Part shown: positions 1-64,000 of the stretch, piece after piece
How the letters are laid out: each line of letters starts with the position of its first letter
Position numbering within the stretch: the stretch's first letter is position 1
Assembly (NCBI RefSeq): GCF_003027925.1
Contig: NZ_PYPS01000001.1
Coordinates: 1 to 64,000, forward strand
DNA length: 64,000 nt
Origin: Micromonospora sp. RP3T
GTDB lineage: Bacteria; Actinomycetota; Actinomycetes; Mycobacteriales; Micromonosporaceae
Direction of reading: 5' to 3'
Made by a program: the position numbers and the translations under genes
Notes under the pieces: model-generated
The model's input: the letters and a program-made list of their open reading frames with translations, nothing else
The model's database searches: none
What the model was told of the DNA's origin: nothing

Positions 1-1
1 G

Positions 2-115
2 ACCCTGGCCATCGACCTACCCGACGGCGACACCAAGGTCATCCGACGCACGACCACCCAGCCAGTCCGTAGCATCAAGGGCCAGCGACCGCGGATCGCT
101 ACCCACGTTTCCTAG
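2..115 (+). CDS. C-terminal end of an unidentified protein (cut by window edge)
   Basis: An open frame enters at base 2 and ends at TAG 113-115, giving 37 residues rich in Thr, Arg and Asp and ending IATHVS. No start is in the window, so only the tail is visible. I do not recognise the family. Codon use is GC-rich like the AICE backbone. It could equally be a chance open frame, because 37 codons without a stop is not significant at this GC content. Confidence 0.25.
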   Translation, partial: TLAIDLPDGDTKVIRRTTTQPVRSIKGQRPRIATHVS

Positions 116-362
116 ACCACCCGTCGCGCATCACCTGGCGGAGCTGCGTCGCACATCAACTGTCGGATCACAAGTGGGAGCGGGAGCGGGATGAAAAGCA
201 ATCTGGCCTGCTGAGGGCTGGTAGCCCCTAGCCGCTTCGATGACCATCCAACGGCCTCGCGACGGCCAGAGTGCCCCGAGGCGGCGTCGACACCTTTGAG
301 GCGTTGAATCTATGGTTAGGATGGCGGTCACCCCTCAGCATGGCATGCCAAGGAGATCGCGA

Positions 363-971
363 ATGGTTTTCGCTGCGACTGTCGGTGCAGAGCCGGGGAG
401 CAGAGTTGCCAGCTTCACCGCCGCTATGGGAACCACGCTCGACGATAGTGCCATAGTGGATCAATACGTTCTACATGGATCCTGCTATGCCATACAGGAA
501 GAGCAGCACTATGCGCTTAAACGCGAAGTTGCGCATCAATTCAATCTTGAAGTGAGTCGAGACATATTTGTTGTCGGCTCCGCGAAACTTGGATTCAGCA
601 TCGCGCCCAACAAGCGCTACCGGTACTTTGGTGATCGCTCAGATATAGATATCGCAATCGTGAGCCACGACCTGTATCAAAAGGTATGGCACGAGGTGCA
701 CTCATATGCGGAGTCGGGCGCGGATTGGCCCCGCCGGGAATCTTGCGAAGGGTATCTTGCCTGGGGATGGATACGTCCAGACAAACTTCCTTCCGGAAGA
801 AGTTTCACTTTTGCTTCTGAATGGTGGGAGTTTTTTCGGGCGCTGCAGCGCGGCGGGAAGTTTGGGCCCTACAAAGTGGCGGCCGGCTTGTATCACGATA
901 TTGAGTTTTTGCGTAGATACCAGATGCGCGCTGTCGGCTCGTGCCGAACGGCGTTAATTGAGGAGAATTAA
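363..971 (+). CDS. nucleotidyltransferase-fold protein, first gene of a two-gene module with a DUF262 protein
   Basis: 202 residues from ATG 363, chosen because AGGAG at 351-355 sits 7 bases upstream; an in-frame ATG at 312 lacks a ribosome site and ATG 426 is another option. The protein has the nucleotidyltransferase signature: Gly72-Ser73 followed, after a short insertion, by SDIDIAIV with the acidic pair Asp94 and Asp96. The C-terminal part (GPYKVAAGLYHDIEFLRRYQ) looks helical. Such minimal transferases move a nucleotide onto protein, RNA or antibiotic substrates; the substrate here is unknown. The stop TAA is followed directly by the GTG of the DUF262 gene, so translation is probably coupled. 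Base composition is visibly AT-richer than the surroundings and a rare TTA codon is present at 954-956, both suggesting recent transfer. Confidence 0.8.
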   Translation: MVFAATVGAEPGSRVASFTAAMGTTLDDSAIVDQYVLHGSCYAIQEEQHYALKREVAHQFNLEVSRDIFVVGSAKLGFSIAPNKRYRYFGDRSDIDIAIVSHDLYQKVWHEVHSYAESGADWPRRESCEGYLAWGWIRPDKLPSGRSFTFASEWWEFFRALQRGGKFGPYKVAAGLYHDIEFLRRYQMRAVGSCRTALIEEN

Positions 972-2024
972 GTGCAGACATCGGCGACCAACAAGAAGCT
1001 GCGCACTCTGTTGACGGGAATTCGCGATAAAACGCTTATTCCGAACCCTCACTTTCAGCGTCGACTCGTCTGGTCTAATGCTCACAAGTTGGCCTTTCTT
1101 TCAACGGTGCTAGATGGTTTGCCTTTCCCCGAGATTTTTATCTCTGCGGGTGAGGTGAACCCTAATACTGGTGATGGAACTGAACTAATTGTTGATGGGC
1201 AGCAGCGGATGACGACTCTCCATCAATACTTCACTGCCTCTGAAGAGTTGCGGCTCAGCCCAGGCGGCATAGTGCCTTACCGCGATCTAGAGGACCGGGA
1301 GAAGGTGCGGTTCTTGGAGTATGAGGTCGTTGTGCGCGATCTCGGTCCGCTGACTGAGGATGAAACCCGCGACATCTTCCAAAGGATTAACTCTACTAAG
1401 TATTCGCTGAATGCGATGGAGGTTAATAGCTCTCGGTTTGACGGAGAACTGAAGAGATTTGCCGAACGGCTAGCCGGAAAGAAATTCTTTGAGGATCACA
1501 AGGTCTTCTCGGGTCTTGATGGCCGTCGCATGAATGACGTGCGCTTCGCACTTACGATGGTGATTACGGCTTTAAGTGGATACTTTAACCGCGACGACGA
1601 ACATGAATCATATCTGGAGCGCTACAACGATAGCTTCCCTGATGCGAATCGTCTTGAGTCAGAAATTGTCGCTGTCCTTCGATTCATTGAGGATTGCGAC
1701 TTTGATGACAGGTCTCGGGTTTGGCAGAAGGCCGACCTTTTTACCTTGTTTGCTGAACTTTATCGACTGCTGATGATTGACAAGATGAAGCTTGACCCCC
1801 GAATTGTCGGTCGCACACTTGCCGACTTTTACGATGAGGTCGAGTCTGTTACGAGGTCTCCCGACCCTCGTCCTGACGCCGCTGAATATTTCCGTCGCAT
1901 GCGTGCCGGGATCAATGATCGTATGAGTAGAATTAATCGGGGCCTAGTTGTCAGGGGGCGCATTACCGATGCTAGCCTGCTTGACCTCGATCCAGGAGCC
2001 CTTCTGCCTCGACCGCGACCGTAG
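972..2024 (+). CDS. DUF262 (ParB/GmrS-like) protein
   Basis: 350 residues from GTG 972, preceded by GAGGAG. The N-terminal 150 residues are a DUF262 domain: an FQR..VW motif near residue 30, a hydrophobic helix with LPFPEIFI, and the hallmark VDGQQRMTTL with Asp75, Gly76, Gln77, Gln78 and Arg79, which in GmrS-type enzymes belongs to a nucleotide-binding, ParB-like fold. The remaining 200 residues are predicted helical and do not contain the HNH motif of DUF1524, so this is not a complete GmrSD-type nuclease. The gene starts at the base after the nucleotidyltransferase stop. A TTA codon occurs at 1572-1574. Family knowledge links DUF262 proteins to restriction and anti-phage defence; a defence role here is inference from domain and context. 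Confidence 0.85.
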   Translation: MQTSATNKKLRTLLTGIRDKTLIPNPHFQRRLVWSNAHKLAFLSTVLDGLPFPEIFISAGEVNPNTGDGTELIVDGQQRMTTLHQYFTASEELRLSPGGIVPYRDLEDREKVRFLEYEVVVRDLGPLTEDETRDIFQRINSTKYSLNAMEVNSSRFDGELKRFAERLAGKKFFEDHKVFSGLDGRRMNDVRFALTMVITALSGYFNRDDEHESYLERYNDSFPDANRLESEIVAVLRFIEDCDFDDRSRVWQKADLFTLFAELYRLLMIDKMKLDPRIVGRTLADFYDEVESVTRSPDPRPDAAEYFRRMRAGINDRMSRINRGLVVRGRITDASLLDLDPGALLPRPRP

Positions 2025-2195
2025 TGCGGGGCCATCCCGACGATCCTGCAGATTGCCAAGCCGCTACTCGCCCACTAGGCAACCAATCGTCGCGGCACGC
2101 TATCGCTCCACGGGAGGTAGGTCGCTGCGATAAGTTCTCGGACCTCCGCGACAGTCTGCCAGTGCTCTTCTTCGATCGTCATCTAGCCCACCTGA

Positions 2196-2954
2196 ATGCC
2201 TCCTAGTAGCAGCGTGCCGCGCGATTGTCCAACAGCCGACAATCTCAATAGGTCGCGGCTGCGGCATCATGTCGGGATGTTCTTCCATCGGCACCGCACG
2301 TCGCTCCTCTTGGGCAGCATTGCTGCAAGCTTGCTTGCTATGGTTTTAAGTGGGCTTGCCATCTTTGTCAAGTTTCGACCGGTTGCTGGTACTGAGAAGC
2401 CCAAAGTTACCGACTGGGTACAGGCTTGGGCCGGCGGTGCGAGCGCCCTCTTCACAGGCGCTGCGTTCGCAGCTGCCGCCGTTGCCCTACTGGTTGAGCG
2501 CAAGCGGCGGCGAGAGGATATTGAGAGGCTTGAGAAGCAGCGGGCGGAAGATGTCGCTCGACTAGAAGCGGATCAGGCTGACCGTGATGTAGCACAGGCG
2601 CGCCTTGTTATGACTACAGCCAACTTCGATGAGAGAACGATGCAGATCGTCTCGATGGAGGTGACTAATCATAGTCAATACACCATATTGGATGTTCAGC
2701 TATGGCTTGGTTTTCCGAGTGAAGCACTGAAGCCTGACAAGAACCGCTGGATGCATGTTATACAGGCGCTTCCGCCTGGAAAGACCTTTCAGCTGGTTGA
2801 CCCCCCTCAAATCTTCCGAGCGGGCCCCATCGGTTCGGATCACTTCGTGCCTTGGGTTGAGTTCGTGGATGCGCGAGGGCTGCGTTGGCGTCGGTTCAAT
2901 ATCATGCGGCCAATCCGACTATTTGACGGGGCCTACGATATCTCATCTAAATGA
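2196..2954 (+). CDS. hypothetical membrane protein with two TM helices, coiled coil and C-terminal soluble domain
   Basis: 252 residues from ATG 2196; an in-frame ATG at 2277 (MFFHRHRTS) gives 225 residues, places Arg/His residues just before the first helix and may be the real start. Neither has a clear ribosome site. Two hydrophobic segments (about residues 37-60 and 80-100) are followed by a highly charged helix (RKRRREDIERLEKQRAEDV), probably a coiled coil, and then a beta-rich domain of about 120 residues ending at Lys252. I do not recognise a family. A TTA codon (2346-2348) and the moderate GC link it to the upstream two-gene module as cargo, but it is separated from it by 171 bases and may have its own promoter. 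Confidence 0.7.
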   Translation: MPPSSSVPRDCPTADNLNRSRLRHHVGMFFHRHRTSLLLGSIAASLLAMVLSGLAIFVKFRPVAGTEKPKVTDWVQAWAGGASALFTGAAFAAAAVALLVERKRRREDIERLEKQRAEDVARLEADQADRDVAQARLVMTTANFDERTMQIVSMEVTNHSQYTILDVQLWLGFPSEALKPDKNRWMHVIQALPPGKTFQLVDPPQIFRAGPIGSDHFVPWVEFVDARGLRWRRFNIMRPIRLFDGAYDISSK

Positions 2955-3051
2955 GAATAGGGGTCTCGTCTGTCACCCACCGCGTTTCTTCGAAGCGCCG
3001 GCCGTCGTCCGAGTCGCCACGCACGGAGATGCAAGGAAGTCCTTGCTATTT

Positions 3052-3462
3052 CTAAGGGAGCTGGTAGATCCTCGCCACTGTTTTCACCGCTCCATCTGCT
3101 CGGGTAATGGTCTGTTCTTCGATTACGGGCGAGCCGACCTCGACGGCGAACAGTGAAGCTAGCTCGATGTCGGCGGCGACATGGCGTTTTTGCGTTTCTA
3201 ACTGGGGCCCCTCGCCAAGCGCGCTCTCGCCTCGGCGGGGGGCCGCATAAGTGCCGCGACCGTGTTCGGTAGCGACTGTGCATTCCTCCCGCAGAACCGC
3301 AATGGCTTGGCGGATTGTGCCGCGACTGGCCCGAAACTCCGAAGTGAGGGCGCTCTCTGGCGGTAGTAGAGCACCCGGCGGGATGGCGCCGCTCGCTATG
3401 CGTTCTCGCAGCTCGTCGGCGATGGCGCGGTAGCGGGGCTGTCCGTAGTGCGGGGTGGGCAC
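3052..3462 (-). CDS. short GntR-family repressor (KorSA-like), truncated effector domain
   Basis: 136 residues from GTG 3462. Residues about 8-75 form a GntR winged helix-turn-helix (RYRAIADELRERIASG, then LTSEFRASRGTIRQAI and a GRGTY wing). Only about 50 residues follow, the beginning of a UTRA-like domain that is normally about 140 residues, so it is either a naturally short form or truncated. In pSAM2 the GntR protein KorSA represses the activator gene pra; here a perfect inverted repeat lies just upstream of this start and a related site overlaps the pra promoter, supporting the same role. TACGGT (minus strand, 3469-3474) lies 6 bases before the GTG, compatible with leaderless transcription. 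Confidence 0.85.
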   Translation of the reverse strand: MPTPHYGQPRYRAIADELRERIASGAIPPGALLPPESALTSEFRASRGTIRQAIAVLREECTVATEHGRGTYAAPRRGESALGEGPQLETQKRHVAADIELASLFAVEVGSPVIEEQTITRADGAVKTVARIYQLP

Positions 3463-3785
3463 CTGCTCACCGTACCTGGCACTTGTCTTACCAAGTGCCA
3501 ACCAGGCGATCTGTTTCGACGTCTAGACAACTCGTCCACTTGTAGATACGTTTCGTGGTGTGCGGCCAGGGTGACGGCTCGTGTCAGGGGTGGTCTCGCG
3601 CCGGCCCTGGTCGCACCTGACGCGCGGCGTCCTGTCGGACCGGTTGCGGTAGCCGCGCGGACAAGTTGGCTCGGCGATACCCGACCCGTCCCCGTCGGGC
3701 GGTGCGCCGTGCCTTCATCCGAGCCGGTGGCCGGCCGCATTCCCCCGTGGTCGGTCGCCGGCTCTCTTCTACCTGTGGAGGTGCG
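3463..3785. other. divergent regulatory gap between the GntR repressor and the 75-residue gene
   Basis: 323 bases without a convincing gene. It contains the operator at 3477-3500, an octamer palindrome GTCTAGAC near 3520, and the Shine-Dalgarno sequence GGAGGTG just before ATG 3786. No second clear promoter could be assigned by eye. Confidence 0.4.
3477..3500. promoter_or_regulatory. operator upstream of the short GntR gene
   Basis: Perfect inverted repeat TGGCACTTG (3477-3485), spacer TCTTAC, CAAGTGCCA (3492-3500). It sits 14 bases upstream of the GTG start of the repressor gene and just upstream of its presumed -10. The half-site CAAGTGCC recurs at 7497-7504 in the pra promoter. Most likely the autoregulatory site of the GntR protein. 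Confidence 0.7.
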
Positions 3786-4013
3786 ATGTCCAGCCGTCCC
3801 CATCGACGCCGCCGGCTCTCCCTATGGTGGCCCCGAAAGCGGTACCCGACGCGATCAGCCAAGGGCGATGTCCCACCGGATGCGTGCCCGGCGGTCCCGC
3901 TGCCGGCGCGATGGTCGGTCGAGCAGGCGCGGGAGTCGTCCGCGTTGCCGCCTACTCCGCCGATCACGCGAGTCCAGGTCTACCGGGGTGGTGCCGGGCG
4001 GTGGCCGCGGTGA
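3786..4013 (+). CDS. small Arg-rich protein of unknown function
   Basis: 75 residues from ATG 3786, picked because of the strong ribosome site TGGAGGTG ending 3 to 4 bases upstream. The sequence starts MSSRPHRRRRLSLWWPRKR and is basic, then Pro-rich; no domain is recognised. Its TGA overlaps the GTG of the next gene (GTGA, 4010-4013), so it is the first cistron of an operon running to 6398. Such small genes are common in AICE accessory regions. The start is better supported than the function. Confidence 0.55.
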   Translation: MSSRPHRRRRLSLWWPRKRYPTRSAKGDVPPDACPAVPLPARWSVEQARESSALPPTPPITRVQVYRGGAGRWPR

Positions 4014-4342
4014 CGCCTACGAACAAGGGCGCCGACGTTACGAGCCACCCGGACTGGTGTGCCCCCGATCGCTGCGGGCACCTCGTGCCGCCGCTGATGG
4101 CGGAGATGACTCGCAGCCATCGCGGTGCGATGCACCGGATCGGGAGCGCTCGTGCGGGCGGCATGGTGGTCGCGTACCTCGTCGGCGTTGACGCTCGGAC
4201 GCCCCTGATTGCGGTGCATGCGACGTGCCGGGCTGGTATCGGCTGGGCTGAGCTGTCCCCGGCACAGGTCGTTCGACTGGTCGATTGCCTGAGCGGCCTG
4301 GTGATCGAGGCGGGCGGAGATCCCGGGAGCCGTGATGACTGA
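4010..4342 (+). CDS. small protein with WCxPDxCG motif (DUF6907-like)
   Basis: 110 residues from GTG 4010, overlapping the preceding stop by four bases; GTG 4001 is an in-frame alternative. The N-terminus has SHPDWCAPDRCGHL, a Trp-Cys motif that also occurs in the next gene and recalls the DUF6907 proteins of streptomycete and Micromonospora mobile elements. A central segment AGGMVVAYLVGVDARTPLIAVHA looks like beta strands and the C-terminus (LSPAQVVRLVDCLSGLVIEAG) like a helix. Function is unknown. The family assignment is from motif memory only. Confidence 0.6.
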   Translation: MTPTNKGADVTSHPDWCAPDRCGHLVPPLMAEMTRSHRGAMHRIGSARAGGMVVAYLVGVDARTPLIAVHATCRAGIGWAELSPAQVVRLVDCLSGLVIEAGGDPGSRDD

Positions 4343-4679
4343 TTCAAGGAGCATGCCGGAATATGCCCTGGGGTCGGTGACCGGCGTCGTCGGATGCCCC
4401 GCGTGGTGCCAAGGGTGCGGACCGGACGACCCGATGCACCGGGGCTTCCTCGCCACCGTCGGCCAGGAGCGGACGGGCTGGGTCAGCGTTCAGATGCTGC
4501 TCGACCGGTTCGGGCGACGGGACCTGGTCGTGAAGCTCGACGCCACCCGCGACGGCGTGATCCAGCCCGTTCTGCTCGATCAGATCCGTCTGGACCGGCT
4601 CATCTACGAACTGACCTACGTCCGCCTGGTGATGATGACCAAGGGCCTACATCTGGAAGACCACGATGAGCACCCCTGA
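4335..4679 (+). CDS. small protein with CPxWCxxC motif, paralogue-like to its neighbour
   Basis: 114 residues from ATG 4335; GTG 4332 directly before it is also possible. It overlaps the end of the previous gene by eight bases. The motif GCPAWCQGCGPDDPMHRGF resembles the WC motif of the preceding protein, and the C-terminal half (LLDQIRLDRLIYELTYVRLVMM) resembles its terminal helix, so the two probably arose from one family. No enzymatic motif is seen. It precedes the GntR-UTRA gene and is likely co-transcribed with the small genes upstream. Confidence 0.6.
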   Translation: MTDSRSMPEYALGSVTGVVGCPAWCQGCGPDDPMHRGFLATVGQERTGWVSVQMLLDRFGRRDLVVKLDATRDGVIQPVLLDQIRLDRLIYELTYVRLVMMTKGLHLEDHDEHP

Positions 4680-4783
4680 GCGTCGGCACAGTCGGACTCC
4701 CTCGCCGGCCGGGCGGCAGACCAGGCGGCCTGTGCCTCCGGTCGCCCCGGTCCCGGAACGTCCGGCTAGGGGGACCACCTGGC

Positions 4784-4811
4784 AGACGTTGGAACGTCTT
4801 GGGGGTACGGT
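4784..4811 (+). promoter_or_regulatory. perfect palindrome and -10 of the GntR-UTRA gene
   Basis: AGACGTTGGAACGTCT (4784-4799) is a perfect 7-2-7 palindrome. TACGGT (4806-4811) follows and ends 7 bases before ATG 4819, the spacing expected for a leaderless transcript. The palindrome falls in the -35 zone, consistent with an operator for the GntR protein encoded immediately downstream. Confidence 0.6.
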
Positions 4812-4818
4812 GTCCGGT

Positions 4819-5631
4819 ATGCAAGGTCGGGACTGGCGCCCTCGCTACCTGCAACTCGCGGAAGAGTTGCGGGCAAAGATCATGGGCGGTGAACTGGCCC
4901 CGGGCACTCTGATGCCGAGTGAGACCGAGCTTGCCGACTCATCCGGCCTGTCCCGTACCAGCGTGCGCAACGCGATCCGGCAGCTCCGCGAGTGGGGCCT
5001 GGTCCGCGCCGAACAGGGACGCGGCACCTACGTACGGGCACCCCGCCAACGGGTACGCCGACGCAACGCCGAGCGGTACCAGTGGGAGAAGAATCGGGTC
5101 CTGCTCGACGAGGGTGAGCGGTTGAAGACCGGTGCCACCGAGCACGACACCGGCCTGACCGTCGACGACCTCAAGTTCCACGCCGAGTACACGCGCGTGG
5201 AAGCCGATGCGGAGATGGCGGCGGCCTTGCAGGTCGACCCGGGTACGAAGCTGCTACGCCGCGTCTACTGGACGTCCTCCCGGCATGAGAACGCGCCGCT
5301 GACGGTGTCGTACTCATACCTGCCGTACGACCTGGTGGCCGCGAACCCGGACCTGCTCGACGAAAGCAAAGAGCCGTGGCCGGGCGGCACCCAGCACCAG
5401 CTCTACACCATCGGCATCGAACTGGACCGGATCGACGACCAGATCCGCGCACGCCCACCGTCGCCCGACGAGGCCGAACTCCTGGACATCGACCCGGGCG
5501 TCTCCGTCCTCACCGTCCGGAAAACCTCCGTCGACACCACCGGCCGCGTCGTCGAGGTCGCCGACATAGTGATGCCAGGTGACCGCGCCGAGCTTGTCTA
5601 CTCCCACAAACTCCAGCGGTGGAAAACGTGA
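4819..5631 (+). CDS. GntR/HutC-family regulator with UTRA domain
   Basis: 270 residues from ATG 4819. The frame is open back to 4666, but the upstream part is Pro/Arg-rich and contains a palindrome and -10 box, so I prefer the internal ATG. Residues 8-75 form a GntR winged HTH (RYLQLAEELRAKIMGG, LADSSGLSRTSVRNAIRQLREWGLV, then GRGTYV). Residues about 110-268 form a UTRA ligand-binding domain with the usual LLRRVYWTSS, APLTVSYSYLPYDLV and ELLDIDPGVSVL segments. The gene overlaps the glycosyltransferase gene by four bases, so it probably controls its own operon including that enzyme. The ligand is unknown. Confidence 0.85.
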   Translation: MQGRDWRPRYLQLAEELRAKIMGGELAPGTLMPSETELADSSGLSRTSVRNAIRQLREWGLVRAEQGRGTYVRAPRQRVRRRNAERYQWEKNRVLLDEGERLKTGATEHDTGLTVDDLKFHAEYTRVEADAEMAAALQVDPGTKLLRRVYWTSSRHENAPLTVSYSYLPYDLVAANPDLLDESKEPWPGGTQHQLYTIGIELDRIDDQIRARPPSPDEAELLDIDPGVSVLTVRKTSVDTTGRVVEVADIVMPGDRAELVYSHKLQRWKT

Positions 5632-6398
5632 CGCAGCTCGTCTCAGTCGTCACCCCCGTCCACGCGCCCAGTGTCGAGCACCTGGCTAGCGCTTATGAGT
5701 CGCTGGTCAAGCAGGAGATGCCACCCGGGTGGGACTGGCAATGGCTCGTCCAAGAGGACGGGCAGGCCGGCGCCCTGGTCGATAGGCTGCCGGACGACCC
5801 CCGGATCAGTCTCGGGACCGGTCGTCCCGGTGGGCCTGGCGTTGCCCGCACCCTCGCCCTTTCCCGAGTCTCCGGGCAACTCATCAAGGTCTTGGACGCC
5901 GACGACCAGTTGACGCCCGGGGCGCTCACGCGGGACATCGCCGCGTTCGACGCGCATCCGCAAATCGGCTGGACGACCTCGCGAGTGCTTGACCTGCTGC
6001 CCGACGGGTCTACCGCCGGCTGGGACAAGGACCCGGCCGTCGGCCTCGTCGCCCGCGGCTCCGTCCTGTCCTTCTGGCGGGCCAACGGCTACCGGGCTTC
6101 GGTGCACCCGGCGACCCTCTGCCTGCGGCGCGATCTCGTTTTGGCCCTGGGAGGCTGGATGGCGTTGCCCGCTTCAGAGGACACCGGCCTTCTCCTAGCG
6201 GCCAACGCGGTCACCGACGGCTACTTCACGCGGGAATACGGTCTGCTCTACCGGAAGTGGCCTGGACAGGTGACAAGCCAAACGGCACACCGGGAGCCCA
6301 CCGAGTACCACGGACGCATGAAAATTATCGAGGCCAGAGCCGAAGCCCTGACCTCGATGCTGCCCGATGGGCTGCCGCTCATGCCTCTGCTGGCGTAG
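5628..6398 (+). CDS. family 2 glycosyltransferase (GT-A fold), AICE cargo
   Basis: 256 residues from GTG 5628, which overlaps the regulator stop (GTGA). The N-terminus LVSVVTPVHAPSVEHLASAYESL is the GT2 nucleotide-sugar strand and helix; GVARTLALSRVSGQLIKVLDADD near residues 70-92 carries the DxDD metal/nucleotide motif; SVHPATLCLRRDLVLALGGW and PASEDTGLLL follow the acceptor-site pattern with the acidic catalytic region. No membrane helix is seen, so it is cytoplasmic. Acceptor and sugar are unknown. Location in an AICE behind a ligand-responsive regulator is unusual. The 3' end overlaps the convergent gene by 20 bases. Confidence 0.85.
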   Translation: MTQLVSVVTPVHAPSVEHLASAYESLVKQEMPPGWDWQWLVQEDGQAGALVDRLPDDPRISLGTGRPGGPGVARTLALSRVSGQLIKVLDADDQLTPGALTRDIAAFDAHPQIGWTTSRVLDLLPDGSTAGWDKDPAVGLVARGSVLSFWRANGYRASVHPATLCLRRDLVLALGGWMALPASEDTGLLLAANAVTDGYFTREYGLLYRKWPGQVTSQTAHREPTEYHGRMKIIEARAEALTSMLPDGLPLMPLLA

Positions 6399-6831
6399 CT
6401 TCATGTCCCGGCATGCCATGAGTGCGGCGCCGCTGCTTCATCTCGGCCTCATAGATGTGCCGACGGCCACCGGCTAGCTCTTCCCGTGCGTCTCGCTCGA
6501 TCTCCTGGAAGGCGGCGAAGTAGCCGTCGTCGAACTCCTCCATGATCTGGAACGTCCAGCGCCCGGGAAGGAGGTTCCGCCCCAACAGTTCGCGTTTCAC
6601 GCGGTCAGCCACCTCATCGTGACCTGCCTTGCGCATCAGCTCGACCACCCGATCGAGAGTCAGGTCAGCGCCGCCGACCAACTGATGGGCAGAATAGAGG
6701 TGGCCCCGCACGCGGTGAACGGTCTCCAAAGCCTTGCTCAACTCGCCCAAGGCCTCAACCGTGGTGTCGTCGAGGCCGTCAGGGCGCCGGTGATCCTCCT
6801 GGACCGCTTGTTGCAACTCCTTGTCTGGCAT
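6379..6831 (-). CDS. conserved hypothetical helical protein
   Basis: 150 residues from ATG 6831; TTG 6840 or GTG 6837 are other starts. The protein is helical and charged, with HLYSAHQLVGGADLTLDRVVELMRKAGH, LLGRNLLPGRWTFQIMEEFDDGYF and a basic tail. I recall similar uncharacterised actinobacterial proteins with the GRWTFQI segment, but know no function. It faces the glycosyltransferase gene and overlaps its last 20 bases, so the two are transcribed toward each other. Confidence 0.65.
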   Translation of the reverse strand: MPDKELQQAVQEDHRRPDGLDDTTVEALGELSKALETVHRVRGHLYSAHQLVGGADLTLDRVVELMRKAGHDEVADRVKRELLGRNLLPGRWTFQIMEEFDDGYFAAFQEIERDAREELAGGRRHIYEAEMKQRRRTHGMPGHEATPAEA

Positions 6832-6907
6832 GCTCACCAACTACCCTGCGAGGCGGATGCATCACGTCTTTCCTCGCAGGCGATCAAGCCGGTGAGCAAC
6901 GGGCGCG

Positions 6908-7018
6908 CTAAGCCAGCAGGGGAAGACAGCCAACCCCGCCGATGATGACCAAGATCAGAACGATGACCCGGTAGAGGATCCCGCCCGGCATCTTGATGGT
7001 GAAGTTCAGCTCGAACAC
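6908..7018 (-). CDS. 36-residue single-pass membrane protein
   Basis: Short gene starting at GTG 7018 with an AGGGAG ribosome site 6 bases upstream. It reads VFELNFTIKMPGG followed by a single hydrophobic helix (YRVIVLILVIIGGVGCLPLL) and stops after Ala36. The longer frame back to 7162 has no ribosome site and is rich in residues atypical for this organism, so the short start is preferred. Function unknown; possibilities include a small membrane regulator or toxin-like peptide, without direct support. Confidence 0.5.
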   Translation of the reverse strand: MFELNFTIKMPGGILYRVIVLILVIIGGVGCLPLLA

Positions 7019-7160
7019 ATCCGACTCCCTCGATAGCTGATGTCTCTCTGGAGAAAAACTGTAGCGATTGGTGCCAAGCCCTCGATGCCCGGAGTCGCTC
7101 TGCTGCATGGAGTATTTACTACACCCTTCTCCGGTGATACTGTCGCCGCAAGGTTGCGCC

Positions 7161-7190
7161 ATTCATAACCACATGCTTGTCGTTATGAAT
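7161..7190. repeat. inverted repeat ATTCATAAC...GTTATGAAT
   Basis: ATTCATAAC (7161-7169) and GTTATGAAT (7182-7190) are perfect inverted copies separated by 12 bases. The AT-rich arms stand out in this GC-rich region. It could be an operator for a dimeric regulator or part of a plasmid-type origin; nothing distinguishes these. Confidence 0.5.
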
Positions 7191-7483
7191 CAGCGTTTTC
7201 CCAGCTTGGACCCTGTCTCGCCTGTTGCTTGAGTCGAGAGCTCCGGAACTAATCGGACCGATATCCGAAAGCGCTCAAACTCCTAGCTGTGTGTCAATCT
7301 GGGCGAGTATTCGTTAATTCGTGTTCCCCATCACATTGATCTTCGGGGTCAATTTTCGGGCACCGGCGACCCTGGGTTCGCGGTCCCGAAGTCCAAGTTG
7401 GCGCAGAGTTCCGCGCTCCTGGCCCGGCGAGGGTTCTGATCGGTCTGCTCACCTCTTGGGCGCCGACGTGTCGGCGGCGGTTG

Positions 7484-7540
7484 TTGACTTGTCTGCCAAG
7501 TGCCGTCTACCTTGGAGTCTCAACTTGGCAGACATGCCAA
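7484..7540 (+). promoter_or_regulatory. pra promoter with overlapping repressor operators
   Basis: TTGACT (7484-7489) and TACCTT (7508-7513), 18 bases apart, make a good sigma-70-type promoter. ACTTG (7487-7491), TCTGC, CAAGT (7497-7501) overlaps the -35 and matches the inner half-sites of the GntR operator at 3477-3500. TGTCTGCCAAGT (7490-7501) is repeated inverted as ACTTGGCAGACA (7523-7534), and TTGGCA-GACA-TGCCAA spans 7525-7540. The layout fits repression of pra by the element's KorSA-like protein. Confidence 0.65.
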
Positions 7541-7558
7541 CAACCCGGAGGTTGAGCG

Positions 7559-7960
7559 ATGGCTCTGCGTGGCGGTACGAGGTTCGCCGTGCGTTGTGAG
7601 GACGTGTTCCCGGCGGGATGCGCCCTGGTCCCCGAGTCCCTGGGTGAGGTCGAGGACTTCGACGAGAAGACGGGCCGGCGCAGCCCGGCGAAGGACAAGT
7701 TGACCGGTCAGCGGGTGTGGCAGGTGCGGGTGATGGATCTGGACCCGGAGCTTGGGAAGCGCTCGCGGGAGACGACGGTGAAGATCTCGGCGGACTACCA
7801 GCCGGTGCCGCCGACGGGTGCCCCGTTCGAGGCGGTGGAGTTCGACGGGATGACGGTGACGCCGTACGTGGCGAACAACGGCCGGATGGCGTACTCGCTG
7901 CGGGCGACCGGCATGCGCGCTCCGGCAGGTGTGGCCAGCAACAAGAAGGCGGCGGCGTAG
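7559..7960 (+). CDS. pra: Pra-like activator of AICE replication, integration and excision
   Basis: 133 residues from ATG 7559 with GGAGG at 7547-7551. The sequence matches my memory of the family annotated as plasmid replication, integration and excision activator: FAVRCEDVFPAGCALVPESL, VKDFD-like VEDFDEKTG, DKLTGQRVWQVRVMDLDPE, VKISADYQPVPPTGAPFEAVEFDGMTVTPYV and GRMAYSLRATGM. In pSAM2 Pra switches on rep, xis and int and is held off by KorSA; operator-like repeats over its promoter here agree. It is the first gene of the backbone cluster and is followed by a strong hairpin before the next gene. Confidence 0.85.
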   Translation: MALRGGTRFAVRCEDVFPAGCALVPESLGEVEDFDEKTGRRSPAKDKLTGQRVWQVRVMDLDPELGKRSRETTVKISADYQPVPPTGAPFEAVEFDGMTVTPYVANNGRMAYSLRATGMRAPAGVASNKKAAA

Positions 7961-7972
7961 CCGCATTTGGTG

Positions 7973-8014
7973 GGGGCGGGGCTGTCAGGTCTTGGCGGAC
8001 GGCAGCCCCGCCCC
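7973..8014 (+). terminator. strong hairpin downstream of pra
   Basis: GGGGCGGGGCTG (7973-7984) pairs perfectly with CAGCCCCGCCCC (8003-8014) around an 18-base loop; a pyrimidine-rich stretch follows. It separates pra from the conjugation/replication genes and may terminate or attenuate transcription, making expression of the downstream genes conditional. Confidence 0.6.
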
Positions 8015-8053
8015 TGTGTCTCTTTCCCCTGCTCTGTCGAGAGAGGTAGTGAC

Positions 8054-8236
8054 GTGTCCAAGCGTAGGCGTTCGGCTGCCCCGGCCCAGCCTCGGTGCGG
8101 CGTGTGTCAGTCCCGGTTCGATCCGGCCACGGGTGCCGATGGCCGGTGTGAGGGCTGCGTGGGGCAGCTCGTGCTTCCGTTTCCTCCGGTGCGGGATGCG
8201 TCGGGTCGGTTCGTGTCGCTGCGGGGTGCCAAGTGA
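8054..8236 (+). CDS. small zinc-ribbon-like protein
   Basis: 60 residues from GTG 8054 with an AGAGAGG stretch upstream. Two Cys pairs, CGVC near residue 15 and CEGC near residue 32, suggest a metal-binding ribbon; the N-terminus is basic (SKRRR) and the C-terminus is VRDASGRFVSLRGAK. It overlaps the translocase gene by four bases (GTGA). Small Cys-pair proteins commonly sit between pra and tra genes in AICEs, but the function is not known to me. Confidence 0.6.
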   Translation: MSKRRRSAAPAQPRCGVCQSRFDPATGADGRCEGCVGQLVLPFPPVRDASGRFVSLRGAK

Positions 8237-9855
8237 TTGGGCGGCCTCGCGGTGAGGTGGTGTCGACCTCGGCCGGTGACCTGATCGTGTTCCGTCCGAG
8301 GCGCTTCGAGCTGCCGATGTGGCTGGTGGTGCTCGGCCTGGTGCTGCGCTGGTCCGGGCGGGTGCTGTGGTGGTGCCTGCGTCATCCGGTGGCAACCGGC
8401 TCAGTGGTCCTGGCGCTGTGGCTGTACGTCGAGTTCGACTGGCTCGGCCTGGTGGTGCCGCTGGTGATCGCGTCGGCGGTGTCGGCGGTGTGGCGCTGGC
8501 GCGATGAGTCGTCCTGGTGGGCGTGGCTGGCGGGCCCGCTGCTCGGCTCCTTCCGGCGGGTGTTCGTCTACCGGCGGGTGTGGCGTGAGGCCATGACGCT
8601 CTGCGGGCTCGCCGAGACGTTCGACCGCCGGCACGTTCTCCCTGAGCTGCTGCGGGTCCGCTCGGATCAGGCCCTCGACGTGCTGACGGTCCGGATGGTG
8701 CGGGGGCAGACGCCGGAGCAGTTCCAGCGGATGAGCGCGAACCTGGCCTACGCCTTCGGCCGGCGCCACGCCCGGGTCTACGCGGAACGTCCCGGCGACC
8801 CGCCGACCCGGACTGGTCGGGGTGCGTGGGTGTTGCGGTTGGTGGATCGGGTGCGGTATCGGGACCGGCCGACGGTGGTCTACGTGGCGTTGGTGCGGAG
8901 CGATGCGTTGCGCACGCTGGTGCCGCCGTTCCCGGTGCCGGCGGTGCCGGACTTCACCGCGCTGCCGTTGGCCCGGCGGGAGGACCTGCGGACCTGGTCG
9001 CTGCATCTGCTCGCGACTCACGTGCTGGTGGGCGGCGCCACCCGGTCGGGGAAGGGCTCGGTGCTGTGGTCGCTGGTCCGGGTCCTCGGCGGCGGGGTCG
9101 CCTCCGGGCTGGTGCGGCTGTGGGTGGTCGACCCGAAGGGCGGGATGGAGTTCGCGCTCGGCCGGCCGATGTTCGCCCGGTTCGCGTGCAAATCGTTCGA
9201 GGCGATAGCGGACCTTCTCGACGAGGCCGTGACCGTGCTGCGGGAGCGTCAGACCCGCCTGGCGGGAACGGTGCGGGTGCACACGCCGACCGAAGTGGAC
9301 CCCCTGGTCGTGGTCGTCGTCGACGAGATGGCGGCGCTGACCGCCTATTTGCAGGATGTCGAGCTGCGTAAGCGCATCGCCGCCTCGCTCGGGGTGCTGC
9401 TGTCGCAGGGTGCCGGCGTCGGTGTGCTGGTGGTGGCGGCGTTGCAGGACCCGCGTAAGGAGGTGCTGCCGTTTCGGGACCTGTTCCCGACCCGCATCGC
9501 GCTCGGCCTGACCGAGGCGTCACAGGTCGACATGGTCCTCGGCGACGGTGCCCGCAACCGTGGCGCGCTCGCGGACCAGATGCCCCGGTGGGCCAAGGGC
9601 GTCGGCTACGTGATCCTCGACGGCACCCCCGACCCGATGCGGGTCCGGTTCTCCTACGTCACCGACGACGACATCCGCGACATGGCCCAGCGGTTCCCGG
9701 CACCGGCTGACGCATCGGACATCCTCGCCCAGGTCGGCCGGGAAACCGCCACCGAACCGGTACGCCTTCCCTTGCCGCGTAAGCCGTCCGGGCCGCTGCT
9801 GCCCGACGCGCTACGCAACCTCCTCGACTCCGACGGCGGGGGTGAGCCGCGGTGA
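8233..9855 (+). CDS. FtsK/SpoIIIE-type conjugal DNA translocase (TraSA/TraB-like)
   Basis: 540 residues from GTG 8233. N-terminal hydrophobic helices (about residues 30-90) anchor it in the membrane. The ATPase core has Walker A GGATRSGKGS starting at Gly267, the VVDPKGGMEF segment, Walker B VVVVVDEM near residue 360 and the sensor region VVAALQDPRKE. AICEs transfer double-stranded DNA with a single FtsK-like protein that recognises short repeats and pumps DNA through a hexamer; this is that protein by length, motifs and context. It is coupled by GTGA overlaps to the genes on both sides. Confidence 0.92.
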   Translation: MIGRPRGEVVSTSAGDLIVFRPRRFELPMWLVVLGLVLRWSGRVLWWCLRHPVATGSVVLALWLYVEFDWLGLVVPLVIASAVSAVWRWRDESSWWAWLAGPLLGSFRRVFVYRRVWREAMTLCGLAETFDRRHVLPELLRVRSDQALDVLTVRMVRGQTPEQFQRMSANLAYAFGRRHARVYAERPGDPPTRTGRGAWVLRLVDRVRYRDRPTVVYVALVRSDALRTLVPPFPVPAVPDFTALPLARREDLRTWSLHLLATHVLVGGATRSGKGSVLWSLVRVLGGGVASGLVRLWVVDPKGGMEFALGRPMFARFACKSFEAIADLLDEAVTVLRERQTRLAGTVRVHTPTEVDPLVVVVVDEMAALTAYLQDVELRKRIAASLGVLLSQGAGVGVLVVAALQDPRKEVLPFRDLFPTRIALGLTEASQVDMVLGDGARNRGALADQMPRWAKGVGYVILDGTPDPMRVRFSYVTDDDIRDMAQRFPAPADASDILAQVGRETATEPVRLPLPRKPSGPLLPDALRNLLDSDGGGEPR

Positions 9856-10106
9856 CCACCCCTGCGAACGGTCGCCGGTTCTACCGGCTGCGCACCCCCG
9901 AACCCGTCACCGCCGTGTCCGTCCGCGTCGACCCGCAACGGCCCGACCCGTACCCGGTCTATCTCGCGGTCGGTGCCGGCCGGCGACGGATGTCCCTGAC
10001 CCCCGACGAGGCATGGGCGCTGTGGCGCTGCCTCTCCGAAGCCGTCGCCGCCCTCGGCGCCCCTCCCGACTACATCCGCACCGACATCCGACCGGCCAGG
10101 AGGTAA
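9852..10106 (+). CDS. small AICE backbone protein, unknown function
   Basis: 84 residues from GTG 9852, overlapping the translocase stop by four bases. The protein reads FYRLRTPEPVTAVSVRVDPQRPDPYPVYLAVGAGRRRMSLTPDEAWALWRCLSEAVAAL, a mostly beta N-terminal part followed by an amphipathic helix. No catalytic motif is visible. Its fixed position between the tra and SpdB-like genes suggests a role in transfer or spread, which is inference. Confidence 0.65.
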   Translation: MTTPANGRRFYRLRTPEPVTAVSVRVDPQRPDPYPVYLAVGAGRRRMSLTPDEAWALWRCLSEAVAALGAPPDYIRTDIRPARR

Positions 10107-10111
10107 CCGCG

Positions 10112-10303
10112 ATGACCACCCTCACCCGCATCGTCAACCGGCTCCGCCGCCCGCTGCGCATCCGCCTCGTCGGCCCGGCCGACCAGACCGCCGCCGCCCT
10201 GCACGGCCTGGCGCACATGGTCAACCGCCGCCCCGACATGGCCGACCGGCGAATCCGCATCGACCTGACCATCCGCGACAAGCCCATGCGGGAGTGGCGA
10301 TGA
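10112..10303 (+). CDS. small basic AICE backbone protein
   Basis: 63 residues from ATG 10112, supported by the strong ribosome site AGGAGGT (10098-10104). It is rich in Arg and Leu (MTTLTRIVNRLRRPLRIRLVGP ending PMREWR) and likely forms helices. The gene overlaps the following membrane-protein gene by four bases (ATGA). No family is recognised; small basic proteins at this place are typical of pSAM2-like elements. Confidence 0.65.
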   Translation: MTTLTRIVNRLRRPLRIRLVGPADQTAAALHGLAHMVNRRPDMADRRIRIDLTIRDKPMREWR

Positions 10304-10845
10304 CCGAGCGCACCGAATCCGCCATACGCCTGGTGATCCTGCTCGCCATCGCCGCCATGGCCGGCGCCGCCGCCTTCACCCACGTCCACGACCTGTCCGT
10401 CACCCACGGCCAACCCGACTGGATCGGCTGGGCCAACGCCGTAGCCGTCGAGCTGATGACCATCTACCTCGGCCTGGAACTACGCGCCCGACGCCGCGCC
10501 GGTCGACCCGTCGGCCTGGTGGGCTCGCTGCTGGTGGCGTTCGCGTTGCTGTCCCTCGCCGCTCAGGTCGCGGAAGCCCATCCGTCGGTGTGGGGCTGGG
10601 TCGTGGCGGCGGTGCCGTCACTGGCCTTCCTCGCCCTGGTCAAGGTCGTCCTGTCCAACGCCCCGGTCACGCCGCCGGCTGTCGAGCCGAACCAGCCCGA
10701 CGCGTACCGGTACGAAGAGCCAGAGCAGGCCACCGAGGTTGAGCCGGTCCGCCCGACCGCGCCGGCGTCGCCCGTCGTGCCGGCGGTGCTGCCTCCGCGT
10801 GCTGTCCCGCCTAACCGGCCGCACGTCGTCGGAATCATCCGATGA
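10300..10845 (+). CDS. DUF2637 / SpdB-like membrane protein
   Basis: 181 residues from ATG 10300. Four hydrophobic segments cover residues about 8-27, 42-60, 68-90 and 98-118; the pattern HVHDLSVTHGQPDWIGWANAVAVELMTIYLGLELRARRR matches DUF2637 proteins. The C-terminal 60 residues are Pro/Val/Glu-rich and soluble. DUF2637 proteins are the SpdB-type spread proteins of actinomycete conjugative elements, thought to help plasmid movement between hyphal compartments. It is coupled to rep by an ATGA overlap. Confidence 0.8.
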   Translation: MTERTESAIRLVILLAIAAMAGAAAFTHVHDLSVTHGQPDWIGWANAVAVELMTIYLGLELRARRRAGRPVGLVGSLLVAFALLSLAAQVAEAHPSVWGWVVAAVPSLAFLALVKVVLSNAPVTPPAVEPNQPDAYRYEEPEQATEVEPVRPTAPASPVVPAVLPPRAVPPNRPHVVGIIR

Positions 10846-12593
10846 CCGCGCCGACCCTGCCCGGCCTTGCCCCCGTCCCGACCCCGGCTGCTGCTCCTCG
10901 GCCGGGGTCGCGGGCGGCCCGCATGGCGCTACCCCGCTCCGTCGATGTGCTCAAGGAGATCGCCGCCGAGTACGGCGTCTGCGTGCGCCCCCTGGCCATG
11001 CGCCGCACGGACCTCGACACCGGCCTGACCGAGGTCATCGACCTGCCCTGCGGCGCGACCCGGGAAGACAAGTGCGCGCCGTGCGCGAAGAAGAACCGCC
11101 GGCTGCGCCAGGCCCAGATCCGGGAGGGCTGGCACCGCGACGACGAACCGCTACCGCCCCCGCAGCCGGCGACCGAGGAACAGTCGTCCCTGATCCTCTT
11201 CCGCGCACACCTGGAGTTCTCCCGTGACGAGGCTTCTCGGGCGTGCCAGTGGGACCAGGTGGAAGACCTCGACGAGGCGATCCGCGAAGTGGAAGAGGCG
11301 ATCGCGGCCGAAGGGCTCCGGGGACGGGTCGCCCCGCCGCACGCGACCGGCGACGAGGACCAGGGCGACGACGACACCGGCCCGCGCCGCAAGCGCTCCA
11401 CCCGACGGCGGCAGGACGCCCCGGAACTGCCTCGCCGCAAGGTGGAGGCGCGCACGGTCGGCAGGACGTACACCGCTGCGGACGGGGCCACCTACCGGCC
11501 GTCGATGTGGCTGACGCTCACCCTCGACTCCTACGGCCCCGTCCGCCCCGACGGCACCCCGCTCAACCCCGACCGGTACGACTACCGCCGGGCCGCGTGG
11601 GACGCGGTGCACTTCCCTCGGCTGCTCGATCGGTTCTGGCAGAACCTGCGGCGGTGTGAGGGCTGGAACGTCCAGTACGCCGGCTGCGTCGAGCCGCAAC
11701 GCCGCCTCGCCCCACACGCCCACTTCGCCATCCGGGGCACCATCCCCCGGGACATCCTGCGCACCGTCGCGGCGGCCACCTACCACCAGGTGTGGTGGCC
11801 GGCGGTCGACGCCCAGCGGTACACCGTCGACCGGCCCCCGGTCTGGGACGAGGACGCCTCGGCGTGGGTCGACCCCGACACCCGCCAGCCGCTGACCACC
11901 TGGACGGAAGCCCTCGACACCATCGACGCCGACCCGGACGCGGAACCGGTGCACGTGGTCCGCTTCGGCGCCCAAGTCGACGCCCGCGGCGTCATGCCCG
12001 GCACCGCCGACGCCGAACGGACCATCCGGTACGTCACGAAGTACATCACCAAGCACACCGGCGACTGCCACAAGGCCACCACCGACCGGCAACGGGCACA
12101 CCTGGACCGGCTGTGGCGGGAACTGCGCGTGACCCCCTGCACCGACCGTTGCGCGAACTGGCTGCTGTACGGCGTCCAGCCGAAGAAGGCACACGCGAAG
12201 CTCAAGCCGGGCCGCTGCAAGGGAAAGGTCCACCAGCGCGACACCCTCGGCATCGGCGGCCGGCGCATCCTCATCTCCCGCGACTGGTCCGGCAAAACGC
12301 TCTCCGACCACAAACACGACGTGCGGGCCTGGGTGCGGGCGCTGCTCGGCGTCACCGTCGGCCTTGATGGCGTCGACGACCAGGGCGCCGCCGTCGAACC
12401 GGTCCGGCACGCCTGGGAACTGGCCCGCCCCGATGATCCGGACGTGCCGGCGATGGCGCACCGGCTGCTGCGGTCGATCAGCGAACGCGCCCGCTGGCGC
12501 TCCGAACTGCTCGCCGCCAAGGACCGCGCGGCCCAGCTCCCCGACAACGCCTCGACGACGGAAGCGCACTACAAGACGGGGGAGGGGCTGTGA
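10842..12593 (+). CDS. RepSA-like replication initiator
   Basis: 583 residues from ATG 10842. An N-terminal region has Cys clusters (DLPCGATREDKCAPCAKKNRR) probably binding zinc, a charged middle, and a core with the HUH-type motif PHAHF (His292 and His294) and the tyrosine motif YVTKYITKH (Tyr397, Tyr401). These are the metal-binding and nicking residues expected for rolling-circle initiators of the pSAM2 RepSA group. CTDRCANWLLYG follows with a further Cys pair. The gene overlaps spdB-like and xis genes. It should nick the element's double-strand origin after excision. Confidence 0.9.
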   Translation: MTAPTLPGLAPVPTPAAAPRPGSRAARMALPRSVDVLKEIAAEYGVCVRPLAMRRTDLDTGLTEVIDLPCGATREDKCAPCAKKNRRLRQAQIREGWHRDDEPLPPPQPATEEQSSLILFRAHLEFSRDEASRACQWDQVEDLDEAIREVEEAIAAEGLRGRVAPPHATGDEDQGDDDTGPRRKRSTRRRQDAPELPRRKVEARTVGRTYTAADGATYRPSMWLTLTLDSYGPVRPDGTPLNPDRYDYRRAAWDAVHFPRLLDRFWQNLRRCEGWNVQYAGCVEPQRRLAPHAHFAIRGTIPRDILRTVAAATYHQVWWPAVDAQRYTVDRPPVWDEDASAWVDPDTRQPLTTWTEALDTIDADPDAEPVHVVRFGAQVDARGVMPGTADAERTIRYVTKYITKHTGDCHKATTDRQRAHLDRLWRELRVTPCTDRCANWLLYGVQPKKAHAKLKPGRCKGKVHQRDTLGIGGRRILISRDWSGKTLSDHKHDVRAWVRALLGVTVGLDGVDDQGAAVEPVRHAWELARPDDPDVPAMAHRLLRSISERARWRSELLAAKDRAAQLPDNASTTEAHYKTGEGL

Positions 12594-12772
12594 TGGCCAA
12601 GGACGAGCTGTGGACGGTTCGGGACGTGTCGGCGTACCTCCGGGTCCCGCAGGAAACGCTGTACCGCTGGCGCAAGGTCAAGTACGGTCCGCCGGCGGCC
12701 CGGGTCGGCCGACACCTGCGCTACGAGCCGGAAGCGGTCCGGGCCTGGGTACGCGAGCAGGCGGCGGCCTGA
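12593..12772 (+). CDS. xis: excisionase (Xis), MerR/AlpA-type winged helix
   Basis: 59 residues from ATG 12593; GTG 12590 just before it is also possible. The sequence LWTVRDVSAYLRVPQETLYRWRKVKYGPPAARVGRHLRYEPEAVRAWVREQ is a typical AICE Xis winged helix. GGGAGGGG upstream serves as ribosome site. It overlaps rep and int by one to four bases, so all three are made from one transcript. Xis bends DNA at the attachment site and lets the integrase excise the element. Confidence 0.9.
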   Translation: MAKDELWTVRDVSAYLRVPQETLYRWRKVKYGPPAARVGRHLRYEPEAVRAWVREQAAA

Positions 12773-13974
12773 TGGGACACGTCGAGGACCGCTGGTACAA
12801 GACGCTGCGCCACGAGGGCGGACGAAAGGAGCGGATCAAGACGCAACTGTTCGGCAAAGGGCTGCGCTACCGGGTCCGCTACATCGGCCCGGACGGCAAG
12901 GAACGCAAGAAGTCCTTCCCCGACCGGGCCAAGCGCGAGGCTGACGCCTTCCTCGTCTCCACCGAGACGGACAAGCTACGCGGCTCCTACGTCGACCCGG
13001 TCGCCGGCCGGATCACCTTCGCCGAGTACACCGAACGGTGGCTCACGACGCGCTCGGTCGACGAGTCGACTCGCGAGACAACCGAGTTCCGCGTACGCAA
13101 GCACCTGCTGCCCTTCTTCGGTGCTCGGCAACTGGCGTCGATCAAGCCCGGTCACATCCGGGAGTGGAACGCCGCGATGGTCGGCAAGCTGGCCCCGGCG
13201 ACCCGGGCCGTCGTCTTCGCTCACCTGCAAACCATCCTCGCCGCGGCTGTCGACGACGAACGGATCGCGAAGAACCCGTGTTCGGCAACGTCGGTCAACC
13301 CTCCTCGTCCGGCTCAGCGCCGGGTAGTGCCGTGGCGGTACGACCAGATCTCGGCAATCCGCAGCGGCCTCGCCCCGCGGTACCGGGCGATGGTCGACCT
13401 CGGCGCTGGCTGCGGTCTGCGGCAGGGGGAGATCCTCGGCCTCAGCATCGACGACATCGACTTCGACAACGGGTGGATCCACGTCTCGCGACAGGTCAAG
13501 ATCGTCCGGTGCCGGTTGGTGTTCGGGCTGCCCAAGAACGACCGTGACCGCCGGGTGCCGCTGCCGGACTCCGTCGGCCAGGCGCTCCGGCAGCACATCG
13601 AGGCTCGCTACTCGCTGACGCTCACCCTGCCGTGGGAGCACCCCGCCAACGAGGAGCAGGTCACGGCGCGACTGTTGTTCACCACCACCCACCGCAACGC
13701 GATCAACCGCTGCCGGTTCAACGAGACGAGCTGGCGGCCGGCTGTCGTGGCGGCCGGCATCACGCCGACCCGGGCGACCGGCATGCACGCGCTACGGCAC
13801 TTCTACGCCTCCTCGCTGCTCGACGCGGGAGAAAGCATCAAGGCTGTCGCGTCGTACCTCGGCCACGCCGACCCCGGGTTCACGCTCCGGGTCTACACGC
13901 ACCTGATGCCGGCCAGCGAGGAACGCACCCGGAACGCGATCGACGGCCTGTTCGGGACGCCGCCAGAGTCCTGA
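12772..13974 (+). CDS. int: tyrosine recombinase integrase
   Basis: 400 residues from ATG 12772, sharing the A of the xis stop (TGATG). The N-terminal 60 residues form an arm-binding-like region (GKGLRYRVRYIGPDGKERKKSF), then a SAM-like core-binding domain (residues 85-170), then the catalytic domain with Arg217 (GLRQGE), His339-x-x-Arg342 (MHALRHFYASS), LGH and Tyr375 (RVYTHL). All catalytic residues are present, so it should be active. Position at the end of the element marks the attachment site just downstream. Confidence 0.95.
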   Translation: MGHVEDRWYKTLRHEGGRKERIKTQLFGKGLRYRVRYIGPDGKERKKSFPDRAKREADAFLVSTETDKLRGSYVDPVAGRITFAEYTERWLTTRSVDESTRETTEFRVRKHLLPFFGARQLASIKPGHIREWNAAMVGKLAPATRAVVFAHLQTILAAAVDDERIAKNPCSATSVNPPRPAQRRVVPWRYDQISAIRSGLAPRYRAMVDLGAGCGLRQGEILGLSIDDIDFDNGWIHVSRQVKIVRCRLVFGLPKNDRDRRVPLPDSVGQALRQHIEARYSLTLTLPWEHPANEEQVTARLLFTTTHRNAINRCRFNETSWRPAVVAAGITPTRATGMHALRHFYASSLLDAGESIKAVASYLGHADPGFTLRVYTHLMPASEERTRNAIDGLFGTPPES

Positions 13975-14039
13975 CGCCCTGGCGACGCCCTGCGGGGCTT
14001 TCCGGGACACATAGCGCCTGATCAGAGCGGGTGTCGGGA

Positions 14040-15239
14040 TCAAAAGTCGGCGAACAGGTACGGCAGTTCACGTGGGAAGAGTCGACGCAGCTCGACGGCG
14101 GCGTCCACCGGCACCTCGCCCAGCCCGCGTACCGCCACCTCGACCGGGTCGAGCACGCCGTACGCCAGGGCGGACAGTCCGGCGGCGGTCAGCCGGGTCG
14201 CCGGCACGGTGCCCTCGGCGGCGCTGTCGGCCGGCACCACCGCCAGTTTGCCGGTGGTGCCGTCGAGCAGGTGCCGGCCGGCGAGCCAGCGGTCGCCGAC
14301 CAGCTCGACGAGCACCCGGCCCACCCCGACCGGCTGGTCGGCCAGCGCCTCCAGGCTGAGCAGCCGGGCCATCGGCGCGGAGGAGTCGGGCCGGTGCGCC
14401 CGCGTCTCGACGCGCACGTCGAAGTCGGTGAGCCACACCTCGGGCAGCTCGTCGGGGCCCAGCTCGACGCTGACCCGGTTCACCTGGTCGACGTGCCGGG
14501 CGAAGAACTGGAGCAGCGACGCCCGGGCGTACGGGTCGTCGAAGAGCAGGTCGTCGGCGACCAGCGTGCCGGCGTGGTCGTCGATCCGGTAGGTCACCGC
14601 GCCGACCGTCTCGCCGTCGCGTACCACGCTGAGCAGCCAGCGGTCGTCCCGCTCGCGCAGGCCGACCGCCCGGAAGTCGGGGAAGACCGCGAAGCCGTGG
14701 CGCTCGCGCAGGCACCTGTCGGTGTAGGCGCGCCACCGCGGGTAGCCCGCCCCGATCCGCTCCCAGACCAGCTCGTCGGGCAGCTCGGCGCGCAGCAGCG
14801 GCGCCAGCTCCGCGGGGGCGAACACCGCGGTACGCCGCCGGGGCAACCCGGCGTAGCCGAAGCGCTCGTAGAACGAGGGCCGGAACGGGTACAGCGCGCT
14901 GAGCTGGTGCCCCTCGTCCCGCATCCCGTCGAGGAGCTGGTGCATCAGCGTCCGGACGTGCCCGCGCCGGCGGGCCAGCGGATGGGTGGCCACCCCGGCG
15001 ACGCCGGCCATCGGCAGCACCGCGCCGCGCAGGTTCTGCCGCATCGGGATCGCCGAGGCCGCGGCCGTGGTGACGCCGTCCTCCTCGACCACCAGCGTGG
15101 TGTTCCCCGCGTTGGTCGGCAGGTAGGCGCGGAACTCGTCGGTCCGGGCCGGCGTCATCGGCGACGCCTCGAACGCGTACGCCTGGAGCGGGAAGCTGGT
15201 GGTCGGGCGTTCCTCGGCGCTCAGCCGGCGAATGTGCAT
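14040..15239 (-). CDS. Eis-type GNAT N-acetyltransferase
   Basis: 399 residues from ATG 15239. The N-terminal GNAT domain has MAGVAGVATHPLARRRGHVRTLMHQLLDGM, the acetyl-CoA V/A-x-x-x-x-R-R-x-G loop, and FYERFGYAG. A second degenerate GNAT and a C-terminal sterol-carrier-like domain follow, as in Eis. The protein ends LPYLFADF; in Eis the C-terminal carboxylate takes part in catalysis, and here the C-terminus seems intact. Eis enzymes acetylate aminoglycosides and lysines; the natural substrate here is unknown. The gene ends 65 bases from the AICE integrase gene. Confidence 0.9.
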   Translation of the reverse strand: MHIRRLSAEERPTTSFPLQAYAFEASPMTPARTDEFRAYLPTNAGNTTLVVEEDGVTTAAASAIPMRQNLRGAVLPMAGVAGVATHPLARRRGHVRTLMHQLLDGMRDEGHQLSALYPFRPSFYERFGYAGLPRRRTAVFAPAELAPLLRAELPDELVWERIGAGYPRWRAYTDRCLRERHGFAVFPDFRAVGLRERDDRWLLSVVRDGETVGAVTYRIDDHAGTLVADDLLFDDPYARASLLQFFARHVDQVNRVSVELGPDELPEVWLTDFDVRVETRAHRPDSSAPMARLLSLEALADQPVGVGRVLVELVGDRWLAGRHLLDGTTGKLAVVPADSAAEGTVPATRLTAAGLSALAYGVLDPVEVAVRGLGEVPVDAAVELRRLFPRELPYLFADF

Positions 15240-15290
15240 TCGTTCATCCCAACGTGCCCGTCCCCGGGTCGCAACCCGAATGGGTCGCCG

Positions 15291-16010
15291 TCAGGCCTCG
15301 GCGACGTCGGAGATGACCACCGTGACGTTGTCCGGTGCGCCGGCCTGGTGGGCCAGCTTCACCAGCTGCTCGCCGCACTGCTGCCGGTCCCCGTAGGTGG
15401 CGAGCGCGGCGGCGATGGCGGCGTCCTCCACGTAGTCGGAGAGGCCGTCGCTGCACAGCAGCAGCCGGTCGCCGGGGAAGACGGTGAGCGCACCCACCGC
15501 CGGCGGCGCGTCCTGGCCCTGCACCGCGCGGGTGACAAGCGAGCGCTGCGGGTGGTGCCGGGCCTGGTCGCGGGAGAGCGCGCCCTGGTCGACGAGCGCC
15601 TGCACGAACGTGTCGTCGCGGGTGAGCTGGGTCAGCTCGTGGTCGCGCAGCAGATAGCAGCGGGAGTCACCGACCTGGGCGAGGACCAGCCGGTCACCGG
15701 CCAGCAGCGCCGCGGTCAGCGTCGTGCCCATGCCGTCGCGGGCCGGGTCGACCGTGATGGCCGCCCGGATCCGCTGGTTGGCGGTGCTGACCACGGCGCG
15801 CAGCGCGTCGGCCGCCTCCTCGGCGCCGGTGGGCGGCGTCAGTTCGTCCAGGATCCGGATGACGATCTCGCTGGCCACCTCGCCGGCCGGAAGGCCGCCC
15901 ATGCCGTCGGCCACCGCCACCAGGCGGTCACCGGCGAGGGCGGAGTCCTCGTTGTTGGTCCGGACGAGGCCGACGTCGTTGAGGATGGCCGAGCGGAGGA
16001 TGAGCGTCAT
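15291..16010 (-). CDS. PP2C-family serine/threonine phosphatase (PstP-like, soluble)
   Basis: 239 residues from ATG 16010. All PP2C metal motifs are present: VRTNNEDS, VADGMGG, GMGTTLTAALL, VGDSRCYLL, CSDGLSDYV and PDNVTVVI. There is no membrane segment, unlike the PstP protein of the cell-division kinase cluster, so it is a cytoplasmic phosphatase probably acting on Hanks-type kinases or their targets. Neighbours do not identify the partner kinase. A standard-length, complete domain. Confidence 0.93.
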   Translation of the reverse strand: MTLILRSAILNDVGLVRTNNEDSALAGDRLVAVADGMGGLPAGEVASEIVIRILDELTPPTGAEEAADALRAVVSTANQRIRAAITVDPARDGMGTTLTAALLAGDRLVLAQVGDSRCYLLRDHELTQLTRDDTFVQALVDQGALSRDQARHHPQRSLVTRAVQGQDAPPAVGALTVFPGDRLLLCSDGLSDYVEDAAIAAALATYGDRQQCGEQLVKLAHQAGAPDNVTVVISDVAEA

Positions 16011-16103
16011 GGGGACAAGCTTGCCAAGAAGACCCGCTCCGCGTCTCTACGCGCTGCCGGGTCGGTGGAAAGAAATGTCACCGACTTGCATCCCGGGTAT
16101 CCG

Positions 16104-16631
16104 TCAACCGTCCTTCCCGGATGGACGCGGATAGCGCAACAGCAGGCTGGCCCGGACCTGCTCCTCGCCCACCGCGGCGTAGCTGTGCGGCACGTCGGAG
16201 GTCCAGCGCAGATACTCTCCGGGGCCGCCGGTGAGCGGGGCGTCCACCGGGCCGGCCCGGAGCACGCCGGAGAAGACGGTCACGTGTTCGGTGACGCCGG
16301 TCTGGTGGGCGGGGGAGAGCTGCGCCGGCCCCGGGCTGACCCGCATCCGGTACAGCTCGTACGTCGCGTCGCGGTCGTGGAACACCTCCAGCAGCGTCGC
16401 GCCGACCGCTGCGCCGCGTACGGTCGGCGTCTGCTCGGGGGCGGAGAGCACGGCGGTCAGCGGCACCCCGAGCTGTGCGGTGATCGCGTACAGCGTCTCC
16501 AGGGTGGGGTTGCGGACGCCGTTCTCCAGACCGGAGAGCGTGGCCTTGCCGACGCCGGCCAGCCGCGCGAGTGCGGAGAGGGAGATCCCCCGTTCCATCC
16601 GGAGGGCGCGGATCCGCGGGCCGACGTCCAT
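16104..16631 (-). CDS. XRE-family regulator with C-terminal cupin domain
   Basis: 175 residues from ATG 16631. Residues 6-62 are a Cro/C1-type HTH (IRALRMERGISLSALARLAGVGKATLSGLENGVRNPTLETLYAI, with motif stretches split here), and residues about 85-170 form a cupin barrel (VTVFSGVLRAGP, GEYLRWTSDVPHSYAA). This architecture is typical of metabolite-responsive repressors. It is divergent from the BenE-type transporter, with a perfect palindrome between, so it probably controls both genes. Confidence 0.88.
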   Translation of the reverse strand: MDVGPRIRALRMERGISLSALARLAGVGKATLSGLENGVRNPTLETLYAITAQLGVPLTAVLSAPEQTPTVRGAAVGATLLEVFHDRDATYELYRMRVSPGPAQLSPAHQTGVTEHVTVFSGVLRAGPVDAPLTGGPGEYLRWTSDVPHSYAAVGEEQVRASLLLRYPRPSGKDG

Positions 16632-16655
16632 GGGGCTATCGTGCTACATCATGTC

Positions 16656-16671
16656 GTTCCGTAAACGGAAC
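16656..16671. promoter_or_regulatory. palindromic operator between the XRE-cupin and transporter genes
   Basis: GTTCCGTAAACGGAAC is a perfect 7-2-7 palindrome, located 24 bases from the regulator start and 15 bases from the transporter start, in the shared promoter region. Most likely the binding site of the XRE-cupin protein. Confidence 0.65.
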
Positions 16672-16686
16672 ACCGGAGGAGGAAGC

Positions 16687-17910
16687 GTGGCTGGTCGACT
16701 CCAACCCGTACTGGCCGGCGTGGTGACCGCCCTGGTCGGCTTCGCCAGCTCGTTCACCGTCGTGCTGGCCGGGCTGCGCGCGGTCGGCGCCGACCCGGCC
16801 CAGGCCGCCTCCGGCCTGCTCACGCTCTGCGTGGCCAGCGGCGCCTGCGCGGTCTGGCTCGGTCTGCGGCACCGGCTGCCGCTCGCCGTCGCCTGGTCCA
16901 CGCCGGGCGCGGCGCTGCTGGTCGCCACCGGGCCGGTCCCCGGCGGCTGGCCCGCCGCCGTGGGCGCCTTCCTGCTCACCGGTCTGCTGATCATCGCCGC
17001 CGGGCTGATCCCCGCGCTCGGCCGCGCGGTCGCGGCGATCCCCGCCCCGGTCGCCTCCGCCATGCTCGCCGGGGTGCTGCTGCCGCTCTGCACCGCGCCA
17101 GTACGCGCCCTGGTGGAGGTGCCCCGGCTGGCCGGGCCGGTGGTGCTCGTCTGGCTGCTGCTGCACCGGTTCGCGCGTCGCTGGGCGGTGCCCGGCGCGC
17201 TCGCGGTGGCCGTGGTGGCGATCGCGCTGACCACCTCCGGCCCGGCCCGGCTGGACGTCGCCCCGGTCGTCGCGCTGACCGCGCCGACCTGGACGCTGCC
17301 CGCCGTCGTCGGGCTCGCGCTGCCGCTGTTCCTGGTCACGATGGCCGCGCAGAACGTGCCCGGCACCGCCGTGCTCGCCGGCTACGGCTACCGGGCGCCG
17401 CTGGGCTCCGCGCTACGCGTCACCGGGCTCGCCACCACGCTCGGCGCGTCGGCCGGCGGGCACGCGGTGAACCTGGCCGCGATCACCGCCGCGCTCGCCG
17501 CCGGCCCGGACGCCCACCCCGACCCGGACCGACGCTGGATCGCCTCGGTCACCGCCGGGATCGGCATGGCGCTGCTCGGCCTCGGCGCCGGCGTGGCGAC
17601 CGCCCTGGTGCTGCTCTCCCCGCCGGTGCTGGTCGAGGCGGTGGCCGGGCTCGCGCTGCTCGCCGCGCTGGCCGGCGCGGTGTCGGCGGCGGTAGCCCGG
17701 CCGGAGACCCGGGAGGCCGCCGTGGTCACGCTGGTGGTCACCGCGTCCGGGGTCAGCCTGCTCGGCATCGGCGGCGCGTTCTGGGGCCTGGTCGCCGGCT
17801 GCCTGATGCTCCTGCTCTTCCGCCGCCCGCCGGCCGCCTCGCCGCCGGCTGATCCCGACGGACGTCCCGAAGTCGGCCCCGATCTGGCAGTGTCACATCG
17901 GCCGGGCTGA
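16687..17910 (+). CDS. benE: BenE-family transporter (benzoate/H+ symporter-like)
   Basis: 407 residues from GTG 16687; GGAGGAGG lies just upstream. About 11-12 hydrophobic segments and the BenE signatures are seen: VTALVGFASSFTVVLAGLRAVGA near the start, LPLAVAWSTPGAALL, PAPVASAMLAGVLLPLC, LFLVTMAAQNVPGTAVLAGYGYRAP and GASAGGHAVNLAAITAALA. Family members import benzoate by proton symport, but substrate here is not shown; no benzoate-degradation gene is near. Expression is probably controlled by the divergent XRE-cupin regulator. Confidence 0.9.
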   Translation: MAGRLQPVLAGVVTALVGFASSFTVVLAGLRAVGADPAQAASGLLTLCVASGACAVWLGLRHRLPLAVAWSTPGAALLVATGPVPGGWPAAVGAFLLTGLLIIAAGLIPALGRAVAAIPAPVASAMLAGVLLPLCTAPVRALVEVPRLAGPVVLVWLLLHRFARRWAVPGALAVAVVAIALTTSGPARLDVAPVVALTAPTWTLPAVVGLALPLFLVTMAAQNVPGTAVLAGYGYRAPLGSALRVTGLATTLGASAGGHAVNLAAITAALAAGPDAHPDPDRRWIASVTAGIGMALLGLGAGVATALVLLSPPVLVEAVAGLALLAALAGAVSAAVARPETREAAVVTLVVTASGVSLLGIGGAFWGLVAGCLMLLLFRRPPAASPPADPDGRPEVGPDLAVSHRPG

Positions 17911-18037
17911 CCATCCGGCCGGCTCGCGCCACAAGGGCCTGGCCGCGTCCTGGCTCCCGGCCGCGTCCTGGCGCTGGGCTCGTCGACCGCCGGTCACGGG
18001 TCCTGCTTCCCGACGCGCTGAAGTGTGCCCGAAGCGC

Positions 18038-18100
18038 CTACGAACTTGATGGCGTGAACGGTTCACCGGTCGTGAGCCATCTACGCCATCAAGTTTGTAG
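18038..18100. repeat. 18-bp inverted repeat, 27-bp loop
   Basis: CTACGAACTTGATGGCGT (18038-18055) pairs with ACGCCATCAAGTTTGTAG (18083-18100) with one mismatch. The arms are less GC-rich than the surroundings. It could be a bidirectional terminator or a dispersed palindromic unit. Confidence 0.7.
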
Positions 18101-18206
18101 CAGTCACGAGCAGGTGTCCGGGGCCGTGCGGAACTGGCTCGGATGAGCCGACCCATGCCGCCGCATCGCGGCCACCCCGACTCCGACCCGCGCACTGGTC
18201 CGTGAC

Positions 18207-18246
18207 CTTGCGGCACCTCGCGAAGGCTTGCGGCACCTCGCAAAGG
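18207..18246. repeat. tandem 20-bp direct repeat
   Basis: CTTGCGGCACCTCGCGAAGG (18207-18226) is followed directly by a copy differing at one base (18227-18246). No coding function is apparent; it ends 23 bases before the stop of the next minus-strand gene. Confidence 0.75.
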
Positions 18247-18269
18247 GAGACGTCGGCGCCTATGCGGTG

Positions 18270-18635
18270 TCACTCCTCGGCGGGCAGTTCCGCGGCCGGG
18301 ACGGTGAGGCGGACCGCGCCGTCGGCCACGGCCGCGATCCGGTCGGCCAGCACGTAGACCGCGCCGGTGTCGGCCAGCTCGGTGGAGACCTTGAGGTAGC
18401 CCTCGCGCAGCAACCGGGCGGCCAGGTCGGCGGGCACGTCCGGCTCGTCGACGGCGGCCGACTCGATCAGCTCGTCGAGGCTGCTGCCCGGGTCGACCGG
18501 GGCGGGCGCCTCCACTGTCACCGCGGCGGGGTCGCCGCGCTGGACGAGATCCACGGTGCCCACCTCGACGCCGGTGGAGTCGACCACCCGCATGCCGGTG
18601 GTGACCCGGGAGACGGTGTCCTGCTGCTGGCTCAT
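18270..18635 (-). CDS. conserved hypothetical protein, PRC-barrel/DUF2171-like
   Basis: 121 residues from ATG 18635. The N-terminal half (VTTGMRVVDSTGVEVGTVDLVQRGDPAAVTVE) has the short beta-barrel pattern of PRC-barrel or DUF2171 proteins; the rest is acidic and contains VPADLAARLLREGYLKVSTE and YVLADRIAAV. No membrane segment. Such proteins are common uncharacterised accessory proteins in actinomycetes. It lies 29 bases from the next minus-strand gene and may be co-transcribed with it. Confidence 0.75.
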   Translation of the reverse strand: MSQQQDTVSRVTTGMRVVDSTGVEVGTVDLVQRGDPAAVTVEAPAPVDPGSSLDELIESAAVDEPDVPADLAARLLREGYLKVSTELADTGAVYVLADRIAAVADGAVRLTVPAAELPAEE

Positions 18636-18664
18636 GCCGAAGCGGTTCCCGGGGCGCGTGGGCG

Positions 18665-18913
18665 CTAAACGGAGGGGGCCCAGCCGCCCGGCGGGCGGGG
18701 GGACAGCTCGCGCCAGGTGTCCGGCCCGTCGAGCAGCGCCCGGACCGTCTCCTCGGCCTCCTCGACACTGGTGTGCTCGTAGAAGCGGGAGACGCCCTCG
18801 GCGCCACCGGCGCGCTGCTCCACGTGCCAGCGGTCGCCGTCCACCCGGAGGAAGACGTCCCGCCGGGCGAGCCGGCCCCATTTCCCGTTCCACCAGTGCC
18901 TACGCTGCTCCAT
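18665..18913 (-). CDS. small conserved protein behind a LexA box
   Basis: 82 residues from ATG 18913. It is rich in Trp and charged residues (RRHWWNGKWGRLARRDVFLRVDGDRWHVEQRAGG, ending PPGGWAPSV; motif quoted in part) and resembles a small beta-sheet protein with a helix (SVEEAEETVRALLDG). No family name is known to me. The promoter has TAGAGT six bases before the ATG, implying a leaderless transcript, overlapped by a perfect LexA operator, so it is predicted to be DNA-damage inducible, perhaps with the gene at 18270-18635. Confidence 0.75.
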   Translation of the reverse strand: MEQRRHWWNGKWGRLARRDVFLRVDGDRWHVEQRAGGAEGVSRFYEHTSVEEAEETVRALLDGPDTWRELSPRPPGGWAPSV

Positions 18914-18919
18914 GCCGGG

Positions 18920-18941
18920 ACTCTATCGAACATGTGTTCGA
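18920..18941 (-). promoter_or_regulatory. LexA (SOS) box and leaderless promoter
   Basis: TCGAAC-ATGT-GTTCGA (18926-18941) fits the actinobacterial LexA consensus TCGAAC-N4-GTTCGA exactly in both half-sites. It partly covers the -10 hexamer TAGAGT (minus strand, 18920-18925) of the gene starting at 18913. Confidence 0.85.
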
Positions 18942-18990
18942 TTCGGGTCGGCCCCCGCGGAATCTCCGCGGGGGCCGGTGGGCTATGGCG

Positions 18991-19461
18991 TCAGCGCGGG
19001 GCCGGCGGCTCCTGCCGGCGGCCGAGCACGTCGTCCAGCGCGCCGCGCTGGGCGGGCGTGCCGTGGTTGCCGGCGAGCAGCGCGTCCCGGATCTCGGTGA
19101 GCAGCTTCACCTCTTCGCTGGGCGCGGAGGGCGGCGGCTCCTCGCCGCGCTTACGCCGCTCGGCGAGCTTGTTCATCGGGTAGACGACCAGGAAGTACAG
19201 CGCCGCCGCGGTGAGCATGAACGTGATCAACGCGTTGATGAACGCCACCCAGTCGAACGGGATGCCCCGGAAGCTCGGGGTCGAGCCGGTGAGCCCGTTC
19301 TTGTTGCCGGTGATCAACACGATGAACACGCGGACCAGTGGTTCCAGGAACGACTTGGTCAGCTGCGTGACCACGCCGGTGAACGCGGCACCGATGACGA
19401 CGCCGACCGCGAGGTCGACGACGTTGCCGCGCATGATGAAGTCTTTGAAGCCCTTGAGCAT
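18991..19461 (-). CDS. mscL: large-conductance mechanosensitive channel MscL
   Basis: 156 residues from ATG 19461, with GGGAGAG upstream; the frame is open to 19497 but the family starts at MLKGFKDFIMRGNVVDLAVGVVIGAAF. Two membrane helices (residues about 16-45 and 73-97) flank a periplasmic loop with NALITFMLTAAALYFLVVYPMNKL in the second helix; a charged C-terminal helix EEVKLLTEIRDALLA completes the pentameric bundle. It is an emergency valve for hypo-osmotic shock. Other osmostress genes lie at 35-42 kb. Confidence 0.97.
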   Translation of the reverse strand: MLKGFKDFIMRGNVVDLAVGVVIGAAFTGVVTQLTKSFLEPLVRVFIVLITGNKNGLTGSTPSFRGIPFDWVAFINALITFMLTAAALYFLVVYPMNKLAERRKRGEEPPPSAPSEEVKLLTEIRDALLAGNHGTPAQRGALDDVLGRRQEPPAPR

Positions 19462-19500
19462 CCGCTCTCCCGTGCTGTCCGAATCTGCGTCCGGCACAAC

Positions 19501-20184
19501 CTATGCCTCGGCCGGCCCCTCGAGAAACGCACCGGCCTCGATCGCTGCCCGCGTCGGGTCGCCGGCCCGGATCGCCGCCACCAGCCGGCCGTGGTCGACG
19601 TACCGCTCGGCGGTCAGCGCCGGCCCCATCGCCTGCGCGACGGTGCGGCGCAGCGCGGCGCCGACGGAGGCGTACAGCTCGGCGAGCATGGCGTTGTGCG
19701 CGGCGGCCACCACCACCGTGTGCAGCGCGGCGTCCGCCTCCACGAACTCGTCCACCCGGCCGGAGCGCCACGCGGCCTCCCGGGCGTCGAGCGCGGCGTC
19801 GAGCGCCGCCAGGTCCTCGGGGGTACGCCGCAGCGCGGCGAGCCGGGCGGCCTCCACCTCGAACGCGCGCCGGACCTCGACCACCTCGGTCGTCCGGTCG
19901 TCGGTGAGCCGGCGGGCCACCACCGGGGCCAGCTCGTCGGTCGACACCACGTAGGTGCCGGAGCCCTGCCGGCACTCCAGCACGCCGGCGTGCACCAGGG
20001 CGCGGACCGCCTCGCGGACCGTGTTCCGCCCCACGCCGAGCGCGGCCACGAGCTGCGGCTCGGTGGGGATGCGGGCGCCCACCGGCCACTCGCCGCCCAG
20101 GATGCGCGCCCGGAGCTGCTCGATCGTCCGGTGGACCCGGTGACCGCGCGGCGGCACGACGACGGAATCCACGGCGGGTGTCAC
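19501..20184 (-). CDS. FadR-subfamily GntR regulator
   Basis: 227 residues from GTG 20184. N-terminal GntR HTH (VHRTIEQLRARILGGEWPVG, LVAALGVGRNTVREAVRALV, GSGTYVV) and a helical FCD ligand domain with the metal-binding pattern EVRRAFEVEAARLAA, DAALHTVVVAAAHN and GRLVAAIRAGD. It is divergent from an MFS transporter, 49 bases away, and most probably represses it in response to a small carboxylate or related molecule. The ligand is unknown. Confidence 0.9.
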   Translation of the reverse strand: MTPAVDSVVVPPRGHRVHRTIEQLRARILGGEWPVGARIPTEPQLVAALGVGRNTVREAVRALVHAGVLECRQGSGTYVVSTDELAPVVARRLTDDRTTEVVEVRRAFEVEAARLAALRRTPEDLAALDAALDAREAAWRSGRVDEFVEADAALHTVVVAAAHNAMLAELYASVGAALRRTVAQAMGPALTAERYVDHGRLVAAIRAGDPTRAAIEAGAFLEGPAEA

Positions 20185-20233
20185 CGGTTACACCTGCTGC
20201 CGAAATTCATCCCATGATTGTAGGTTCGAGGTC

Positions 20234-21514
20234 ATGACGCCGCCACCCCCGCCCACCGCGACCGCGCCCACCGCCGACGTCACCCCCGGGCCGGCCCCGG
20301 CGGCCACCCCGGACCCGCCGGGGGTCTCCCCGGCGCGCGGCGGACTCCTGGTACTGGTCGGGATGCTGCTTGTCGCGTTGAACCTGCGGGCGGCGGTGAC
20401 CAGCCTCGGCGCGCTGCTCGACGAGATCCGCGTCGGGCTGGGCCTCTCCGGCACCATGGCCGGCCTGGTCACCACGCTGCCCACCATCGCGTTCGCCGGG
20501 CTCGGCGCGCTCACCCCGTGGCTGGTCCGCCGCTGGGCGGCGCCCCGGGTGCTGGTGCTGGCCATGATCGCGCTCGCCGCCGGGCAGGTGCTGCGCGCGG
20601 TCACCGGCTCGGCGGCCGTCTTCGTGCTCACCAGCGCGCTCGCGCTGGCCGGCATCGCGGTGGCGAACATCCTGCTGCCGATGCTCGTCAAACAGCACTT
20701 CCCGCACCGCACCGGGCTGGTCACCGGTGCGTACACGATGGCGCTGACGGTGGGCACGACGGTGGCCGCGGCCTCCGCGGTGCCGGTGGCCCACGCCTTC
20801 GGCTCCTGGCGGGCCGGGCTCGGCGTCTGGGCCGGGCTGGCCGCGCTGGCCGTGATCCCGTGGGTGCCGCTGGCGCTGCGGGCGCGCGCCGCGCGCCGGG
20901 CCGCTACCCCGGCGGTCGTCGCCGCCCCGGCGCGGGTACGGCCCGGCCGGACCCGGCTCGGCTGGGCGATGGCGGTCTACTTCGGGGCGCAGTCGCTCAG
21001 CGGGTACGCGATCATGGGCTGGCTGGCCCAGCTCTTCCGGGACGCCGGCTACCGGCCCGAGGCGGCCGGCCTGCTGCTCGCCGGCGTGACCGCGCTCGGC
21101 GTGCCGGTGGCGCTGACGATGCCGGCGCTGGCCGGCCGGCTGGCCACCCTGCGTCCGCTGGTGCTGTCGCTGACCGCGTTCTCCACCGCCGCGTACGTCG
21201 GCCTGGCGCTCGCCCCGCGCGGCCTGGCCCCGCTCTGGGTGCTGCTGCTCGCGCTCGGCCAGGGCGCGTTCCCGCTCATCCTGACCACGATCGGGCTACG
21301 GGCCCGGACCGCCGAGGGCACCGTGGCGCTCTCCGCCTTCGCGCAGAGCACCGGGTACGTCATCGCCGCGCTCGGCCCGCTGCTGGTCGGCATCCTCTAC
21401 GAGGCGACCGGCGGCTGGACCGCCCCGCTCGGCTTCCTGCTGGTGGCACTCGCCGTGCAGACGACAGCGGGCATGGTGATCGCTCGTCCCCGCTACATCG
21501 AGGACGAGCGCTGA
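20234..21514 (+). CDS. CynX/NimT-family MFS transporter
   Basis: 426 residues from ATG 20234. A Pro/Ala-rich N-terminal tail of about 35 residues precedes about 12 membrane helices. Family-like segments are LLVALNLRAAVTSLGALLDEIRVGLGLSGTMAGLVTTLP (quoted in part), NILLPMLVKQHFPHRTGLVTGAYTMAL and GYVIAALGPLLVGILYEATGGW. CynX/NimT transporters handle cyanate, nitroimidazoles or similar compounds; the substrate here is unknown. Control by the divergent FadR-type regulator is likely. Confidence 0.88.
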   Translation: MTPPPPPTATAPTADVTPGPAPAATPDPPGVSPARGGLLVLVGMLLVALNLRAAVTSLGALLDEIRVGLGLSGTMAGLVTTLPTIAFAGLGALTPWLVRRWAAPRVLVLAMIALAAGQVLRAVTGSAAVFVLTSALALAGIAVANILLPMLVKQHFPHRTGLVTGAYTMALTVGTTVAAASAVPVAHAFGSWRAGLGVWAGLAALAVIPWVPLALRARAARRAATPAVVAAPARVRPGRTRLGWAMAVYFGAQSLSGYAIMGWLAQLFRDAGYRPEAAGLLLAGVTALGVPVALTMPALAGRLATLRPLVLSLTAFSTAAYVGLALAPRGLAPLWVLLLALGQGAFPLILTTIGLRARTAEGTVALSAFAQSTGYVIAALGPLLVGILYEATGGWTAPLGFLLVALAVQTTAGMVIARPRYIEDER

Positions 21515-21524
21515 GCGGAGTCGG

Positions 21525-21881
21525 TCAGGAGGAGGCCGGGGTGGGTTCGCCCGCGACGGCCTCGTCCACCGTCGGGTACGTGTGCAGCACCTCGACCAGG
21601 CCGCTGACCTCGAGGATGCGCAGCACGCCGCGCTGCGGGGCGGCCAGCCGGACCACGCCGCCGGCCTCGTCGCAGCTGTTCTTGGCGCGGACGAACACCG
21701 ACAGCCCGGTCGAGTCGCAGAACGACACCTCGGCCAGGTCGAACACGAGGCGGCTGCGCCCCTTGTCGAGCAGGTCGGTGATCTGATCCTGGAGCTGCGG
21801 TGCGGTGGCCATGTCCAGCTCGCCCGCGACCGACACCACGACCACGTCGCCGCGCTGTTCCGTGTGCACCGTCAGGGACAT
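21525..21881 (-). CDS. STAS-domain anti-sigma factor antagonist
   Basis: 118 residues from ATG 21881 with AGGAGG eight bases upstream; the much longer open frame beyond is antisense to rsbR. It is a single STAS domain (VVVVSVAGELDMATAPQLQDQI, LVFDLAEVSFCDSTGL, GVVRLAAPQRGVLRILEVSGL) with the phosphorylatable Ser in DSTGL. It is divergent from the stressosome operon and is a candidate downstream antagonist for its phosphatases. Similar proteins include BldG and RsbV; the partner kinase cannot be named from this window. Confidence 0.9.
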   Translation of the reverse strand: MSLTVHTEQRGDVVVVSVAGELDMATAPQLQDQITDLLDKGRSRLVFDLAEVSFCDSTGLSVFVRAKNSCDEAGGVVRLAAPQRGVLRILEVSGLVEVLHTYPTVDEAVAGEPTPASS

Positions 21882-22040
21882 TCGTCGACCTCCTGTGTTC
21901 GGGGGAACGGTATCCCACAATGACCGCGCCGCGCAGAACGGGAGCCGGCACAGGTGCTGTCGATCATTTCTTTGTCCCGTGGCAAGTAGTGCGGCAACCC
22001 CCGGTGATAGAGTCCGCCCGTCCAGATCTGGGAGGTCAAC

Positions 22041-22901
22041 GTGGCATTGGGCGCAGAGCAGGGCGGTCGGCTCGCCGAACTGCTGAGTCAGCACGAGGAC
22101 CGGTTGACCAACCGCTGGATCGAGATCGTCGCCGGCTCGTTGCGCGGCCGGCTCAGCCGGGCCGAGCTGGCCCGCCAGGTGCAGGAGCTGCACCGCGCGG
22201 TGGCCGACGCCGGCCGGCAGGGCATCGGCGACCTGGCCGACGAGCACGGCGGGGAGCTGCGGGCGGTGCTCGCCGAGATCTCCACCAACCGGGCCCGCCA
22301 GGGATTCAGCGCCACCGAGACCGCGATCAGCGTGTTCGCGATCAAGGACGCCCTGCTGGAGTTGATGGAGCAGGAGCGGGGCGAGGACACGCTCCGCGAC
22401 TTCGTCGCGTTCTCCTCGCTGATCGACCAGATGGGGCTGTTCACCTTCGAGACGTTCGTCCGGGCCCGGGAGAGCCTGATCGCCGACCAGGCGGAGCAGT
22501 TGCTGGAGCTCTCCACCCCGGTGGTCAAGCTCTGGGAGGGCGTGGTCGCCGTCCCGCTGGTCGGCACACTCGACTCGGCCCGTGCCCAGGTGGTGATGGA
22601 GCGCCTGCTCCAGACACTCGTCGACACGGGTTCGCCGTACGCGATCATCGACATCACCGGCGTGCCGGCGGTGGACACCCAGGTCGCCCAGCACATCCTC
22701 AAGACCGTGGTGGCCGCCCGGCTGATGGGCGCCGACTGCATCATCTCCGGCATCCGCCCGCAGATCGCCCAGACGATCGTCGCGCTCGGCATCGAGTTCG
22801 GCGACATCGCCACCAAGGCGAGCCTGGCCGACGCGCTCCGTCACGTGCTGCGCCTGACCGGGGTCGAGACCACCGCCCGCCGCGCCCGCCGGGAGTCGTG
22901 A
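22041..22901 (+). CDS. rsbR: RsbR-like stressosome scaffold (RsbRD-N plus STAS)
   Basis: 286 residues from GTG 22041, ribosome site GGGAGGTC. Residues 1-150 are a helical RsbRD N-terminal sensor domain (LTNRWIEIVAGSLRGRL); residues 160-280 are a STAS domain with the RsbR signatures STPVVKLWEGVVAVPLVGTLDS, AIIDITGVPAVDTQVAQHIL, AARLMGADCIISGIRPQIAQT and LGIEFGDIATKASLADAL. A conserved Thr in DTQV corresponds to an RsbT target site. With RsbS it should form the stressosome core. First gene of a six-gene operon with overlapping junctions. Confidence 0.92.
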   Translation: MALGAEQGGRLAELLSQHEDRLTNRWIEIVAGSLRGRLSRAELARQVQELHRAVADAGRQGIGDLADEHGGELRAVLAEISTNRARQGFSATETAISVFAIKDALLELMEQERGEDTLRDFVAFSSLIDQMGLFTFETFVRARESLIADQAEQLLELSTPVVKLWEGVVAVPLVGTLDSARAQVVMERLLQTLVDTGSPYAIIDITGVPAVDTQVAQHILKTVVAARLMGADCIISGIRPQIAQTIVALGIEFGDIATKASLADALRHVLRLTGVETTARRARRES

Positions 22902-23311
22902 TGGAGCGGGTGCCGATCCTCAAGATCGGCGACATCCTGCTGGTCTCCATCCTGGTCGACATGTCCGACCAGACGGCGGTCCAGCTCCAGGAGGACCTGG
23001 CCGAGCGGATCGTCGCCACCGGCTGCCACGGCGTCATCATCGACATCACGGCGCTGGACATCGTCGACTCCTTCGTCGGCCGGATGCTCTCCACCATCGC
23101 GTCCATCTCGAAGGTGCTGGACGCCGAGACGGTGGTGGTCGGGATGCGTCCCGCGGTCGCCATCACGCTGGTCGAGCTGGGACTGTCGCTCAACGGCATC
23201 CGGACGGCGCTGAACGTCGAGCGCGGCATGGAGCTGATCGCGGCGAGTCGCGCCGACGACTGGGACGCGGTCCTCGTCGACGACGAGGACACCGAGACGG
23301 CGACGCCATGA
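22901..23311 (+). CDS. rsbS: RsbS-like STAS protein
   Basis: 136 residues from ATG 22901, sharing one base with the rsbR stop. Single STAS domain: VPILKIGDILLVSILVDMSDQ, VIIDITALDIVDSFVGRML with the Ser that RsbT phosphorylates in IVDSF, and VVVGMRPAVAITLVELGLSL. An acidic C-terminal tail (DDWDAVLVDDEDTETATP) is longer than in Bacillus RsbS. It is the RsbT-holding component of the stressosome. Confidence 0.93.
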   Translation: MERVPILKIGDILLVSILVDMSDQTAVQLQEDLAERIVATGCHGVIIDITALDIVDSFVGRMLSTIASISKVLDAETVVVGMRPAVAITLVELGLSLNGIRTALNVERGMELIAASRADDWDAVLVDDEDTETATP

Positions 23312-23727
23312 CCACGGGCGTCGACCTGGGGGTGCCGGCGACGCAGGCGATCCGTAGCGACGAGGACGTGGTGCGGGTCCGGCAGTTGGTACGGACCACC
23401 GCGGTCGCGGTCCGGCTCTCCCTGGTCGACCAGACCAAGCTGGTCACCGCCGCCAGCGAGCTGGCCCGCAACACGCTGATCTACGGCGGCGGGGGCAGCG
23501 CCGAGGTGACCACCGTCTCCGACGGCCGTCGGCGCGGCGTCCGGATCGTCTTCGCCGACCAGGGCCCGGGCATTCCCGACCTCGACCTGGCCCTCACCGA
23601 CGGCTACACCACCGGCGGCGGGCTGGGCCTCGGCCTCAGCGGCGCCCGTCGGCTCGTCGACGACTTCGACATCCGGACCGCCGTCGGCGAGGGCACGGAG
23701 ATCACCATCACCAAGTGGTCGCGATGA
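23308..23727 (+). CDS. rsbT: RsbT-like serine/threonine kinase
   Basis: 139 residues from ATG 23308 (ATGA overlap with rsbS). GHKL ATPase motifs: KLVTAASELARNTLIYGGGG with the N-box Asn, FADQGPGIPDL, and GGGLGLGLSGARRLVDDFDI. It should phosphorylate RsbR and RsbS and then, when released, activate a PP2C phosphatase. The likely target is encoded three genes downstream (26118-27662). Full family length. Confidence 0.93.
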   Translation: MTTGVDLGVPATQAIRSDEDVVRVRQLVRTTAVAVRLSLVDQTKLVTAASELARNTLIYGGGGSAEVTTVSDGRRRGVRIVFADQGPGIPDLDLALTDGYTTGGGLGLGLSGARRLVDDFDIRTAVGEGTEITITKWSR

Positions 23728-24743
23728 GCACCGACGTGGTCCCCGACCACGGCGTGTGGTTCCGGGTCGACAACGGCGCCACCGCCGGCGGCGTACGCCG
23801 GGTGGCCGAGCGGCTCGGGCGGCAGCTCGGGCTCAGCACGGAGCGCATCGCGGACCTCGCCATCGTCACCGCCGAGATCACCAGCAACCTGGTCAAGCAC
23901 GCCCGCGAGGGCGCCCTGCTGCTCCGTCCGGCGCGTCGGGACGGGCGGGCCGGGGTGGAGCTGGTGGCCATCGACTCGGGCCCGGGCATGGCCGATCTCA
24001 CGGTCTCCTCGGCCGACGGGCACTCCACGGTCGGCACGCTCGGCATCGGCCTCGGCGCGATCGCCCGCCAGTCGAGCCGGTTCGACGCCTACTCGCGACC
24101 CGGCCGGGGTACGGTCCTGACCGCCCAGCTCTGGGACGGTCCGCCACCGGCGCCGGACTGGGCCGGCGGGTTGGCCCGGCCGATCACCGGCGAGCAGGAC
24201 AGCGGCGACGGGTACGCGGTCCGGCTGGTCGAGGGCCGGCGGCAGGTGCTGGTCTGCGACGGGCTGGGGCACGGCCCGCTCGCCGCCGCCGCCACCGGTG
24301 CCGCGGTCGCCGCGTTCCGTTCGGCCCCGGCCGGCCCGCCGGACACCGTGGTGCGGCACCTGCACGCCGCCATCTCGCACACCCGTGGCGCGGCGCTCGC
24401 GGTGGCCGAGCCCGATGCCGGGACCGGGCAACTGCACTACGCCGGCCTGGGCAACATCGCCGCCATGATCGTGACCACCGGCGAGCGGCGGCGCGGCCTG
24501 GTGTCGCTGCCGGGCATCGCCGGGCACCAGCGCCCCACGGTTCGTGGGTACGACTACCCGTTCCCGCCCGGCGCGACGCTGGTGATGCACAGCGACGGCG
24601 TGGTGGACCGCTGGGACCTGGACGACTACCCCGGACTGGTCGCCCGCCCGCCGCTGCTGGCCGCCGCCGCGTTGCTCCGCGACGCCGGGATCCGCCGTGA
24701 CGACGCCTGCGTCCTGGTCGCCCGGCCGGCACGGCATGAGTGA
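23724..24743 (+). CDS. fused GHKL ATPase and RsbX/SpoIIE-like phosphatase
   Basis: 339 residues from ATG 23724 (ATGA overlap). Residues 10-135 are a second RsbT/RsbW-like ATPase (TAEITSNLVKHAREG, AIDSGPGMADL, TLGIGLGAIARQSSRF). Residues 150-335 are a PP2C-type phosphatase (VLVCDGLGHGPLAAAATGAA, YAGLGNIAAMIVT, VMHSDGVVDRWDL, DDACVLVA), comparable with RsbX, which resets RsbR and RsbS. Joining kinase and reset phosphatase in one chain is a known actinobacterial variant. It lies in the stressosome operon. Confidence 0.88.
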   Translation: MSTDVVPDHGVWFRVDNGATAGGVRRVAERLGRQLGLSTERIADLAIVTAEITSNLVKHAREGALLLRPARRDGRAGVELVAIDSGPGMADLTVSSADGHSTVGTLGIGLGAIARQSSRFDAYSRPGRGTVLTAQLWDGPPPAPDWAGGLARPITGEQDSGDGYAVRLVEGRRQVLVCDGLGHGPLAAAATGAAVAAFRSAPAGPPDTVVRHLHAAISHTRGAALAVAEPDAGTGQLHYAGLGNIAAMIVTTGERRRGLVSLPGIAGHQRPTVRGYDYPFPPGATLVMHSDGVVDRWDLDDYPGLVARPPLLAAAALLRDAGIRRDDACVLVARPARHE

Positions 24744-26121
24744 GCGCAGCGAGCGGAGCGAGGGCCGTGAGCGCAGCGAACCGCTCCTGCACCTGGCGCT
24801 CCGGGTCGAGCAGGACATCTTCCTGGTCCGGCAGCGGGGCCGGGAGGTGGCCGCGGCGATCGGGCTGGAGCACCAGGACCAGGTCCGGATCGCCACCGCG
24901 CTCAGCGAGGTGGCGCGGGAACTGCTGCACGGGGTGGCCGGCGCCGACGTCACGTTCGCCGTCGACCGGGCCGGCCCGGCCGGTCGGGCGGAGCTGCGGG
25001 TGGACCTGTCGCCGGTCCGTCCGTTCCCCGGCGGCCGGTACGAGCCGCGGTCCGGCGCGGTCGCTCGTCTCGTGGACTCGTTGCGGGTGATGTCGGTCGA
25101 GGGCGTTACCGTCGTGAGGATGTCCCGACGAGTACCGGACCACGCCGAGGAGCTGACGCCGGAACGCGCCGACCAGCTCCGCGCCGAGCTGGCGGAACGC
25201 GCTCCGGGTTCCGCGCTGGACGAGTTGGCCGCACAGAACGCGCAGCTCATCGCCGCGCTCGACGAGGTGCGCTCGCAGCGGGACGAGCTGGCGGTGCTCA
25301 ACGCCGAGCTCCAGGAGACCAACCAGGGCGTGATGGCGCTCTACAACCAGCTCACCGAGGAGCTGGAGGAGACCAACCGTGGCGTGGTGGCGCTCTACGC
25401 CGAGTTGGACGAGAAGTCCGCCCAGTTGCGGGCCGCCAGCGAGTCGAAGAGCCGGTTCCTGGCCAACGTGAGTCACGAGCTGCGGGCCCCGGTCACCGCG
25501 ATCATCGGTCTGGGGCGGCTGCTGGCCGACTCCGCGTCCGACCCGCTGACCGGCGAGCAGGCCCGCCAGGTGGGGCTGATCCGGTCCTCCGCGGGTGACC
25601 TGCTGGCCCTGGTGAACGAGCTGCTCGATCTGGCGAAGGCCGAGTCGGGCCGGATCGAGCCGGACTGGTCCGAGGTCGACCTGCGGGCCGTGTTCGGGCA
25701 GCTGCGCGGCACGCTGCGGGCGTTGGCCACCCGGCCCGAGGTGGAGCTGGTGGTGGAGGAGCCGCCGGCCCCGGCGACGGTCCGCTCGGACGAGGTGCTG
25801 CTCGCCCAGGTGCTGCGCAACCTGTTGCACAACGGCCTGAAGTTCACCGAGCGGGGCGAGGTGCGGCTGCGCGCCGAGCGCCGGGACGAGGTGTGGTCGC
25901 TCGCGGTCACCGACACCGGCGTCGGCATCCCGCCCGAGTTGCACGAACGGATCTTCGAGGAGTTCTACCAGGTGCCGGGCACGACCCGGGTCGGCGGCAC
26001 CGGCCTCGGACTGCCGTACGCCCGGCGGCTGGTCGCCCTGCTCGGCGGCACGCTGAAGCTGACCAGCGAAGCGGGCCGGGGCAGCACATTCACCGTGGTC
26101 CTACCCGTGGGCGGAGCGTGA
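24736..26121 (+). CDS. stressosome-associated sensor histidine kinase
   Basis: 461 residues from ATG 24736, overlapping the preceding stop by eight bases. It begins with the repeat-encoded MSERSERSEGRERSE. Residues 18-115 look like a degenerate RsbT-type ATPase without glycine boxes; residues 155-235 form a coiled coil with repeated LQETNQGVMALYNQL and LEETNRGVVALYAEL; His247 lies in the HisKA box NVSHELRAP; the ATPase domain has NLLHNGLKF, DTGVGIP and GGTGLGLPYARRL. No membrane segment, so it is cytosolic. The next gene encodes a response regulator and is the probable partner. Confidence 0.9.
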   Translation: MSERSERSEGRERSEPLLHLALRVEQDIFLVRQRGREVAAAIGLEHQDQVRIATALSEVARELLHGVAGADVTFAVDRAGPAGRAELRVDLSPVRPFPGGRYEPRSGAVARLVDSLRVMSVEGVTVVRMSRRVPDHAEELTPERADQLRAELAERAPGSALDELAAQNAQLIAALDEVRSQRDELAVLNAELQETNQGVMALYNQLTEELEETNRGVVALYAELDEKSAQLRAASESKSRFLANVSHELRAPVTAIIGLGRLLADSASDPLTGEQARQVGLIRSSAGDLLALVNELLDLAKAESGRIEPDWSEVDLRAVFGQLRGTLRALATRPEVELVVEEPPAPATVRSDEVLLAQVLRNLLHNGLKFTERGEVRLRAERRDEVWSLAVTDTGVGIPPELHERIFEEFYQVPGTTRVGGTGLGLPYARRLVALLGGTLKLTSEAGRGSTFTVVLPVGGA

Positions 26122-27662
26122 CGGTGGAGGGCGGGCCGGCGACGGTGCTGGTGGTCGACGACAGCGGCCCGAAGCGTTACCTGCTGGTGAACTGGCTCAC
26201 CCGGGCCGGGTTCGTGACCGTGGAGGCCGAGAACGGCACGGCGGCGCTGGAGCGGGTGGCCCGGGAGCCGGTCGACCTGGTGGTGCTCGACGTGCGCCTG
26301 CCGGACATGAGCGGCTTCGAGGTCTGCGAGCGGATCAAGGAGGCGCATCCGTCCGTGCCGGTCATCCACGTCTCCGCGCACGCGGTGGACGTGGTCGACC
26401 GGGCGCAGGGGCTCACCCGGGGCGCGGACGCGTACCTGGCCGAGCCGATCGAGCCGGAGGAACTGGTCGCCACCGCGCACGCGGTGCTGCGCTACTACCA
26501 GGCCCGGCGGCGGGCCGAGCAGCTCGCCGAGCGGTTGGCCGCGCTGGCCGACGCCACGGTGGAGATGCACGCGTCGCCGAACTTCGTCCGGCTGCTGGAG
26601 GCCGCCGCGTCCGGCGCCGCGCGGATCTTCCGGTCGCCGGCTGCGGTGGTCGCCGAGACGTTCGACGGGGACTGCCTGGCTGGCGTGGCCGCCGACCCGC
26701 ACACGCCGGCCGGGATCGTGCCGTGGGTGGTGGACGACACCGGCGTGCCGATCGGCACCCGGGTGTGGGTGGATCAGCCGGGCAACTGGCCGTTGACCGA
26801 CTGGCCGGAGGGGGACACGGTGACCGTGGCCGCCTCGCGGCTGCGGGAGGACCGGGCCCCGCTCTACGTGGTGGTGCCGACCGCCACCCAGACCGTGCGC
26901 ACGCCGGTGCTGGTGCAGCTCGCCCAGGCGGTGGCGTCGGCGGTGGAGGCGCAGCGCTCCTTCGACGAGGAGCATCGGATCGCGGTGACGCTCCAGCGCA
27001 GCCTGCTGCCGCGGCGGCTGCCCGAGGTGGCCGGCCTGGACCTGGCCGTCCGCTACGAGCCGGCGAGCGCCCAGACCGAGGTGGGCGGGGACTTCTACGA
27101 GCTGGTGATGCTCGACGGGCACCTGCTGGTGGCGATCGGCGACGTGGCCGGGCACTCGCTGCACGCCGCCACCGTGATGGCCGAGCTGCGGCACGCGGTC
27201 CGGGCGTACGCGGTCGAGGGGCACCAGCCGGGCGTGATCCTGGACCGGGTCAACGAGCTGATGCGGACGCTGCTGCCGACCGAGCTGGCCACCATCTGCG
27301 TCCTGCTGCTCCACCCGGGCACCGGGCTGATCCGAATGGCCAGTGCCGGGCACCTGCCGGCGCTGTTGAGTCGGGACGGGCGGGTCGAGTTCGTCTCGCA
27401 GTCCGCGGCGTTGCTCGGCGTGCGCGCCCCCCGCCCGCCCGACCTGGAATTCGTGCTGCCGGCCGGCGCCACGCTCGTCCTCTACACCGACGGGCTGATC
27501 GAGCGTCGGGACGCCACCATCGACGACGGGATGGCCGCGCTCGCCGTGGTGGCCACCCGGGTGGACGACGACCTCGACCAGTTCTGCCAGCGGCTGCTGA
27601 TCGAGCTGGCGCCGCCGGAGATCCACGACGATGTCGCGGTGGTGGCGGTCCGCCGCCGCTGA
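26118..27662 (+). CDS. response regulator with GAF-like and PP2C (RsbU/SpoIIE) output
   Basis: 514 residues from GTG 26118 (GTGA overlap). Residues 8-125 are a receiver domain (VLVVDDSGPKRY, Asp58 in VLDVRLPD, HVSAHAVD, AEPIEPEEL). Residues 140-290 are probably a GAF-like sensor. Residues 300-510 are a SpoIIE-type phosphatase: TLQRSLLPRRLPEV, EVGGDFYELV, VAIGDVAGHSLHAATVM, SAGHLPALL, LYTDGLIERR and DDVAVVAVR. It integrates phosphorelay and partner-switching input and should dephosphorylate a STAS antagonist to release a sigma factor. Last gene of the operon. Confidence 0.92.
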   Translation: MTVEGGPATVLVVDDSGPKRYLLVNWLTRAGFVTVEAENGTAALERVAREPVDLVVLDVRLPDMSGFEVCERIKEAHPSVPVIHVSAHAVDVVDRAQGLTRGADAYLAEPIEPEELVATAHAVLRYYQARRRAEQLAERLAALADATVEMHASPNFVRLLEAAASGAARIFRSPAAVVAETFDGDCLAGVAADPHTPAGIVPWVVDDTGVPIGTRVWVDQPGNWPLTDWPEGDTVTVAASRLREDRAPLYVVVPTATQTVRTPVLVQLAQAVASAVEAQRSFDEEHRIAVTLQRSLLPRRLPEVAGLDLAVRYEPASAQTEVGGDFYELVMLDGHLLVAIGDVAGHSLHAATVMAELRHAVRAYAVEGHQPGVILDRVNELMRTLLPTELATICVLLLHPGTGLIRMASAGHLPALLSRDGRVEFVSQSAALLGVRAPRPPDLEFVLPAGATLVLYTDGLIERRDATIDDGMAALAVVATRVDDDLDQFCQRLLIELAPPEIHDDVAVVAVRRR

Positions 27663-27975
27663 CTCCCGGTCGACCACTCACCGTAGTTGTCGGCGTGGTT
27701 GCTGACGGTGTCCGTCGCCTCGGGCGGTGGATGAGGGCTTCCGCCGCCTTTGCTCTGCAGCCACCGACGCAGCTCGGTCTTGAGCAGGGCTTGCGCGCCG
27801 AGTGATGCTGCGACGATCGGGCCGGCGTCGTCACCTTCCGTGCCTGATGCCTCTGTGGCTGCAGAGCAAAGGCGGTTCGCGGTGACCTCGACGGTGCCGG
27901 CCGCAGCCACGCAGCGCAACGCGTTGGCCGGTTCGTGTCGCAATTCTTCAAGACCGCCCTCATACCCTGGGTCCT
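27663..27975. other. intergenic region carrying a long inverted repeat
   Basis: 313 bases between the phosphatase gene and the DinB-like gene. No gene is supported. Most of it is the 132-bp inverted-repeat unit at 27744-27875; a promoter for the next gene presumably lies in 27880-27960 but is not clear. Confidence 0.5.
27744..27875. repeat. 132-bp unit with perfect 21-bp terminal inverted repeats
   Basis: Bases 27744-27764 and 27855-27875 are exact reverse complements over 21 bases (beginning CCGCCTTTGCTC and ending GAGCAAAGGCGG), separated by 90 bases. The layout resembles a small non-autonomous mobile unit or a structured repeat. No clear target-site duplication flanks it and no transposase is encoded inside. 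Confidence 0.7.
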
Positions 27976-28542
27976 ATGAGTACGAAAACTAGTGAGCTGC
28001 TGGCCCTCACCGAGCCGGGCACGGTGGCGGTGGTGCGCGGCATCTCCGACGACCACCTCGACCGACCCACGCCGTGCCGTGACTACACGGTGCGTGACCT
28101 GCTCAACCACCTGTTCGACGTGGTGGTCAACTTCGAGGCGCTGGCCCGGCGCGAGGAGGTCGACTGGTCGGTCCGGACCGATCATCTGACCAGCGGCTGG
28201 CGGGACCGGTTCCCGAAGGAGGCGGCGCGGCTGATCGAGACGTGGTCGGATCCGGCCGTGCTGGAGGGCGTCTCGGCGGGCATGGGCGTGCCCCAGAAGA
28301 CGATCGGGTCGATGGCCCTGATCGATCTCACCGTGCACGGCTGGGACCTGGCTCGCGCCACCGACCAGGAGTTCACCATGGACCCGTCGGTGGTGGCGGC
28401 CCTGCACGAGTTCCTGGACGAGCGGGGCGACATGGGTCAGCGGATGGGTGTGTTCGCCGCGCCGGTGCCGACCGACGCGGCCCCGGGCACGGTGGACGCG
28501 CTGCTGGGCCGGACCGGGCGCGACCCGGCCTGGAGTCGCTGA
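27976..28542 (+). CDS. DinB/mycothiol-dependent-type protein (TIGR03086-like)
   Basis: 188 residues from ATG 27976. The helical N-terminal domain has DDHLDRPTPCRDYTVRDLLNHLFDVVVNFEALA and later LIDLTVHGWDLARATDQEFTMDP, the pattern of actinobacterial TIGR03086 metal-binding proteins related to mycothiol-dependent maleylpyruvate isomerase. Conserved His residues in NHL and VHGWD would bind the metal. The reaction is unknown. A perfect 32-bp palindrome follows the gene. Confidence 0.85.
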   Translation: MSTKTSELLALTEPGTVAVVRGISDDHLDRPTPCRDYTVRDLLNHLFDVVVNFEALARREEVDWSVRTDHLTSGWRDRFPKEAARLIETWSDPAVLEGVSAGMGVPQKTIGSMALIDLTVHGWDLARATDQEFTMDPSVVAALHEFLDERGDMGQRMGVFAAPVPTDAAPGTVDALLGRTGRDPAWSR

Positions 28543-28548
28543 ACCGAC

Positions 28549-28580
28549 CGGCCCGTGTCGGCCCGGGCCGACACGGGCCG
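28549..28580 (+). terminator. perfect 32-bp palindrome after the DinB-like gene
   Basis: CGGCCCGTGTCGGCCC (28549-28564) is directly followed by its exact reverse complement (28565-28580). It lies six bases after the stop and just before the PadR promoter, so it most likely ends transcription; a T-rich CTCTTG follows. Confidence 0.75.
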
Positions 28581-28583
28581 CTC

Positions 28584-28612
28584 TTGACACTGCTATTCGC
28601 TCAGCGAATAGT
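28584..28612 (+). promoter_or_regulatory. PadR promoter with built-in operator
   Basis: TTGACA (28584-28589), 17 bases, AATAGT (28607-28612). CTATTCGCT-C-AGCGAATAG (28593-28611) is a perfect 9-1-9 palindrome filling the spacer and -10. The -10 ends six bases before GTG 28619, which suggests a leaderless, self-repressed transcript. Confidence 0.8.
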
Positions 28613-28618
28613 GATGCC

Positions 28619-29155
28619 GTGTCCACTCAGCACGTTCTGCTCGGGCTGCTCGCCGCCGGCCCACGCCACGGCTACGAGCTGAAGCGCGCCCACGACGAGC
28701 GGCTGCCCCGGGCCCGGCCGCTGGCCTTCGGCCAGGTCTACGCCACACTGGCCCGGCTGCACCGGGACGGCCTGGTGACGCCGGCCGGCCAGGGCCGGGA
28801 GGGCGGCCCGGACCGCACCGCCTACGCGCTCACCGACGACGGACGGGCCACGCTCGAGGCGTGGCTGGCCACCGTCGAGCCACCGATGCCGTACGTGGCC
28901 AGCACGCTCTTCGCCAAGGTGGTGGTCGCGTTGCTGGTGGCCGACGCCGACCAGGCCCGCGCCTACCTCATCGCCCAGCGCCGGGCGCACACCGCACGGC
29001 TGCGCGAGCTGACCGCTGTCAAGACCGCCCCCGGTGCCCACCTCGACGAGGTGGTCGCCGCCGACTTCGCCATCGCTCACCTCGACGCGGACCTGCGGTG
29101 GCTGCACACCACCCTGGACCGGGTCGCCGACTGGCACCGGGAGGTGCACTCGTGA
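28619..29155 (+). CDS. PadR-family repressor
   Basis: 178 residues from GTG 28619. The winged HTH is STQHVLLGLLAAGPRHGYELKRAHDE, then FGQVYATLARLHRDGLVTP and GPDRTAYALTDDGRATLEAWLA; the C-terminal helices (residues 100-178) form the PadR dimer domain. It overlaps the ABC ATPase gene by four bases and is preceded by its own palindromic operator, the usual arrangement in which PadR represses an ABC exporter until a drug or peptide is sensed. Confidence 0.93.
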   Translation: MSTQHVLLGLLAAGPRHGYELKRAHDERLPRARPLAFGQVYATLARLHRDGLVTPAGQGREGGPDRTAYALTDDGRATLEAWLATVEPPMPYVASTLFAKVVVALLVADADQARAYLIAQRRAHTARLRELTAVKTAPGAHLDEVVAADFAIAHLDADLRWLHTTLDRVADWHREVHS

Positions 29156-29853
29156 CGTTCCTGGAAGCACGCGGCGTGGTCCGGGCGTACGGTCCGACAC
29201 CGGCGCTGCGCGGCGTGACGCTCGACGTGGCCGAGGGCGAGATCCTCGCGGTGACCGGTCCGAGCGGCTGCGGCAAGTCCACGCTGCTGCACTGCCTGGC
29301 CGGCATCCTGCGCCCCGACGCGGGCCAGGTGACCTGGCGGGGGGAGCGGATCGACACGTGGTCGGAGTCGGCCCGCTCCCGGCTGCGCCGTACCGAGTTC
29401 GGGGTGCTGTTCCAGTTCGGTCAACTCGTCGCCGAGCTGACCGCGGCGGAGAACGTCGCGCTTCCGCTGCTTCTCGCCGGCACGGGACGACGGGCGGCGC
29501 GGACGGCGGCGCTCACCTGGCTGGACCGGCTCGGCGTGGCCGAGGTCGCCGACGTCCGACCCGGCGAGATGTCCGGCGGGCAGCAGCAGCGCTGCGCGCT
29601 GTCCCGGGCGCTGGTCACCGAGCCGCGGGTGCTCTTCGCCGACGAGCCCACCGGCGCGCTCGACACGCTCGCCGGCGAGCAGGTGCTCACCCAGTTGGTC
29701 CGGCTGGCCCGGGAGCAACGCACCACGGTCGTGCTGATCACGCACGAGCCGCGGATCGCCGGGTACGCCGACCGGGAGGTCAGCCTGCGCGACGGCATGG
29801 TCGACCACAGCGGGCTGGGTCTCGATCCGGCGTTGCCGGGCGGCACGCGGTGA
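29152..29853 (+). CDS. ABC transporter ATPase (MacB/LolD type)
   Basis: 233 residues from GTG 29152. Walker A GPSGCGKSTL, Q-loop FQFGQLVAELTA, signature MSGGQQQRCALSRAL, Walker B VLFADEPTGALD and switch His in ITHEP are all present. The sequence type is that of MacB/LolD ATPases paired with FtsX-like permeases. It is translationally coupled to the PadR gene before and the permease after. Role: energising export of a hydrophobic compound or antimicrobial peptide, inferred. Confidence 0.93.
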   Translation: MTFLEARGVVRAYGPTPALRGVTLDVAEGEILAVTGPSGCGKSTLLHCLAGILRPDAGQVTWRGERIDTWSESARSRLRRTEFGVLFQFGQLVAELTAAENVALPLLLAGTGRRAARTAALTWLDRLGVAEVADVRPGEMSGGQQQRCALSRALVTEPRVLFADEPTGALDTLAGEQVLTQLVRLAREQRTTVVLITHEPRIAGYADREVSLRDGMVDHSGLGLDPALPGGTR

Positions 29854-31352
29854 GGCCGGGCACGCTGCTGCGGCTCGCGCTGGCCGGCACCCGCACCGAC
29901 GGCGCGCGGGTGGCACTGACCGGGTTGAGCGCCGCGCTGGCGACGCTGGCCGGGCTGGCCGCGCTGACCGTGCTGGCGGTGACGAAACCGCCCGGTCACG
30001 ACTGGACGGAGTCCGAGCAGTACACCAACGGGCTGCTGCGCGAGCCCGGCCTGCGGCCCGGCGTGGCGTTCGCGTTGCTGCTGCTCTGCGTGCCGGTGCT
30101 CGGGCTGGCCGGGCAGTGCGCCCGCCTCGGTGCGCCGGGGCGCGACCGGCGGCTGGCCGCGCTGCGGCTGGCCGGGGCCACCCCGGGCCAGGTCACCGGG
30201 CTCGCGGTCGCCGAGACCGGGATGGCGAGCCTGCTCGGCACCGGCACCGGCCTGGCCGTGTTCGAGGTCGGCCGTCGCCTGCTGCACCGGCCGGACGCCG
30301 AAGGGCGGCTGCCGCTGCCCACCGACGTGCACCCCGGTCCGGGCGCCGTGGCCGCCGTGGTGCTCGGCCTGCCGTTGGTCGCCGCGCTGACCAGCGCGTT
30401 GCTGCTGCGCCGCGTCACCACCACCCCGTTCGGCGTGGTACGCCGGGTCCGCACGCGGGTGCCGTGGCCATGGCCGGGCCTGCTCATCCTGGTCGCGTTG
30501 GCGTCGTTCGCCGCGATCCGGCCGATCGGGCTGTGGTACGAGCGGCGCGACCAGGCGCCGCCCGACTCGGTGGTGCCGCTGCTGCTGACGCTCGGCGGGC
30601 TGACCGCCATGATCGGCGTGGTGTCGGGCACCGGCTGGATCTCGTACACCACCGGGCGGCTGCTGCACCGCCACGGGCGCGGTCCGGCCGCGCTGCTCGC
30701 CGCGCGCCGGCTCACCGCCGACCCCTGGGCCGGCAGCCGCACCTTCGCCGCGCTGCTGGCCGCGCTGATCTTCGGGGCCGGGGCCGCCGGGGTACGGGCC
30801 GACTTCCAGGCCGAGGCGGAACTGTTCCGTCGCACCGGCGGCGGCCTGTCCAACCCGGACTTCTATGTCGGCGCGATGGACCTGGTCGACCTGGCCGTCG
30901 CGGTGGCCATGGCGATCGCTGCGGGTGGGCTGCTGGTGGCCGTGGTCGAGGGCATCACCAGCCGACGGCGGGCGTACGCGGCCCAGGTGGCCACCGGCGT
31001 GCCCCGCGCCACCATCGGTCGATCGCTGCTCTGGGCGGCGCTCGCCCCGGCGGTGCCGGCGATCGGGCTCGCGCTGGCCGTCGGCTACCTGCTGGTCGCC
31101 GGCCTGATGCCGGCTCCCAGTGGCGGCGGCTTCGTGCAGCAGGTCTGCGCCGCCGGCACACCGGGGTGCGGCACGAACGGCGGCGAGCCGCGTACCGAAT
31201 GGGTGCCGAAGGTGACGGTCACGCCGGACGTACCGTGGGAGCAGCTCGCCTGGTTCGCGGCGGGTGGGCTGGCGGCGGCGTTGGTCACGGTCGTGGCCGG
31301 CCTGCTCTTCCTGCGCGCCGCCACCTCGGTGGAGGAGCTGCGCACCACCTGA
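29850..31352 (+). CDS. FtsX-like ABC permease
   Basis: 500 residues from GTG 29850 (GTGA overlap). About ten hydrophobic segments occur as two FtsX-like halves: LRLALAGTRTDGARVALTG near the start, RLAALRLAGATPGQVTGLAVAE (cytoplasmic coupling helix), AARRLTADPWAGSRTFAALLAAL in the middle and RRRAYAAQVATGVPRATIGRSLLW in the second half. An extracytoplasmic loop with two Cys (QQVCAAGTPGCGTNG) lies before the last helix. It forms the membrane part of the PadR-controlled transporter. Confidence 0.88.
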   Translation: MRPGTLLRLALAGTRTDGARVALTGLSAALATLAGLAALTVLAVTKPPGHDWTESEQYTNGLLREPGLRPGVAFALLLLCVPVLGLAGQCARLGAPGRDRRLAALRLAGATPGQVTGLAVAETGMASLLGTGTGLAVFEVGRRLLHRPDAEGRLPLPTDVHPGPGAVAAVVLGLPLVAALTSALLLRRVTTTPFGVVRRVRTRVPWPWPGLLILVALASFAAIRPIGLWYERRDQAPPDSVVPLLLTLGGLTAMIGVVSGTGWISYTTGRLLHRHGRGPAALLAARRLTADPWAGSRTFAALLAALIFGAGAAGVRADFQAEAELFRRTGGGLSNPDFYVGAMDLVDLAVAVAMAIAAGGLLVAVVEGITSRRRAYAAQVATGVPRATIGRSLLWAALAPAVPAIGLALAVGYLLVAGLMPAPSGGGFVQQVCAAGTPGCGTNGGEPRTEWVPKVTVTPDVPWEQLAWFAAGGLAAALVTVVAGLLFLRAATSVEELRTT

Positions 31353-31362
31353 GCCGGCGAGG

Positions 31363-31506
31363 TCAGCGGCCGAGCAGGCCGGCGGGGCCGGCGACGGCCA
31401 GGCCGATCGCGGTCGAGCAGCAGCAGACCACCAGCGCGGCGGCGACGACCGCGAGGATCAGCCAGGTCGGCCCGCGTCGCGCCACCGGCTGATCTTCCCC
31501 GCTCAC
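31363..31506 (-). CDS. 47-residue single-pass membrane protein
   Basis: A short frame from GTG 31506 encodes VSGEDQPVARRGPT followed by a hydrophobic helix WLILAVVAAALVVCCCSTAI and the tail GLAVAGPAGLLGR. The triple Cys near the membrane face is distinctive and positively charged residues before the helix fit an N-in topology. No close ribosome site is obvious. It is too short for routine gene calling. It lies 10 bases from the stop of the convergent permease gene. Function unknown. Confidence 0.45.
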   Translation of the reverse strand: MSGEDQPVARRGPTWLILAVVAAALVVCCCSTAIGLAVAGPAGLLGR

Positions 31507-31577
31507 CCGGGCAGTCTAGGGCCGGGCTCGACCGCACGTGCTGTCCGCGGCGCTGAGGGCCCCTTCCTCACCGGCAG

Positions 31578-31634
31578 GTGTCAAGAAGGGGCCCGGCCTA
31601 TGCAGAAGGCGTCAAGAAGGGCCCCCTCCTTACG
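31578..31634. repeat. 57-bp palindromic element, copy A (divergent)
   Basis: Aligns base for base over 57 positions with the copies at 48736, 59887 and 61303: it starts GTGTCAAGAAGGGGCCC, has the second half GGCGTCAAGAAGGG and ends CCTCCTTACG. An additional half-unit (GAGGGCCCCTTCCT) lies just upstream around 31556-31569. The element's last bases supply the TAA stop of the oligopeptidase gene on the minus strand. Confidence 0.7.
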
Positions 31635-33723
31635 CGCGGCCGAGGCGGTCCAGCGTCCACGCGTTGACGAACGCCTCCTCGCGCCAGGAGTCGTACCGGC
31701 CGCTGGGCCCGCCGTGGCCGGCGCCCATCTCGGTCTTGAGCAGGTAGTCGCCCTGCGGGGCGAGGGCGCGCAGGCGGGCGATCCACTTGGCCGGCTCGTG
31801 GTAGAGCACCCGGGTGTCGTTGAGGCTGGTCACCGCCAGGATCGCCGGGTAGTCGGCCGACGTCACGTTCTCGTACGGGGTGTACGACTTCATGTACGCG
31901 TAGACCTCGGGGTCGTCCAGCGGGTTGCCCCACTCCTCCCACTCGGTGACCGTCAGCGGCAGCGACGGGTCGAGGATCGAGGAGAGCGCGTCCACGAACG
32001 GCACCTGCGCGACGATCCCGGCGAACGCGTCCGGGGCCAGGTTGGCCACCGCGCCCATCAGCAGGCCACCGGCCGAGGCGCCCCGGGCGACCAGCCGGTC
32101 GCTCGCCGTCCAGCCGGCCTTGACCAGGTGCCGGGCGCAGGCCACGAAGTCGGTGAACGTGTTCTTCTTGGCCAGCAGCTTGCCCTCGTCGTACCAGCGG
32201 CGGCCCAGTTCGCCACCGCCGCGGATGTGCGCGACCGCGAAGACGACGCCGCGGTCGAGCAGGCTCAGCCGGGCGATCGAGAACCACGGGTCCATGCTGG
32301 CCTCGTACGAGCCGTAGCCGTAGATGACCGCCGGCGCGGAACCGTCGCGCGGGGTGTCCCGGCGGCAGACCAGCGAGATCGGCACCCGGGTGCCGTCGTC
32401 GGCCAGTGCCCAGTCCCGGTGCTGCTCGTAGTCGGCCGGGTCGTACGCCCGCCCGTCCGGGCCGGGGCGTACCGGCTTGCGTCGCAGCAGCGTCAGCTCG
32501 TGGCCGGCCAGGTCGTAGTCGTAGATCGACTCGGGCGTGACCAGTGAGGCGTAGCGCAGCCGGATCGCGCCGGTGCGGTATTCCGGGTTCGCGTCCAGCC
32601 CGACGCTGTAGATCGGCTCGGGAAAGTCGATGTCCCAGCTGTCGTCGCTGCCGACCGGCACCACCCGCAGCCCGGTGAGCCCGTTGCTGCGCAGCGAGAC
32701 CACGAGATGGTTCTCGAACGCGTCGACCGACTCCAGCCGGGTGCCCGGCGTGTGCGGGATCAGCGGCGTCCAGTCGCCCGGCGCGTCGGCCGAGGTGTAC
32801 GCCAGCGCGAAGTCCTCCGCGCCGTCGTTGTGCAGGATCAGGAAGCGGTGGCCATGGTGCTCGACCGCGTACTCGACGCCCTGTCGCCGCGGGGCCACGA
32901 TCGCCGGCTCGCCGGTGGGGTTGGCCGCCGGGATGACCCGGACCTCGCTGGTGATCTTGCTGTGGATGTCGATGAGCACGAAGCGCTCGGAGCGGGTCAG
33001 TTCGACGCCCACCCAGAACCGCTCGTCGTCCTCCTGGTGGACCACCACGTCCTCGTCCGGGCCGGTGCCGACGGTGTGCCGCCACACCCGGTTCGGCCGC
33101 CAGGCGTCGTCCACAGTGACGTAGAACAGCGTGGAGGCGTCGCCGGACCACGCCGTGCCGTAGAACGTGTCGGGCACCTCGTCGGGCAGCAGCTCACCGG
33201 TGGACAGGTCCTTGATCCGCAGCGTGAACCGCTCGTCGCCGGAGAAGTCGGTGGAGTAGGCCAGCCAGCGACCGTCCGGGCTCACGTCGAACGCGCCGAG
33301 CGAGAGAAAGTCGTGCCCCTCGGCGAGCTGGTTGCCGTCGAGCAGCACCTCCTCGCCGTCGAGTGGGGCGCCGTCCGCGCTGACCGGGGGCGTGGTCTCA
33401 CCGGGGCGGACGGCACGCCGGCAGCGCACGCCGTACTGCTGCCCCTCGACCGTGCGGGTGTAGTACCAGTGGCCGTCCTTGCGGGTCGGCACCGACAGGT
33501 CGGTCTCCTGGGTGCGTCGGCGCGTCTCCTCGAACAGCTCGGCCCGCAGCCCGGCCAGGTGCGCGGTGCGCGCCTCGGTGTAGGCGTTCTCGGCCTCCAG
33601 GTAGGCGATCGTCTCCGGGTCGTCCTTGGCGGCGAGCCAGGCGTACTCGTCGACGACGGTGTCACCGTGGTGGGTCCGCTCGGCCGGAACGCGCTTCGCC
33701 GTGGGCTGTGGGGTCGTGGTCAC
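31630..33723 (-). CDS. oligopeptidase B (prolyl oligopeptidase family, S9A)
   Basis: 697 residues from GTG 33723. N-terminal beta-propeller (residues about 70-410) and C-terminal alpha/beta-hydrolase domain. The catalytic triad is Ser550 in GASAGG, Asp636 in SLNDTRV and His670 in GAGHGGPSGRYD; GYGSYE and FAVAHIRGGGELGRRWYDEGK are S9A signatures. Cytoplasmic, cleaving short peptides after basic residues. Start region AKRVPAERTHHGDTVVDEYAWLA is typical. The stop codon lies inside the end of a 57-bp repeat element. Confidence 0.95.
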   Translation of the reverse strand: MTTTPQPTAKRVPAERTHHGDTVVDEYAWLAAKDDPETIAYLEAENAYTEARTAHLAGLRAELFEETRRRTQETDLSVPTRKDGHWYYTRTVEGQQYGVRCRRAVRPGETTPPVSADGAPLDGEEVLLDGNQLAEGHDFLSLGAFDVSPDGRWLAYSTDFSGDERFTLRIKDLSTGELLPDEVPDTFYGTAWSGDASTLFYVTVDDAWRPNRVWRHTVGTGPDEDVVVHQEDDERFWVGVELTRSERFVLIDIHSKITSEVRVIPAANPTGEPAIVAPRRQGVEYAVEHHGHRFLILHNDGAEDFALAYTSADAPGDWTPLIPHTPGTRLESVDAFENHLVVSLRSNGLTGLRVVPVGSDDSWDIDFPEPIYSVGLDANPEYRTGAIRLRYASLVTPESIYDYDLAGHELTLLRRKPVRPGPDGRAYDPADYEQHRDWALADDGTRVPISLVCRRDTPRDGSAPAVIYGYGSYEASMDPWFSIARLSLLDRGVVFAVAHIRGGGELGRRWYDEGKLLAKKNTFTDFVACARHLVKAGWTASDRLVARGASAGGLLMGAVANLAPDAFAGIVAQVPFVDALSSILDPSLPLTVTEWEEWGNPLDDPEVYAYMKSYTPYENVTSADYPAILAVTSLNDTRVLYHEPAKWIARLRALAPQGDYLLKTEMGAGHGGPSGRYDSWREEAFVNAWTLDRLGRA

Positions 33724-33798
33724 GGCGTCACGTTACCGGTCGGCGGACCGCCGCCGGGCTCCGCGCCGCGCGGAGCCCGCGACGCGCCGCCAGCGTTT

Positions 33799-33815
33799 TC
33801 GAACATGTGTACGAT
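33799..33815 (+). promoter_or_regulatory. LexA-like box and leaderless promoter of the FAD oxidase gene
   Basis: TCGAAC-ATGT-GTACGA (33799-33814) differs at one base from the LexA consensus half-site GTTCGA. TACGAT (33810-33815) is a -10 that overlaps it and ends seven bases before ATG 33823, as for a leaderless transcript. Same arrangement as at 18920-18941. Confidence 0.7.
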
Positions 33816-33822
33816 TGCCGCC

Positions 33823-35271
33823 ATGGCGGCTGCTGCGCGTTCCACCGACCGACCCGGAGCCCTCGAGATCACCCGGAAGCTGGCCGAGATCTGCGGCCGT
33901 CCGTTCGCCCGTTTCGCCGGCCCGGCCGACGAGGTGGCCGGCCGCACCGCCCGCTGGGTGGCCGTGCCGGGCGGCCCGCGTGCCGCCGCCGAGGTGCTCC
34001 GGCTGGCGGCGGCGCACGACCTGACCGTGGTGCCGCGCGGCGCCGGCACGAAGATCGACTGGGGTGCCGCCCCGGGCCGGGTCGACATCATGCTCGACAC
34101 CGGCCGGCTGGCCGGCGTCTGGCACGAGCCGAGGGACGCCGCGGTGGCCGAGATCGGTGCCGGCACGCCGCTGCGGGCGGTCCAGGCCACGTTGGGCCGC
34201 ACCGGCCGGCGGCTCCCGGTCGACGCGCCCTCGCCGGGGGCGACGCTGGGCGGGGTGCTCGCCGCCGACGAGGCCGGCCCGTTGCGCCACCGGCACGGCA
34301 GCCCGTGCGCACAACTCGTCGGCGTGCGTTACCTCGACGCCGACGGCGAGCTGGTCAGCGTCGGCGAGTCCGGCACGGCACGCCTCGAACGCGCGGCCCC
34401 GACGGGTGGCTTCGACGGTCTGTTCGCCGCCGGTTCCGCCGGTGGCGGTGACGCGGTCCTCGGGCGCGGCGACCTGCCGGGGCTGGACGTGGCCCGGCTG
34501 CTCTGCGGCTCGCAGGGCGGCCTCGGCGTGCTGGTCTCGGCCACCATGCGGGTGCACGCGGCGCCGGCCGACCGGGTCTGGGTGTCCCGCCCGCTCTGGT
34601 CGCCGTTGGAGCTGCCCGACCTGGTCCGTGCGGTGCACGCCGCCGGGGTCGACCCGGCCGCCGTCGAGCTGGACGTGCCGGTGCCGGTCCCCCTGCCCCG
34701 CCGCCGGATCCCCGCCAGCCATCCCTCGGTGGCCGGCCGTCCCGACCATCCGGCGGTGACCGGGCGGCCCGCGGTGGGCAGCCTGGTGGTGCTGCTGGAG
34801 GGCGGCCCGTCCGACGTGGCGGGACGCGCCGAGCGACTGACCGCCGTGCTCGGCGGTGGGGCCGTGGTCAACCACCAGGCACCCGAGTGGTGGGGGCGCT
34901 ACCCGTTCGCCCCGGGCGACACGGCGCTGCGCATCGACGTGCCGGCCACGGACCTGCACTCCGCGGTCTACGCGCTGCGCGACGCCGCCGGCGCCTCGAT
35001 GCCGGTGCGTGGCTCCGCCGGGATCGGCTCCGCCTACGCCGCCCTGCCCGGTGGGTTGTCGCCGGAGCGGGTCGCCTCGATCCTCACCGCGGTCCGCGAC
35101 GTGCTGATCGCCCGGCAGGGGCGGTGCGTGGTGGTGGCGGCGCCGGCCCCGGTGCGCCGCAGCGTCGACCTCTGGGGCGAGCTGCCCGCGCTGCCGCGAC
35201 TGCGCAGCGCCAAGGCGCACCTGGATCCGCACCGTCGACTGGCCCCCGGCCGCCTTCCCGGCGGCCTCTGA
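33823..35271 (+). CDS. FAD-binding oxidase (PCMH type, GlcE/DLD-like)
   Basis: 482 residues from ATG 33823; ATG 33805 would also be in frame but lies in the LexA box. The FAD-binding domain has LAAAHDLTVVPRGAGTKIDWG, VDIMLDTGRLAGVWHEPRDAAVAEIGAGTPL and LPVDAPSPGATLGGVLAADEAGPLRHRHGS (quoted in parts), and a GlcE-like C-terminal domain ends LDPHRRLAPGRLPGGL. It lacks the Fe-S domain of GlcF and no partner gene is adjacent. Substrate is unknown; the LexA-like box suggests a link to DNA damage rather than glycolate growth. Confidence 0.85.
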   Translation: MAAAARSTDRPGALEITRKLAEICGRPFARFAGPADEVAGRTARWVAVPGGPRAAAEVLRLAAAHDLTVVPRGAGTKIDWGAAPGRVDIMLDTGRLAGVWHEPRDAAVAEIGAGTPLRAVQATLGRTGRRLPVDAPSPGATLGGVLAADEAGPLRHRHGSPCAQLVGVRYLDADGELVSVGESGTARLERAAPTGGFDGLFAAGSAGGGDAVLGRGDLPGLDVARLLCGSQGGLGVLVSATMRVHAAPADRVWVSRPLWSPLELPDLVRAVHAAGVDPAAVELDVPVPVPLPRRRIPASHPSVAGRPDHPAVTGRPAVGSLVVLLEGGPSDVAGRAERLTAVLGGGAVVNHQAPEWWGRYPFAPGDTALRIDVPATDLHSAVYALRDAAGASMPVRGSAGIGSAYAALPGGLSPERVASILTAVRDVLIARQGRCVVVAAPAPVRRSVDLWGELPALPRLRSAKAHLDPHRRLAPGRLPGGL

Positions 35272-35289
35272 CCCGAGCCGCGTGGGCGG

Positions 35290-37350
35290 TCAGGGGATGT
35301 CGTTGCGGAGCACCAGGACGGCGATGTCGTCGCGCGGAGGCTCGGCGGAGAACGCGATGGTGGCGGCGCGCAGGCGGGCGGCGACCACGTCGGCGGAATA
35401 GCCGGCCAGCGGCGCCGCGGACTCACGTAGCCGCTCGGTGCCGAACAGCTCCCGGCCGCGCCGCCGCTCGGTCACCCCGTCGGTGTAGAAGATGAGCGCG
35501 TCGCCCGGCTTGAGCGCCAGCTCGGCCGTCGGGGTGGTGATGGCGTCGAGCAGGCCGAGCGCGGTGCCGCTGGCGCCGACGAACGTCGCGCCGCCACCGC
35601 CGTGCAGCAGCACCGGCCGGTCGTGGCCGGCCAGGTGCAGGGAGACGTCGAGCAGGTCACCGTCGCCGGGCGTGACCGCCGCCAGCGCGAGCGTGCAGTA
35701 GCGCCCGCCGCCCCGCTCGACGAGCGTCTCGTTGAGTCGGCCGAGCACCTCCGGCAGCGGCTTGCCGTCGCCCACCAGCACCCGGATCACGTCGCGGACC
35801 AGGCCGGTCACGGCGGCGGCCTGCACGCCCTTGCCGGAGACGTCCCCGACCACCACCAGCCAGCGACCGTCCGGCAGCGGCACCACGTCGTAGAAGTCGC
35901 CGCCGACCTCGGCGTCGTCGCCGGTCGGGACGTACTCGGCGGCGAAACCGATGCCCTCGACCACCGGCAGCACCGGCGGCAGCAGCGACTGCTGGAGCGT
36001 CTGCGCGACCCGGCGGCGCTCGGCGTGGATGCGGGCGTTCTCGATGGCCAGCGCGGCACGCCGGGCCACGTCCTCCAGCACCGAGACCTCGTCGGGGTCG
36101 TGCCGGTGCCGCTGGTGCCGGCCCACGGCGAGCGTGCCGAGCCGCTGCCCGCGGGCGATCAACGGGACGGCGAAGCCCTCCATCGGCCCGCCCAGCGGCA
36201 CCTGCGTCTGGCTGCGGGACGCCTCGCGCAGCCGGGACTGGATCGAGTCCGGGCCGGTCTCGGCGAGGACCCGGTGCAGGTGGGGCAACATCGCCTCGTC
36301 GGCGTGGCTGGACGCGGCGAGACGCAGCCGCCCCCATTCGTCGGTGGTGTGCACCGCGCACCACCGACCGAGCCGGGGCACCACGAGCTGCGGCACGAGC
36401 GCCATGGTCAGCTCGACGTCGAGCGACTGGGCGAGCAGCTCGCTCGCCTCGGCGAGGAAGGTCAGCCAGGCGGACCGACGGACGTCGGCGCGACGCAGCC
36501 GGTCGTTCTCCAGGTGCAGCGACAGCCGCTCGGCGGCCAGCACCGCGAGCGGCCGGGCGTACGCCGAGGGCGCCGCGTCCAGCTCCAGCTCGCCGGCGTA
36601 CGGGCGGTGCACGGCGAGTGGGACGCGCAGCAGCTCGTTGCCCTCCCGGGGGGCCCGGCCGTAGCGGGCGAACACCTGGGTGCCCAGCCCGTCCCCGCGG
36701 TCGAGTCGGACCGTGCCGCCGGCCGCGCCCACCATCTCGCCCACCCGGGTCAGCAGCCCGGCGGCGAACTCGGGCAGCGGATCGTCGGCGTACGCGTCGG
36801 GGGTGGTCTGCATCAGTTCGCTCATCGCCGCGGCGCTCGGCGTGCCCTGGTCCGGGCGTTCCGTGCCGGCCCGGGCCGGTGCGGCGGACAGCCGGGCGGG
36901 CCCGCCCCGACCGGGCCGGTCCAGGCGGAACCAGACGCCCTTGCCGGTGGGGAGGTACGTGGTACCCCACCGGCTGGCGAAGTGGTCGACGAGCAGCAGG
37001 CCACGACCGCGCGCGGCCACCTCGGTGATGTCGGCGGTGGTGTTGCGCACGCCGACGACCAGTTCGTCGACCGGGCCGGAGGCGAAGTCGGTGACGGTGA
37101 CGGTGAACCCGGCGGGGTCGGCCTCGACCTCGATGTCCAGTTCGGTGCGGGCGTGCTCGACCGCGTTGGTGGTCAGCTCGGTGGTGAGCAGCAGTGCCTC
37201 GTTGAGCAGTTCGGGCAGGTCGGCTTCGAGGAGCATGGCCCGCACCAGCGCCCGGGCCGCCGCGGGGGTGCGCCGGTCGGCGGGGAGGCGGACGCGACGG
37301 ACGTGCTCGTCCGCGCCGCCGCTCAGGGCCGGCCCTGCCTCCGCTGACAC
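35290..37350 (-). CDS. osaC: OsaC-like regulator: RsbW-type kinase, GAF and PP2C phosphatase
   Basis: 686 residues from GTG 37350, chosen over a longer antisense-type extension because GAGG lies eight bases upstream. Residues 15-140 are an RsbW-like ATPase ([38 protein letters not shown]). A PAS/GAF-like region (residues about 190-430) includes [23 protein letters not shown]. Residues 455-680 are a SpoIIE phosphatase ([60 protein letters not shown]). Domain order and divergence from osaA-osaB match S. coelicolor OsaC, a SigB-system regulator in osmotic stress; the name is by analogy. Confidence 0.85.
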
Positions 37351-37528
37351 CTCCGTATCCTCTACCGCCGCCGCCCCGGGTGCCAAGCGCCTCGGCCGAA
37401 CCCGGAAACTCGGGCGGATACCGTCCGTGACGCGCCCCGAGCCCGCCGTGACCTCGACGGATCGCGCGGCAGAATGATGGGATGGCCGCGTGTCGGCACG
37501 AGCCGGTGGGCCCCGAGCTGAGCGAGGA

Positions 37529-40500
37529 ATGATGACCACGGCGAAACAGTCGGTGAGCGCGGATCCGTCCGCCACCGACCACGAGGTGCTCCTCGGCGAG
37601 CTGGTCGAGGCGTTGCAGCGGGTGGCTCGCGGCGACCTCCGGGTCCGCCTGCCGCGACGGGCGGGGCGCTCCGGCGAGGTGGCCGACGCGTTCAACGACG
37701 TGGTGTCGCTCCAGGAACGGCAGCAGCTGGACCTGCGCCGGATCAGCCGGATCGTCGGCCGGGACGGCCGGCTGACCGAGCGCCTCGACGACGAGGGCCT
37801 GGAGGGTTCCTGGGCGGAGGGGCAGCGGGCGGTCAACTCGCTGATCGACGACCTGGGCCGGCCGGCCACCGAGATCGCCCGGGTCATCGTGGCGGTGGCC
37901 GACGGCGACCTGTCCCAGCACATGGCGTTGGAGATCGACGGGCGTCCGCTGCGCGGTGAGTACCTGCGGATCGGCCGGACCGTGAACACCATGGTCGACC
38001 AGCTCTCGTCGTTCGCCGACGAGGTGACGCGGGTGGCCCGGGAGGTGGGCACCGAGGGCAAGCTGGGCGGCCAGGCCGACGTGCGAGGCGTCGCCGGCAC
38101 CTGGAAGGACCTCACCGACTCGGTGAACACCATGGCGTCGAACCTGACCGGCCAGGTGCGGTCGATCTCCCAGGTGGCGACCGCGGTGGCGAAGGGCGAC
38201 CTGTCGCAGAAGATCACCGTCGGCGCGCGCGGCGAGGTGGCCGAGCTGGCGGACACCATGAACTCGCTCACCGACACGCTGCGGCTGTTCGCCGAGCAGG
38301 TGACGCGGGTGGCGCGTGAGGTGGGCACCGAGGGCAAGCTGGGCGGGCAGGCGCAGGTGCCGGGCGTGGCCGGCACCTGGAAGGACCTGACCGACAACGT
38401 CAACTCGATGGCGTCGAACCTGACCTCCCAGGTCCGCAACATCGCCCAGGTCTCCACGGCGGTGGCGAAGGGCGACCTCAGTCAGAAGATCACGGTGGCG
38501 GCGCAGGGCGAGATCCTGGAGCTGAAGGACACCGTGAACACGATGGTGGACCAGCTCTCGTCGTTCGCCGACGAGGTTACGCGGGTGGCCCGCGAGGTCG
38601 GCATCGAGGGCAAGCTCGGCGGCCAGGCCCAGGTACGCGGTGTCTCCGGCACCTGGCGCGACCTCACCGAGAACGTCAACCAGCTCGCCGGCAACCTGAC
38701 CAGCCAGGTCCGGAACATCTCCCAGGTGTCGACAGCGGTGGCGAAGGGCGACCTGGGCCAGAAGATCACGGTGGACGCGCAGGGCGAGATCCTGGAGCTG
38801 AAGAACACCGTGAACACGATGGTGGACCAGCTCTCGTCGTTCGCCGACGAGGTGACCCGGGTGGCGCGTGAGGTGGGCACCGAGGGCAAGCTTGGTGGTC
38901 AGGCGCAGGTGAAGGGCGTCTCCGGCACGTGGCGGGACCTGACCGACAACGTGAACTCGATGGCGTCGAACCTGACCAGTCAGGTCCGCAACATCGCGTC
39001 GGTGACCACGGCGGTGGCGAAGGGCGACCTGTCGCAGAAGATCACCGTGGACGCCCGGGGCGAGATCCTGGAGCTGAAGTCCACGGTGAACACGATGGTG
39101 GACCAGCTCTCGTCGTTCGCGGACGAGGTGACGCGGGTGGCGCGCGAGGTGGGCACCGAGGGCAAGCTCGGCGGTCAGGCCCAGGTACGCGGCGTGGCCG
39201 GCACCTGGCGGGACCTCACCGACAACGTGAACTCGATGGCGTCCAACCTGACCGCCCAGGTGCGGAACATCGCCCAGGTCTCCACTGCGGTCGCCAAGGG
39301 CGACCTGTCGCAGAAGATCACGGTGGACGCGCAGGGGGAGATCCTGGAGCTGAAGTCCACTGTGAACACGATGGTGGACCAGCTCTCCTCGTTCGCGGAC
39401 GAGGTGACCCGGGTGGCGCGTGAGGTGGGCACCGAGGGCAAGCTTGGTGGTCAGGCGCAGGTGAAGGGCGTCTCCGGCACGTGGCGGGACCTGACCGACA
39501 ACGTGAACTCGATGGGGTCGAACCTGACCAGTCAGGTCCGCAACATCGCGTCGGTGACCACGGCGGTGGCGCGGGGCGACCTGGGTCAGAAGATCACGGT
39601 GGACGCGCAGGGCGAGATCCTGGAGCTGAAGAACACCGTGAACACGATGGTGGACCAGCTCTCCTCGTTCGCCGACGAGGTGACCCGGGTGGCGCGTGAG
39701 GTGGGCACCGAGGGCAAGCTTGGTGGTCAGGCGCAGGTGAAGGGCGTCTCCGGCACCTGGCGCGACCTCACCGAGAACGTCAACCAGCTCGCCTCGACGC
39801 TGACCACGCAGCTCCGCGCCATCGCGCAGGTCTCCACGTCGGTGACCCGTGGCGACCTGACGCAGCGGATCAACGTGAAGGCGCAGGGCGAGGTCGCCGA
39901 GCTGAAGGACAACATCAACCAGATGATCGTCACCCTCCGGGAGACGACCAAGAAGAACGCCGAGCAGGGCTGGCTCGACTCCAACCTGGCCCGCATCGGT
40001 GGCCTGCTCCAGGGCCAGCGGGACCTGGGCGAGGTCTGTCGCATGATCATGATGGAGGTGACCCCGCTTGTCGACGCGCAGCTCGGCGCGTTCTTCCTGG
40101 CGGACAGCTCCGAGGGCAGCATGCGACTGCGGCTCACCGCCTCCTACGGCTACGTGGCCCGGGGCCACGACGTCACGTTCGGCCCCGGCGAGGGGCTGGT
40201 CGGGCAGGCCGCGCTGTCCCGGCGCACCATCCGGGTCAAGGCGCAGCCGGGCGGCCGGCTGGTGGTCCGCTCCGGGCTGGCCGACACGCCCCCGGCCGAC
40301 CTGGTGGTGCTGCCGGTGCTGTTCGAGGGGGAGCTGCTCGGCGTGATCGAGTTCGCCGGCGTGACCACCTTCTCCGAGCTGCACCTGTCGTTCCTGGAGC
40401 GGCTGGTGCTGACCATCGGCGTCGCGGTCAACACCATCCAGGCCAACCGGCGTACGGAGGAGCTGCTGGCGCAGTCGCAGCGGCTGGCGCACGAGATGCA

Positions 40501-41896
40501 GGACCAGTCGGCGGAGTTGCAGCGCACCAACGCCGAGCTGGAGGACAAGGCGAAGCTGCTGTCGGAGCAGAAGGCCAACATCGAGACGCAGAACCGGGAG
40601 ATCGAGCTGGCCCGGCTCGGCCTGGAGGAGAAGGCGCAGCAGCTCACCCGCGCGTCGGCGTACAAGTCGGAGTTCCTGGCCAACATGAGCCACGAGCTGC
40701 GGACGCCGCTGAACTCGCTGCTGTTGCTGGCGCGGCTGCTGGCGGAGAACCCGGAGCGGAACCTCAGCGCGAAGCAGATCGAGTTCGCCCGGACCATCCA
40801 CGGGGCCGGGTCCGACCTGCTGTCGCTGATCGACGACATCCTGGACCTCTCCAAGATCGAGGCGGGCCGGATGGACGTGGAGCCGGCCGAGATCCAGTTT
40901 GCCGAGATCCGCAGCTACGTCGAGCAGGCGTTCGCGCCGCAGGCCGAGGAGAAGGGGCTCGACTTCCAGGTCCGGGTGAGTCGGGAGCTGCCGCCGGCCC
41001 TGGTCACCGACGCCCAGCGGTTGCAGCAGATCCTGCGCAACCTGCTGTCGAACGCGGTGAAGTTCACCGACAACGGGGCGGTGACGTTGCGCATCGGGCC
41101 GGCCGCCGAGAACGCGGTCTTCGACGTGCCGGCGCTGACCAACGCCCAGCGGGTCATCGCGTTCACCGTCATCGACACCGGGATCGGCGTCTCGGACGAC
41201 AAGCTCTCGCTGATCTTCGAGGCGTTCCAGCAGGCCGACGGCACCACCAGCCGGCGCTACGGCGGGACCGGGCTGGGCCTGTCGATCAGCCGGGACCTGG
41301 CCCGCCTGCTCGGTGGCACGATCACCGTGTCGTCCGCGCCCGGCCAGGGCTCGACGTTCACGCTCTTCGTACCGGATGTGCTGGCGCCGGACGCGGTGGT
41401 GGCGCCCGCGCCGCCGTCGCCGAGCCGCGCGGGCCTGTCGTCGTCGCTGCTCATGCCGATGGAGCTGCCGCAGCCGCAGGAGACACCGGCGACCCGCCGG
41501 CTGGACGGCGTGACCGTGCTGATCATCGACGACGACGTCCGGAACGTGTTCGCGCTGACCTCCGCGTTGGAACTGCACGGGATGACCGTGTTGTACTCGG
41601 ACAACGGGGTGGACGGGGTGCGCCAGCTCGCCGAGCATCCGGAGGTGGACATCGTGCTGATGGACGCGATGATGCCGGATCAGGACGGCTACGAGACGAC
41701 CGCGCAGATCCGTCGTAACCACCGGTTCGCGGACCTGCCGATCGTGTTCCTGACCGCGAAGGCGATGCCCGGCGACCGGGAGTCGGCGCTCGCGGCCGGC
41801 GGCAGCGACTACATCACCAAGCCGGTGGACCTGGACGAGCTGATCGGGCTGATGGCGTCCTGGATCGGCCGCAGCAGAGGCGAGGAGAACGCGTGA
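37529..41896 (+). CDS. osaA: OsaA-like hybrid histidine kinase with tandem HAMP array
   Basis: 1455 residues from ATG 37529 (ATG 37532 equally possible). Residues about 20-800 are a poly-HAMP array with seven 92-residue repeats, each holding the motif [11 protein letters not shown] and a canonical half ([14 protein letters not shown]...[17 protein letters not shown]). A GAF domain (about 825-980), coiled coil, HisKA with His1055 ([13 protein letters not shown]), ATPase ([33 protein letters not shown]) and a receiver with Asp1379 ([12 protein letters not shown]) follow. No membrane segment. In S. coelicolor OsaA/OsaB are needed to recover from hyperosmotic stress; fungal group III kinases have similar repeats. 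Confidence 0.9.
37998..39850 (+). repeat. in-frame tandem repeats of 276 bp in osaA
   Basis: The motif GTGACGCGGGTGGC or close variants recurs at 38024, 38300, 38576, 38852, 39128, 39404 and 39680, exactly 276 bases apart. Some units are nearly identical at DNA level: 38848-39030 and 39400-39582, two periods apart, differ at few positions. This points to recent unit duplication or gene conversion. Confidence 0.9.
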
Positions 41897-42450
41897 CGCA
41901 GACGGCCAAGGCCCTGCTGGTGGACGACCGGCGGGAGAACCTGATGGCGTTGGAGGCCATCCTCCAGGGGCTCCCGGTGCAGTCGGTCGCGGTGGAGAGC
42001 GGTGAGGCCGCGCTCAAGCAGTTGCTGGTGGACGACTTCGCGGTGATCCTGCTCGACGCCCAGATGCCGGACATGGACGGCTTCGAGACCGCCACCCACA
42101 TCAAGCGGCGGGAGCGCACCCGGCACGTACCGATCATCTTCCTCACCGCGGCGGACAAGGACGCCCAGCTCGCGCTGCGCGGCTACGCGGTCGGTGCGGT
42201 CGACTACCTGACCAAGCCGTTCGATCCGTGGGTGCTGCGGGCCAAGGTGACCGTCTTCGTCGAGCTGTGGGTGAAGACCCGGCAGCTCGCCGCCCAGTCG
42301 GACCTGGTGCGGGAGCGGGACCTCCAGTGGCGTCGCCTCGCCGAGGCGGTGGACACCGCGACCGCGCTGTTGCGCGCCGACGACGACCCGGCGGCCCGGG
42401 AGCGGGCGGCCGACCTGCTGGAGCAGGCCCGCTGGGGCAACACCCGCTGA
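41893..42450 (+). CDS. osaB: OsaB-like response regulator
   Basis: 185 residues from GTG 41893 (GTGA overlap with osaA). Receiver domain with ALLVDDRRENL, phospho-acceptor Asp55 in ILLDAQMPDMDG, FLTAADKD and YLTKPFDPWVLRAKV. Residues 125-185 form a helical, probably coiled-coil tail (LWVKTRQLAAQSDLVRERDLQWRRLAEAV) and there is no DNA-binding domain, exactly as described for OsaB. It should receive phosphate from the adjacent hybrid kinase and act through protein contacts. Confidence 0.88.
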   Translation: MTQTAKALLVDDRRENLMALEAILQGLPVQSVAVESGEAALKQLLVDDFAVILLDAQMPDMDGFETATHIKRRERTRHVPIIFLTAADKDAQLALRGYAVGAVDYLTKPFDPWVLRAKVTVFVELWVKTRQLAAQSDLVRERDLQWRRLAEAVDTATALLRADDDPAARERAADLLEQARWGNTR

Positions 42451-42454
42451 GCGG

Positions 42455-42958
42455 TCAGCCGCCGGCCGGGCCGCCGTGCCCGGTCGCGGCACGCCGGGCC
42501 CGCCACCGGTCGCCGAGCGACTCCACCTCTTCCTGTACGAAGAGGAAGAAGTCCCGCATCTCGGCGACGCGTTCCCCGGCCGGCGTGCTCCGCCCGCGCA
42601 ACGCGTCGACGCCACCCCCGGCGATGTCGATGAAGTTCTTGTAGAGGTTGGTCTTGGTGATGGTCGCCTCGTACCAGGGGTTGTCCGGCATCCGGTAGCG
42701 GTCGCGCCGGGAGCCCTTGACCGGTTCGCGGACCAGCATGGCGAACTGGGTGAGGTAGCGGACCGCGCCGCTCACGGCCGCCGCGCTGACGCCCAGCCGG
42801 TCGGCGATCTCGGCGGCGGTCAGCGGGTCGTCGGCGCTCATCACGGTGAACAGGACCCGGGCGGCCATCCGGGGGAAGCCCACGTCGGCGAAGGCCATGG
42901 CCATCCGCTCGACGAAGAGGTGGACCTCTTCGTCGTCGTGGTGGGACAGCCCGGTCAT
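42455..42958 (-). CDS. GbsR/MarR-family regulator
   Basis: 167 residues from ATG 42958, with GAGGAG seven bases upstream; GTG 42979 is a weaker alternative. HTH segment PLTAAEIADRLGVSAAAVSGAVRYLTQFAMLVREPVKGSRRDRY, with helical flanks (EEVHLFVERMAMAFADVGFPRMAARVLFTVM; motif strings quoted in part). GbsR proteins respond to choline or other effectors. It is divergent from an ABC exporter with two palindromes in between, so it most likely represses both. Confidence 0.88.
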   Translation of the reverse strand: MTGLSHHDDEEVHLFVERMAMAFADVGFPRMAARVLFTVMSADDPLTAAEIADRLGVSAAAVSGAVRYLTQFAMLVREPVKGSRRDRYRMPDNPWYEATITKTNLYKNFIDIAGGGVDALRGRSTPAGERVAEMRDFFLFVQEEVESLGDRWRARRAATGHGGPAGG

Positions 42959-43003
42959 GGTCGGCTCCTCGACACTCACACTGTGACCCTACAGTCTTCA
43001 CAA

Positions 43004-43032
43004 GTTTCTGAAACGAGCGTAACTTCCGAAGT
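43004..43032. promoter_or_regulatory. two palindromic operators before the ABC exporter
   Basis: GTTTC-T-GAAAC (43004-43014) and ACTTC-C-GAAGT (43022-43032) are perfect 5-1-5 palindromes with centres 18 bases apart; the second touches the ATG of the ATPase gene. Likely binding sites for the divergent GbsR/MarR protein. Confidence 0.65.
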
Positions 43033-43935
43033 ATGGAAAACACCATTGAGGTGTCCGGCCTGGTGAAGACGTTCGGCCGGACCCGGGCGCTCGACGGGCT
43101 CGACCTGAGCGTCCGCGCCGGTGAGGTGCACGGCTTCCTCGGCCCCAACGGCTCCGGCAAGTCGACCACCATCCGGGTGCTGCTCGGTCTGCTGCGGGCG
43201 GACGCGGGAGCCGCCCGACTGCTGGGCGGCGACCCCTGGCGGGACGCCGTGGCCCTGCACCGCCGCCTCGCGTACGTGCCCGGCGACGTCACGCTCTGGC
43301 CCAACCTCAGCGGCGGTGAGGTGATCGACCTGCTCGGCCGGATGCGCGGCGGGCTCGACCCGAGGCGCCGCGCCGAGCTGCTGGAGTCGTTCGAGCTGGA
43401 CCCGCGGAAGAAGGGCCGGACCTACTCCAAGGGCAACCGGCAGAAGGTCGGCCTGGTGGCCGCGCTCGCCTCCGACGTCGAACTGCTCATCCTCGACGAG
43501 CCGACCTCCGGGCTCGACCCGCTGATGGAGGAGGTGTTCCAGCACTGGGTCCGCCGGGCCCGCCACGACGGCCGCACCGTGCTGCTCTCCAGCCACATCC
43601 TGGCCGAGGTGGAGGCGCTCTGCGACCGGGTCACCATCATCCGGGCCGGCCGCGCGGTGGAGTCCGGCACGCTCGGCGACCTGCGCCACCTGCACCGCAC
43701 CGCGATCGACGCCGAGGTCACCGCCCCGCTCGACGGGCTGGCCGACCTGCCCGGCGTGCACGACCTGCGGGTGGACGGGCACCGGGTGCGCTTCGACGTG
43801 GACGCCGCCGCGCTGGACGCCGCGCTGCGCCGCCTCACCGAGCTGGGCGTCCGCAGCCTGGTCAGCACCCCGCCGACACTTGAGGAGCTGTTCCTGCGGC
43901 ACTACGAGACCGCCCCGGAAAAGGTCGCCTCATGA
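43033..43935 (+). CDS. ABC exporter ATPase (tetronasin/DrrA type)
   Basis: 300 residues from ATG 43033. Walker [18 protein letters not shown], Walker [19 protein letters not shown], switch [13 protein letters not shown]. The signature region reads [15 protein letters not shown], so the usual SGG is replaced by SKG, common in this subgroup. The C-terminal 80 residues form the DrrA-type regulatory domain. It is paired by an ATGA overlap with the permease gene and probably exports an antibiotic or lipid. Confidence 0.92.
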
Positions 43936-45524
43936 GCGCGCTCACCGGGACCCGGCACCTGGCCCGGCTGATCCTGCGCCGGGACCGCGTCCTGCTGCCG
44001 CTCTGGGTGCTGGTCCTCGCCGTGCTGCCGATGTCGTACGCGACCAGCTTCTTCGAGCTGTTCCCCACCGCCGCCGAGCGGGCCGCGTACACCGAGGGGA
44101 CCGCCCGCAACCCGTCCATCGTCGCGCTGCTCGGCCCGGTCTACGGCGACAGCGTCGGCGCGCTGACCGCCCAGCGCAGCGGGTTCCTGCTGGTGATCGT
44201 GGCGCTGGCCAGCCTGCTCACGGTGATCCGGCACACCCGCACCGAGGAGGAGGCCGGCCGGCGGGAGCTGCTCGGCGGCAGCGTGCTCGGCCGGTACGCC
44301 GGGCTGACCGCCGCGCTGCTCGTCACGTACGCCGCCGACCTGCTGCTCGGGCTGCTCACCGCCGCCGGGCTCGCCTCGACCGGGCTGCCGGCGGCCGGCT
44401 CGTACGCGTACGGCCTGGCCGCGGCGCTCACCGGGATGGTCTTCGCCACGCTCGGCGGGCTGGCCGCGCAGCTCACCGAGACGGCCGGCGGGGCGCGGGG
44501 CATCGGCCTCGCCGGCCTCGGCGCCGCGTTCGGGCTGCGCCTGGTCGGGGACACCGCCGGCGACGACTGGCCGAGCTGGCTGTCGCCGCTGGGCTGGGCG
44601 GCCCGGGTACGGGCGTACGAGGGGGACCGGTGGCTGGTGCTGCTGCTGCCGTTGGTCGCCACGGTGCTGCTGTCCGCGCTCGCGTACCCGGTCTCGGTCC
44701 GCCGCGACCTCGGCGCGGGCCTGCTGCCGCCTCGCCTCGGGCCGGCCACCGACGACGGGGCGCTGTCCGGCCCGGTCGGCCTGGCCTGGCGGCTGCACCG
44801 GGGGCAGCTCCTCTGGTGGTCGGTCGGGTTCGGCCTGCTCGGGCTGATCCTGGGCGGCGCCGCCGAGGCGGCCGGCCGCTCGGTGGAGGGGAACCCGCGG
44901 CTGGAGGAGATCATGGCCCGGATCGGCGGGGCGTCCGGGCTGGCGGACGCCTACCTGGGCGCCACGCTCAGCCTGGCCGGGCTGGCCGCCGCCGGGTACG
45001 GCATCCAGGCGGCGTTGCGGATGCGCGCGGAGGAGTCCGCCGGGCGCGCCGAACCGGTGCTCGCCACCGGCACGCGCCGCTCGACGTGGCTGCTTTCACA
45101 CGTGGCGTTTGCGCTGCTCGGCCCGGTGGTGGTGCTCGCGGTGACCGGCCTGGCCACCGGCCTGACGTACGGCTTCAGTGTGGGCGACGTGCCCCGGCAG
45201 GTGGGCCGGATGCTCGGCGCCGGGCTGGCCCAGGCGCCGGCGGCCTGGGTGCTGGCCGGGCTGGCCGTGCTGCTGCACGGACTGCTGCCCCGGTTCGCGT
45301 CGGCCGCGTGGGCGGTGCTGGCGCTCTGCGTGCTGCTCGGTCAGCTCGGCGCGGTGCTGAACCTGAACCAGTGGCTGCTGGACCTGTCCCCGTTCACGCA
45401 CACCCCCCAGGTGCTGCGCGCCACCTGGACCCCCACCCCGCTGTTCCTGCTCACCGCCCTGGCCGTCGCCCTGACCCTGGCCGGCCTGCAAACCTTCCGC
45501 CGCCGCGACGTCCCGATCACCTGA
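43932..45524 (+). CDS. ABC exporter permease (TnrB3/two-domain type)
   Basis: 530 residues from ATG 43932. About 12 hydrophobic segments in two similar halves; the first begins [36 protein letters not shown] and the second [25 protein letters not shown] (quoted as parts). [22 protein letters not shown] is the coupling element typical of tetronasin-type permeases and recurs as [22 protein letters not shown]. It forms the membrane channel of the GbsR-controlled exporter. Confidence 0.9.
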
Positions 45525-45530
45525 GTCGGG

Positions 45531-45848
45531 TCAGCGGATCATCAGGGCGCTGCGGAGGCCGGTGATGTCGAGGACGCGGAGCAGGAAGTCGCCGACGTTG
45601 CTCAGCATCAGCACGCACTGGGCGTGGCTGGCCTTGCGGCTGAGCACCACGAGCGTGCCGAGGCCCTGTGAGTCGCAGAAGGTGACGCCGCCCAGGTCGA
45701 GCACGATGCGCGGCGGCGGATCCGCCAGCACCTCGTTGACCACCGTGGAGAGCTGGGCGGCCGTGAGCATGTCGATCTCACCGGCCAGGCGAAGCACGGC
45801 TTCGTCACCCGTCCGGTGCACGGTGATGGACAGTTCGGCACGATCCAC
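45531..45848 (-). CDS. STAS-domain anti-sigma factor antagonist
   Basis: 105 residues from ATG 45848. Single STAS domain: LSITVHRTGDEAVLRLAGEIDMLTAAQL, IVLDLGGVTFCDSQGLGTLVVL and CVLMLSNVGDFLLRVLDITGL. The phosphorylatable Ser is in CDSQGL. It stands alone, six bases from the stop of the convergent permease gene and 157 bases from hemL. It could be the substrate of either of the SpoIIE-type phosphatases encoded at 26118 and 35290. Confidence 0.88.
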   Translation of the reverse strand: MDRAELSITVHRTGDEAVLRLAGEIDMLTAAQLSTVVNEVLADPPPRIVLDLGGVTFCDSQGLGTLVVLSRKASHAQCVLMLSNVGDFLLRVLDITGLRSALMIR

Positions 45849-46005
45849 CCGGTCAGCCTATCGCGATCCCCACGAACGGGCCCGTCGAGCGCTTCCCGCC
45901 CCACCCGCCCCACCTCCGGGCGCACCGCACGGGGGGTGAGGCGGGTAACGCCCGGGGCGGGGTGCTGGTCGGGGAGGGGTCGGGCGCTGACACAATGGGG
46001 GCATC

Positions 46006-47346
46006 GTGACCGAGACGTTTTCCGCCGGATCCGGCCGTTACCCGGCCGACGCTCCGGCCTCCGAGGCCCTGTTCGACCGCGCCAAGGCTCTCGTGCCCGG
46101 CGGGGTCAACTCCCCTGTGCGTGCGTTCCGCGCGGTCGGCGGCACCCCACGCTTCATGGTCCGGGGGGAGGGGCCCTGGCTGTTCGACGCCGACGGGCGG
46201 CGCTACGTCGACCTGGTCTGCTCCTGGGGCCCGCTGATCCTCGGCCATGCCCACCCCGCCGTGGTGGAGGCGCTGCGCGAGGCCGCCACGCTGGGCACCA
46301 GCTTCGGCACCCCGACCCCGGGCGAGGTGGACCTCGCCGAGGAGATCGTCGCGCGGACGCCGGTCGAGCAGGTGCGCCTGGTCAACTCCGGCACCGAGGC
46401 GACCATGTCGGCGATCCGGCTGGCCCGCGGCTTCACCGGTCGCGCCAAGATCATTAAGTTCGCCGGCTGCTACCACGGCCACTCCGACGCGCTGCTCGCC
46501 GCCGCCGGCTCCGGCGTCGCCACGTTCGGGCTGCCCGACTCGCCCGGCGTGACCGGCGCGGCGGCCGGCGACACCATCGTGCTGCCCTACAACGACCTGG
46601 GCGCGGTCGAGGCCGCCTTCGCCGCCGAGGGGCAGCACATCGCGGCGATCATCACCGAGGCGGCGGCCGGCAACATGGGCGTGATCGCGCCCCGCGACGG
46701 CTTCAACGCCGCGCTGGCCCGGATCGCCCACGCGCACGGCGCGCTGCTCATCGTCGACGAGGTGATGACCGGGTTCCGGGTCTCCCGCGCCGGCTGGCAC
46801 GGCCTCGACGCCTCCGACGCCGACCTGTGGACGTACGGGAAGGTCATGGGTGGCGGCCTGCCCGCGGCGGCGTTCGGCGGGCGCGCGGAGATCATGGCGA
46901 AGCTGGCCCCGGCCGGCCCGGTCTACCAGGCCGGCACGCTGTCGGGGAACCCGCTGGCCTGCGCGGCCGGCCTGGCCACGCTGCGGCTCGCCGACGACGC
47001 GCTCTACCGGCGCCTCGACGAGACGTCCGCCGCGCTGGGCAAGCTCGCCACCGAGGCGCTCTCCGAGGCCGGCGTGCCGCACCGCCTCTCCACCGCCGGC
47101 AACATGTTCTCGATCTTCTTCACCGACGCCGACGTGCGCGACTACGACAGCGCCCGCACCCAGCAGGTGGCGGCTTTCAAGGCGTTCTTCCACGCGATGC
47201 TCGCCGGTGGCGTCTACCTTCCGCCGAGCGCGTTCGAGTCGTGGTTCGTCTCGGCGGCGATCGACGACGCCGCGTGGGAGCAGATCGCCGCCGCCCTGCC
47301 GGTGGCGGCGCGGGCGGCGGCAGCGGCGGCGGGACACGGGGGGTAA
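46006..47346 (+). CDS. hemL: glutamate-1-semialdehyde 2,1-aminomutase
   Basis: 446 residues from GTG 46006. PLP-dependent class III fold: [66 protein letters not shown] and Lys279 in [11 protein letters not shown]. It converts glutamate-1-semialdehyde to 5-aminolevulinate, the C5 entry to haem. In actinobacteria hemL commonly heads the cytochrome c assembly cluster, as here, linking haem supply with cytochrome maturation. Confidence 0.97.
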
Positions 47347-47349
47347 CCA

Positions 47350-47997
47350 ATGGCGGAGACTGTGGTGCACGTGCTGCGGCACGGTGAGGTGCACAACCCG
47401 GACGGCATCCTCTACGGCCGGCTGCCCGGTTTCCGCCTCTCCGAGCTGGGCGTGCAGATGGCCAAGGCGGCGGCCCAGGCGCTCGCCGAGCGGACCGTGG
47501 TGCACGTGGTGGCCAGCCCGCTGGAACGCGCCCAGCAGACCGCCGAGCCGATCGCGGCGCAGTTCGGCCTCTCCGTCGGCGTCGACGAGCGGCTGATCGA
47601 GAGCGCGAACTGGTTCGAGGGCAAGAAGGTCTCGCCGGGGGACGGTTCGTTCCGCGACCCGCGCAACTGGTGGGTGCTGCGCGACCCGGTCACGCCGTCC
47701 TGGGGCGAGGCGTACCAGGTGATCGCGGAGCGGATGTTCGCCGCGCTGCACGCCGCCCGCGTCGCCGCCGAGGGGCGCGAGGCGGTGCTCGTCTCGCACC
47801 AGCTCCCGATCTGGACGCTGCGCCGCTACGTCGAGCGCAAGCGGCTCTGGCACGACCCGCGTCGCCGGCAGTGCGGCCTGGCCAGCCTCACCTCGTTCCA
47901 CTTCGACGGCGCCCGGATCGCCGGCATCGGCTACTCCGAGCCGGCGGCCCACCTGATCGCGATCTCGCCGACCGCCCGGACGGCCAAGGGGGCCTGA
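47350..47997 (+). CDS. histidine phosphatase (phosphoglycerate mutase-like)
   Basis: 215 residues from ATG 47350, three bases after hemL. Catalytic RHG motif at residues 10-12 (VLRHGEVHNPDGILYGRLPGFRLSELG, quoted in part), SPLERAQQTAEPIA and the second His in VLVSHQLPIWTLRRY. A member of this family sits at the same place in the M. tuberculosis hemL-ccdA-resB cluster. Its substrate in cytochrome assembly is not known. Confidence 0.92.
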   Translation: MAETVVHVLRHGEVHNPDGILYGRLPGFRLSELGVQMAKAAAQALAERTVVHVVASPLERAQQTAEPIAAQFGLSVGVDERLIESANWFEGKKVSPGDGSFRDPRNWWVLRDPVTPSWGEAYQVIAERMFAALHAARVAAEGREAVLVSHQLPIWTLRRYVERKRLWHDPRRRQCGLASLTSFHFDGARIAGIGYSEPAAHLIAISPTARTAKGA

Positions 47998-48572
47998 TGC
48001 TCACCCGGAGGCTCGCCGCCGCCCTGCTCGCCGCCGTCACCGCCGGTACGGCGCTGGTCGGCTGCTCCTCCGGCAGCCAGGAGAGCCGGTGCGCGGCCGA
48101 CGGGCTCACCGTGACCTGCGCCCCGGAGCAGCGGTCCAAGACCCCGAAGGTGAGCGGTGAGCTGCTCACCGGCGGAAACTACGACGTCGCCCGCGACCGT
48201 GGGCAGGTCGTGGTGGTCAACTTCTGGGGCTCCTGGTGCGCGCCCTGCCGGGCCGAGGCGGACGACCTGGAGGCCACCTACCAGGCCACCAAGGGCGTCG
48301 GCGTGACGTTCCTCGGCATCAACGTGCAGGACAGCAAGGACAAGGCGATCGCCTTCGAGGAGGGCCGGGTCACCTACCCGAGCATCTTCGACCCGTCCAG
48401 CCGGCAGGCGCTCAACTTCGACATCCCGCCGAACAGCACCCCGGCGACCGTGGTGCTGGACCGGGACGGACGCATCGCGGTGGTGATCCGCCGCGCGGTG
48501 ACCCGGGACGAGCTGCGGCCGATCGTGGAGAAGGTCGCCGCCGAGCGGCCGGCGCCGAACGGCTCCCGCTGA
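47997..48572 (+). CDS. TlpA/ResA-like thioredoxin-fold lipoprotein
   Basis: 191 residues from ATG 47997, sharing a base with the previous stop. The N-terminus is a lipoprotein signal (LLAAVTAGTALVGCSSGSQ) with the lipobox Cys near residue 23. The redox motif is WCAPC with Cys81 and Cys84 in NFWGSWCAPCRAE, followed by LGINVQDSKDKAIAFEEG and the cis-Pro region NSTPATVVLD. It should reduce the haem-binding CXXC of apocytochrome c outside the membrane, receiving electrons from CcdA. Confidence 0.93.
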   Translation: MLTRRLAAALLAAVTAGTALVGCSSGSQESRCAADGLTVTCAPEQRSKTPKVSGELLTGGNYDVARDRGQVVVVNFWGSWCAPCRAEADDLEATYQATKGVGVTFLGINVQDSKDKAIAFEEGRVTYPSIFDPSSRQALNFDIPPNSTPATVVLDRDGRIAVVIRRAVTRDELRPIVEKVAAERPAPNGSR

Positions 48573-49429
48573 TGGGCGAGACGTTCGCCCGGCTCGCCGC
48601 GTCCGGCCCGCTGCTGCTCGCGATCGGCGCGGCGGCGCTGGCCGGCCTGGTCAGTTTCCTGTCCCCCTGTGTGCTCCCCCTGATGCCCGGCTACCTCTCC
48701 TACGTCACCGGCCTGGCCGGCACCGACCTGGAGGGTGCAAGGAGGGGCCCCCGGTTAACGCCTCCGGTAGAGGAGGGGCCCCCTGTTAACAGCGGCGGCG
48801 GCGGTGTGGGCCTGGCGGAGCGGGCGGCGCCGGCACGGACCGCCGCCGCGGTGAAGGGGCGGGTGCTCGCCGGCACGCTGCTCTTCATCGCCGGCTTCAC
48901 CGCCGTGTTCGTCTCCACCGCCATCCTCTTCTCCGGCGTCGGCAAGCTCTTCTTCCGGTACGAGCGCACGCTGGAGATCGTCATCGGCGCGCTGGTGGTG
49001 GTGCTCGGGCTCGGCTACCTCGGGGTGATCCCCGGCATGCAACGCGAGTTCCGCATCCGCGCGCTGCCCGCCGCCGGCCTGCTCGGCGCGCCGGTGCTCG
49101 GCGCGGTCTTCGCGTTGAGTTGGCTGCCCTGCACCGGGCCGACGCTCGGCGCGGTGCTCGGCCTGGCGGCCACCGAGGGGAGCGCCGACCGGGCCGTGGT
49201 GCTCGCCGTGGCGTACTGCCTCGGGCTGGGGGTACCGTTCGTCGTCTTCGGGCTGGGCTTTCAACGCCTGCTCGGGGTGTTCCGCGCCGTCCGGCGCAAC
49301 AGCCGGTGGGTCACCCGCGTCGGCGGGGCCCTGCTGATCGTGATCGGCCTGGCGCTGGTCACCGGCGGCTGGACGAACGTGGTGATCTGGTTGCAGACGC
49401 ACGTGGGCGTGGGTGAGGTGAGCATCTGA
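48572..49429 (+). CDS. ccdA: CcdA-like thiol-disulfide transporter carrying an in-frame repeat insert
   Basis: 285 residues from ATG 48572 (overlaps previous stop). Six hydrophobic helices with the reactive cysteines Cys33 in FLSPCVLPLMPGYLSYVTGLAG and the second in SWLPCTGPTLGAVLGLA. It carries reducing power across the membrane to the TlpA-like lipoprotein. Residues 56-73 (ARRGPRLTPPVEEGPPVN) are encoded by a 57-bp palindromic element in the loop between helices 1 and 2; length 57 keeps the frame. The rest of the protein seems intact, so it is probably functional. Confidence 0.93.
   Translation: MGETFARLAASGPLLLAIGAAALAGLVSFLSPCVLPLMPGYLSYVTGLAGTDLEGARRGPRLTPPVEEGPPVNSGGGGVGLAERAAPARTAAAVKGRVLAGTLLFIAGFTAVFVSTAILFSGVGKLFFRYERTLEIVIGALVVVLGLGYLGVIPGMQREFRIRALPAAGLLGAPVLGAVFALSWLPCTGPTLGAVLGLAATEGSADRAVVLAVAYCLGLGVPFVVFGLGFQRLLGVFRAVRRNSRWVTRVGGALLIVIGLALVTGGWTNVVIWLQTHVGVGEVSI
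48736..48792 (-). repeat. 57-bp palindromic element, copy B, inside ccdA
   Basis: On the minus strand it reads CTGTTAACAGGGGGCCCC, then TCCTCTACCGGAGGCGTTAA, then CCGGGGGCCCCTCCTTGCA, matching copies C and D along the whole 57 bases. It is in reverse orientation relative to ccdA and adds 19 codons without disturbing the frame. Confidence 0.85.
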
Positions 49430-51048
49430 TGACGTCCGTGGACGACCGACCGGCCACCCCGCCGGCGGAGGCGCCCCGGCGGCGGGTCAACCCGGTGCTG
49501 GCCCTGCTGCGCAACTCGTGGCGGCAGCTCACCAGCATGCGTACCGCGCTGATCCTGCTGTTCCTGCTCGCGATCGCCGCCATCCCCGGCTCGGTGCTGC
49601 CGCAACGCGGGGTCAACCCGGAGAACGTCGACAAGTGGTTCGTCGACCACCCCGACCTGGCGCCCCGGCTCGACCAGATCGGCATGTTCGGCGTCTTCGG
49701 CTCGGTCTGGTTCTCCGCGATCTACGTGCTGCTGTTCACCTCGCTGATCGGCTGCATCCTGCCGCGTACCCGCGACCACGTCCGGGCGTTGCGGATGCGC
49801 CCGCCGGCCGCGCCGAAACGGCTGGAGCGGCTGCCGCAGCACGCGGTGCTGGAGGCCCCGGCCGCCGCCGACCCGACGGCGATCGCGGCGGTGCTGCGCC
49901 GCCGCCGGTGGCGGGTCACCGTCCGGGGCAACGAGGTCTCCGCCGAGAAGGGCTACCTCAAGGAGACCGGCAACCTGCTGTTCCACACGTCGCTGATCGC
50001 CGTCCTGCTCGGGGTCGCGGTCGGTTCCTGGTACGGCTGGCACGGCAACCGCATCCTGGTCGCCGGCGCGGACAACGCGTTCTGCAACACCCGCCAGCAG
50101 TACGCCGAGGCGTCGCTCGGCCCGCGGGTGGACAGCGCCGACCTGCCGCCGTTCTGCCTCACGCTGGAGAAGTTCGAGGCCGACTACCTGGACTCCGGGC
50201 AGGCGTCCCGCTTCTGGGCCACGGTCAGCGTCGACGAGCCCGGTGGCACGCCCCGCACCGCCGGCTTCTCGGTCAACTCGCCGCTGCGGCTCGACGCGGC
50301 GAACGTCTACCTGCTCGGCAACGGCTACGCGCCGGTGCTGAAGTACACCGACCGGTTCGGCACCAGCCAGACCAGCGACGACCCGTTCCTGCGCACCGGC
50401 GACCCGAACGCCACCGAGGAGGGCGTGGCGGTCTTCCCGGACGCGAACGTCGACCCGAAGACCGGCACCCGCGCTCCGGACCAGCAGGTCGCCTTCGACG
50501 GGCTCTACCTGCCCACCGCCGGGGACCGCGCGCCGTACGTGGCGTCGCAGTTCCCGGCCGAGCGGAACCCGGCGCTGAACCTGACCGCCTACCGGGGCAA
50601 CCTGGGGCTGGACGCCGGCATCCCCGGCTCGGTCTACCAACTCGACCAGCGGCAGGTCGACAACGGCAAGCTGAAGCAGGTCGGCACGAAGCTGCTGCGG
50701 CCGGGCGAGACGTGGACCCTGGACGACGGCAGCACGCTGGAGTTCGTCGGCACCCGGCCGTACGTGACGCTGGCGATCCGGCACGCACCCGGTCAGACGC
50801 TGCTGCTGGTGGCCAGCGGCACGCTGCTGCTCGGGCTGATGGGCTCGCTCTTCGCCCGGCGGCGGCGGGTCTGGTTCCGGGTGTCGCCCCCCGCCGGTGG
50901 ATCTCCGACGGGCGGTAGTAGCTTGGTGGAGGCCGGTGGGCTGCCGCGCACCGAGCACCCAGGGTTCGCCGACGAGTTCGCGCAGCTCGTCGCCGCGGTC
51001 AGCGGCGGCGGGCCGGAGCAGCGGCGGGCGCGAGAAGGAGACGAGTGA
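49429..51048 (+). CDS. resB: ResB/Ccs1 cytochrome c biogenesis protein
   Basis: 539 residues from ATG 49429. N-terminal helices include LLRNSWRQLTSMRTALILLFLLAIAAIPGSVLPQRG, the typical ResB start (quoted in part); further helices near residues 80-105 and 175-200 (LLFHTSLIAVLLGVAVGSWYG), a large extracytoplasmic domain of about 240 residues, and a last helix near 440-460. It works with CcsB as the haem-handling complex of System II. Stop and start codons overlap with both neighbours. Confidence 0.95.
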   Translation: MTSVDDRPATPPAEAPRRRVNPVLALLRNSWRQLTSMRTALILLFLLAIAAIPGSVLPQRGVNPENVDKWFVDHPDLAPRLDQIGMFGVFGSVWFSAIYVLLFTSLIGCILPRTRDHVRALRMRPPAAPKRLERLPQHAVLEAPAAADPTAIAAVLRRRRWRVTVRGNEVSAEKGYLKETGNLLFHTSLIAVLLGVAVGSWYGWHGNRILVAGADNAFCNTRQQYAEASLGPRVDSADLPPFCLTLEKFEADYLDSGQASRFWATVSVDEPGGTPRTAGFSVNSPLRLDAANVYLLGNGYAPVLKYTDRFGTSQTSDDPFLRTGDPNATEEGVAVFPDANVDPKTGTRAPDQQVAFDGLYLPTAGDRAPYVASQFPAERNPALNLTAYRGNLGLDAGIPGSVYQLDQRQVDNGKLKQVGTKLLRPGETWTLDDGSTLEFVGTRPYVTLAIRHAPGQTLLLVASGTLLLGLMGSLFARRRRVWFRVSPPAGGSPTGGSSLVEAGGLPRTEHPGFADEFAQLVAAVSGGGPEQRRAREGDE

Positions 51049-52025
51049 TGTCCGCACTCTCGGATCAGCTGGTCACGTTCGCGATCCTGACGTACCTGAT
51101 CGCGATGATCAGCCACGCCGTGGAGTTCGCGTTGGGCAACGCGCGGAAGGTGGCCGTGGCCACCCCGGCCCGCGAGCTGGTCGGCGCGGGCGTCGGCAGC
51201 ACCGGGGGGACCGTCGACGAGCCGGTCGCGCCGGTCGCACCGCCGCGTCCCGACCGTTCGGCCGCACGGGCCGCGCTCGCCGGGCGGATCGCCGCCTGGC
51301 TCACCGCGCTCGCCGCCGCGCTGCACCTGGGCGCGGTGGTCACGCGGGGCATCGCCGCCGAGCGGATGCCCTGGGGCAACATGTACGAGTTCGTACTGAC
51401 GGTCACCTGGATCGGGGTGGCCGCGTGGCTCGTGGTGCTCTGGAAGCAGCCGTCGTTGCGCCGGCTCGGGCTGTTCCTGACGCTGGTGATGGTGCTGCTG
51501 CTGGCGTTCGCCGAGCTGAAGCTCTATGTCCAGGTCGTGCCGCTGATGCCGGCGCTCCAGTCGTACTGGTTCATCATCCACGTGTCGACGATCATCTTCG
51601 CCTCGGGCATCTTCCTGCTGGGCGTGGTGCCGGCCGCCGCGTACCTGATGCGGGCCGGTTGGGAGCAGGGGCGGCGTAGCTTCCCGTACACCCTGGCCCG
51701 CCGGCTGCCGGCGGCGGCCGGGCTGGAGCGGCTGACCTTCACGACGCACGCGTTCGCGTTCCCGATCTTCACGTTCGCGGTCATCGCGGGCGCGATCTGG
51801 GCCGAGGCGGCCTGGGGTCGCGCCTGGGGCTGGGACCCGAAGGAGACCTGGGCGTTCATCTCGTGGGTGGTGTACGCCGGTTACCTGCACGCGCGGGCCA
51901 CGCCGAGTGTGAAACGCAACGTGGCCACTTGGATCGCGGTGGTGGGCTTCCTGACCATGCTGATGAACCTGTTCGGGGTCAACTTCTTCTTCACCGGCCT
52001 GCACTCGTACGCCGGGGTCAACTGA
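51048..52025 (+). CDS. ccsB: CcsB/CcsA (ResC) haem ligase subunit
   Basis: 325 residues from ATG 51048. About eight hydrophobic segments with the WWD haem-binding motif WGRAWGWDPKETWAFISW and conserved His in VSHAVEFALG-like start (ISHAVEFALG), FIIHVSTIIF and YAGYLHARA. It binds and exports haem and attaches it to apocytochrome c with ResB. Last gene of the hemL-to-ccsB operon. Confidence 0.95.
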   Translation: MSALSDQLVTFAILTYLIAMISHAVEFALGNARKVAVATPARELVGAGVGSTGGTVDEPVAPVAPPRPDRSAARAALAGRIAAWLTALAAALHLGAVVTRGIAAERMPWGNMYEFVLTVTWIGVAAWLVVLWKQPSLRRLGLFLTLVMVLLLAFAELKLYVQVVPLMPALQSYWFIIHVSTIIFASGIFLLGVVPAAAYLMRAGWEQGRRSFPYTLARRLPAAAGLERLTFTTHAFAFPIFTFAVIAGAIWAEAAWGRAWGWDPKETWAFISWVVYAGYLHARATPSVKRNVATWIAVVGFLTMLMNLFGVNFFFTGLHSYAGVN

Positions 52026-52065
52026 CGCGGGGCCGCGGCCGGCCGGGGGTGCCGACCGCGGCGGT

Positions 52066-53397
52066 CTAGCGTCCCGCCTCGTCCAGTTGGCGTCGGATGA
52101 GTCGTTCGGTGGCGGTGGCCCCGGTGGGTTGCAGCCCGGTGCCGGTGCCCTGTTCGGTGACGTCGATGGTGACGGCGATCCGGTCGGTGCCCGCGATGAT
52201 CATTTCGAAGATCTTGTTGAAGTGGACCGGGACGTCCTGTCCGTCCTCTCCCTTGATCACGAGCTGGCTACCCTCGGTCGCCCCGTGCAGTTGCCGCATC
52301 CGCAGGCCGGTGATGTCGCGGTAGCGGAAGTCGAACGCGTCGGTGTTCGACACGATGCAGCGGATGAAGTCCCACTCGCAGGAGAACACCGAGATCCGGC
52401 TCTGCCCCAGGAGCAGGATGACGATCTTGTAGCGCGAGAAGCGCAGCACACCGTCCTGGCCGCGCGCCTGCTGGGTGGGGGACGCCGGCCCGATGACGAG
52501 CTGCGGCTCGCAGACGAGATCGTCCAGGGCGGTGTCCAGGTGCCGCAGCGCGTGGTCCCTGATGCCGAACTTGTCGAAGTACAGCCAGAGGTCCATCTGC
52601 TCGTCGGTCGGCCTGGGCTGCGACGCGGCCAGGTCGCGTTGGTAGGCCGACGTCAACGACGTGTACTCCTGGAAGCCCTTGACCAGCATGACCGCGCCGC
52701 CGATGCCGAGCGGCACCGCCAGGCAGCACAGCACCGTCTCCTTCAACGCGATCAGCAGCAGGATCAGGCCCAGCCCGGCCAGCACCCCACCGATGATCAT
52801 CATCGTCTTGGCGGTGCCGAGTAGTGGTGGCTTCGGGATACGGATGAAGTAGCGGTGCACGTTCGGCCGGCGCGCCTCGATCCCGGCCCGGGCCACCGCC
52901 AGCGTGGCCTGCCAGAGCGGGTCCTCCCGGCTCTCCGTGAAGGGGGTGATCTCGGCGGCGTGCACCGGGGCCACCGCGCCGAGACCGGCCTGGAGTTCCT
53001 CCACGCTCGGCCCGTGGTCGATGCGGTCGGCGTAGTGGTCCCGTTTGAGCGCGATCCAGAGCGCGCGGACGTGGGCGGCGGTCGGCTCGATCTGGAGGGC
53101 CCGACCGAGGTGTTCGTCCACCTGGTCCATGGTCCGTTGGGCACCGCTTCCCATCCGGCTGGGCTTGCGACCGCCGAGCAGTGCGAGCGCCAGATAATAG
53201 TGCGGGTCCGCGCCGGCCGCGCCCTTGGCGATCGCCTCGGTGAAGAACTCGACCGCCTTCGGGTAGAGCCCTTCCGCAATGGCACGCCGGCCGTAGCCCA
53301 TCAACTCGTCCGGGCTCGTGGTCATGCCGGCGATGACCGTTTCGGCGTTGATCTGCGCGCCGAAGACCCGTTGGTTGCGCTGGTCGTAGCCGGCCAT
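52066..53397 (-). CDS. TPR-like membrane protein, second gene of a pair
   Basis: 443 residues from ATG 53397. The N-terminus MAGYDQRNQRVFGAQINAET resembles that of the upstream gene. Residues 30-190 are helical and TPR-like (LMGYGRRAIAEGLYPKAVEFFTEAIAKG, HYYLALALLGGRKPS); two membrane helices lie around residues 205-255 (IIGGVLAGLGLILLLIALKETVLCCLAVPLGIGGAVMLV in two parts); the C-terminal 170 residues look beta-rich, PH-like (YKIVILLLGQSRISVFSCEWDFI, ITGLRMRQLHGATEG). Function unknown. It starts within the stop of the preceding gene. Confidence 0.8.
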   Translation of the reverse strand: MAGYDQRNQRVFGAQINAETVIAGMTTSPDELMGYGRRAIAEGLYPKAVEFFTEAIAKGAAGADPHYYLALALLGGRKPSRMGSGAQRTMDQVDEHLGRALQIEPTAAHVRALWIALKRDHYADRIDHGPSVEELQAGLGAVAPVHAAEITPFTESREDPLWQATLAVARAGIEARRPNVHRYFIRIPKPPLLGTAKTMMIIGGVLAGLGLILLLIALKETVLCCLAVPLGIGGAVMLVKGFQEYTSLTSAYQRDLAASQPRPTDEQMDLWLYFDKFGIRDHALRHLDTALDDLVCEPQLVIGPASPTQQARGQDGVLRFSRYKIVILLLGQSRISVFSCEWDFIRCIVSNTDAFDFRYRDITGLRMRQLHGATEGSQLVIKGEDGQDVPVHFNKIFEMIIAGTDRIAVTIDVTEQGTGTGLQPTGATATERLIRRQLDEAGR

Positions 53398-53762
53398 CAG
53401 GAGATCCCGCCGAGCGCGTTCCACACGGTCACCAACGCGGCGCCGATGGCCGCCACGGGCGCCGCGACCTGAAGCGCCTCGGTGGCCCGGCGGACCCGGG
53501 TCGACGCTTCCGCCCGGTCGTCGCGGGCGATGCTCGCGGCGGCGACCCGCAGCTCCTCGCTGATCGCCGCGCCGGCCGACGGGGCGATGACGCCACGCTC
53601 GATCGCCTGCGCGACGGCGGCGCGGACGGCGTCGAGCCGGTGGAGGAGCGTGGTCGGGTCGTCGTCCGGCAGGCCGGTGAACGTGGCGTCGCTCAGGTCG
53701 ATCCGGTCGGCGTTGAATTGGTTGCCACGCACGGTCTGGTGTTTCTGGTCGAATGTTGCCAT
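53397..53762 (-). CDS. small protein with DQxxQxVxGxQxNA N-terminus, first gene of a pair
   Basis: 121 residues from ATG 53762. It starts MATFDQKHQTVRGNQFNADR, followed by a helical central part (LLHRLDAVRAAVAQAIERGVI, AAISEELRVAAASIARDDRAEA) and a hydrophobic C-terminal helix (VAAPVAAIGAALVTVWNALGG). The start motif recurs in the next protein, with which it overlaps by four bases. Similar N-terminal strands are known to me from proteins of conflict or signalling systems, but the function here is open. Confidence 0.7.
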   Translation of the reverse strand: MATFDQKHQTVRGNQFNADRIDLSDATFTGLPDDDPTTLLHRLDAVRAAVAQAIERGVIAPSAGAAISEELRVAAASIARDDRAEASTRVRRATEALQVAAPVAAIGAALVTVWNALGGIS

Positions 53763-54160
53763 GGCCGTTGTCACCCACCAATTCGCGAAAGAATTGTTTC
53801 GGTGAACTGACCGAACCATTCGCCGAGGGGGCATCGCAACGTCGGAAAACTTACTTGCCCGACGGCGACTGTCCGCAGTGGTACGAACTGTGCAGGTGGC
53901 TCGGTCCAGACGGGTGACGCGTTTCCCGGGAATTCGTGTTGGCGGGTCCGAACAGGCAATGCGGAAACGGGCTGCCGGGGGGCGTGTCGTGGCCCCGTCG
54001 GGGTGCCCGGACTGCCGAACGTGCGCGGAGACGGGCCGTTCGGTCTTCGGCCGTCCGGCCGATCACCGTTCAGGGGTCTTGACGGCGGCGGCTCCTCCGG
54101 GGCGCGCACCGCCACGTCCCTCGCCGACCGGGGCGCGGCATCGACTTGGGCGCGGCATCG
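53763..54160. other. gap between the paired genes and a secreted-protein gene
   Basis: About 400 bases without a supported gene. The first 80 bases are AT-richer (AATTCGCGAAAGAATTG around 53780) and probably hold the promoter of the minus-strand pair. A direct repeat GGGCGCGGCATCGAC occurs at about 54130 and 54148. The rest shows only short overlapping frames. Confidence 0.4.
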
Positions 54161-54190
54161 ACCGCCGGGAGTCGGGCGACTCCCGGCGGT
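54161..54190 (-). terminator. perfect hairpin after the secreted-protein gene
   Basis: ACCGCCGGGAGTCG (54161-54174) and CGACTCCCGGCGGT (54177-54190) pair perfectly around two bases, 15 bases beyond the stop of the minus-strand gene at 54206. Likely terminator. Confidence 0.75.
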
Positions 54191-54205
54191 CGCGTCGTCG
54201 CCCGG

Positions 54206-55552
54206 TCAGCCGATGACGACCGGGGCGGTGTCGTTCGTCGGGTCGTCGTCGGGCCGGGGGTAGCTGTAGGGCACGGCTACCGAGCCTGGCGCGCCCAACG
54301 GGCCGTCGATCCGCAGGTCCACGTCGACCAGGAAGGCGTCACCGGCCGGGAAGACCGCGTCCGGCAGCGTGCAGAACCAGGCGATCGGCGCGCCCGGGTC
54401 CTCCTCGTCGCCGTAGCCCGAACAGTGCTCCGGCGCGTTCGTCACCACCGTCCCGGCCGGTGGGGTGAACGTGAAGTGGGCGGCGTCGCCGCCGGAGACG
54501 GTGCCGTCCGGCACGCCCGGCCCGTCGTTGCGCAGGCCGACCCGGACCCGCACCGTGTCGCCGGTCGCCCCGGCGGCCCTCGCGCCGAGCGCGACCACGT
54601 CGAACGCCCCGCGGACGGCGCGGAGATAGAACTGACCGGAGGCGTACTGCTGATCCGGGCCGAGCACGTCGACCGTGCCGCCGACCGGACGCAGCCGCAG
54701 CGCCGCGTCCGCCGGGCGACGCCGCAGCACCACGCCCTCGGGCAGCGGACCGGCGGTGGCCTCGGGCGCCACGGTCTGCACGATGCGTTTGTCGCCGACC
54801 GCGGCGGGGCCGACAGTGGTCGGGAGACCACCGGGCACCTCGTAGCGCCGGCCCGGCGTCAGCTCGCGGCCGAAGTGGCAGACCACGACGGTGCTGAGTT
54901 GGCCACCCGTGCCGTACCGGCAGTTGCGGAACGCCGCCGGCTCCAGCCCCACCGGGAAGCGGAACGTGGCCCGCAGGCCGGTCACCGGCTGGTCGCCGGC
55001 GCTGACCAGGGTCACCGGCACGGCCAGCCGGTCGCCGGTGCCGGCGCCTTCCACGTATGCGTCGACCAGGTCGACGGCGTCGGGCCCGGTGCGCACCGTG
55101 ACGGCCGCCTGCTGGGCCTCGCCGTCGACGCCGTCGGCCAGCGTCGCCCAGGCGATCGTGCCGGCGGCGCCGTCGACCGCACCGGCCACCGTGCGGAGCA
55201 CGATCGGGACGGTGCCGGTCACGCCGCCGAACTCGTCGGTGGTGGCGTCGGCGGGCATCGGGCAGGTCGCCACCGCGCCCACCCGGTCGCAGCCGGCCGG
55301 GAACGTGGCGGTGGCGACGTCGGCGAGGCCGCTCACGTCGATGCGGACGCGCGGGTGCGTCGCGTCGGCGTCGCTGCTGAGCGAGAAGGCGGCGGTGCGG
55401 GCGGGTGCGCCCGGACCGCCGAGGGTGGTGTCGCCGAGCCAGCCGCCGACCCAGCCGGGACCGGGGTCGGCGGTGGCCGGGGCCGGCAGCGCCGCGACCA
55501 CCCCGAGCGTGGCCAGCGCCGCCGCGCCGGCCGAAACGCGCAGACGTCTCAT
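54206..55552 (-). CDS. secreted protein with Ig-like/DUF11-type repeats
   Basis: 448 residues from ATG 55552. Signal peptide MRRLRVSAGAAALATLGVVAALPAPATA with cleavage near residue 28. The rest is a run of beta-sandwich modules: AAFSLSSDADATHPRVRIDVSGL, VPVTLVSAGDQPVTGLRATFRFPVGLEP and TVRVRVGLRNDGPGVPDGTVSGGDAAHFTFTPPAGT, the last like DUF11/CARDB domains. Cys pairs (FPAGCDRVGAVATCP, NAPEHCSGY...WFCTLP) may form disulfides. No sortase motif, so it is probably released or loosely wall-bound. Function unknown. Confidence 0.8.
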   Translation of the reverse strand: MRRLRVSAGAAALATLGVVAALPAPATADPGPGWVGGWLGDTTLGGPGAPARTAAFSLSSDADATHPRVRIDVSGLADVATATFPAGCDRVGAVATCPMPADATTDEFGGVTGTVPIVLRTVAGAVDGAAGTIAWATLADGVDGEAQQAAVTVRTGPDAVDLVDAYVEGAGTGDRLAVPVTLVSAGDQPVTGLRATFRFPVGLEPAAFRNCRYGTGGQLSTVVVCHFGRELTPGRRYEVPGGLPTTVGPAAVGDKRIVQTVAPEATAGPLPEGVVLRRRPADAALRLRPVGGTVDVLGPDQQYASGQFYLRAVRGAFDVVALGARAAGATGDTVRVRVGLRNDGPGVPDGTVSGGDAAHFTFTPPAGTVVTNAPEHCSGYGDEEDPGAPIAWFCTLPDAVFPAGDAFLVDVDLRIDGPLGAPGSVAVPYSYPRPDDDPTNDTAPVVIG

Positions 55553-55628
55553 CGAACTCCTTGCGGACGGGGACGCCGGCCCGAGCGGGCCGGCGTCCGC
55601 GATCCTATGAGGAGGGTGTGACGCCGAC

Positions 55629-56990
55629 TCAGTGGCAGCTGTCGACGCCCGAGTCGGTGAAGGTTCCGCCGGTCACCGGTAGGAACTGCCACGTGTAGGC
55701 GTTCGGGGAGAGCGTCAGCTTGAGCACTCCGAACGTGTTCCCGTTCTTTGCCTGGCTGTTCGCGGCCGGCTCGGGGAACGTCTTCATCAGCGGCCGGCCG
55801 CCGGTGCCGACCACGAACTCCCGGATGCCGCGGGTCGGGTCGGCCACGCCGGACGGGTTCTGCGGGGCGAACCGCTCGTACTGGTGGTTGTGGCCGTTGA
55901 TGACGATCTCGGCGCCCGCGTCGTAGAGCGCCTGGAACAGCGGGCGTACGTTCGACGACGTCCGGCCGCCGGAACTGAACAACGGGTGGTGGTACTGGGC
56001 CAGCGTGCAGCGGTTCGGGTGTGCGGCCAGGTCCGCGCGCAGCCATTTCTCCTGGGGCGAGCCGGCCTGGCAGCCGCCCACGTGGGAGCAGTTGGTGTTC
56101 AGCACGATGATGTGCCAGCCGGCCTTGTCGAAGGAGTAGTAGCCCTTGCCGGGTGGCAGGACCGGGCCGAAGTAGTCGAACGTGGGCTTGGCGTTGGCGG
56201 TGAGGTAGTCGTGGTTGCCGAGGATGGGTTTCGTGCGGCTCTTGAACTGCCCCCAGGTCGGGTCGTAGCAGTCGGCGAGTTGCGCCGCCGTACCGCTGTC
56301 GGTCAGGTCGCCGCCGGCCATCACGGTGCCGGGCTCGCGGGCGATGATCTGCGCGGTCTGCGCGGCGCCGGTGGTGCTGCACGCCGAGATGTCACCAGCG
56401 TTGAGCAGCACGTTGTCCCCGGTCGGCGGTGGGCCGGTGGTGACGATCAGCATCGGCGCGTACGTGCCGGACTCCCGGCTGTCGTAGAACGCGCCGTCCG
56501 GGTTGGTGGAGGACAGCGAGAACGCCACCTCGCCGTTGCCGGTGACGGCGTCGGTGACGTCCAGCTCGTACCAGGTGTTGCTCCGGACCGTGCCGAGCGA
56601 GCCGAGCGGGCCGCCGACGGACGCCGGCCGGTTGGCGTAGGTCAGCGTGCTCTCCGACCAGGACGTGCCGACCTTCTGCGCGGTGCCGCCGTTGGGGCTG
56701 GGGGCGTTCGCGGTGTTCCGGACGTGCAGCCGCAGGCGGGCGCTGGAGACCGGGTCGGTCAGGCGGGTGACGGTGAACTGGAGGTAGGAGATCCGGACCG
56801 GGGCGGCGCCGACCACGAGGGAGTTGGTGCTGTTGAAGTTGGCGTTCGGGCTGGACGAGCTGACGTAGCTGTCCTGGGTGGGGGCGAACGGGATCGTGGT
56901 GGTGGCGGCCGAGGCCGGGGGCGCGCCGGCGAGCAGCGCGGCGGTGAGGGCCGACGCGGCCAGCCCGGCCTGGAGAGCGAGCCTTTTCAT
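55629..56990 (-). CDS. secreted DNRLRE (CBM96-like) plus metallophosphoesterase protein
   Basis: 453 residues from ATG 56990 with GGAGATC upstream. Signal peptide MKRLALQAGLAASALTAALLAGAPPASA. Residues 30-165 are a DNRLRE domain (TIPFAPTQDSYVSSSSPNANF, WYELDVTDAVTG). Residues 185-440 are a calcineurin-like phosphoesterase with GDI, GGDLTDSG, GNHDY, HHPLFSSGG and NGHNHQYERF, all metal ligands present. Likely an extracellular phosphatase or phosphodiesterase; substrate unknown. It stands alone between two secreted-protein genes. Confidence 0.9.
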   Translation of the reverse strand: MKRLALQAGLAASALTAALLAGAPPASAATTTIPFAPTQDSYVSSSSPNANFNSTNSLVVGAAPVRISYLQFTVTRLTDPVSSARLRLHVRNTANAPSPNGGTAQKVGTSWSESTLTYANRPASVGGPLGSLGTVRSNTWYELDVTDAVTGNGEVAFSLSSTNPDGAFYDSRESGTYAPMLIVTTGPPPTGDNVLLNAGDISACSTTGAAQTAQIIAREPGTVMAGGDLTDSGTAAQLADCYDPTWGQFKSRTKPILGNHDYLTANAKPTFDYFGPVLPPGKGYYSFDKAGWHIIVLNTNCSHVGGCQAGSPQEKWLRADLAAHPNRCTLAQYHHPLFSSGGRTSSNVRPLFQALYDAGAEIVINGHNHQYERFAPQNPSGVADPTRGIREFVVGTGGRPLMKTFPEPAANSQAKNGNTFGVLKLTLSPNAYTWQFLPVTGGTFTDSGVDSCH

Positions 56991-57139
56991 GGGATCTCCG
57001 ATTTCCACGGCCGTTCGCTCGTGCCCGTCCGGGCGGACCGGCCGCCTCGTTGCGGGAACCCAGTTGACGTGGGGGCGCGTGACGCGGCCGTCACCGACGG
57101 CGAAAGGGCGGTGACGGCGGCGGTCGGAGGTGAGGACGC

Positions 57140-57340
57140 CTACGAGGCGGTGACGCGGCGGCTCAGCAGCTCGTCGATCCGACGGGTGATCTGGTAGGCC
57201 ACCTCGGGCAGGTCGGCCAGGTCGAGGCGGTCGGCCCGGAGCGCGAACTGGGCGTGCAGCTCGCGGGCCACCGCGTCGCGGATCTCGGTCTGGAGCGGGC
57301 TGAGCCCGTCAGGATCGCCCACCACGTACGCGTCGTCCAT
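57140..57340 (-). CDS. small helical protein of unknown function
   Basis: 66 residues from ATG 57340. Sequence MDDAYVVGDPDGLSPLQTEIRDAVARELHAQFALRADRLDLADLPEVAYQITRRIDELLS (shown by parts: LQTEIRDAVARELHAQF, DLADLPEVAYQITRRID) is acidic and helical. The longer frame to 57379 starts in the promoter region of the pectate lyase and is not favoured. No family recognised. It is divergent from the pectate lyase gene. Confidence 0.5.
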   Translation of the reverse strand: MDDAYVVGDPDGLSPLQTEIRDAVARELHAQFALRADRLDLADLPEVAYQITRRIDELLSRRVTAS

Positions 57341-57401
57341 CCGCCCATGATGACGGACGTGTTGCCCTTGCGTAAACATCGATAAATGTCTATGGTTTGC
57401 C

Positions 57402-57415
57402 AGAAAGCGCTTTCT
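57402..57415. promoter_or_regulatory. LacI-type operator upstream of pectate lyase
   Basis: AGAAAGCGCTTTCT is a perfect 14-bp palindrome with the central CG of LacI/GalR-family operators. It lies 35 bases before the ATG of the pectate lyase gene and probably mediates carbon-source repression by a regulator encoded elsewhere. Confidence 0.7.
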
Positions 57416-57450
57416 AACTCAGAGTACACACGCGTGAAAGGTGAAACCGG

Positions 57451-58662
57451 ATGAGACGCAAAGTCGCCACTCGGTGGCTGACCGGCGGTGTCGCTGCGGT
57501 CGCGGGCGCCGTCGTCGCGCTGGCGTTGCAGGTCCCCAGCGCGTCGGCCGCCACGAACCTGAGCCTCGGCGCCGGCGCTGACGGCTCCAGCAAGGCTGAT
57601 GGCACCAGCTACGGCAACGTCATCGACGGCAACGCCGGCACCTACTGGTCGCCGAGCGGCTCGACCGGCACGGTCTCGGTCAAGTGGGGCAGCGCCACCA
57701 CGGTGTCCTCGGCCGTCATCGTGCAGGCCTCGGGCGGCGGCTCGATCAGCGGCTGGCAACTCAAGAACTACGACACGGGCTCCGTCCTGGCCAGCGGCGG
57801 CAGCGCCCCGAGCGTCATCACCTTCTCCTCGACGTCGCTGAAGAAGATCTCCTTCGTCATCACCAGCGCGTCCGGCACCCCGCGGATCGCCGAGTTCGAG
57901 ACGTACGCCAGCGGCGGGTCGACCCCGACCACCAGCCCGACCAGTGGTCCCACCAGCGGTCCGACGTCCGGCCCGACCGGCAACCCGGGTACGCCGACAG
58001 GTGCGTGGCCGTCGTCGGCCGGCTCGGTGAACATCTCGAGCACGGTCAACGTCTCCGGCACCTTCGACGGCGGGATGAAGACCTACTGTTGCATGGGTGA
58101 CGGTGGGCAGGGCGAGTCGCAGGACCCGATGTTCAAGATCGCCAACGGGGGCACGCTCCAGAACGTCATCCTCGGTTCGCCCGCCGGTGACGGCGTGCAC
58201 TGCGAGGGCACCTGCACGATCCGCAACGTGTGGTGGAACGACATCGGGGAGGACGCCGCCACCTTCAAGCAGACCAACGGCGGTACGTCCTACGTCATCG
58301 GTGGCGGCGCGCGCAGTGGCAGCGACAAGACCTTCCAGCACAACGGCAACGGCACCGTCAGCATCTCCGGCTTCTACCTCAAGGGGACCGGCAAGCTGTA
58401 CCGCGCCTGTGGCAACTGCTCCACCTCGTACACCCGCCACGTGCGTGTCGACAACGTCCTCGTCGACGACATCGACATGCTCGCCGGCATCAACAGCAAC
58501 TGGAACGACACCGCGACGATCACTCGCGTGGTCGTGATCGGCTCGGCGGTCATCTGCGGCAAGTACAAGGGTGTGGCCAAGGGCAGCGAGCCGAGCTACC
58601 TCGGTGAGGGCTGGAACGACGCCAACTGCAAGGTCAACAGAAGTGACGTCATCTTCCGGTAG
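57451..58662 (+). CDS. secreted pectate lyase (PL3) with carbohydrate-binding module
   Basis: 403 residues from ATG 57451. Signal peptide to about Ala33 (VVALALQVPSASA). Residues 34-152 resemble an F5/8-type (CBM32-like) module (NVIDGNAGTYWSPSGSTGTVSV). A Thr/Pro/Gly linker (residues about 155-185) leads to a PL3 domain with GDGVHCEGTCTIRNVWWNDIGEDAATFK, FYLKGTGKLYRACGNC and YTRHVRVDNVLVDDI; the Asp/Glu Ca sites and catalytic Lys/Arg region are present. It degrades pectin outside the cell. A perfect hairpin terminator follows. Confidence 0.92.
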   Translation: MRRKVATRWLTGGVAAVAGAVVALALQVPSASAATNLSLGAGADGSSKADGTSYGNVIDGNAGTYWSPSGSTGTVSVKWGSATTVSSAVIVQASGGGSISGWQLKNYDTGSVLASGGSAPSVITFSSTSLKKISFVITSASGTPRIAEFETYASGGSTPTTSPTSGPTSGPTSGPTGNPGTPTGAWPSSAGSVNISSTVNVSGTFDGGMKTYCCMGDGGQGESQDPMFKIANGGTLQNVILGSPAGDGVHCEGTCTIRNVWWNDIGEDAATFKQTNGGTSYVIGGGARSGSDKTFQHNGNGTVSISGFYLKGTGKLYRACGNCSTSYTRHVRVDNVLVDDIDMLAGINSNWNDTATITRVVVIGSAVICGKYKGVAKGSEPSYLGEGWNDANCKVNRSDVIFR

Positions 58663-58675
58663 TGGTGTTCGGACA

Positions 58676-58703
58676 GGGGCACCCGACGTCGGTCGGGTGC
58701 CCC
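58676..58703 (+). terminator. rho-independent terminator after pectate lyase
   Basis: GGGGCACCCGAC (58676-58687), loop GTCG, GTCGGGTGCCCC (58692-58703), then TTT. Perfect 12-bp stem; it lies between convergent genes and may also serve the MarR gene on the other strand. Confidence 0.9.
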
Positions 58704-58714
58704 TTTCGTGTCCG

Positions 58715-59185
58715 TCACCCGCCGAACCAGCCCGGCACGTCGAGGCGGAACACGTCGGCGGGGACCATCCGGCGCAGGTCGTCCTCGATGGCGGCGACCC
58801 GGTCCGCGCCGAGCGTGGCCGCCCACCTGTCGCGCAGCGCGTCGAAGACGACCGCCGAGCGGCGTAACCCGTCGTGGCCCCGGGCGGTCATCCGGACCAG
58901 TTTCCGGCGCGCGTCGGCGGGGTCGTCCACCCGTTCCAGGTAGCCGAGCGCGACCAGCCGGTCCACCGTCTTGCCGGCGGCCTGCTTGGAGACGCCGAGG
59001 CGCTGCCCGAGGTCGGAGGCGGTGGTGCCGGTCGGTCCGACGGCCTGGAGGACGAAGCCGTGGGCCGGGCGCAGCTCGGGGTGCCCGTGCCGGGCCAGCT
59101 CGGCGTGCAGGTCGTCGACGAGCGTACGGAAGCCGGCCAGCAGGAGCAGCGGCAGCGCGAAGCCGGGGCGGTCAGGCGTTGCCAT
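58715..59185 (-). CDS. MarR-family regulator
   Basis: 156 residues from ATG 59185; TTG 59194 is a less likely start. Winged helix with TTASDLGQRLGVSKQAAGKTVDRLVALGYLERVDDPADARRKLVRMTARGHDGLRR (shown by parts), and flanking dimerisation helices. It is divergent from an AhpD-like gene, with a palindrome between. Such pairs usually respond to oxidants or phenolic compounds; the inducer here is unknown. Confidence 0.9.
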   Translation of the reverse strand: MATPDRPGFALPLLLLAGFRTLVDDLHAELARHGHPELRPAHGFVLQAVGPTGTTASDLGQRLGVSKQAAGKTVDRLVALGYLERVDDPADARRKLVRMTARGHDGLRRSAVVFDALRDRWAATLGADRVAAIEDDLRRMVPADVFRLDVPGWFGG

Positions 59186-59207
59186 GTTCGACAACCTGGT
59201 TTACGGT

Positions 59208-59236
59208 TTGGTCAACCACGTTGACTATCTTACGAG
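59208..59236 (+). promoter_or_regulatory. promoter and MarR operator of the AhpD-like gene
   Basis: GTCAAC-CAC-GTTGAC (59211-59225) is a perfect 6-3-6 palindrome. TTGGTC (59208-59213) and TACGAG (59231-59236) with 17-base spacing make a weak promoter around it, so MarR binding would block RNA polymerase. Confidence 0.6.
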
Positions 59237-59248
59237 AAGGGACCCCTG

Positions 59249-59803
59249 ATGTCCCGCTTCACCGCGTACCAACCCGACACCGCACCGGCCGCCGCCCGCC
59301 CGGTCATGGCCGGCGTCCACCGCAAGCTGGGCCACCTGCCCGCCGCCGTCGGCCTGATGGCCGGCTCGCCCGAGCTGCTCAAGGGCTTCCTCGCAGCCAA
59401 CGCCGCCTTCGAGGCCACCGACCTCGACCCGGTCGCCCGGGAGGTGGTCGTGCTGACGGTCGCCACCCGCAACGCGTGCCACCTCTGCGTGGCCATGCAC
59501 ACCGCCACGCTCACCCGGCAGGACGCCGCGCCCGAGCTGATCGACGCGCTGCGAACCGGCGGCGTGCTGCCCGAGCCCCGGCTGGAGGCGCTGCGCCGGT
59601 TCACCGTCGCCGTGCTCGACCACCGGGGCGCGGTCGGAGACGCCGAGCTGGACGCGTTCCTGGCCGCCGGCTGGCAGCCACGGCACGCGCTGGACGTCGT
59701 GCTCGGCGTCGGGACATACACCATCTCGACGTTCGCGAACCGGCTCACCGCCGCGCCGCTCGACAAACCCCTGAGCGCGTACGCCTGGGAGCCGGCCGCC
59801 TGA
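59249..59803 (+). CDS. carboxymuconolactone decarboxylase-family (AhpD-like) protein
   Basis: 184 residues from ATG 59249. The CMD core has PVAREVVVLTVATRNACHLCVAMHTATL with the redox pair CHLC and the following His, as in AhpD-type peroxidases; a second helical repeat (LEALRRFTVAVLDHRGAVGDAELDAFLAAGW) and GVGTYTISTFANRL complete the fold. Likely a thiol peroxidase or adaptor under the divergent MarR regulator. Confidence 0.92.
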   Translation: MSRFTAYQPDTAPAAARPVMAGVHRKLGHLPAAVGLMAGSPELLKGFLAANAAFEATDLDPVAREVVVLTVATRNACHLCVAMHTATLTRQDAAPELIDALRTGGVLPEPRLEALRRFTVAVLDHRGAVGDAELDAFLAAGWQPRHALDVVLGVGTYTISTFANRLTAAPLDKPLSAYAWEPAA

Positions 59804-59886
59804 AGCGGGCGTCGGTACGCCTGGGCGCCGGTCGCGGGCGCCGGTCGCGGGCGCCGGGCGTAAGGCGGCGGGCGTTGAGGCGGCGG

Positions 59887-59943
59887 GCGTTAAGCGGGGG
59901 CCCCGCCTCTACCGGAGGCGTTAACAAGGGGCCCCTCCTTCGC
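59887..59943 (+). repeat. 57-bp palindromic element, copy C
   Basis: Reads GCGTTAAGCGGGGGCCCC, then GCCTCTACCGGAGGCGTTAA, then CAAGGGGCCCCTCCTTCGC. Same length and order as copies B and D. It lies immediately before the surviving 3' part of a DUF5753 gene. Upstream (59855-59890) are extra GGCGGGCGTTAAG-like fragments. Confidence 0.85.
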
Positions 59944-59947
59944 GTCG

Positions 59948-60214
59948 GGGGCGGCGCGGCCCCGGGTCCGACTCCAGGTGGTGCCCGCCTCGGTCGGCGC
60001 ATATCCCGGTGTCGCCGGGGCCTTCGTGCTGGCTACGCTCCCCACCGGGGAGGACGTCGTCTATCTGGACGATCAGCTCAAGGGCCAGGTGATCGATCAC
60101 ACCGAGGACGTGCTGGCGGTCCGGTCGTCCTGGGAGTCGATCGAGGGGGAGGCGCTGCCGCCCCGGCAGTCGATGGAGTTGCTAGCGGAGGTGGCGGAGA
60201 CATGGCGGACCTGA
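59948..60214 (+). pseudogene. 5'-truncated XRE/DUF5753 regulator, C-terminal remnant
   Basis: The frame reads GAARPRVRLQVVPASVGAYPGVAGAF, LATLPTGEDVVYLDDQLKG and then SSWESIEGEALPPRQSMELLAEVAETW, the C-terminal 80-85 residues of HTH-DUF5753 proteins (normally about 280 residues with an N-terminal HTH). Nothing of the HTH or the rest is present upstream; homology begins about five bases after a 57-bp repeat element. GTG 59978 or 59981 could start a 78-residue product, but more likely this is a decaying remnant. It overlaps the intact DUF397 gene by 13 bases, the normal partner arrangement. Confidence 0.7.
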
Positions 60215-60393
60215 CCGGCGCCCGGTGGCGCACCAGCACCCGGAGCAGCACCAACGGCGGTGACTGCGTCGAGGTGGCCGACAACCTGCCGCGCGTCGTC
60301 GCCGTCCGGGACAGCAAGGACCGCGCCGGAGCGGTGCTGACGTTCCGCCCGGCCGCCTGGCGCGCGTTCGTCGAGTCGGCCCGCCGGGGCTGA
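60202..60393 (+). CDS. DUF397 protein
   Basis: 63 residues from ATG 60202. WRTSTRSSTNGGDCVEVADNLPRVVAVRDSKDRAGAVLTFRPAAWRAFV contains the standard DUF397 motifs (SSTNGGDCVEVA, VRDSKD, F.P.AW..F). These small actinobacterial proteins are encoded next to HTH-DUF5753 regulators and are thought to act as a pair in morphology or antibiotic control. Here the partner is truncated, so the DUF397 protein may be an orphan. Confidence 0.9.
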   Translation: MADLTGARWRTSTRSSTNGGDCVEVADNLPRVVAVRDSKDRAGAVLTFRPAAWRAFVESARRG

Positions 60394-60405
60394 CCCGCCC
60401 GTTCG

Positions 60406-61278
60406 TCAACCCTTGAGGAACGGCAGCAGCAGCGCGGTGAGCTTCGCCGGTTGCTCCTCGAACAGCCAGTGGCCGCAGTCCTCGACCACCTCGCCGGTGA
60501 CCCGGTCGGCGTACCGGCGCACCTGCTCGGCCACCTGCCCGCCGAGGCTGGCCTGCGCGCCGACGGCCAGCACCGGCATCGGCAGCTTCGTGCCCCGGTA
60601 CGCCGTGTTGTCCGCGACGTCCTGCCCGAACGCCCGGAAGTAGGCGAAGCTGGCCCGCAGGTGCGCCTCGTCGCGCAGGTGATCGGCGTACTCCTCGATG
60701 TCGTCCGGGCCGAGACTGCCCTTGTTCACCATGATCGAGTCGGTGAACCGGTCGACCCAGAGCGCCTCCCGGCCGGCGACGAGCTGCTCGGGCAGGCCGT
60801 TGGGCACGGTGAAGAAGCCGAAGTTCCACACCGCCGGGCCGGCCGCGGTGAGCGCGGGCATGGCGTAGACGCTCTCGTCCGGGACCGGCGCCTCGCTGAG
60901 CACCAGCCGGGCGACCGCGTCGGGGTGGGCGGCGGCATAGGCGTACGCGACCATGGTGCCGAGGTCGTGGCCGACCAGCCGGATGTCCCCGGCCAGGTCG
61001 AGCGCGGTGAGCAGCCCGTGCAGGTCGGCGGCGACCGTCTTCTTGTCGTACCCGCCGGGCGGGGCGTCGCTGTCGCCGAAGCCGCGCAGGTCGGGGGCGA
61101 TCACCTCGAAGGAGCGCGCCAGCTCCGGCAGCACGTGCCGCCACATGCGCCAGCACTGCGGGTAGCCGTGTAGCAGGACCAGCGTGGGCCCCTGGCCCCC
61201 TCGGACGTAGTTGATCTCCACGTCGCCGACCTGGGCCCGCTGCTCGCTGAACCCCGCCGGCACCCGCTCGTCGTCCAT
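60406..61278 (-). CDS. alpha/beta hydrolase, epoxide-hydrolase-like
   Basis: 290 residues from ATG 61278. Oxyanion motif LLHGYPQCWRMW, nucleophile Asp in VGHDLGTMVAYAYA (rather than Ser), RGFGDSDAPPGGYDKKTVAADLHGLL and the catalytic His in DCGHWLFEEQP. The Asp nucleophile and helical cap point to epoxide hydrolases or haloalkane dehalogenases; cap Tyr residues would favour the former. Substrate unknown. Standalone gene. Confidence 0.88.
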   Translation of the reverse strand: MDDERVPAGFSEQRAQVGDVEINYVRGGQGPTLVLLHGYPQCWRMWRHVLPELARSFEVIAPDLRGFGDSDAPPGGYDKKTVAADLHGLLTALDLAGDIRLVGHDLGTMVAYAYAAAHPDAVARLVLSEAPVPDESVYAMPALTAAGPAVWNFGFFTVPNGLPEQLVAGREALWVDRFTDSIMVNKGSLGPDDIEEYADHLRDEAHLRASFAYFRAFGQDVADNTAYRGTKLPMPVLAVGAQASLGGQVAEQVRRYADRVTGEVVEDCGHWLFEEQPAKLTALLLPFLKG

Positions 61279-61302
61279 GCCGCCGACTACCCGCCCGACG
61301 GG

Positions 61303-61359
61303 GCGTTAAAAGGGGCCCCCGCCTCTACCGCAGGCGTTAAGAAGGGGCCCTTCCTTGCA
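61303..61359 (+). repeat. 57-bp palindromic element, copy D
   Basis: Reads GCGTTAAAAGGGGCCCCC, then GCCTCTACCGCAGGCGTTAA, then GAAGGGGCCCTTCCTTGCA. It lies between the hydrolase start and the UbiD gene start, 28 bases before ATG 61388, so it is part of the 5' region of the UbiD gene. Confidence 0.85.
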
Positions 61360-61387
61360 CCTCAGGGGGGTGGGGGAGGATGGAGGC

Positions 61388-62845
61388 ATGGGGCGTGGCT
61401 TTCCGTACGACGATCTCAAGGACTTCCTCGCGGCGCTGGAACGCGCCGGTGAGCTGCGGCGGGTGAGCGTCCCGGTCGACCCCACGCTGGAGATCAGCGA
61501 GGTGGTCACCCGGACCGTCCGCGCCGGCGGGCCGGCGCTGCTGTTCGAGCGGCCCACCCGGGGCGAGATGCCGGTGGCGGTCAACCTGTTCGGCACCGAG
61601 AAGCGGATGGCCATGGCGCTCGGCGTCGAGTCGCTCGACGAGATCGGCGCGCGGATCGGCGAGCTGCTCAAGCCGGAGCTGCCGCAGGGCTTCACCGGCA
61701 TGATGGGTGGGCTCGGCAAGGTCATGCAGCTCAAGTCCATGCCGCCGAAGAAGGTCCGGACCGCCCCCTGCCAGCAGGTGGTCTACCGGGGCGACGACGT
61801 CGACCTGAACCGGCTGCCCGGGTTGCAGGTGTGGCCGGGCGACGGCGGCATCTTCCACAACTTCGGGCTGACCCACACCAAGCACCCGGAGACCGGCAAG
61901 CGCAACCTCGGGTTGTACCGGCTCCAGCAGCACGGCCGGAACACGCTCGGCATGCACTGGCAGATCCACAAGAACTCCACCGCGCACCACGCGGTCGCCG
62001 AGCGGCTCGGGCAGCGCCTGCCGGTGGCGGTCGCCATCGGCGCCGACCCGGCGGTCGCGTACGCGGCCAGCGCGCCGCTCCCCGCCGACATCGACGAGTA
62101 CCTGTTCGCCGGCTTCCTGCGCGGGGAGCGGGTCGAGATGGTCGACTGCCTGAGCGTCCCGTTGCAGGTGCCGGCGCACGCGCAGGTCGTGCTGGAGGGG
62201 TACCTCGAACCGGGCGAGCGGCTGCCCGAGGGGCCGTTCGGCGACCACACCGGCTTCTACACGCCGGTCGAGCCGTTCCCGGTGCTGCACATCGAGACCA
62301 TGACCATGCAGCGCGACCCGGTCTACCACTCGATCGTCACGTCCCAGCCGCCGCAGGAGGACCACGGGCTCGGCAAGGCCACCGAGCGGATCTTCGCGCC
62401 GCTGCTGCGGTTCCTGATCCCGGACATCGTCGACTACGACCTGCCCGCCGCCGGCGTGTTCCACAACTGCGCGATCGTGTCGATCCGCAAGCGCTACCCG
62501 AAGCACGCGCAGAAGGTGATGAACGCGATCTGGGGCGCGCACATGATGTCGCTGACCAAGCTGATCGTGATCGTCGACGAGGACTGCGACGTGCACGACT
62601 ACAACGAGGTCGCGTTCCGCGCCTTCGGCAACGTCGACTACGCCCGCGACCTGCTCCTCACCGAGGGCCCGGTGGACCACCTGGACCACGCCTCGTATCA
62701 GCAGTTCTGGGGCGGCAAGGCCGGCGTGGACGCCACCCGCAAGCTGCCCACCGAGGGGTACACGCGGGGCTGGCCGGAGGAGATGCGGATGTCGCCCGAG
62801 GTGACGTCCCTGGTCGACAAGCGCTGGCAGGAGTACGGAATCTGA
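61388..62845 (+). CDS. UbiD-family decarboxylase (menaquinone pathway)
   Basis: 485 residues from ATG 61388, ribosome site GGGGGAGGATGGAGG. Begins FPYDDLKDFLAALERAGELRRV; UbiD signatures GMHWQIHKNSTAHHA, LPEGPFGDHTGFYTP (with the prFMN/Mn-site Glu and catalytic-loop residues) and WGAHMMSLTKLIVIVDEDCDVHDYNEV are present. It needs prenylated FMN made by a UbiX protein encoded elsewhere. Next to a UbiA gene it fits the futalosine menaquinone route (MqnL), although the 1,4-dihydroxy-6-naphthoate genes are not in the window. Confidence 0.92.
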   Translation: MGRGFPYDDLKDFLAALERAGELRRVSVPVDPTLEISEVVTRTVRAGGPALLFERPTRGEMPVAVNLFGTEKRMAMALGVESLDEIGARIGELLKPELPQGFTGMMGGLGKVMQLKSMPPKKVRTAPCQQVVYRGDDVDLNRLPGLQVWPGDGGIFHNFGLTHTKHPETGKRNLGLYRLQQHGRNTLGMHWQIHKNSTAHHAVAERLGQRLPVAVAIGADPAVAYAASAPLPADIDEYLFAGFLRGERVEMVDCLSVPLQVPAHAQVVLEGYLEPGERLPEGPFGDHTGFYTPVEPFPVLHIETMTMQRDPVYHSIVTSQPPQEDHGLGKATERIFAPLLRFLIPDIVDYDLPAAGVFHNCAIVSIRKRYPKHAQKVMNAIWGAHMMSLTKLIVIVDEDCDVHDYNEVAFRAFGNVDYARDLLLTEGPVDHLDHASYQQFWGGKAGVDATRKLPTEGYTRGWPEEMRMSPEVTSLVDKRWQEYGI

Positions 62846-63747
62846 TGACCGCGGTGGCGGAACGGCCCGGCCGGGTCACGTCCTTCCTGAAGCTCGTCGC
62901 GATCGAGCACTCGGTGTTCGCGCTGCCGTTCGCGTACCTGTCGGCGCTGACCGCGATGCGGGTCGACGGGGGGCGGGTGCGGTGGGGGGACCTGCTGCTG
63001 ATCACGGTGGCGATGGTCGGCGCGCGGACGTTCGCGATGGCCGCCAACCGGATCCTGGACCGGCGGATCGACGCGCGGAACCCGCGTACCGCGAACCGGG
63101 AACTGGTCACCGGGGCGGTGAGCGTGCGGACGGCCTGGACCGGAGCGGCCGTCGCGCTCGTGGTCTTCCTGGCCGCCGCCGCGCTGCTCAACCCGCTCTG
63201 CCTGATGCTCGCGCCGCTGGCCGTGGTGCCGCTGGTGGTCTACCCGTACGGCAAGCGCTTCACCAACTGGCCGCACGCCATCCTCGCGGTCGCCCAGGCG
63301 GTCGGCCCGGTCGGCGCGTGGCTGGCGGTCACCGGCACGCTCGACGGCTCCGGCCCGGCCTGGCTGCTCGGCGCCGCCGTCGGCCTCTGGATCGGTGGCT
63401 TCGACCTGATCTACGCCTGCCAGGACTCCGAGATCGACCGGGAGATCGGGGTGCACAGCGTCCCCGCCCGGTACGGCCGGCGCTTCGCGCTGCACGCCTC
63501 CACGGTCGCGCACGTGGTGACGTTCGCGCTGTTCATCTGGTTCGGCGCGCTTGTCGGCTTCGGCTGGCTGTGGTGGATCGGGCTGGCGCTCACCGCGGTC
63601 GCCTTCGGCTACCAGCACCTGGTGGTCAGCCCCACCGACCTGAGCAAGGTCAACCGGGCGTTCTTCACCGCCAACGGGTTCGTCGGCATCGCGTTGTTCG
63701 TGCTCGCGCTGCTCGACCTGGTGGTCCGGCTCGGTCTGCGACCCTGA
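62845..63747 (+). CDS. UbiA-family prenyltransferase (MqnP-like)
   Basis: 300 residues from ATG 62845, sharing a base with the UbiD stop. About eight membrane helices. The two Asp-rich motifs are NRILDRRIDARNPRT and DSEIDREIGVHSVP, which bind prenyl diphosphate through magnesium. KLVAIEHSVFALPFAYLSAL is the typical start. It should attach the polyprenyl chain to the 6-naphthoate precursor before UbiD decarboxylates it. Coupling to UbiD supports the menaquinone assignment. Confidence 0.92.
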   Translation: MTAVAERPGRVTSFLKLVAIEHSVFALPFAYLSALTAMRVDGGRVRWGDLLLITVAMVGARTFAMAANRILDRRIDARNPRTANRELVTGAVSVRTAWTGAAVALVVFLAAAALLNPLCLMLAPLAVVPLVVYPYGKRFTNWPHAILAVAQAVGPVGAWLAVTGTLDGSGPAWLLGAAVGLWIGGFDLIYACQDSEIDREIGVHSVPARYGRRFALHASTVAHVVTFALFIWFGALVGFGWLWWIGLALTAVAFGYQHLVVSPTDLSKVNRAFFTANGFVGIALFVLALLDLVVRLGLRP

Positions 63748-63797
63748 CCGGGTCGGGCGGGTCGGCTCGGCGCCGGTGCCGGTCGTCCGCCGGGCGG

Positions 63798-64000
63798 TCA
63801 GGGCGTCGCGGCGACCGGGTAGCGGGCGCTCTCCAGCGTCCAGTCGACAGTGCCGCGCACGGCGGCGGCCACCCCGTCGAGATGGGTGGTGACGGCCTCG
63901 TCCAACGCCGGGCCGAACGACGGCACCGCCGCGCGCAGCGCCATGAAGCGGCTCATCTCGGCGCGCCAGTGCGCGGCCACCAGGTCGACCGCGGCCGGCA
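63798..64000 (-). CDS. C-terminal part of a terpene-synthase-like protein (cut by window edge)
   Basis: The frame is open from the window end to TGA 63800-63798 and encodes PAAVDLVAAHWRAEMSRFMALRAAVPSFGPALDEAVTTHLDGVAAAVRGTVDWTLESARYPVAATP (given by parts: VAAHWRAEMSRFMALRA, VAAAVRGTVDWTLESARYP). The ending, a helix with RG..DW..ES.RY, resembles the C-terminus of class I bacterial terpene synthases (the pattern W.RG..DW...S.RY). The catalytic Asp motif would lie outside the window. Identification is tentative. Confidence 0.45.
   Translation of the reverse strand, partial: PAAVDLVAAHWRAEMSRFMALRAAVPSFGPALDEAVTTHLDGVAAAVRGTVDWTLESARYPVAATP

What the first reader, a model, noticed from the sequence alone, without database searches (positions are those of the whole stretch)
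363..2024. Candidate two-gene defence module: minimal nucleotidyltransferase plus DUF262 protein without nuclease domain
A 202-residue nucleotidyltransferase (Gly72-Ser73, Asp94, Asp96) ends on the base before a DUF262 gene (DGQQR at 75-79) starts. DUF262 proteins are known from GmrSD-type restriction, where a DUF1524 nuclease is attached or adjacent; here no HNH is seen and the partner is a nucleotidyltransferase instead. The pair could work by nucleotide transfer triggered or fuelled by the DUF262 ATP/GTP-binding fold. I know of no characterised system with exactly this pair, which does not exclude one.
Basis: partly seen in the sequence, partly recalled or inferred. Interest (0 to 1): 0.75.

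Follow-up and report, generated by a model that had tools for sequence, protein, structure and literature searches.

The report
Nucleotidyltransferase–DUF262 two-gene defence-like module
Two tightly joined foreign genes, a small nucleotide-transferring enzyme and a relative of a DNA-restriction protein that lacks the usual nuclease part, travel together through very different bacteria and look like an undescribed two-part defence system with an unusual effector.

Summary
Gene A (363-971, 202 aa) carries GS-x20-DxD; gene B (972-2024, 350 aa) is a DUF262/GmrSD_N protein with DGQQR and no DUF1524/HNH domain. The pair is lower in G+C than its flanks in 15 of 15 loci tested; some copies lie near DRT8, OLD, MrcB_N, methylase or transposase genes. 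A's model aligns best, weakly, with an MNT antitoxin (Z 4.9); B's with BrxU, ParB and SspE. DUF262-only relatives are paired elsewhere with HEPN, kinase or ATPase genes, so B looks like a shared sensor/switch and A like a swapped effector (inferred; 0.45). Main rival: an MNT-like antidote that modifies B (0.3). By the features tested it is not GmrSD, Menshen, PD-T4-2 or HEPN-MNT. The listings of nine paper searches showed no account of it. New variant of a known kind.

The parts
363..971 (+). Gene A: 202-aa Pol-beta-type nucleotidyltransferase-like protein (GS-x20-DxD, candidate third Asp D140)
   Evidence: ORF and ribosome-binding-like site; conservation in 20 DUF262-linked genes; AF2 model pLDDT 80, pTM 0.78; VIA-align first row MNT antitoxin Z 4.9; phrog_32008 2.1e-10
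576..581 (+). G72-S73 codons of gene A
   Evidence: invariant in 20 of 20
642..650 (+). D94-x-D96 codons of gene A
   Evidence: invariant in 20 of 20
780..782 (+). D140 codon of gene A, candidate third metal ligand
   Evidence: Asp at this aligned column in 16 of 20; an Asp lies within a few residues in L010, L031 and L037 by eye; L008 has Asn
972..2024 (+). Gene B: 350-aa DUF262 (GmrSD_N) protein, ParB/Srx-like N-domain plus helical C-terminal part, no DUF1524/HNH found
   Evidence: Pfam PF03235 3.6e-20; PADLOC NsnA 4.3e-27, PD-T4-2_A 5.5e-12, REase_II 1.4e-9; AF2 model pLDDT 75, pTM 0.55; VIA-align BrxU Z 9.3, ParB-CDP 8.6, SspE 8.2
1194..1208 (+). DGQQR codons (residues 75-79) of gene B, predicted NTP pocket
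   Evidence: invariant in 20 of 20

Best explanation
A self-contained, mobile two-gene defence-like module. B (DUF262-only, ParB/Srx fold with the DGQQR nucleotide pocket) is the sensor and NTP-driven switch; it recognises something about invading DNA, plausibly a base modification as in GmrSD/BrxU, or a replication intermediate. A, encoded first and apparently translationally coupled to B, is the effector: when B switches, A's Pol-beta-type site (GS...DxD, D140, two metals) attaches NMP to a host target such as a tRNA 3' end or an essential protein, stopping the infected cell. Shown: the conserved pair, its tight junction, its foreign composition, motif conservation, the ParB-like fold of B's N-domain. 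Supported weakly: the fold of A. Inferred: nucleotide transfer, that A rather than B is the harmful part, its target, and the trigger.
For: Of 24 distinct A genes 20 have B directly downstream, in 14 clusters below 50% identity. A and B distances correlate (Mantel r 0.96, p 0.0001, 20 pairs; r 0.68 over the 169 comparisons with A distance above 0.5), as for a unit inherited together. G+C below flanks in 15 of 15 loci tested. Neighbours within about 5 kb: Drt8 (3e-146) upstream in L044, OLD (5e-48) in L045, type II methylase in L042 and C5 methylase in L040, N6_N4 methylase in L014 = L041, MrcB_N in L046 and IS91-type transposase on both sides in L045. Catalytic-type residues of both proteins are invariant. 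DUF262-only relatives carry other second genes in place of A: HEPN PF18737 7.6e-18 (L053), protein kinase (L051, L058), AAA_15 ATPase (L056 and the host's own L002); ptuXYZ pairs a DUF262-only protein with an ATPase and an RNase (PMC11980606, section 26 read). With no nuclease domain beyond DUF262 found in B, A is the most recognisable effector enzyme.
Against: No phenotype is known. A is always 5' of B (20 of 20), the antidote's position in MNT-HEPN pairs (PMC3710099, passages), whereas the other second genes I saw are 3' of DUF262. In MNT-HEPN the same reasoning ('only active enzyme must be the toxin') was made and proved wrong (PMC3710099, passages). B's DUF262 region matches a PADLOC type II restriction-enzyme model (1.4e-9) and ParB-like domains have been credited with nuclease activity (PMC4619093, PMC5512222, passages), so B could be the harmful part. 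Fold evidence for A is weak (no Foldseek match at E<=0.001; VIA Z under 5, with unrelated rows tied). Of 10 neighbour proteins tested in PADLOC, 4 had strong matches, 2 weak ones (6e-4, 7e-4) and 4 none; there was no random control.
Confidence: 0.45

Rival explanations
1. Type VII-like toxin-antitoxin: A is an antidote that NMPylates B and keeps it quiet; B is the harmful NTP-dependent protein, perhaps a ParB-type nuclease, released on infection.
For: A lies 5' of B in 20 of 20; the first structural row for A is an MNT antitoxin (8xeo_B, Z 4.9), whose family poly-AMPylates HEPN toxins (PMC11586414, passages). B's DUF262 region matches a PADLOC REase_II model at 1.4e-9. One A homologue (L036) has neither DUF262 nor transglycosylase in its 3.6-kb locus, as orphan antitoxins might.
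Against: No known toxic domain was found in B; its invariant C-terminal Y306/R320/R323 look like a general DUF262 feature (a similar Y...R pattern is visible by eye in the host's own NsnA-like L002), so there is no candidate site peculiar to this pair. GS-DxD spacing is 17-24, not 10. In A's other pairing (transglycosylase) A is 3' (3 of 3).
Confidence: 0.3
2. A makes a small nucleotide signal (CBASS-like) that binds and switches B through its DGQQR pocket.
For: 1 of 9 A members weakly hits a PADLOC oligonucleotide-cyclase model (5.4e-3); CdnD rows appear among weak structural matches (Z 3.2, 2.8 and 2.5). B has a nucleotide-pocket fold.
Against: A is about 200 aa, shorter than the CdnD chains matched (300-346 aa); window A itself hits no cyclase model.
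Confidence: 0.1
3. A mobile addiction or housekeeping pair with no role against phages or plasmids.
For: Two copies are on plasmids (L010, L011) and in L045 the pair lies between two near-identical IS91-type elements. Several copies (for example L038, L020) showed no defence match in the neighbour proteins tested.
Against: Defence-type neighbours in several unrelated loci; DUF262 family context is defence (PMC10952713, PMC4619093, passages).
Confidence: 0.12

Closest known systems
GmrSD / BrxU / SspE (type IV restriction and relatives)
   Same: DUF262 domain with DGQQR; model of B aligns with BrxU (Z 9.3) and SspE (Z 8.2)
   Different: No DUF1524/HNH found in B; partner is a nucleotidyltransferase-like protein
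Menshen (NsnA/NsnB/NsnC)
   Same: B is NsnA-like (4.3e-27); DUF262 without DUF1524 (PMC10952713, passages)
   Different: No NsnB-type ATPase beside the pair; a separate NsnA+NsnB locus exists elsewhere in this genome (C109)
PD-T4-2
   Same: B matches PD-T4-2_A (5.5e-12)
   Different: A matches no PADLOC model at E<=1, and the genome has no PD-T4-2_B match
ptuXYZ (candidate locus, PMC11980606, section 26 read)
   Same: DUF262-only protein in an operon with a toxic-type enzyme
   Different: Three genes with ATPase and BECR RNase; no nucleotidyltransferase
HEPN-MNT type VII toxin-antitoxin
   Same: Small Pol-beta-type nucleotidyltransferase as 5' gene of a two-gene module; an MNT is the first structural row for A (Z 4.9)
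   Different: GS-x17..24-DxD instead of GSx10DxD, about 200 aa, partner DUF262 instead of HEPN

Membership tests
GmrSD type IV restriction | DUF262 (GmrSD_N) domain with DGQQR | tested here: met
   Pfam 3.6e-20; residues 75-79
GmrSD type IV restriction | DUF1524/HNH nuclease fused or adjacent | tested here: not met
   No DUF1524/HNH match in A, B or the next ORF 2196-2954 (the PADLOC REase_II match in B, 1.4e-9, covers the DUF262 region); C-terminal part of B helical in the model, BrxU matched only to residue 421 (chain of 580). Upstream DNA ends at the contig start, 362 bases before A
Menshen | NsnA-like DUF262 protein | tested here: met
   PADLOC NsnA 4.3e-27
Menshen | NsnB ATPase gene next to it | tested here: not met
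   A and ORF 2196-2954 have no PADLOC hit; the genome's only strong NsnB match is at C109 (2.7e-98)
Menshen | NsnC (OLD-type nuclease) gene | not tested
   no search with the NsnC model was made
PD-T4-2 | PD-T4-2_B partner gene | tested here: not met
   No PADLOC match of A at E<=1; no match to PDLC04028 (PD-T4-2_B) in the genome. No PD-T4-2_B sequence could be obtained for a direct comparison (0 of 158 genomes)
HEPN-MNT | Pol-beta nucleotidyltransferase fold | tested here: inconclusive
   VIA rows: MNT 4.9, putative NTase 1ylq 4.1, poly(A) polymerase 3.8, but tied with unrelated 3byr 4.2 and 7nhk 4.0; Foldseek E at best 0.71; Pfam NTP_transf_2 in 3 of 9 members, best E 0.013
HEPN-MNT | GSx10DxD spacing | tested here: not met
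   x17 to x24 in 20 genes, x20 in the window; motif definition from PMC11586414 (passages)
HEPN-MNT | HEPN partner | tested here: not met
   Partner is DUF262 in 20 of 24 loci; no HEPN match in B
CBASS CD-NTase | CD-NTase family match | tested here: inconclusive
   1 of 9 members at 5.4e-3; window protein none
Any named defence system | Protection against phage or plasmid | not testable with these tools
   needs a bench assay

The most novel reading that the evidence does not exclude
A family of about 200-residue nucleotidyltransferases (GS-x~20-DxD, phrog_32008) is a general-purpose effector or modifier that evolution plugs onto different sensors: DUF262 in 20 of 24 loci found, and a standalone peptidoglycan transglycosylase (GT51) in 3 of 24. 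DUF262-only sensors are in turn plugged onto HEPN, kinase, ATPase or nucleotidyltransferase partners. The window pair would be the first nucleotidyl-transfer effector under a GmrS-type sensor that I know of.
Probability: 0.4. Interest if true: 0.8.

Novelty: new variant of a known kind. Interest (0 to 1): 0.62.

Why it matters
DUF262 proteins are common in defence loci, but those without a DUF1524 nuclease are poorly understood. A compact pair with two conserved active-site-like motifs, small enough to clone whole, makes it testable whether DUF262 is a reusable NTP-driven sensor for different effectors, and would add nucleotide transfer to its outputs. It also points to an unannotated nucleotidyltransferase family (no Pfam, PADLOC or NCBIfam hit for the window member) found in about 0.7 to 2% of the genomes sampled, seed genomes included.

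Tried and rejected
Rejected: Menshen, PD-T4-2 and GmrSD membership (see tests); HEPN-MNT membership (spacing, partner). The candidate L009 was dropped as a false match: a short match with a stop inside, in a repetitive PE-PGRS-like frame (by eye).

Led nowhere: single-protein scans of genome and viral contigs with window A, viral scan with A3, phage tblastn with three A proteins (no match), plasmid tblastn with L022 A (no match), BFVD fold search with A (nothing at E<=0.001), PDB sequence searches (no convincing match). A fused A+B alignment meant for complex prediction put A rows into B and was not folded, so no A-B complex was modelled. A tree of 30 DUF262 proteins did not make the A-linked ones a single clade: the window group (W, L037, L011, L033, L032) is well supported (97-100), but several deep nodes among the rest are weak (25-59), so partner swapping is suggested, not proved.

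Limits: the neighbour check used proteins picked by eye from 5-6 kb flanks of some loci, 10 in PADLOC (4 strong, 2 weak, 4 none) and 10 in Pfam, without a random control; the flanks of L017, L018, L022, L039 and L043 were looked at by eye only, except one L039 protein with no Pfam match. The G+C test used 15 of the 19 DUF262-linked loci other than the window (L007, L016, L019, L023 were left out). The A profile was built mostly from DUF262-linked members, which may favour such loci. Pseudomonadota genomes were not sampled systematically, only plasmids and the genome-contig scan. The PADLOC protein names, AICE-type gene order and the HEPN R-x4-H motif read by eye rest partly on recall.

Full report
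Observation. Shine-Dalgarno-like AAGGAG and GAGGAG precede the two starts by 7 and 6 bases. B is a DUF262/GmrSD_N protein (3.6e-20), nearest in PADLOC to NsnA (4.3e-27) and PD-T4-2_A (5.5e-12); its DUF262 region also matches a REase_II model at 1.4e-9, with weaker HEC and Orf5 matches. A matches nothing in Pfam, PADLOC or NCBIfam but matches phrog_32008, of unknown function, as do all 9 members of the first alignment.

Co-occurrence. Homologues of A were sought by A alone, so the neighbour was not part of the query. Sources: 298 genomes of the order (7 matches, one of them, L009, false), 396 of the phylum (4), 398 of the phylum of the Eubacterium genome (3), 395 of the phylum of the Paludibacteraceae genome (5), 293 of the order of a Streptomyces genome (2), plasmids (3 records of 72,556) and a scan of genome contigs (8 loci). 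These counts include the seeds and overlap. After merging there are 24 distinct A genes, the window's included. Twenty are followed directly by a DUF262 gene on the same strand, from overlap to a 12-base gap (18 rows covering 16 distinct loci, the other four from coordinates; L015's B frame is open far upstream, so its start is uncertain). The 20 fall in 14 clusters below 50% identity. DUF262 genes are otherwise sparse: 31 places in 41 genomes, own included, with matches in 20 of the 41, so such adjacency is not chance. On plasmids, the two best matches of B among 45 records are the two that also have A.

Exceptions. In L012, L034 and L035 the A homologue overlaps the end of an upstream standalone transglycosylase gene (PF00912, 6.7e-36, 4.7e-28, 6.7e-28). 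L036 has neither partner; an M23 peptidase gene lies upstream. A profile of the 20 DUF262-linked A proteins alone still finds these four at 1.4e-24 to 9.8e-18, with the search space set to one million, so they are one family.

Conservation and fold. Over 20 pairs, A keeps G72, S73, S93, D94 and D96 without exception and D140 in 16; B keeps Q29, R30, W34, E54, D75, G76, Q77, Q78, R79, R138, N140, R186, Y306, R320 and R323 among others. GS-DxD spacing is 17 to 24, most often 20. The model of A (pLDDT 80, pTM 0.78) places GS between a strand and a short helix and DxD at the start of the next strand. Foldseek finds nothing at E<=0.001, the first row being a mitochondrial poly(A) polymerase at 0.71. 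VIA-align, a second look at 213 of Foldseek's own rows, puts an MNT antitoxin first (Z 4.9, rmsd 4.0, 91 aligned), a putative nucleotidyltransferase third (4.1), and many poly(A)/uridylyl transferases, Pol X and CdnD below; unrelated rows (3byr 4.2, 7nhk 4.0) are tied with the top. This supports a Pol-beta nucleotidyltransferase without proving it. The model of B (pLDDT 75, pTM 0.55) aligns with BrxU (Z 9.3, rmsd 13.6), ParB with CDP (8.6, rmsd 2.6, 97 aligned) and SspE (8.2, rmsd 12.4); the large rmsd of the long rows means only the ParB-like domain is firmly matched.

Mobility and context. The pair is poorer in G+C than its flanks in 15 of 15 loci tested; in the window it is 0.520 against 0.728 for bases 15001-64000. 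It lies beside an integrative-element-like gene set (GntR, UTRA regulator, FtsK, RepSA; integrase by eye), as L040 appears to by eye. In L045 it sits between two IS91-type copies identical at 1729 of 1739 bases. Defence neighbours: Drt8 (L044), OLD (L045, 4.9 kb away) and methylases (L040, L042); MrcB_N (L046); N6_N4 methylase (L014, the same place as L041). The proteins tested were chosen by eye; in PADLOC 4 of 10 matched strongly, 2 weakly and 4 not at all, and there was no random control. A and B distances correlate (Mantel r 0.96), as expected for co-inherited genes.

Partners of other DUF262-only genes. Nine further loci (L050-L058, up to 2.5 kb flanks) hold no A homologue in six frames. 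Their second genes are a HEPN protein (P2-like phage L053), protein kinases (L051, L058) and an ATPase (L056). In L052, L054 and L057 they are small proteins without a Pfam match that show an R-x4-H motif, HEPN-like by eye only. L050 is followed by a 103-aa protein without a Pfam match and L055 by a transposase. The nine were chosen from the hits, not sampled at random. The host genome has its own NsnA+NsnB pair at C109. Papers: PMC10952713 (passages) notes that PD-T4-2, Menshen and Dazbog have DUF262 without DUF1524; PMC11980606 (section 26 read) describes ptuXYZ, a DUF262-only protein, which it calls a putative nuclease, with ATPase and RNase; PMC3710099 (passages) lists HEPN MAE_28990 in operon with a ParB nuclease and a methylase gene.

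Mechanism. The partner swapping points to DUF262 as shared sensor/switch and the second protein as effector; by that logic A is the effector. Against it, A holds the 5' antidote position, its first structural row is an antidote enzyme, and B could itself be a nuclease. I therefore give 0.45 to effector, 0.3 to antidote, 0.1 to signal synthase and 0.12 to a non-defence role. That A and B form one functional unit I hold at about 0.9, that it is defence at about 0.75; both are judgements.

Novelty. The listings of paper searches for DUF262, GmrSD, nucleotidyltransferase, HEPN, AMPylation, Menshen and PD-T4-2 showed no account of this pair; the library holds open-licence papers only and only part of the hits was listed. 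PMC4619093, the family survey of GmrSD, does not contain the word nucleotidyltransferase in its main text (passages). I file it as a new variant of the DUF262-plus-partner scheme.

Noticed in passing
L012:7367-8621, L034:1471-2797 (-), L035:795-2079: Second module of the same nucleotidyltransferase family: it overlaps a standalone GT51 transglycosylase gene, without DUF262, in these 3 loci; a CAP12/Pycsar TIR gene follows in L035.
   Followed up: partly
L051:2423-4569, L058:2441-4583: DUF262-only gene directly followed by an overlapping protein kinase gene on two Asticcacaulis plasmids.
   Followed up: partly
L053:140-2015; also L052, L054, L057: DUF262 followed by a HEPN gene (PF18737) in a P2-like phage; in three other records by small proteins with an R-x4-H motif seen by eye.
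   Followed up: partly
G000:C109 (L002): The same genome has a separate NsnA-like DUF262 gene with an NsnB-type ATPase, i.e. a Menshen-like locus at a contig start.
   Followed up: partly
window 3052-13974: Integrative-element-like gene set next to the pair (GntR, UTRA regulator, FtsK, RepSA, integrase-like frame by eye) carrying a family 2 glycosyltransferase gene (5619-6398).
   Followed up: partly
window 2196-2954: Low-G+C gene for a putative membrane protein (by eye) just after the pair, no family match above cut-off.
   Followed up: no
L044:4515-6107: DRT8-type reverse transcriptase gene directly upstream of the pair, equally low in G+C at third positions, forming a three-gene island.
   Followed up: partly
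L049:5398-6848: Solo member of the nucleotidyltransferase family 29 bases after an M23 peptidase gene in a conjugative-element-like region.
   Followed up: no
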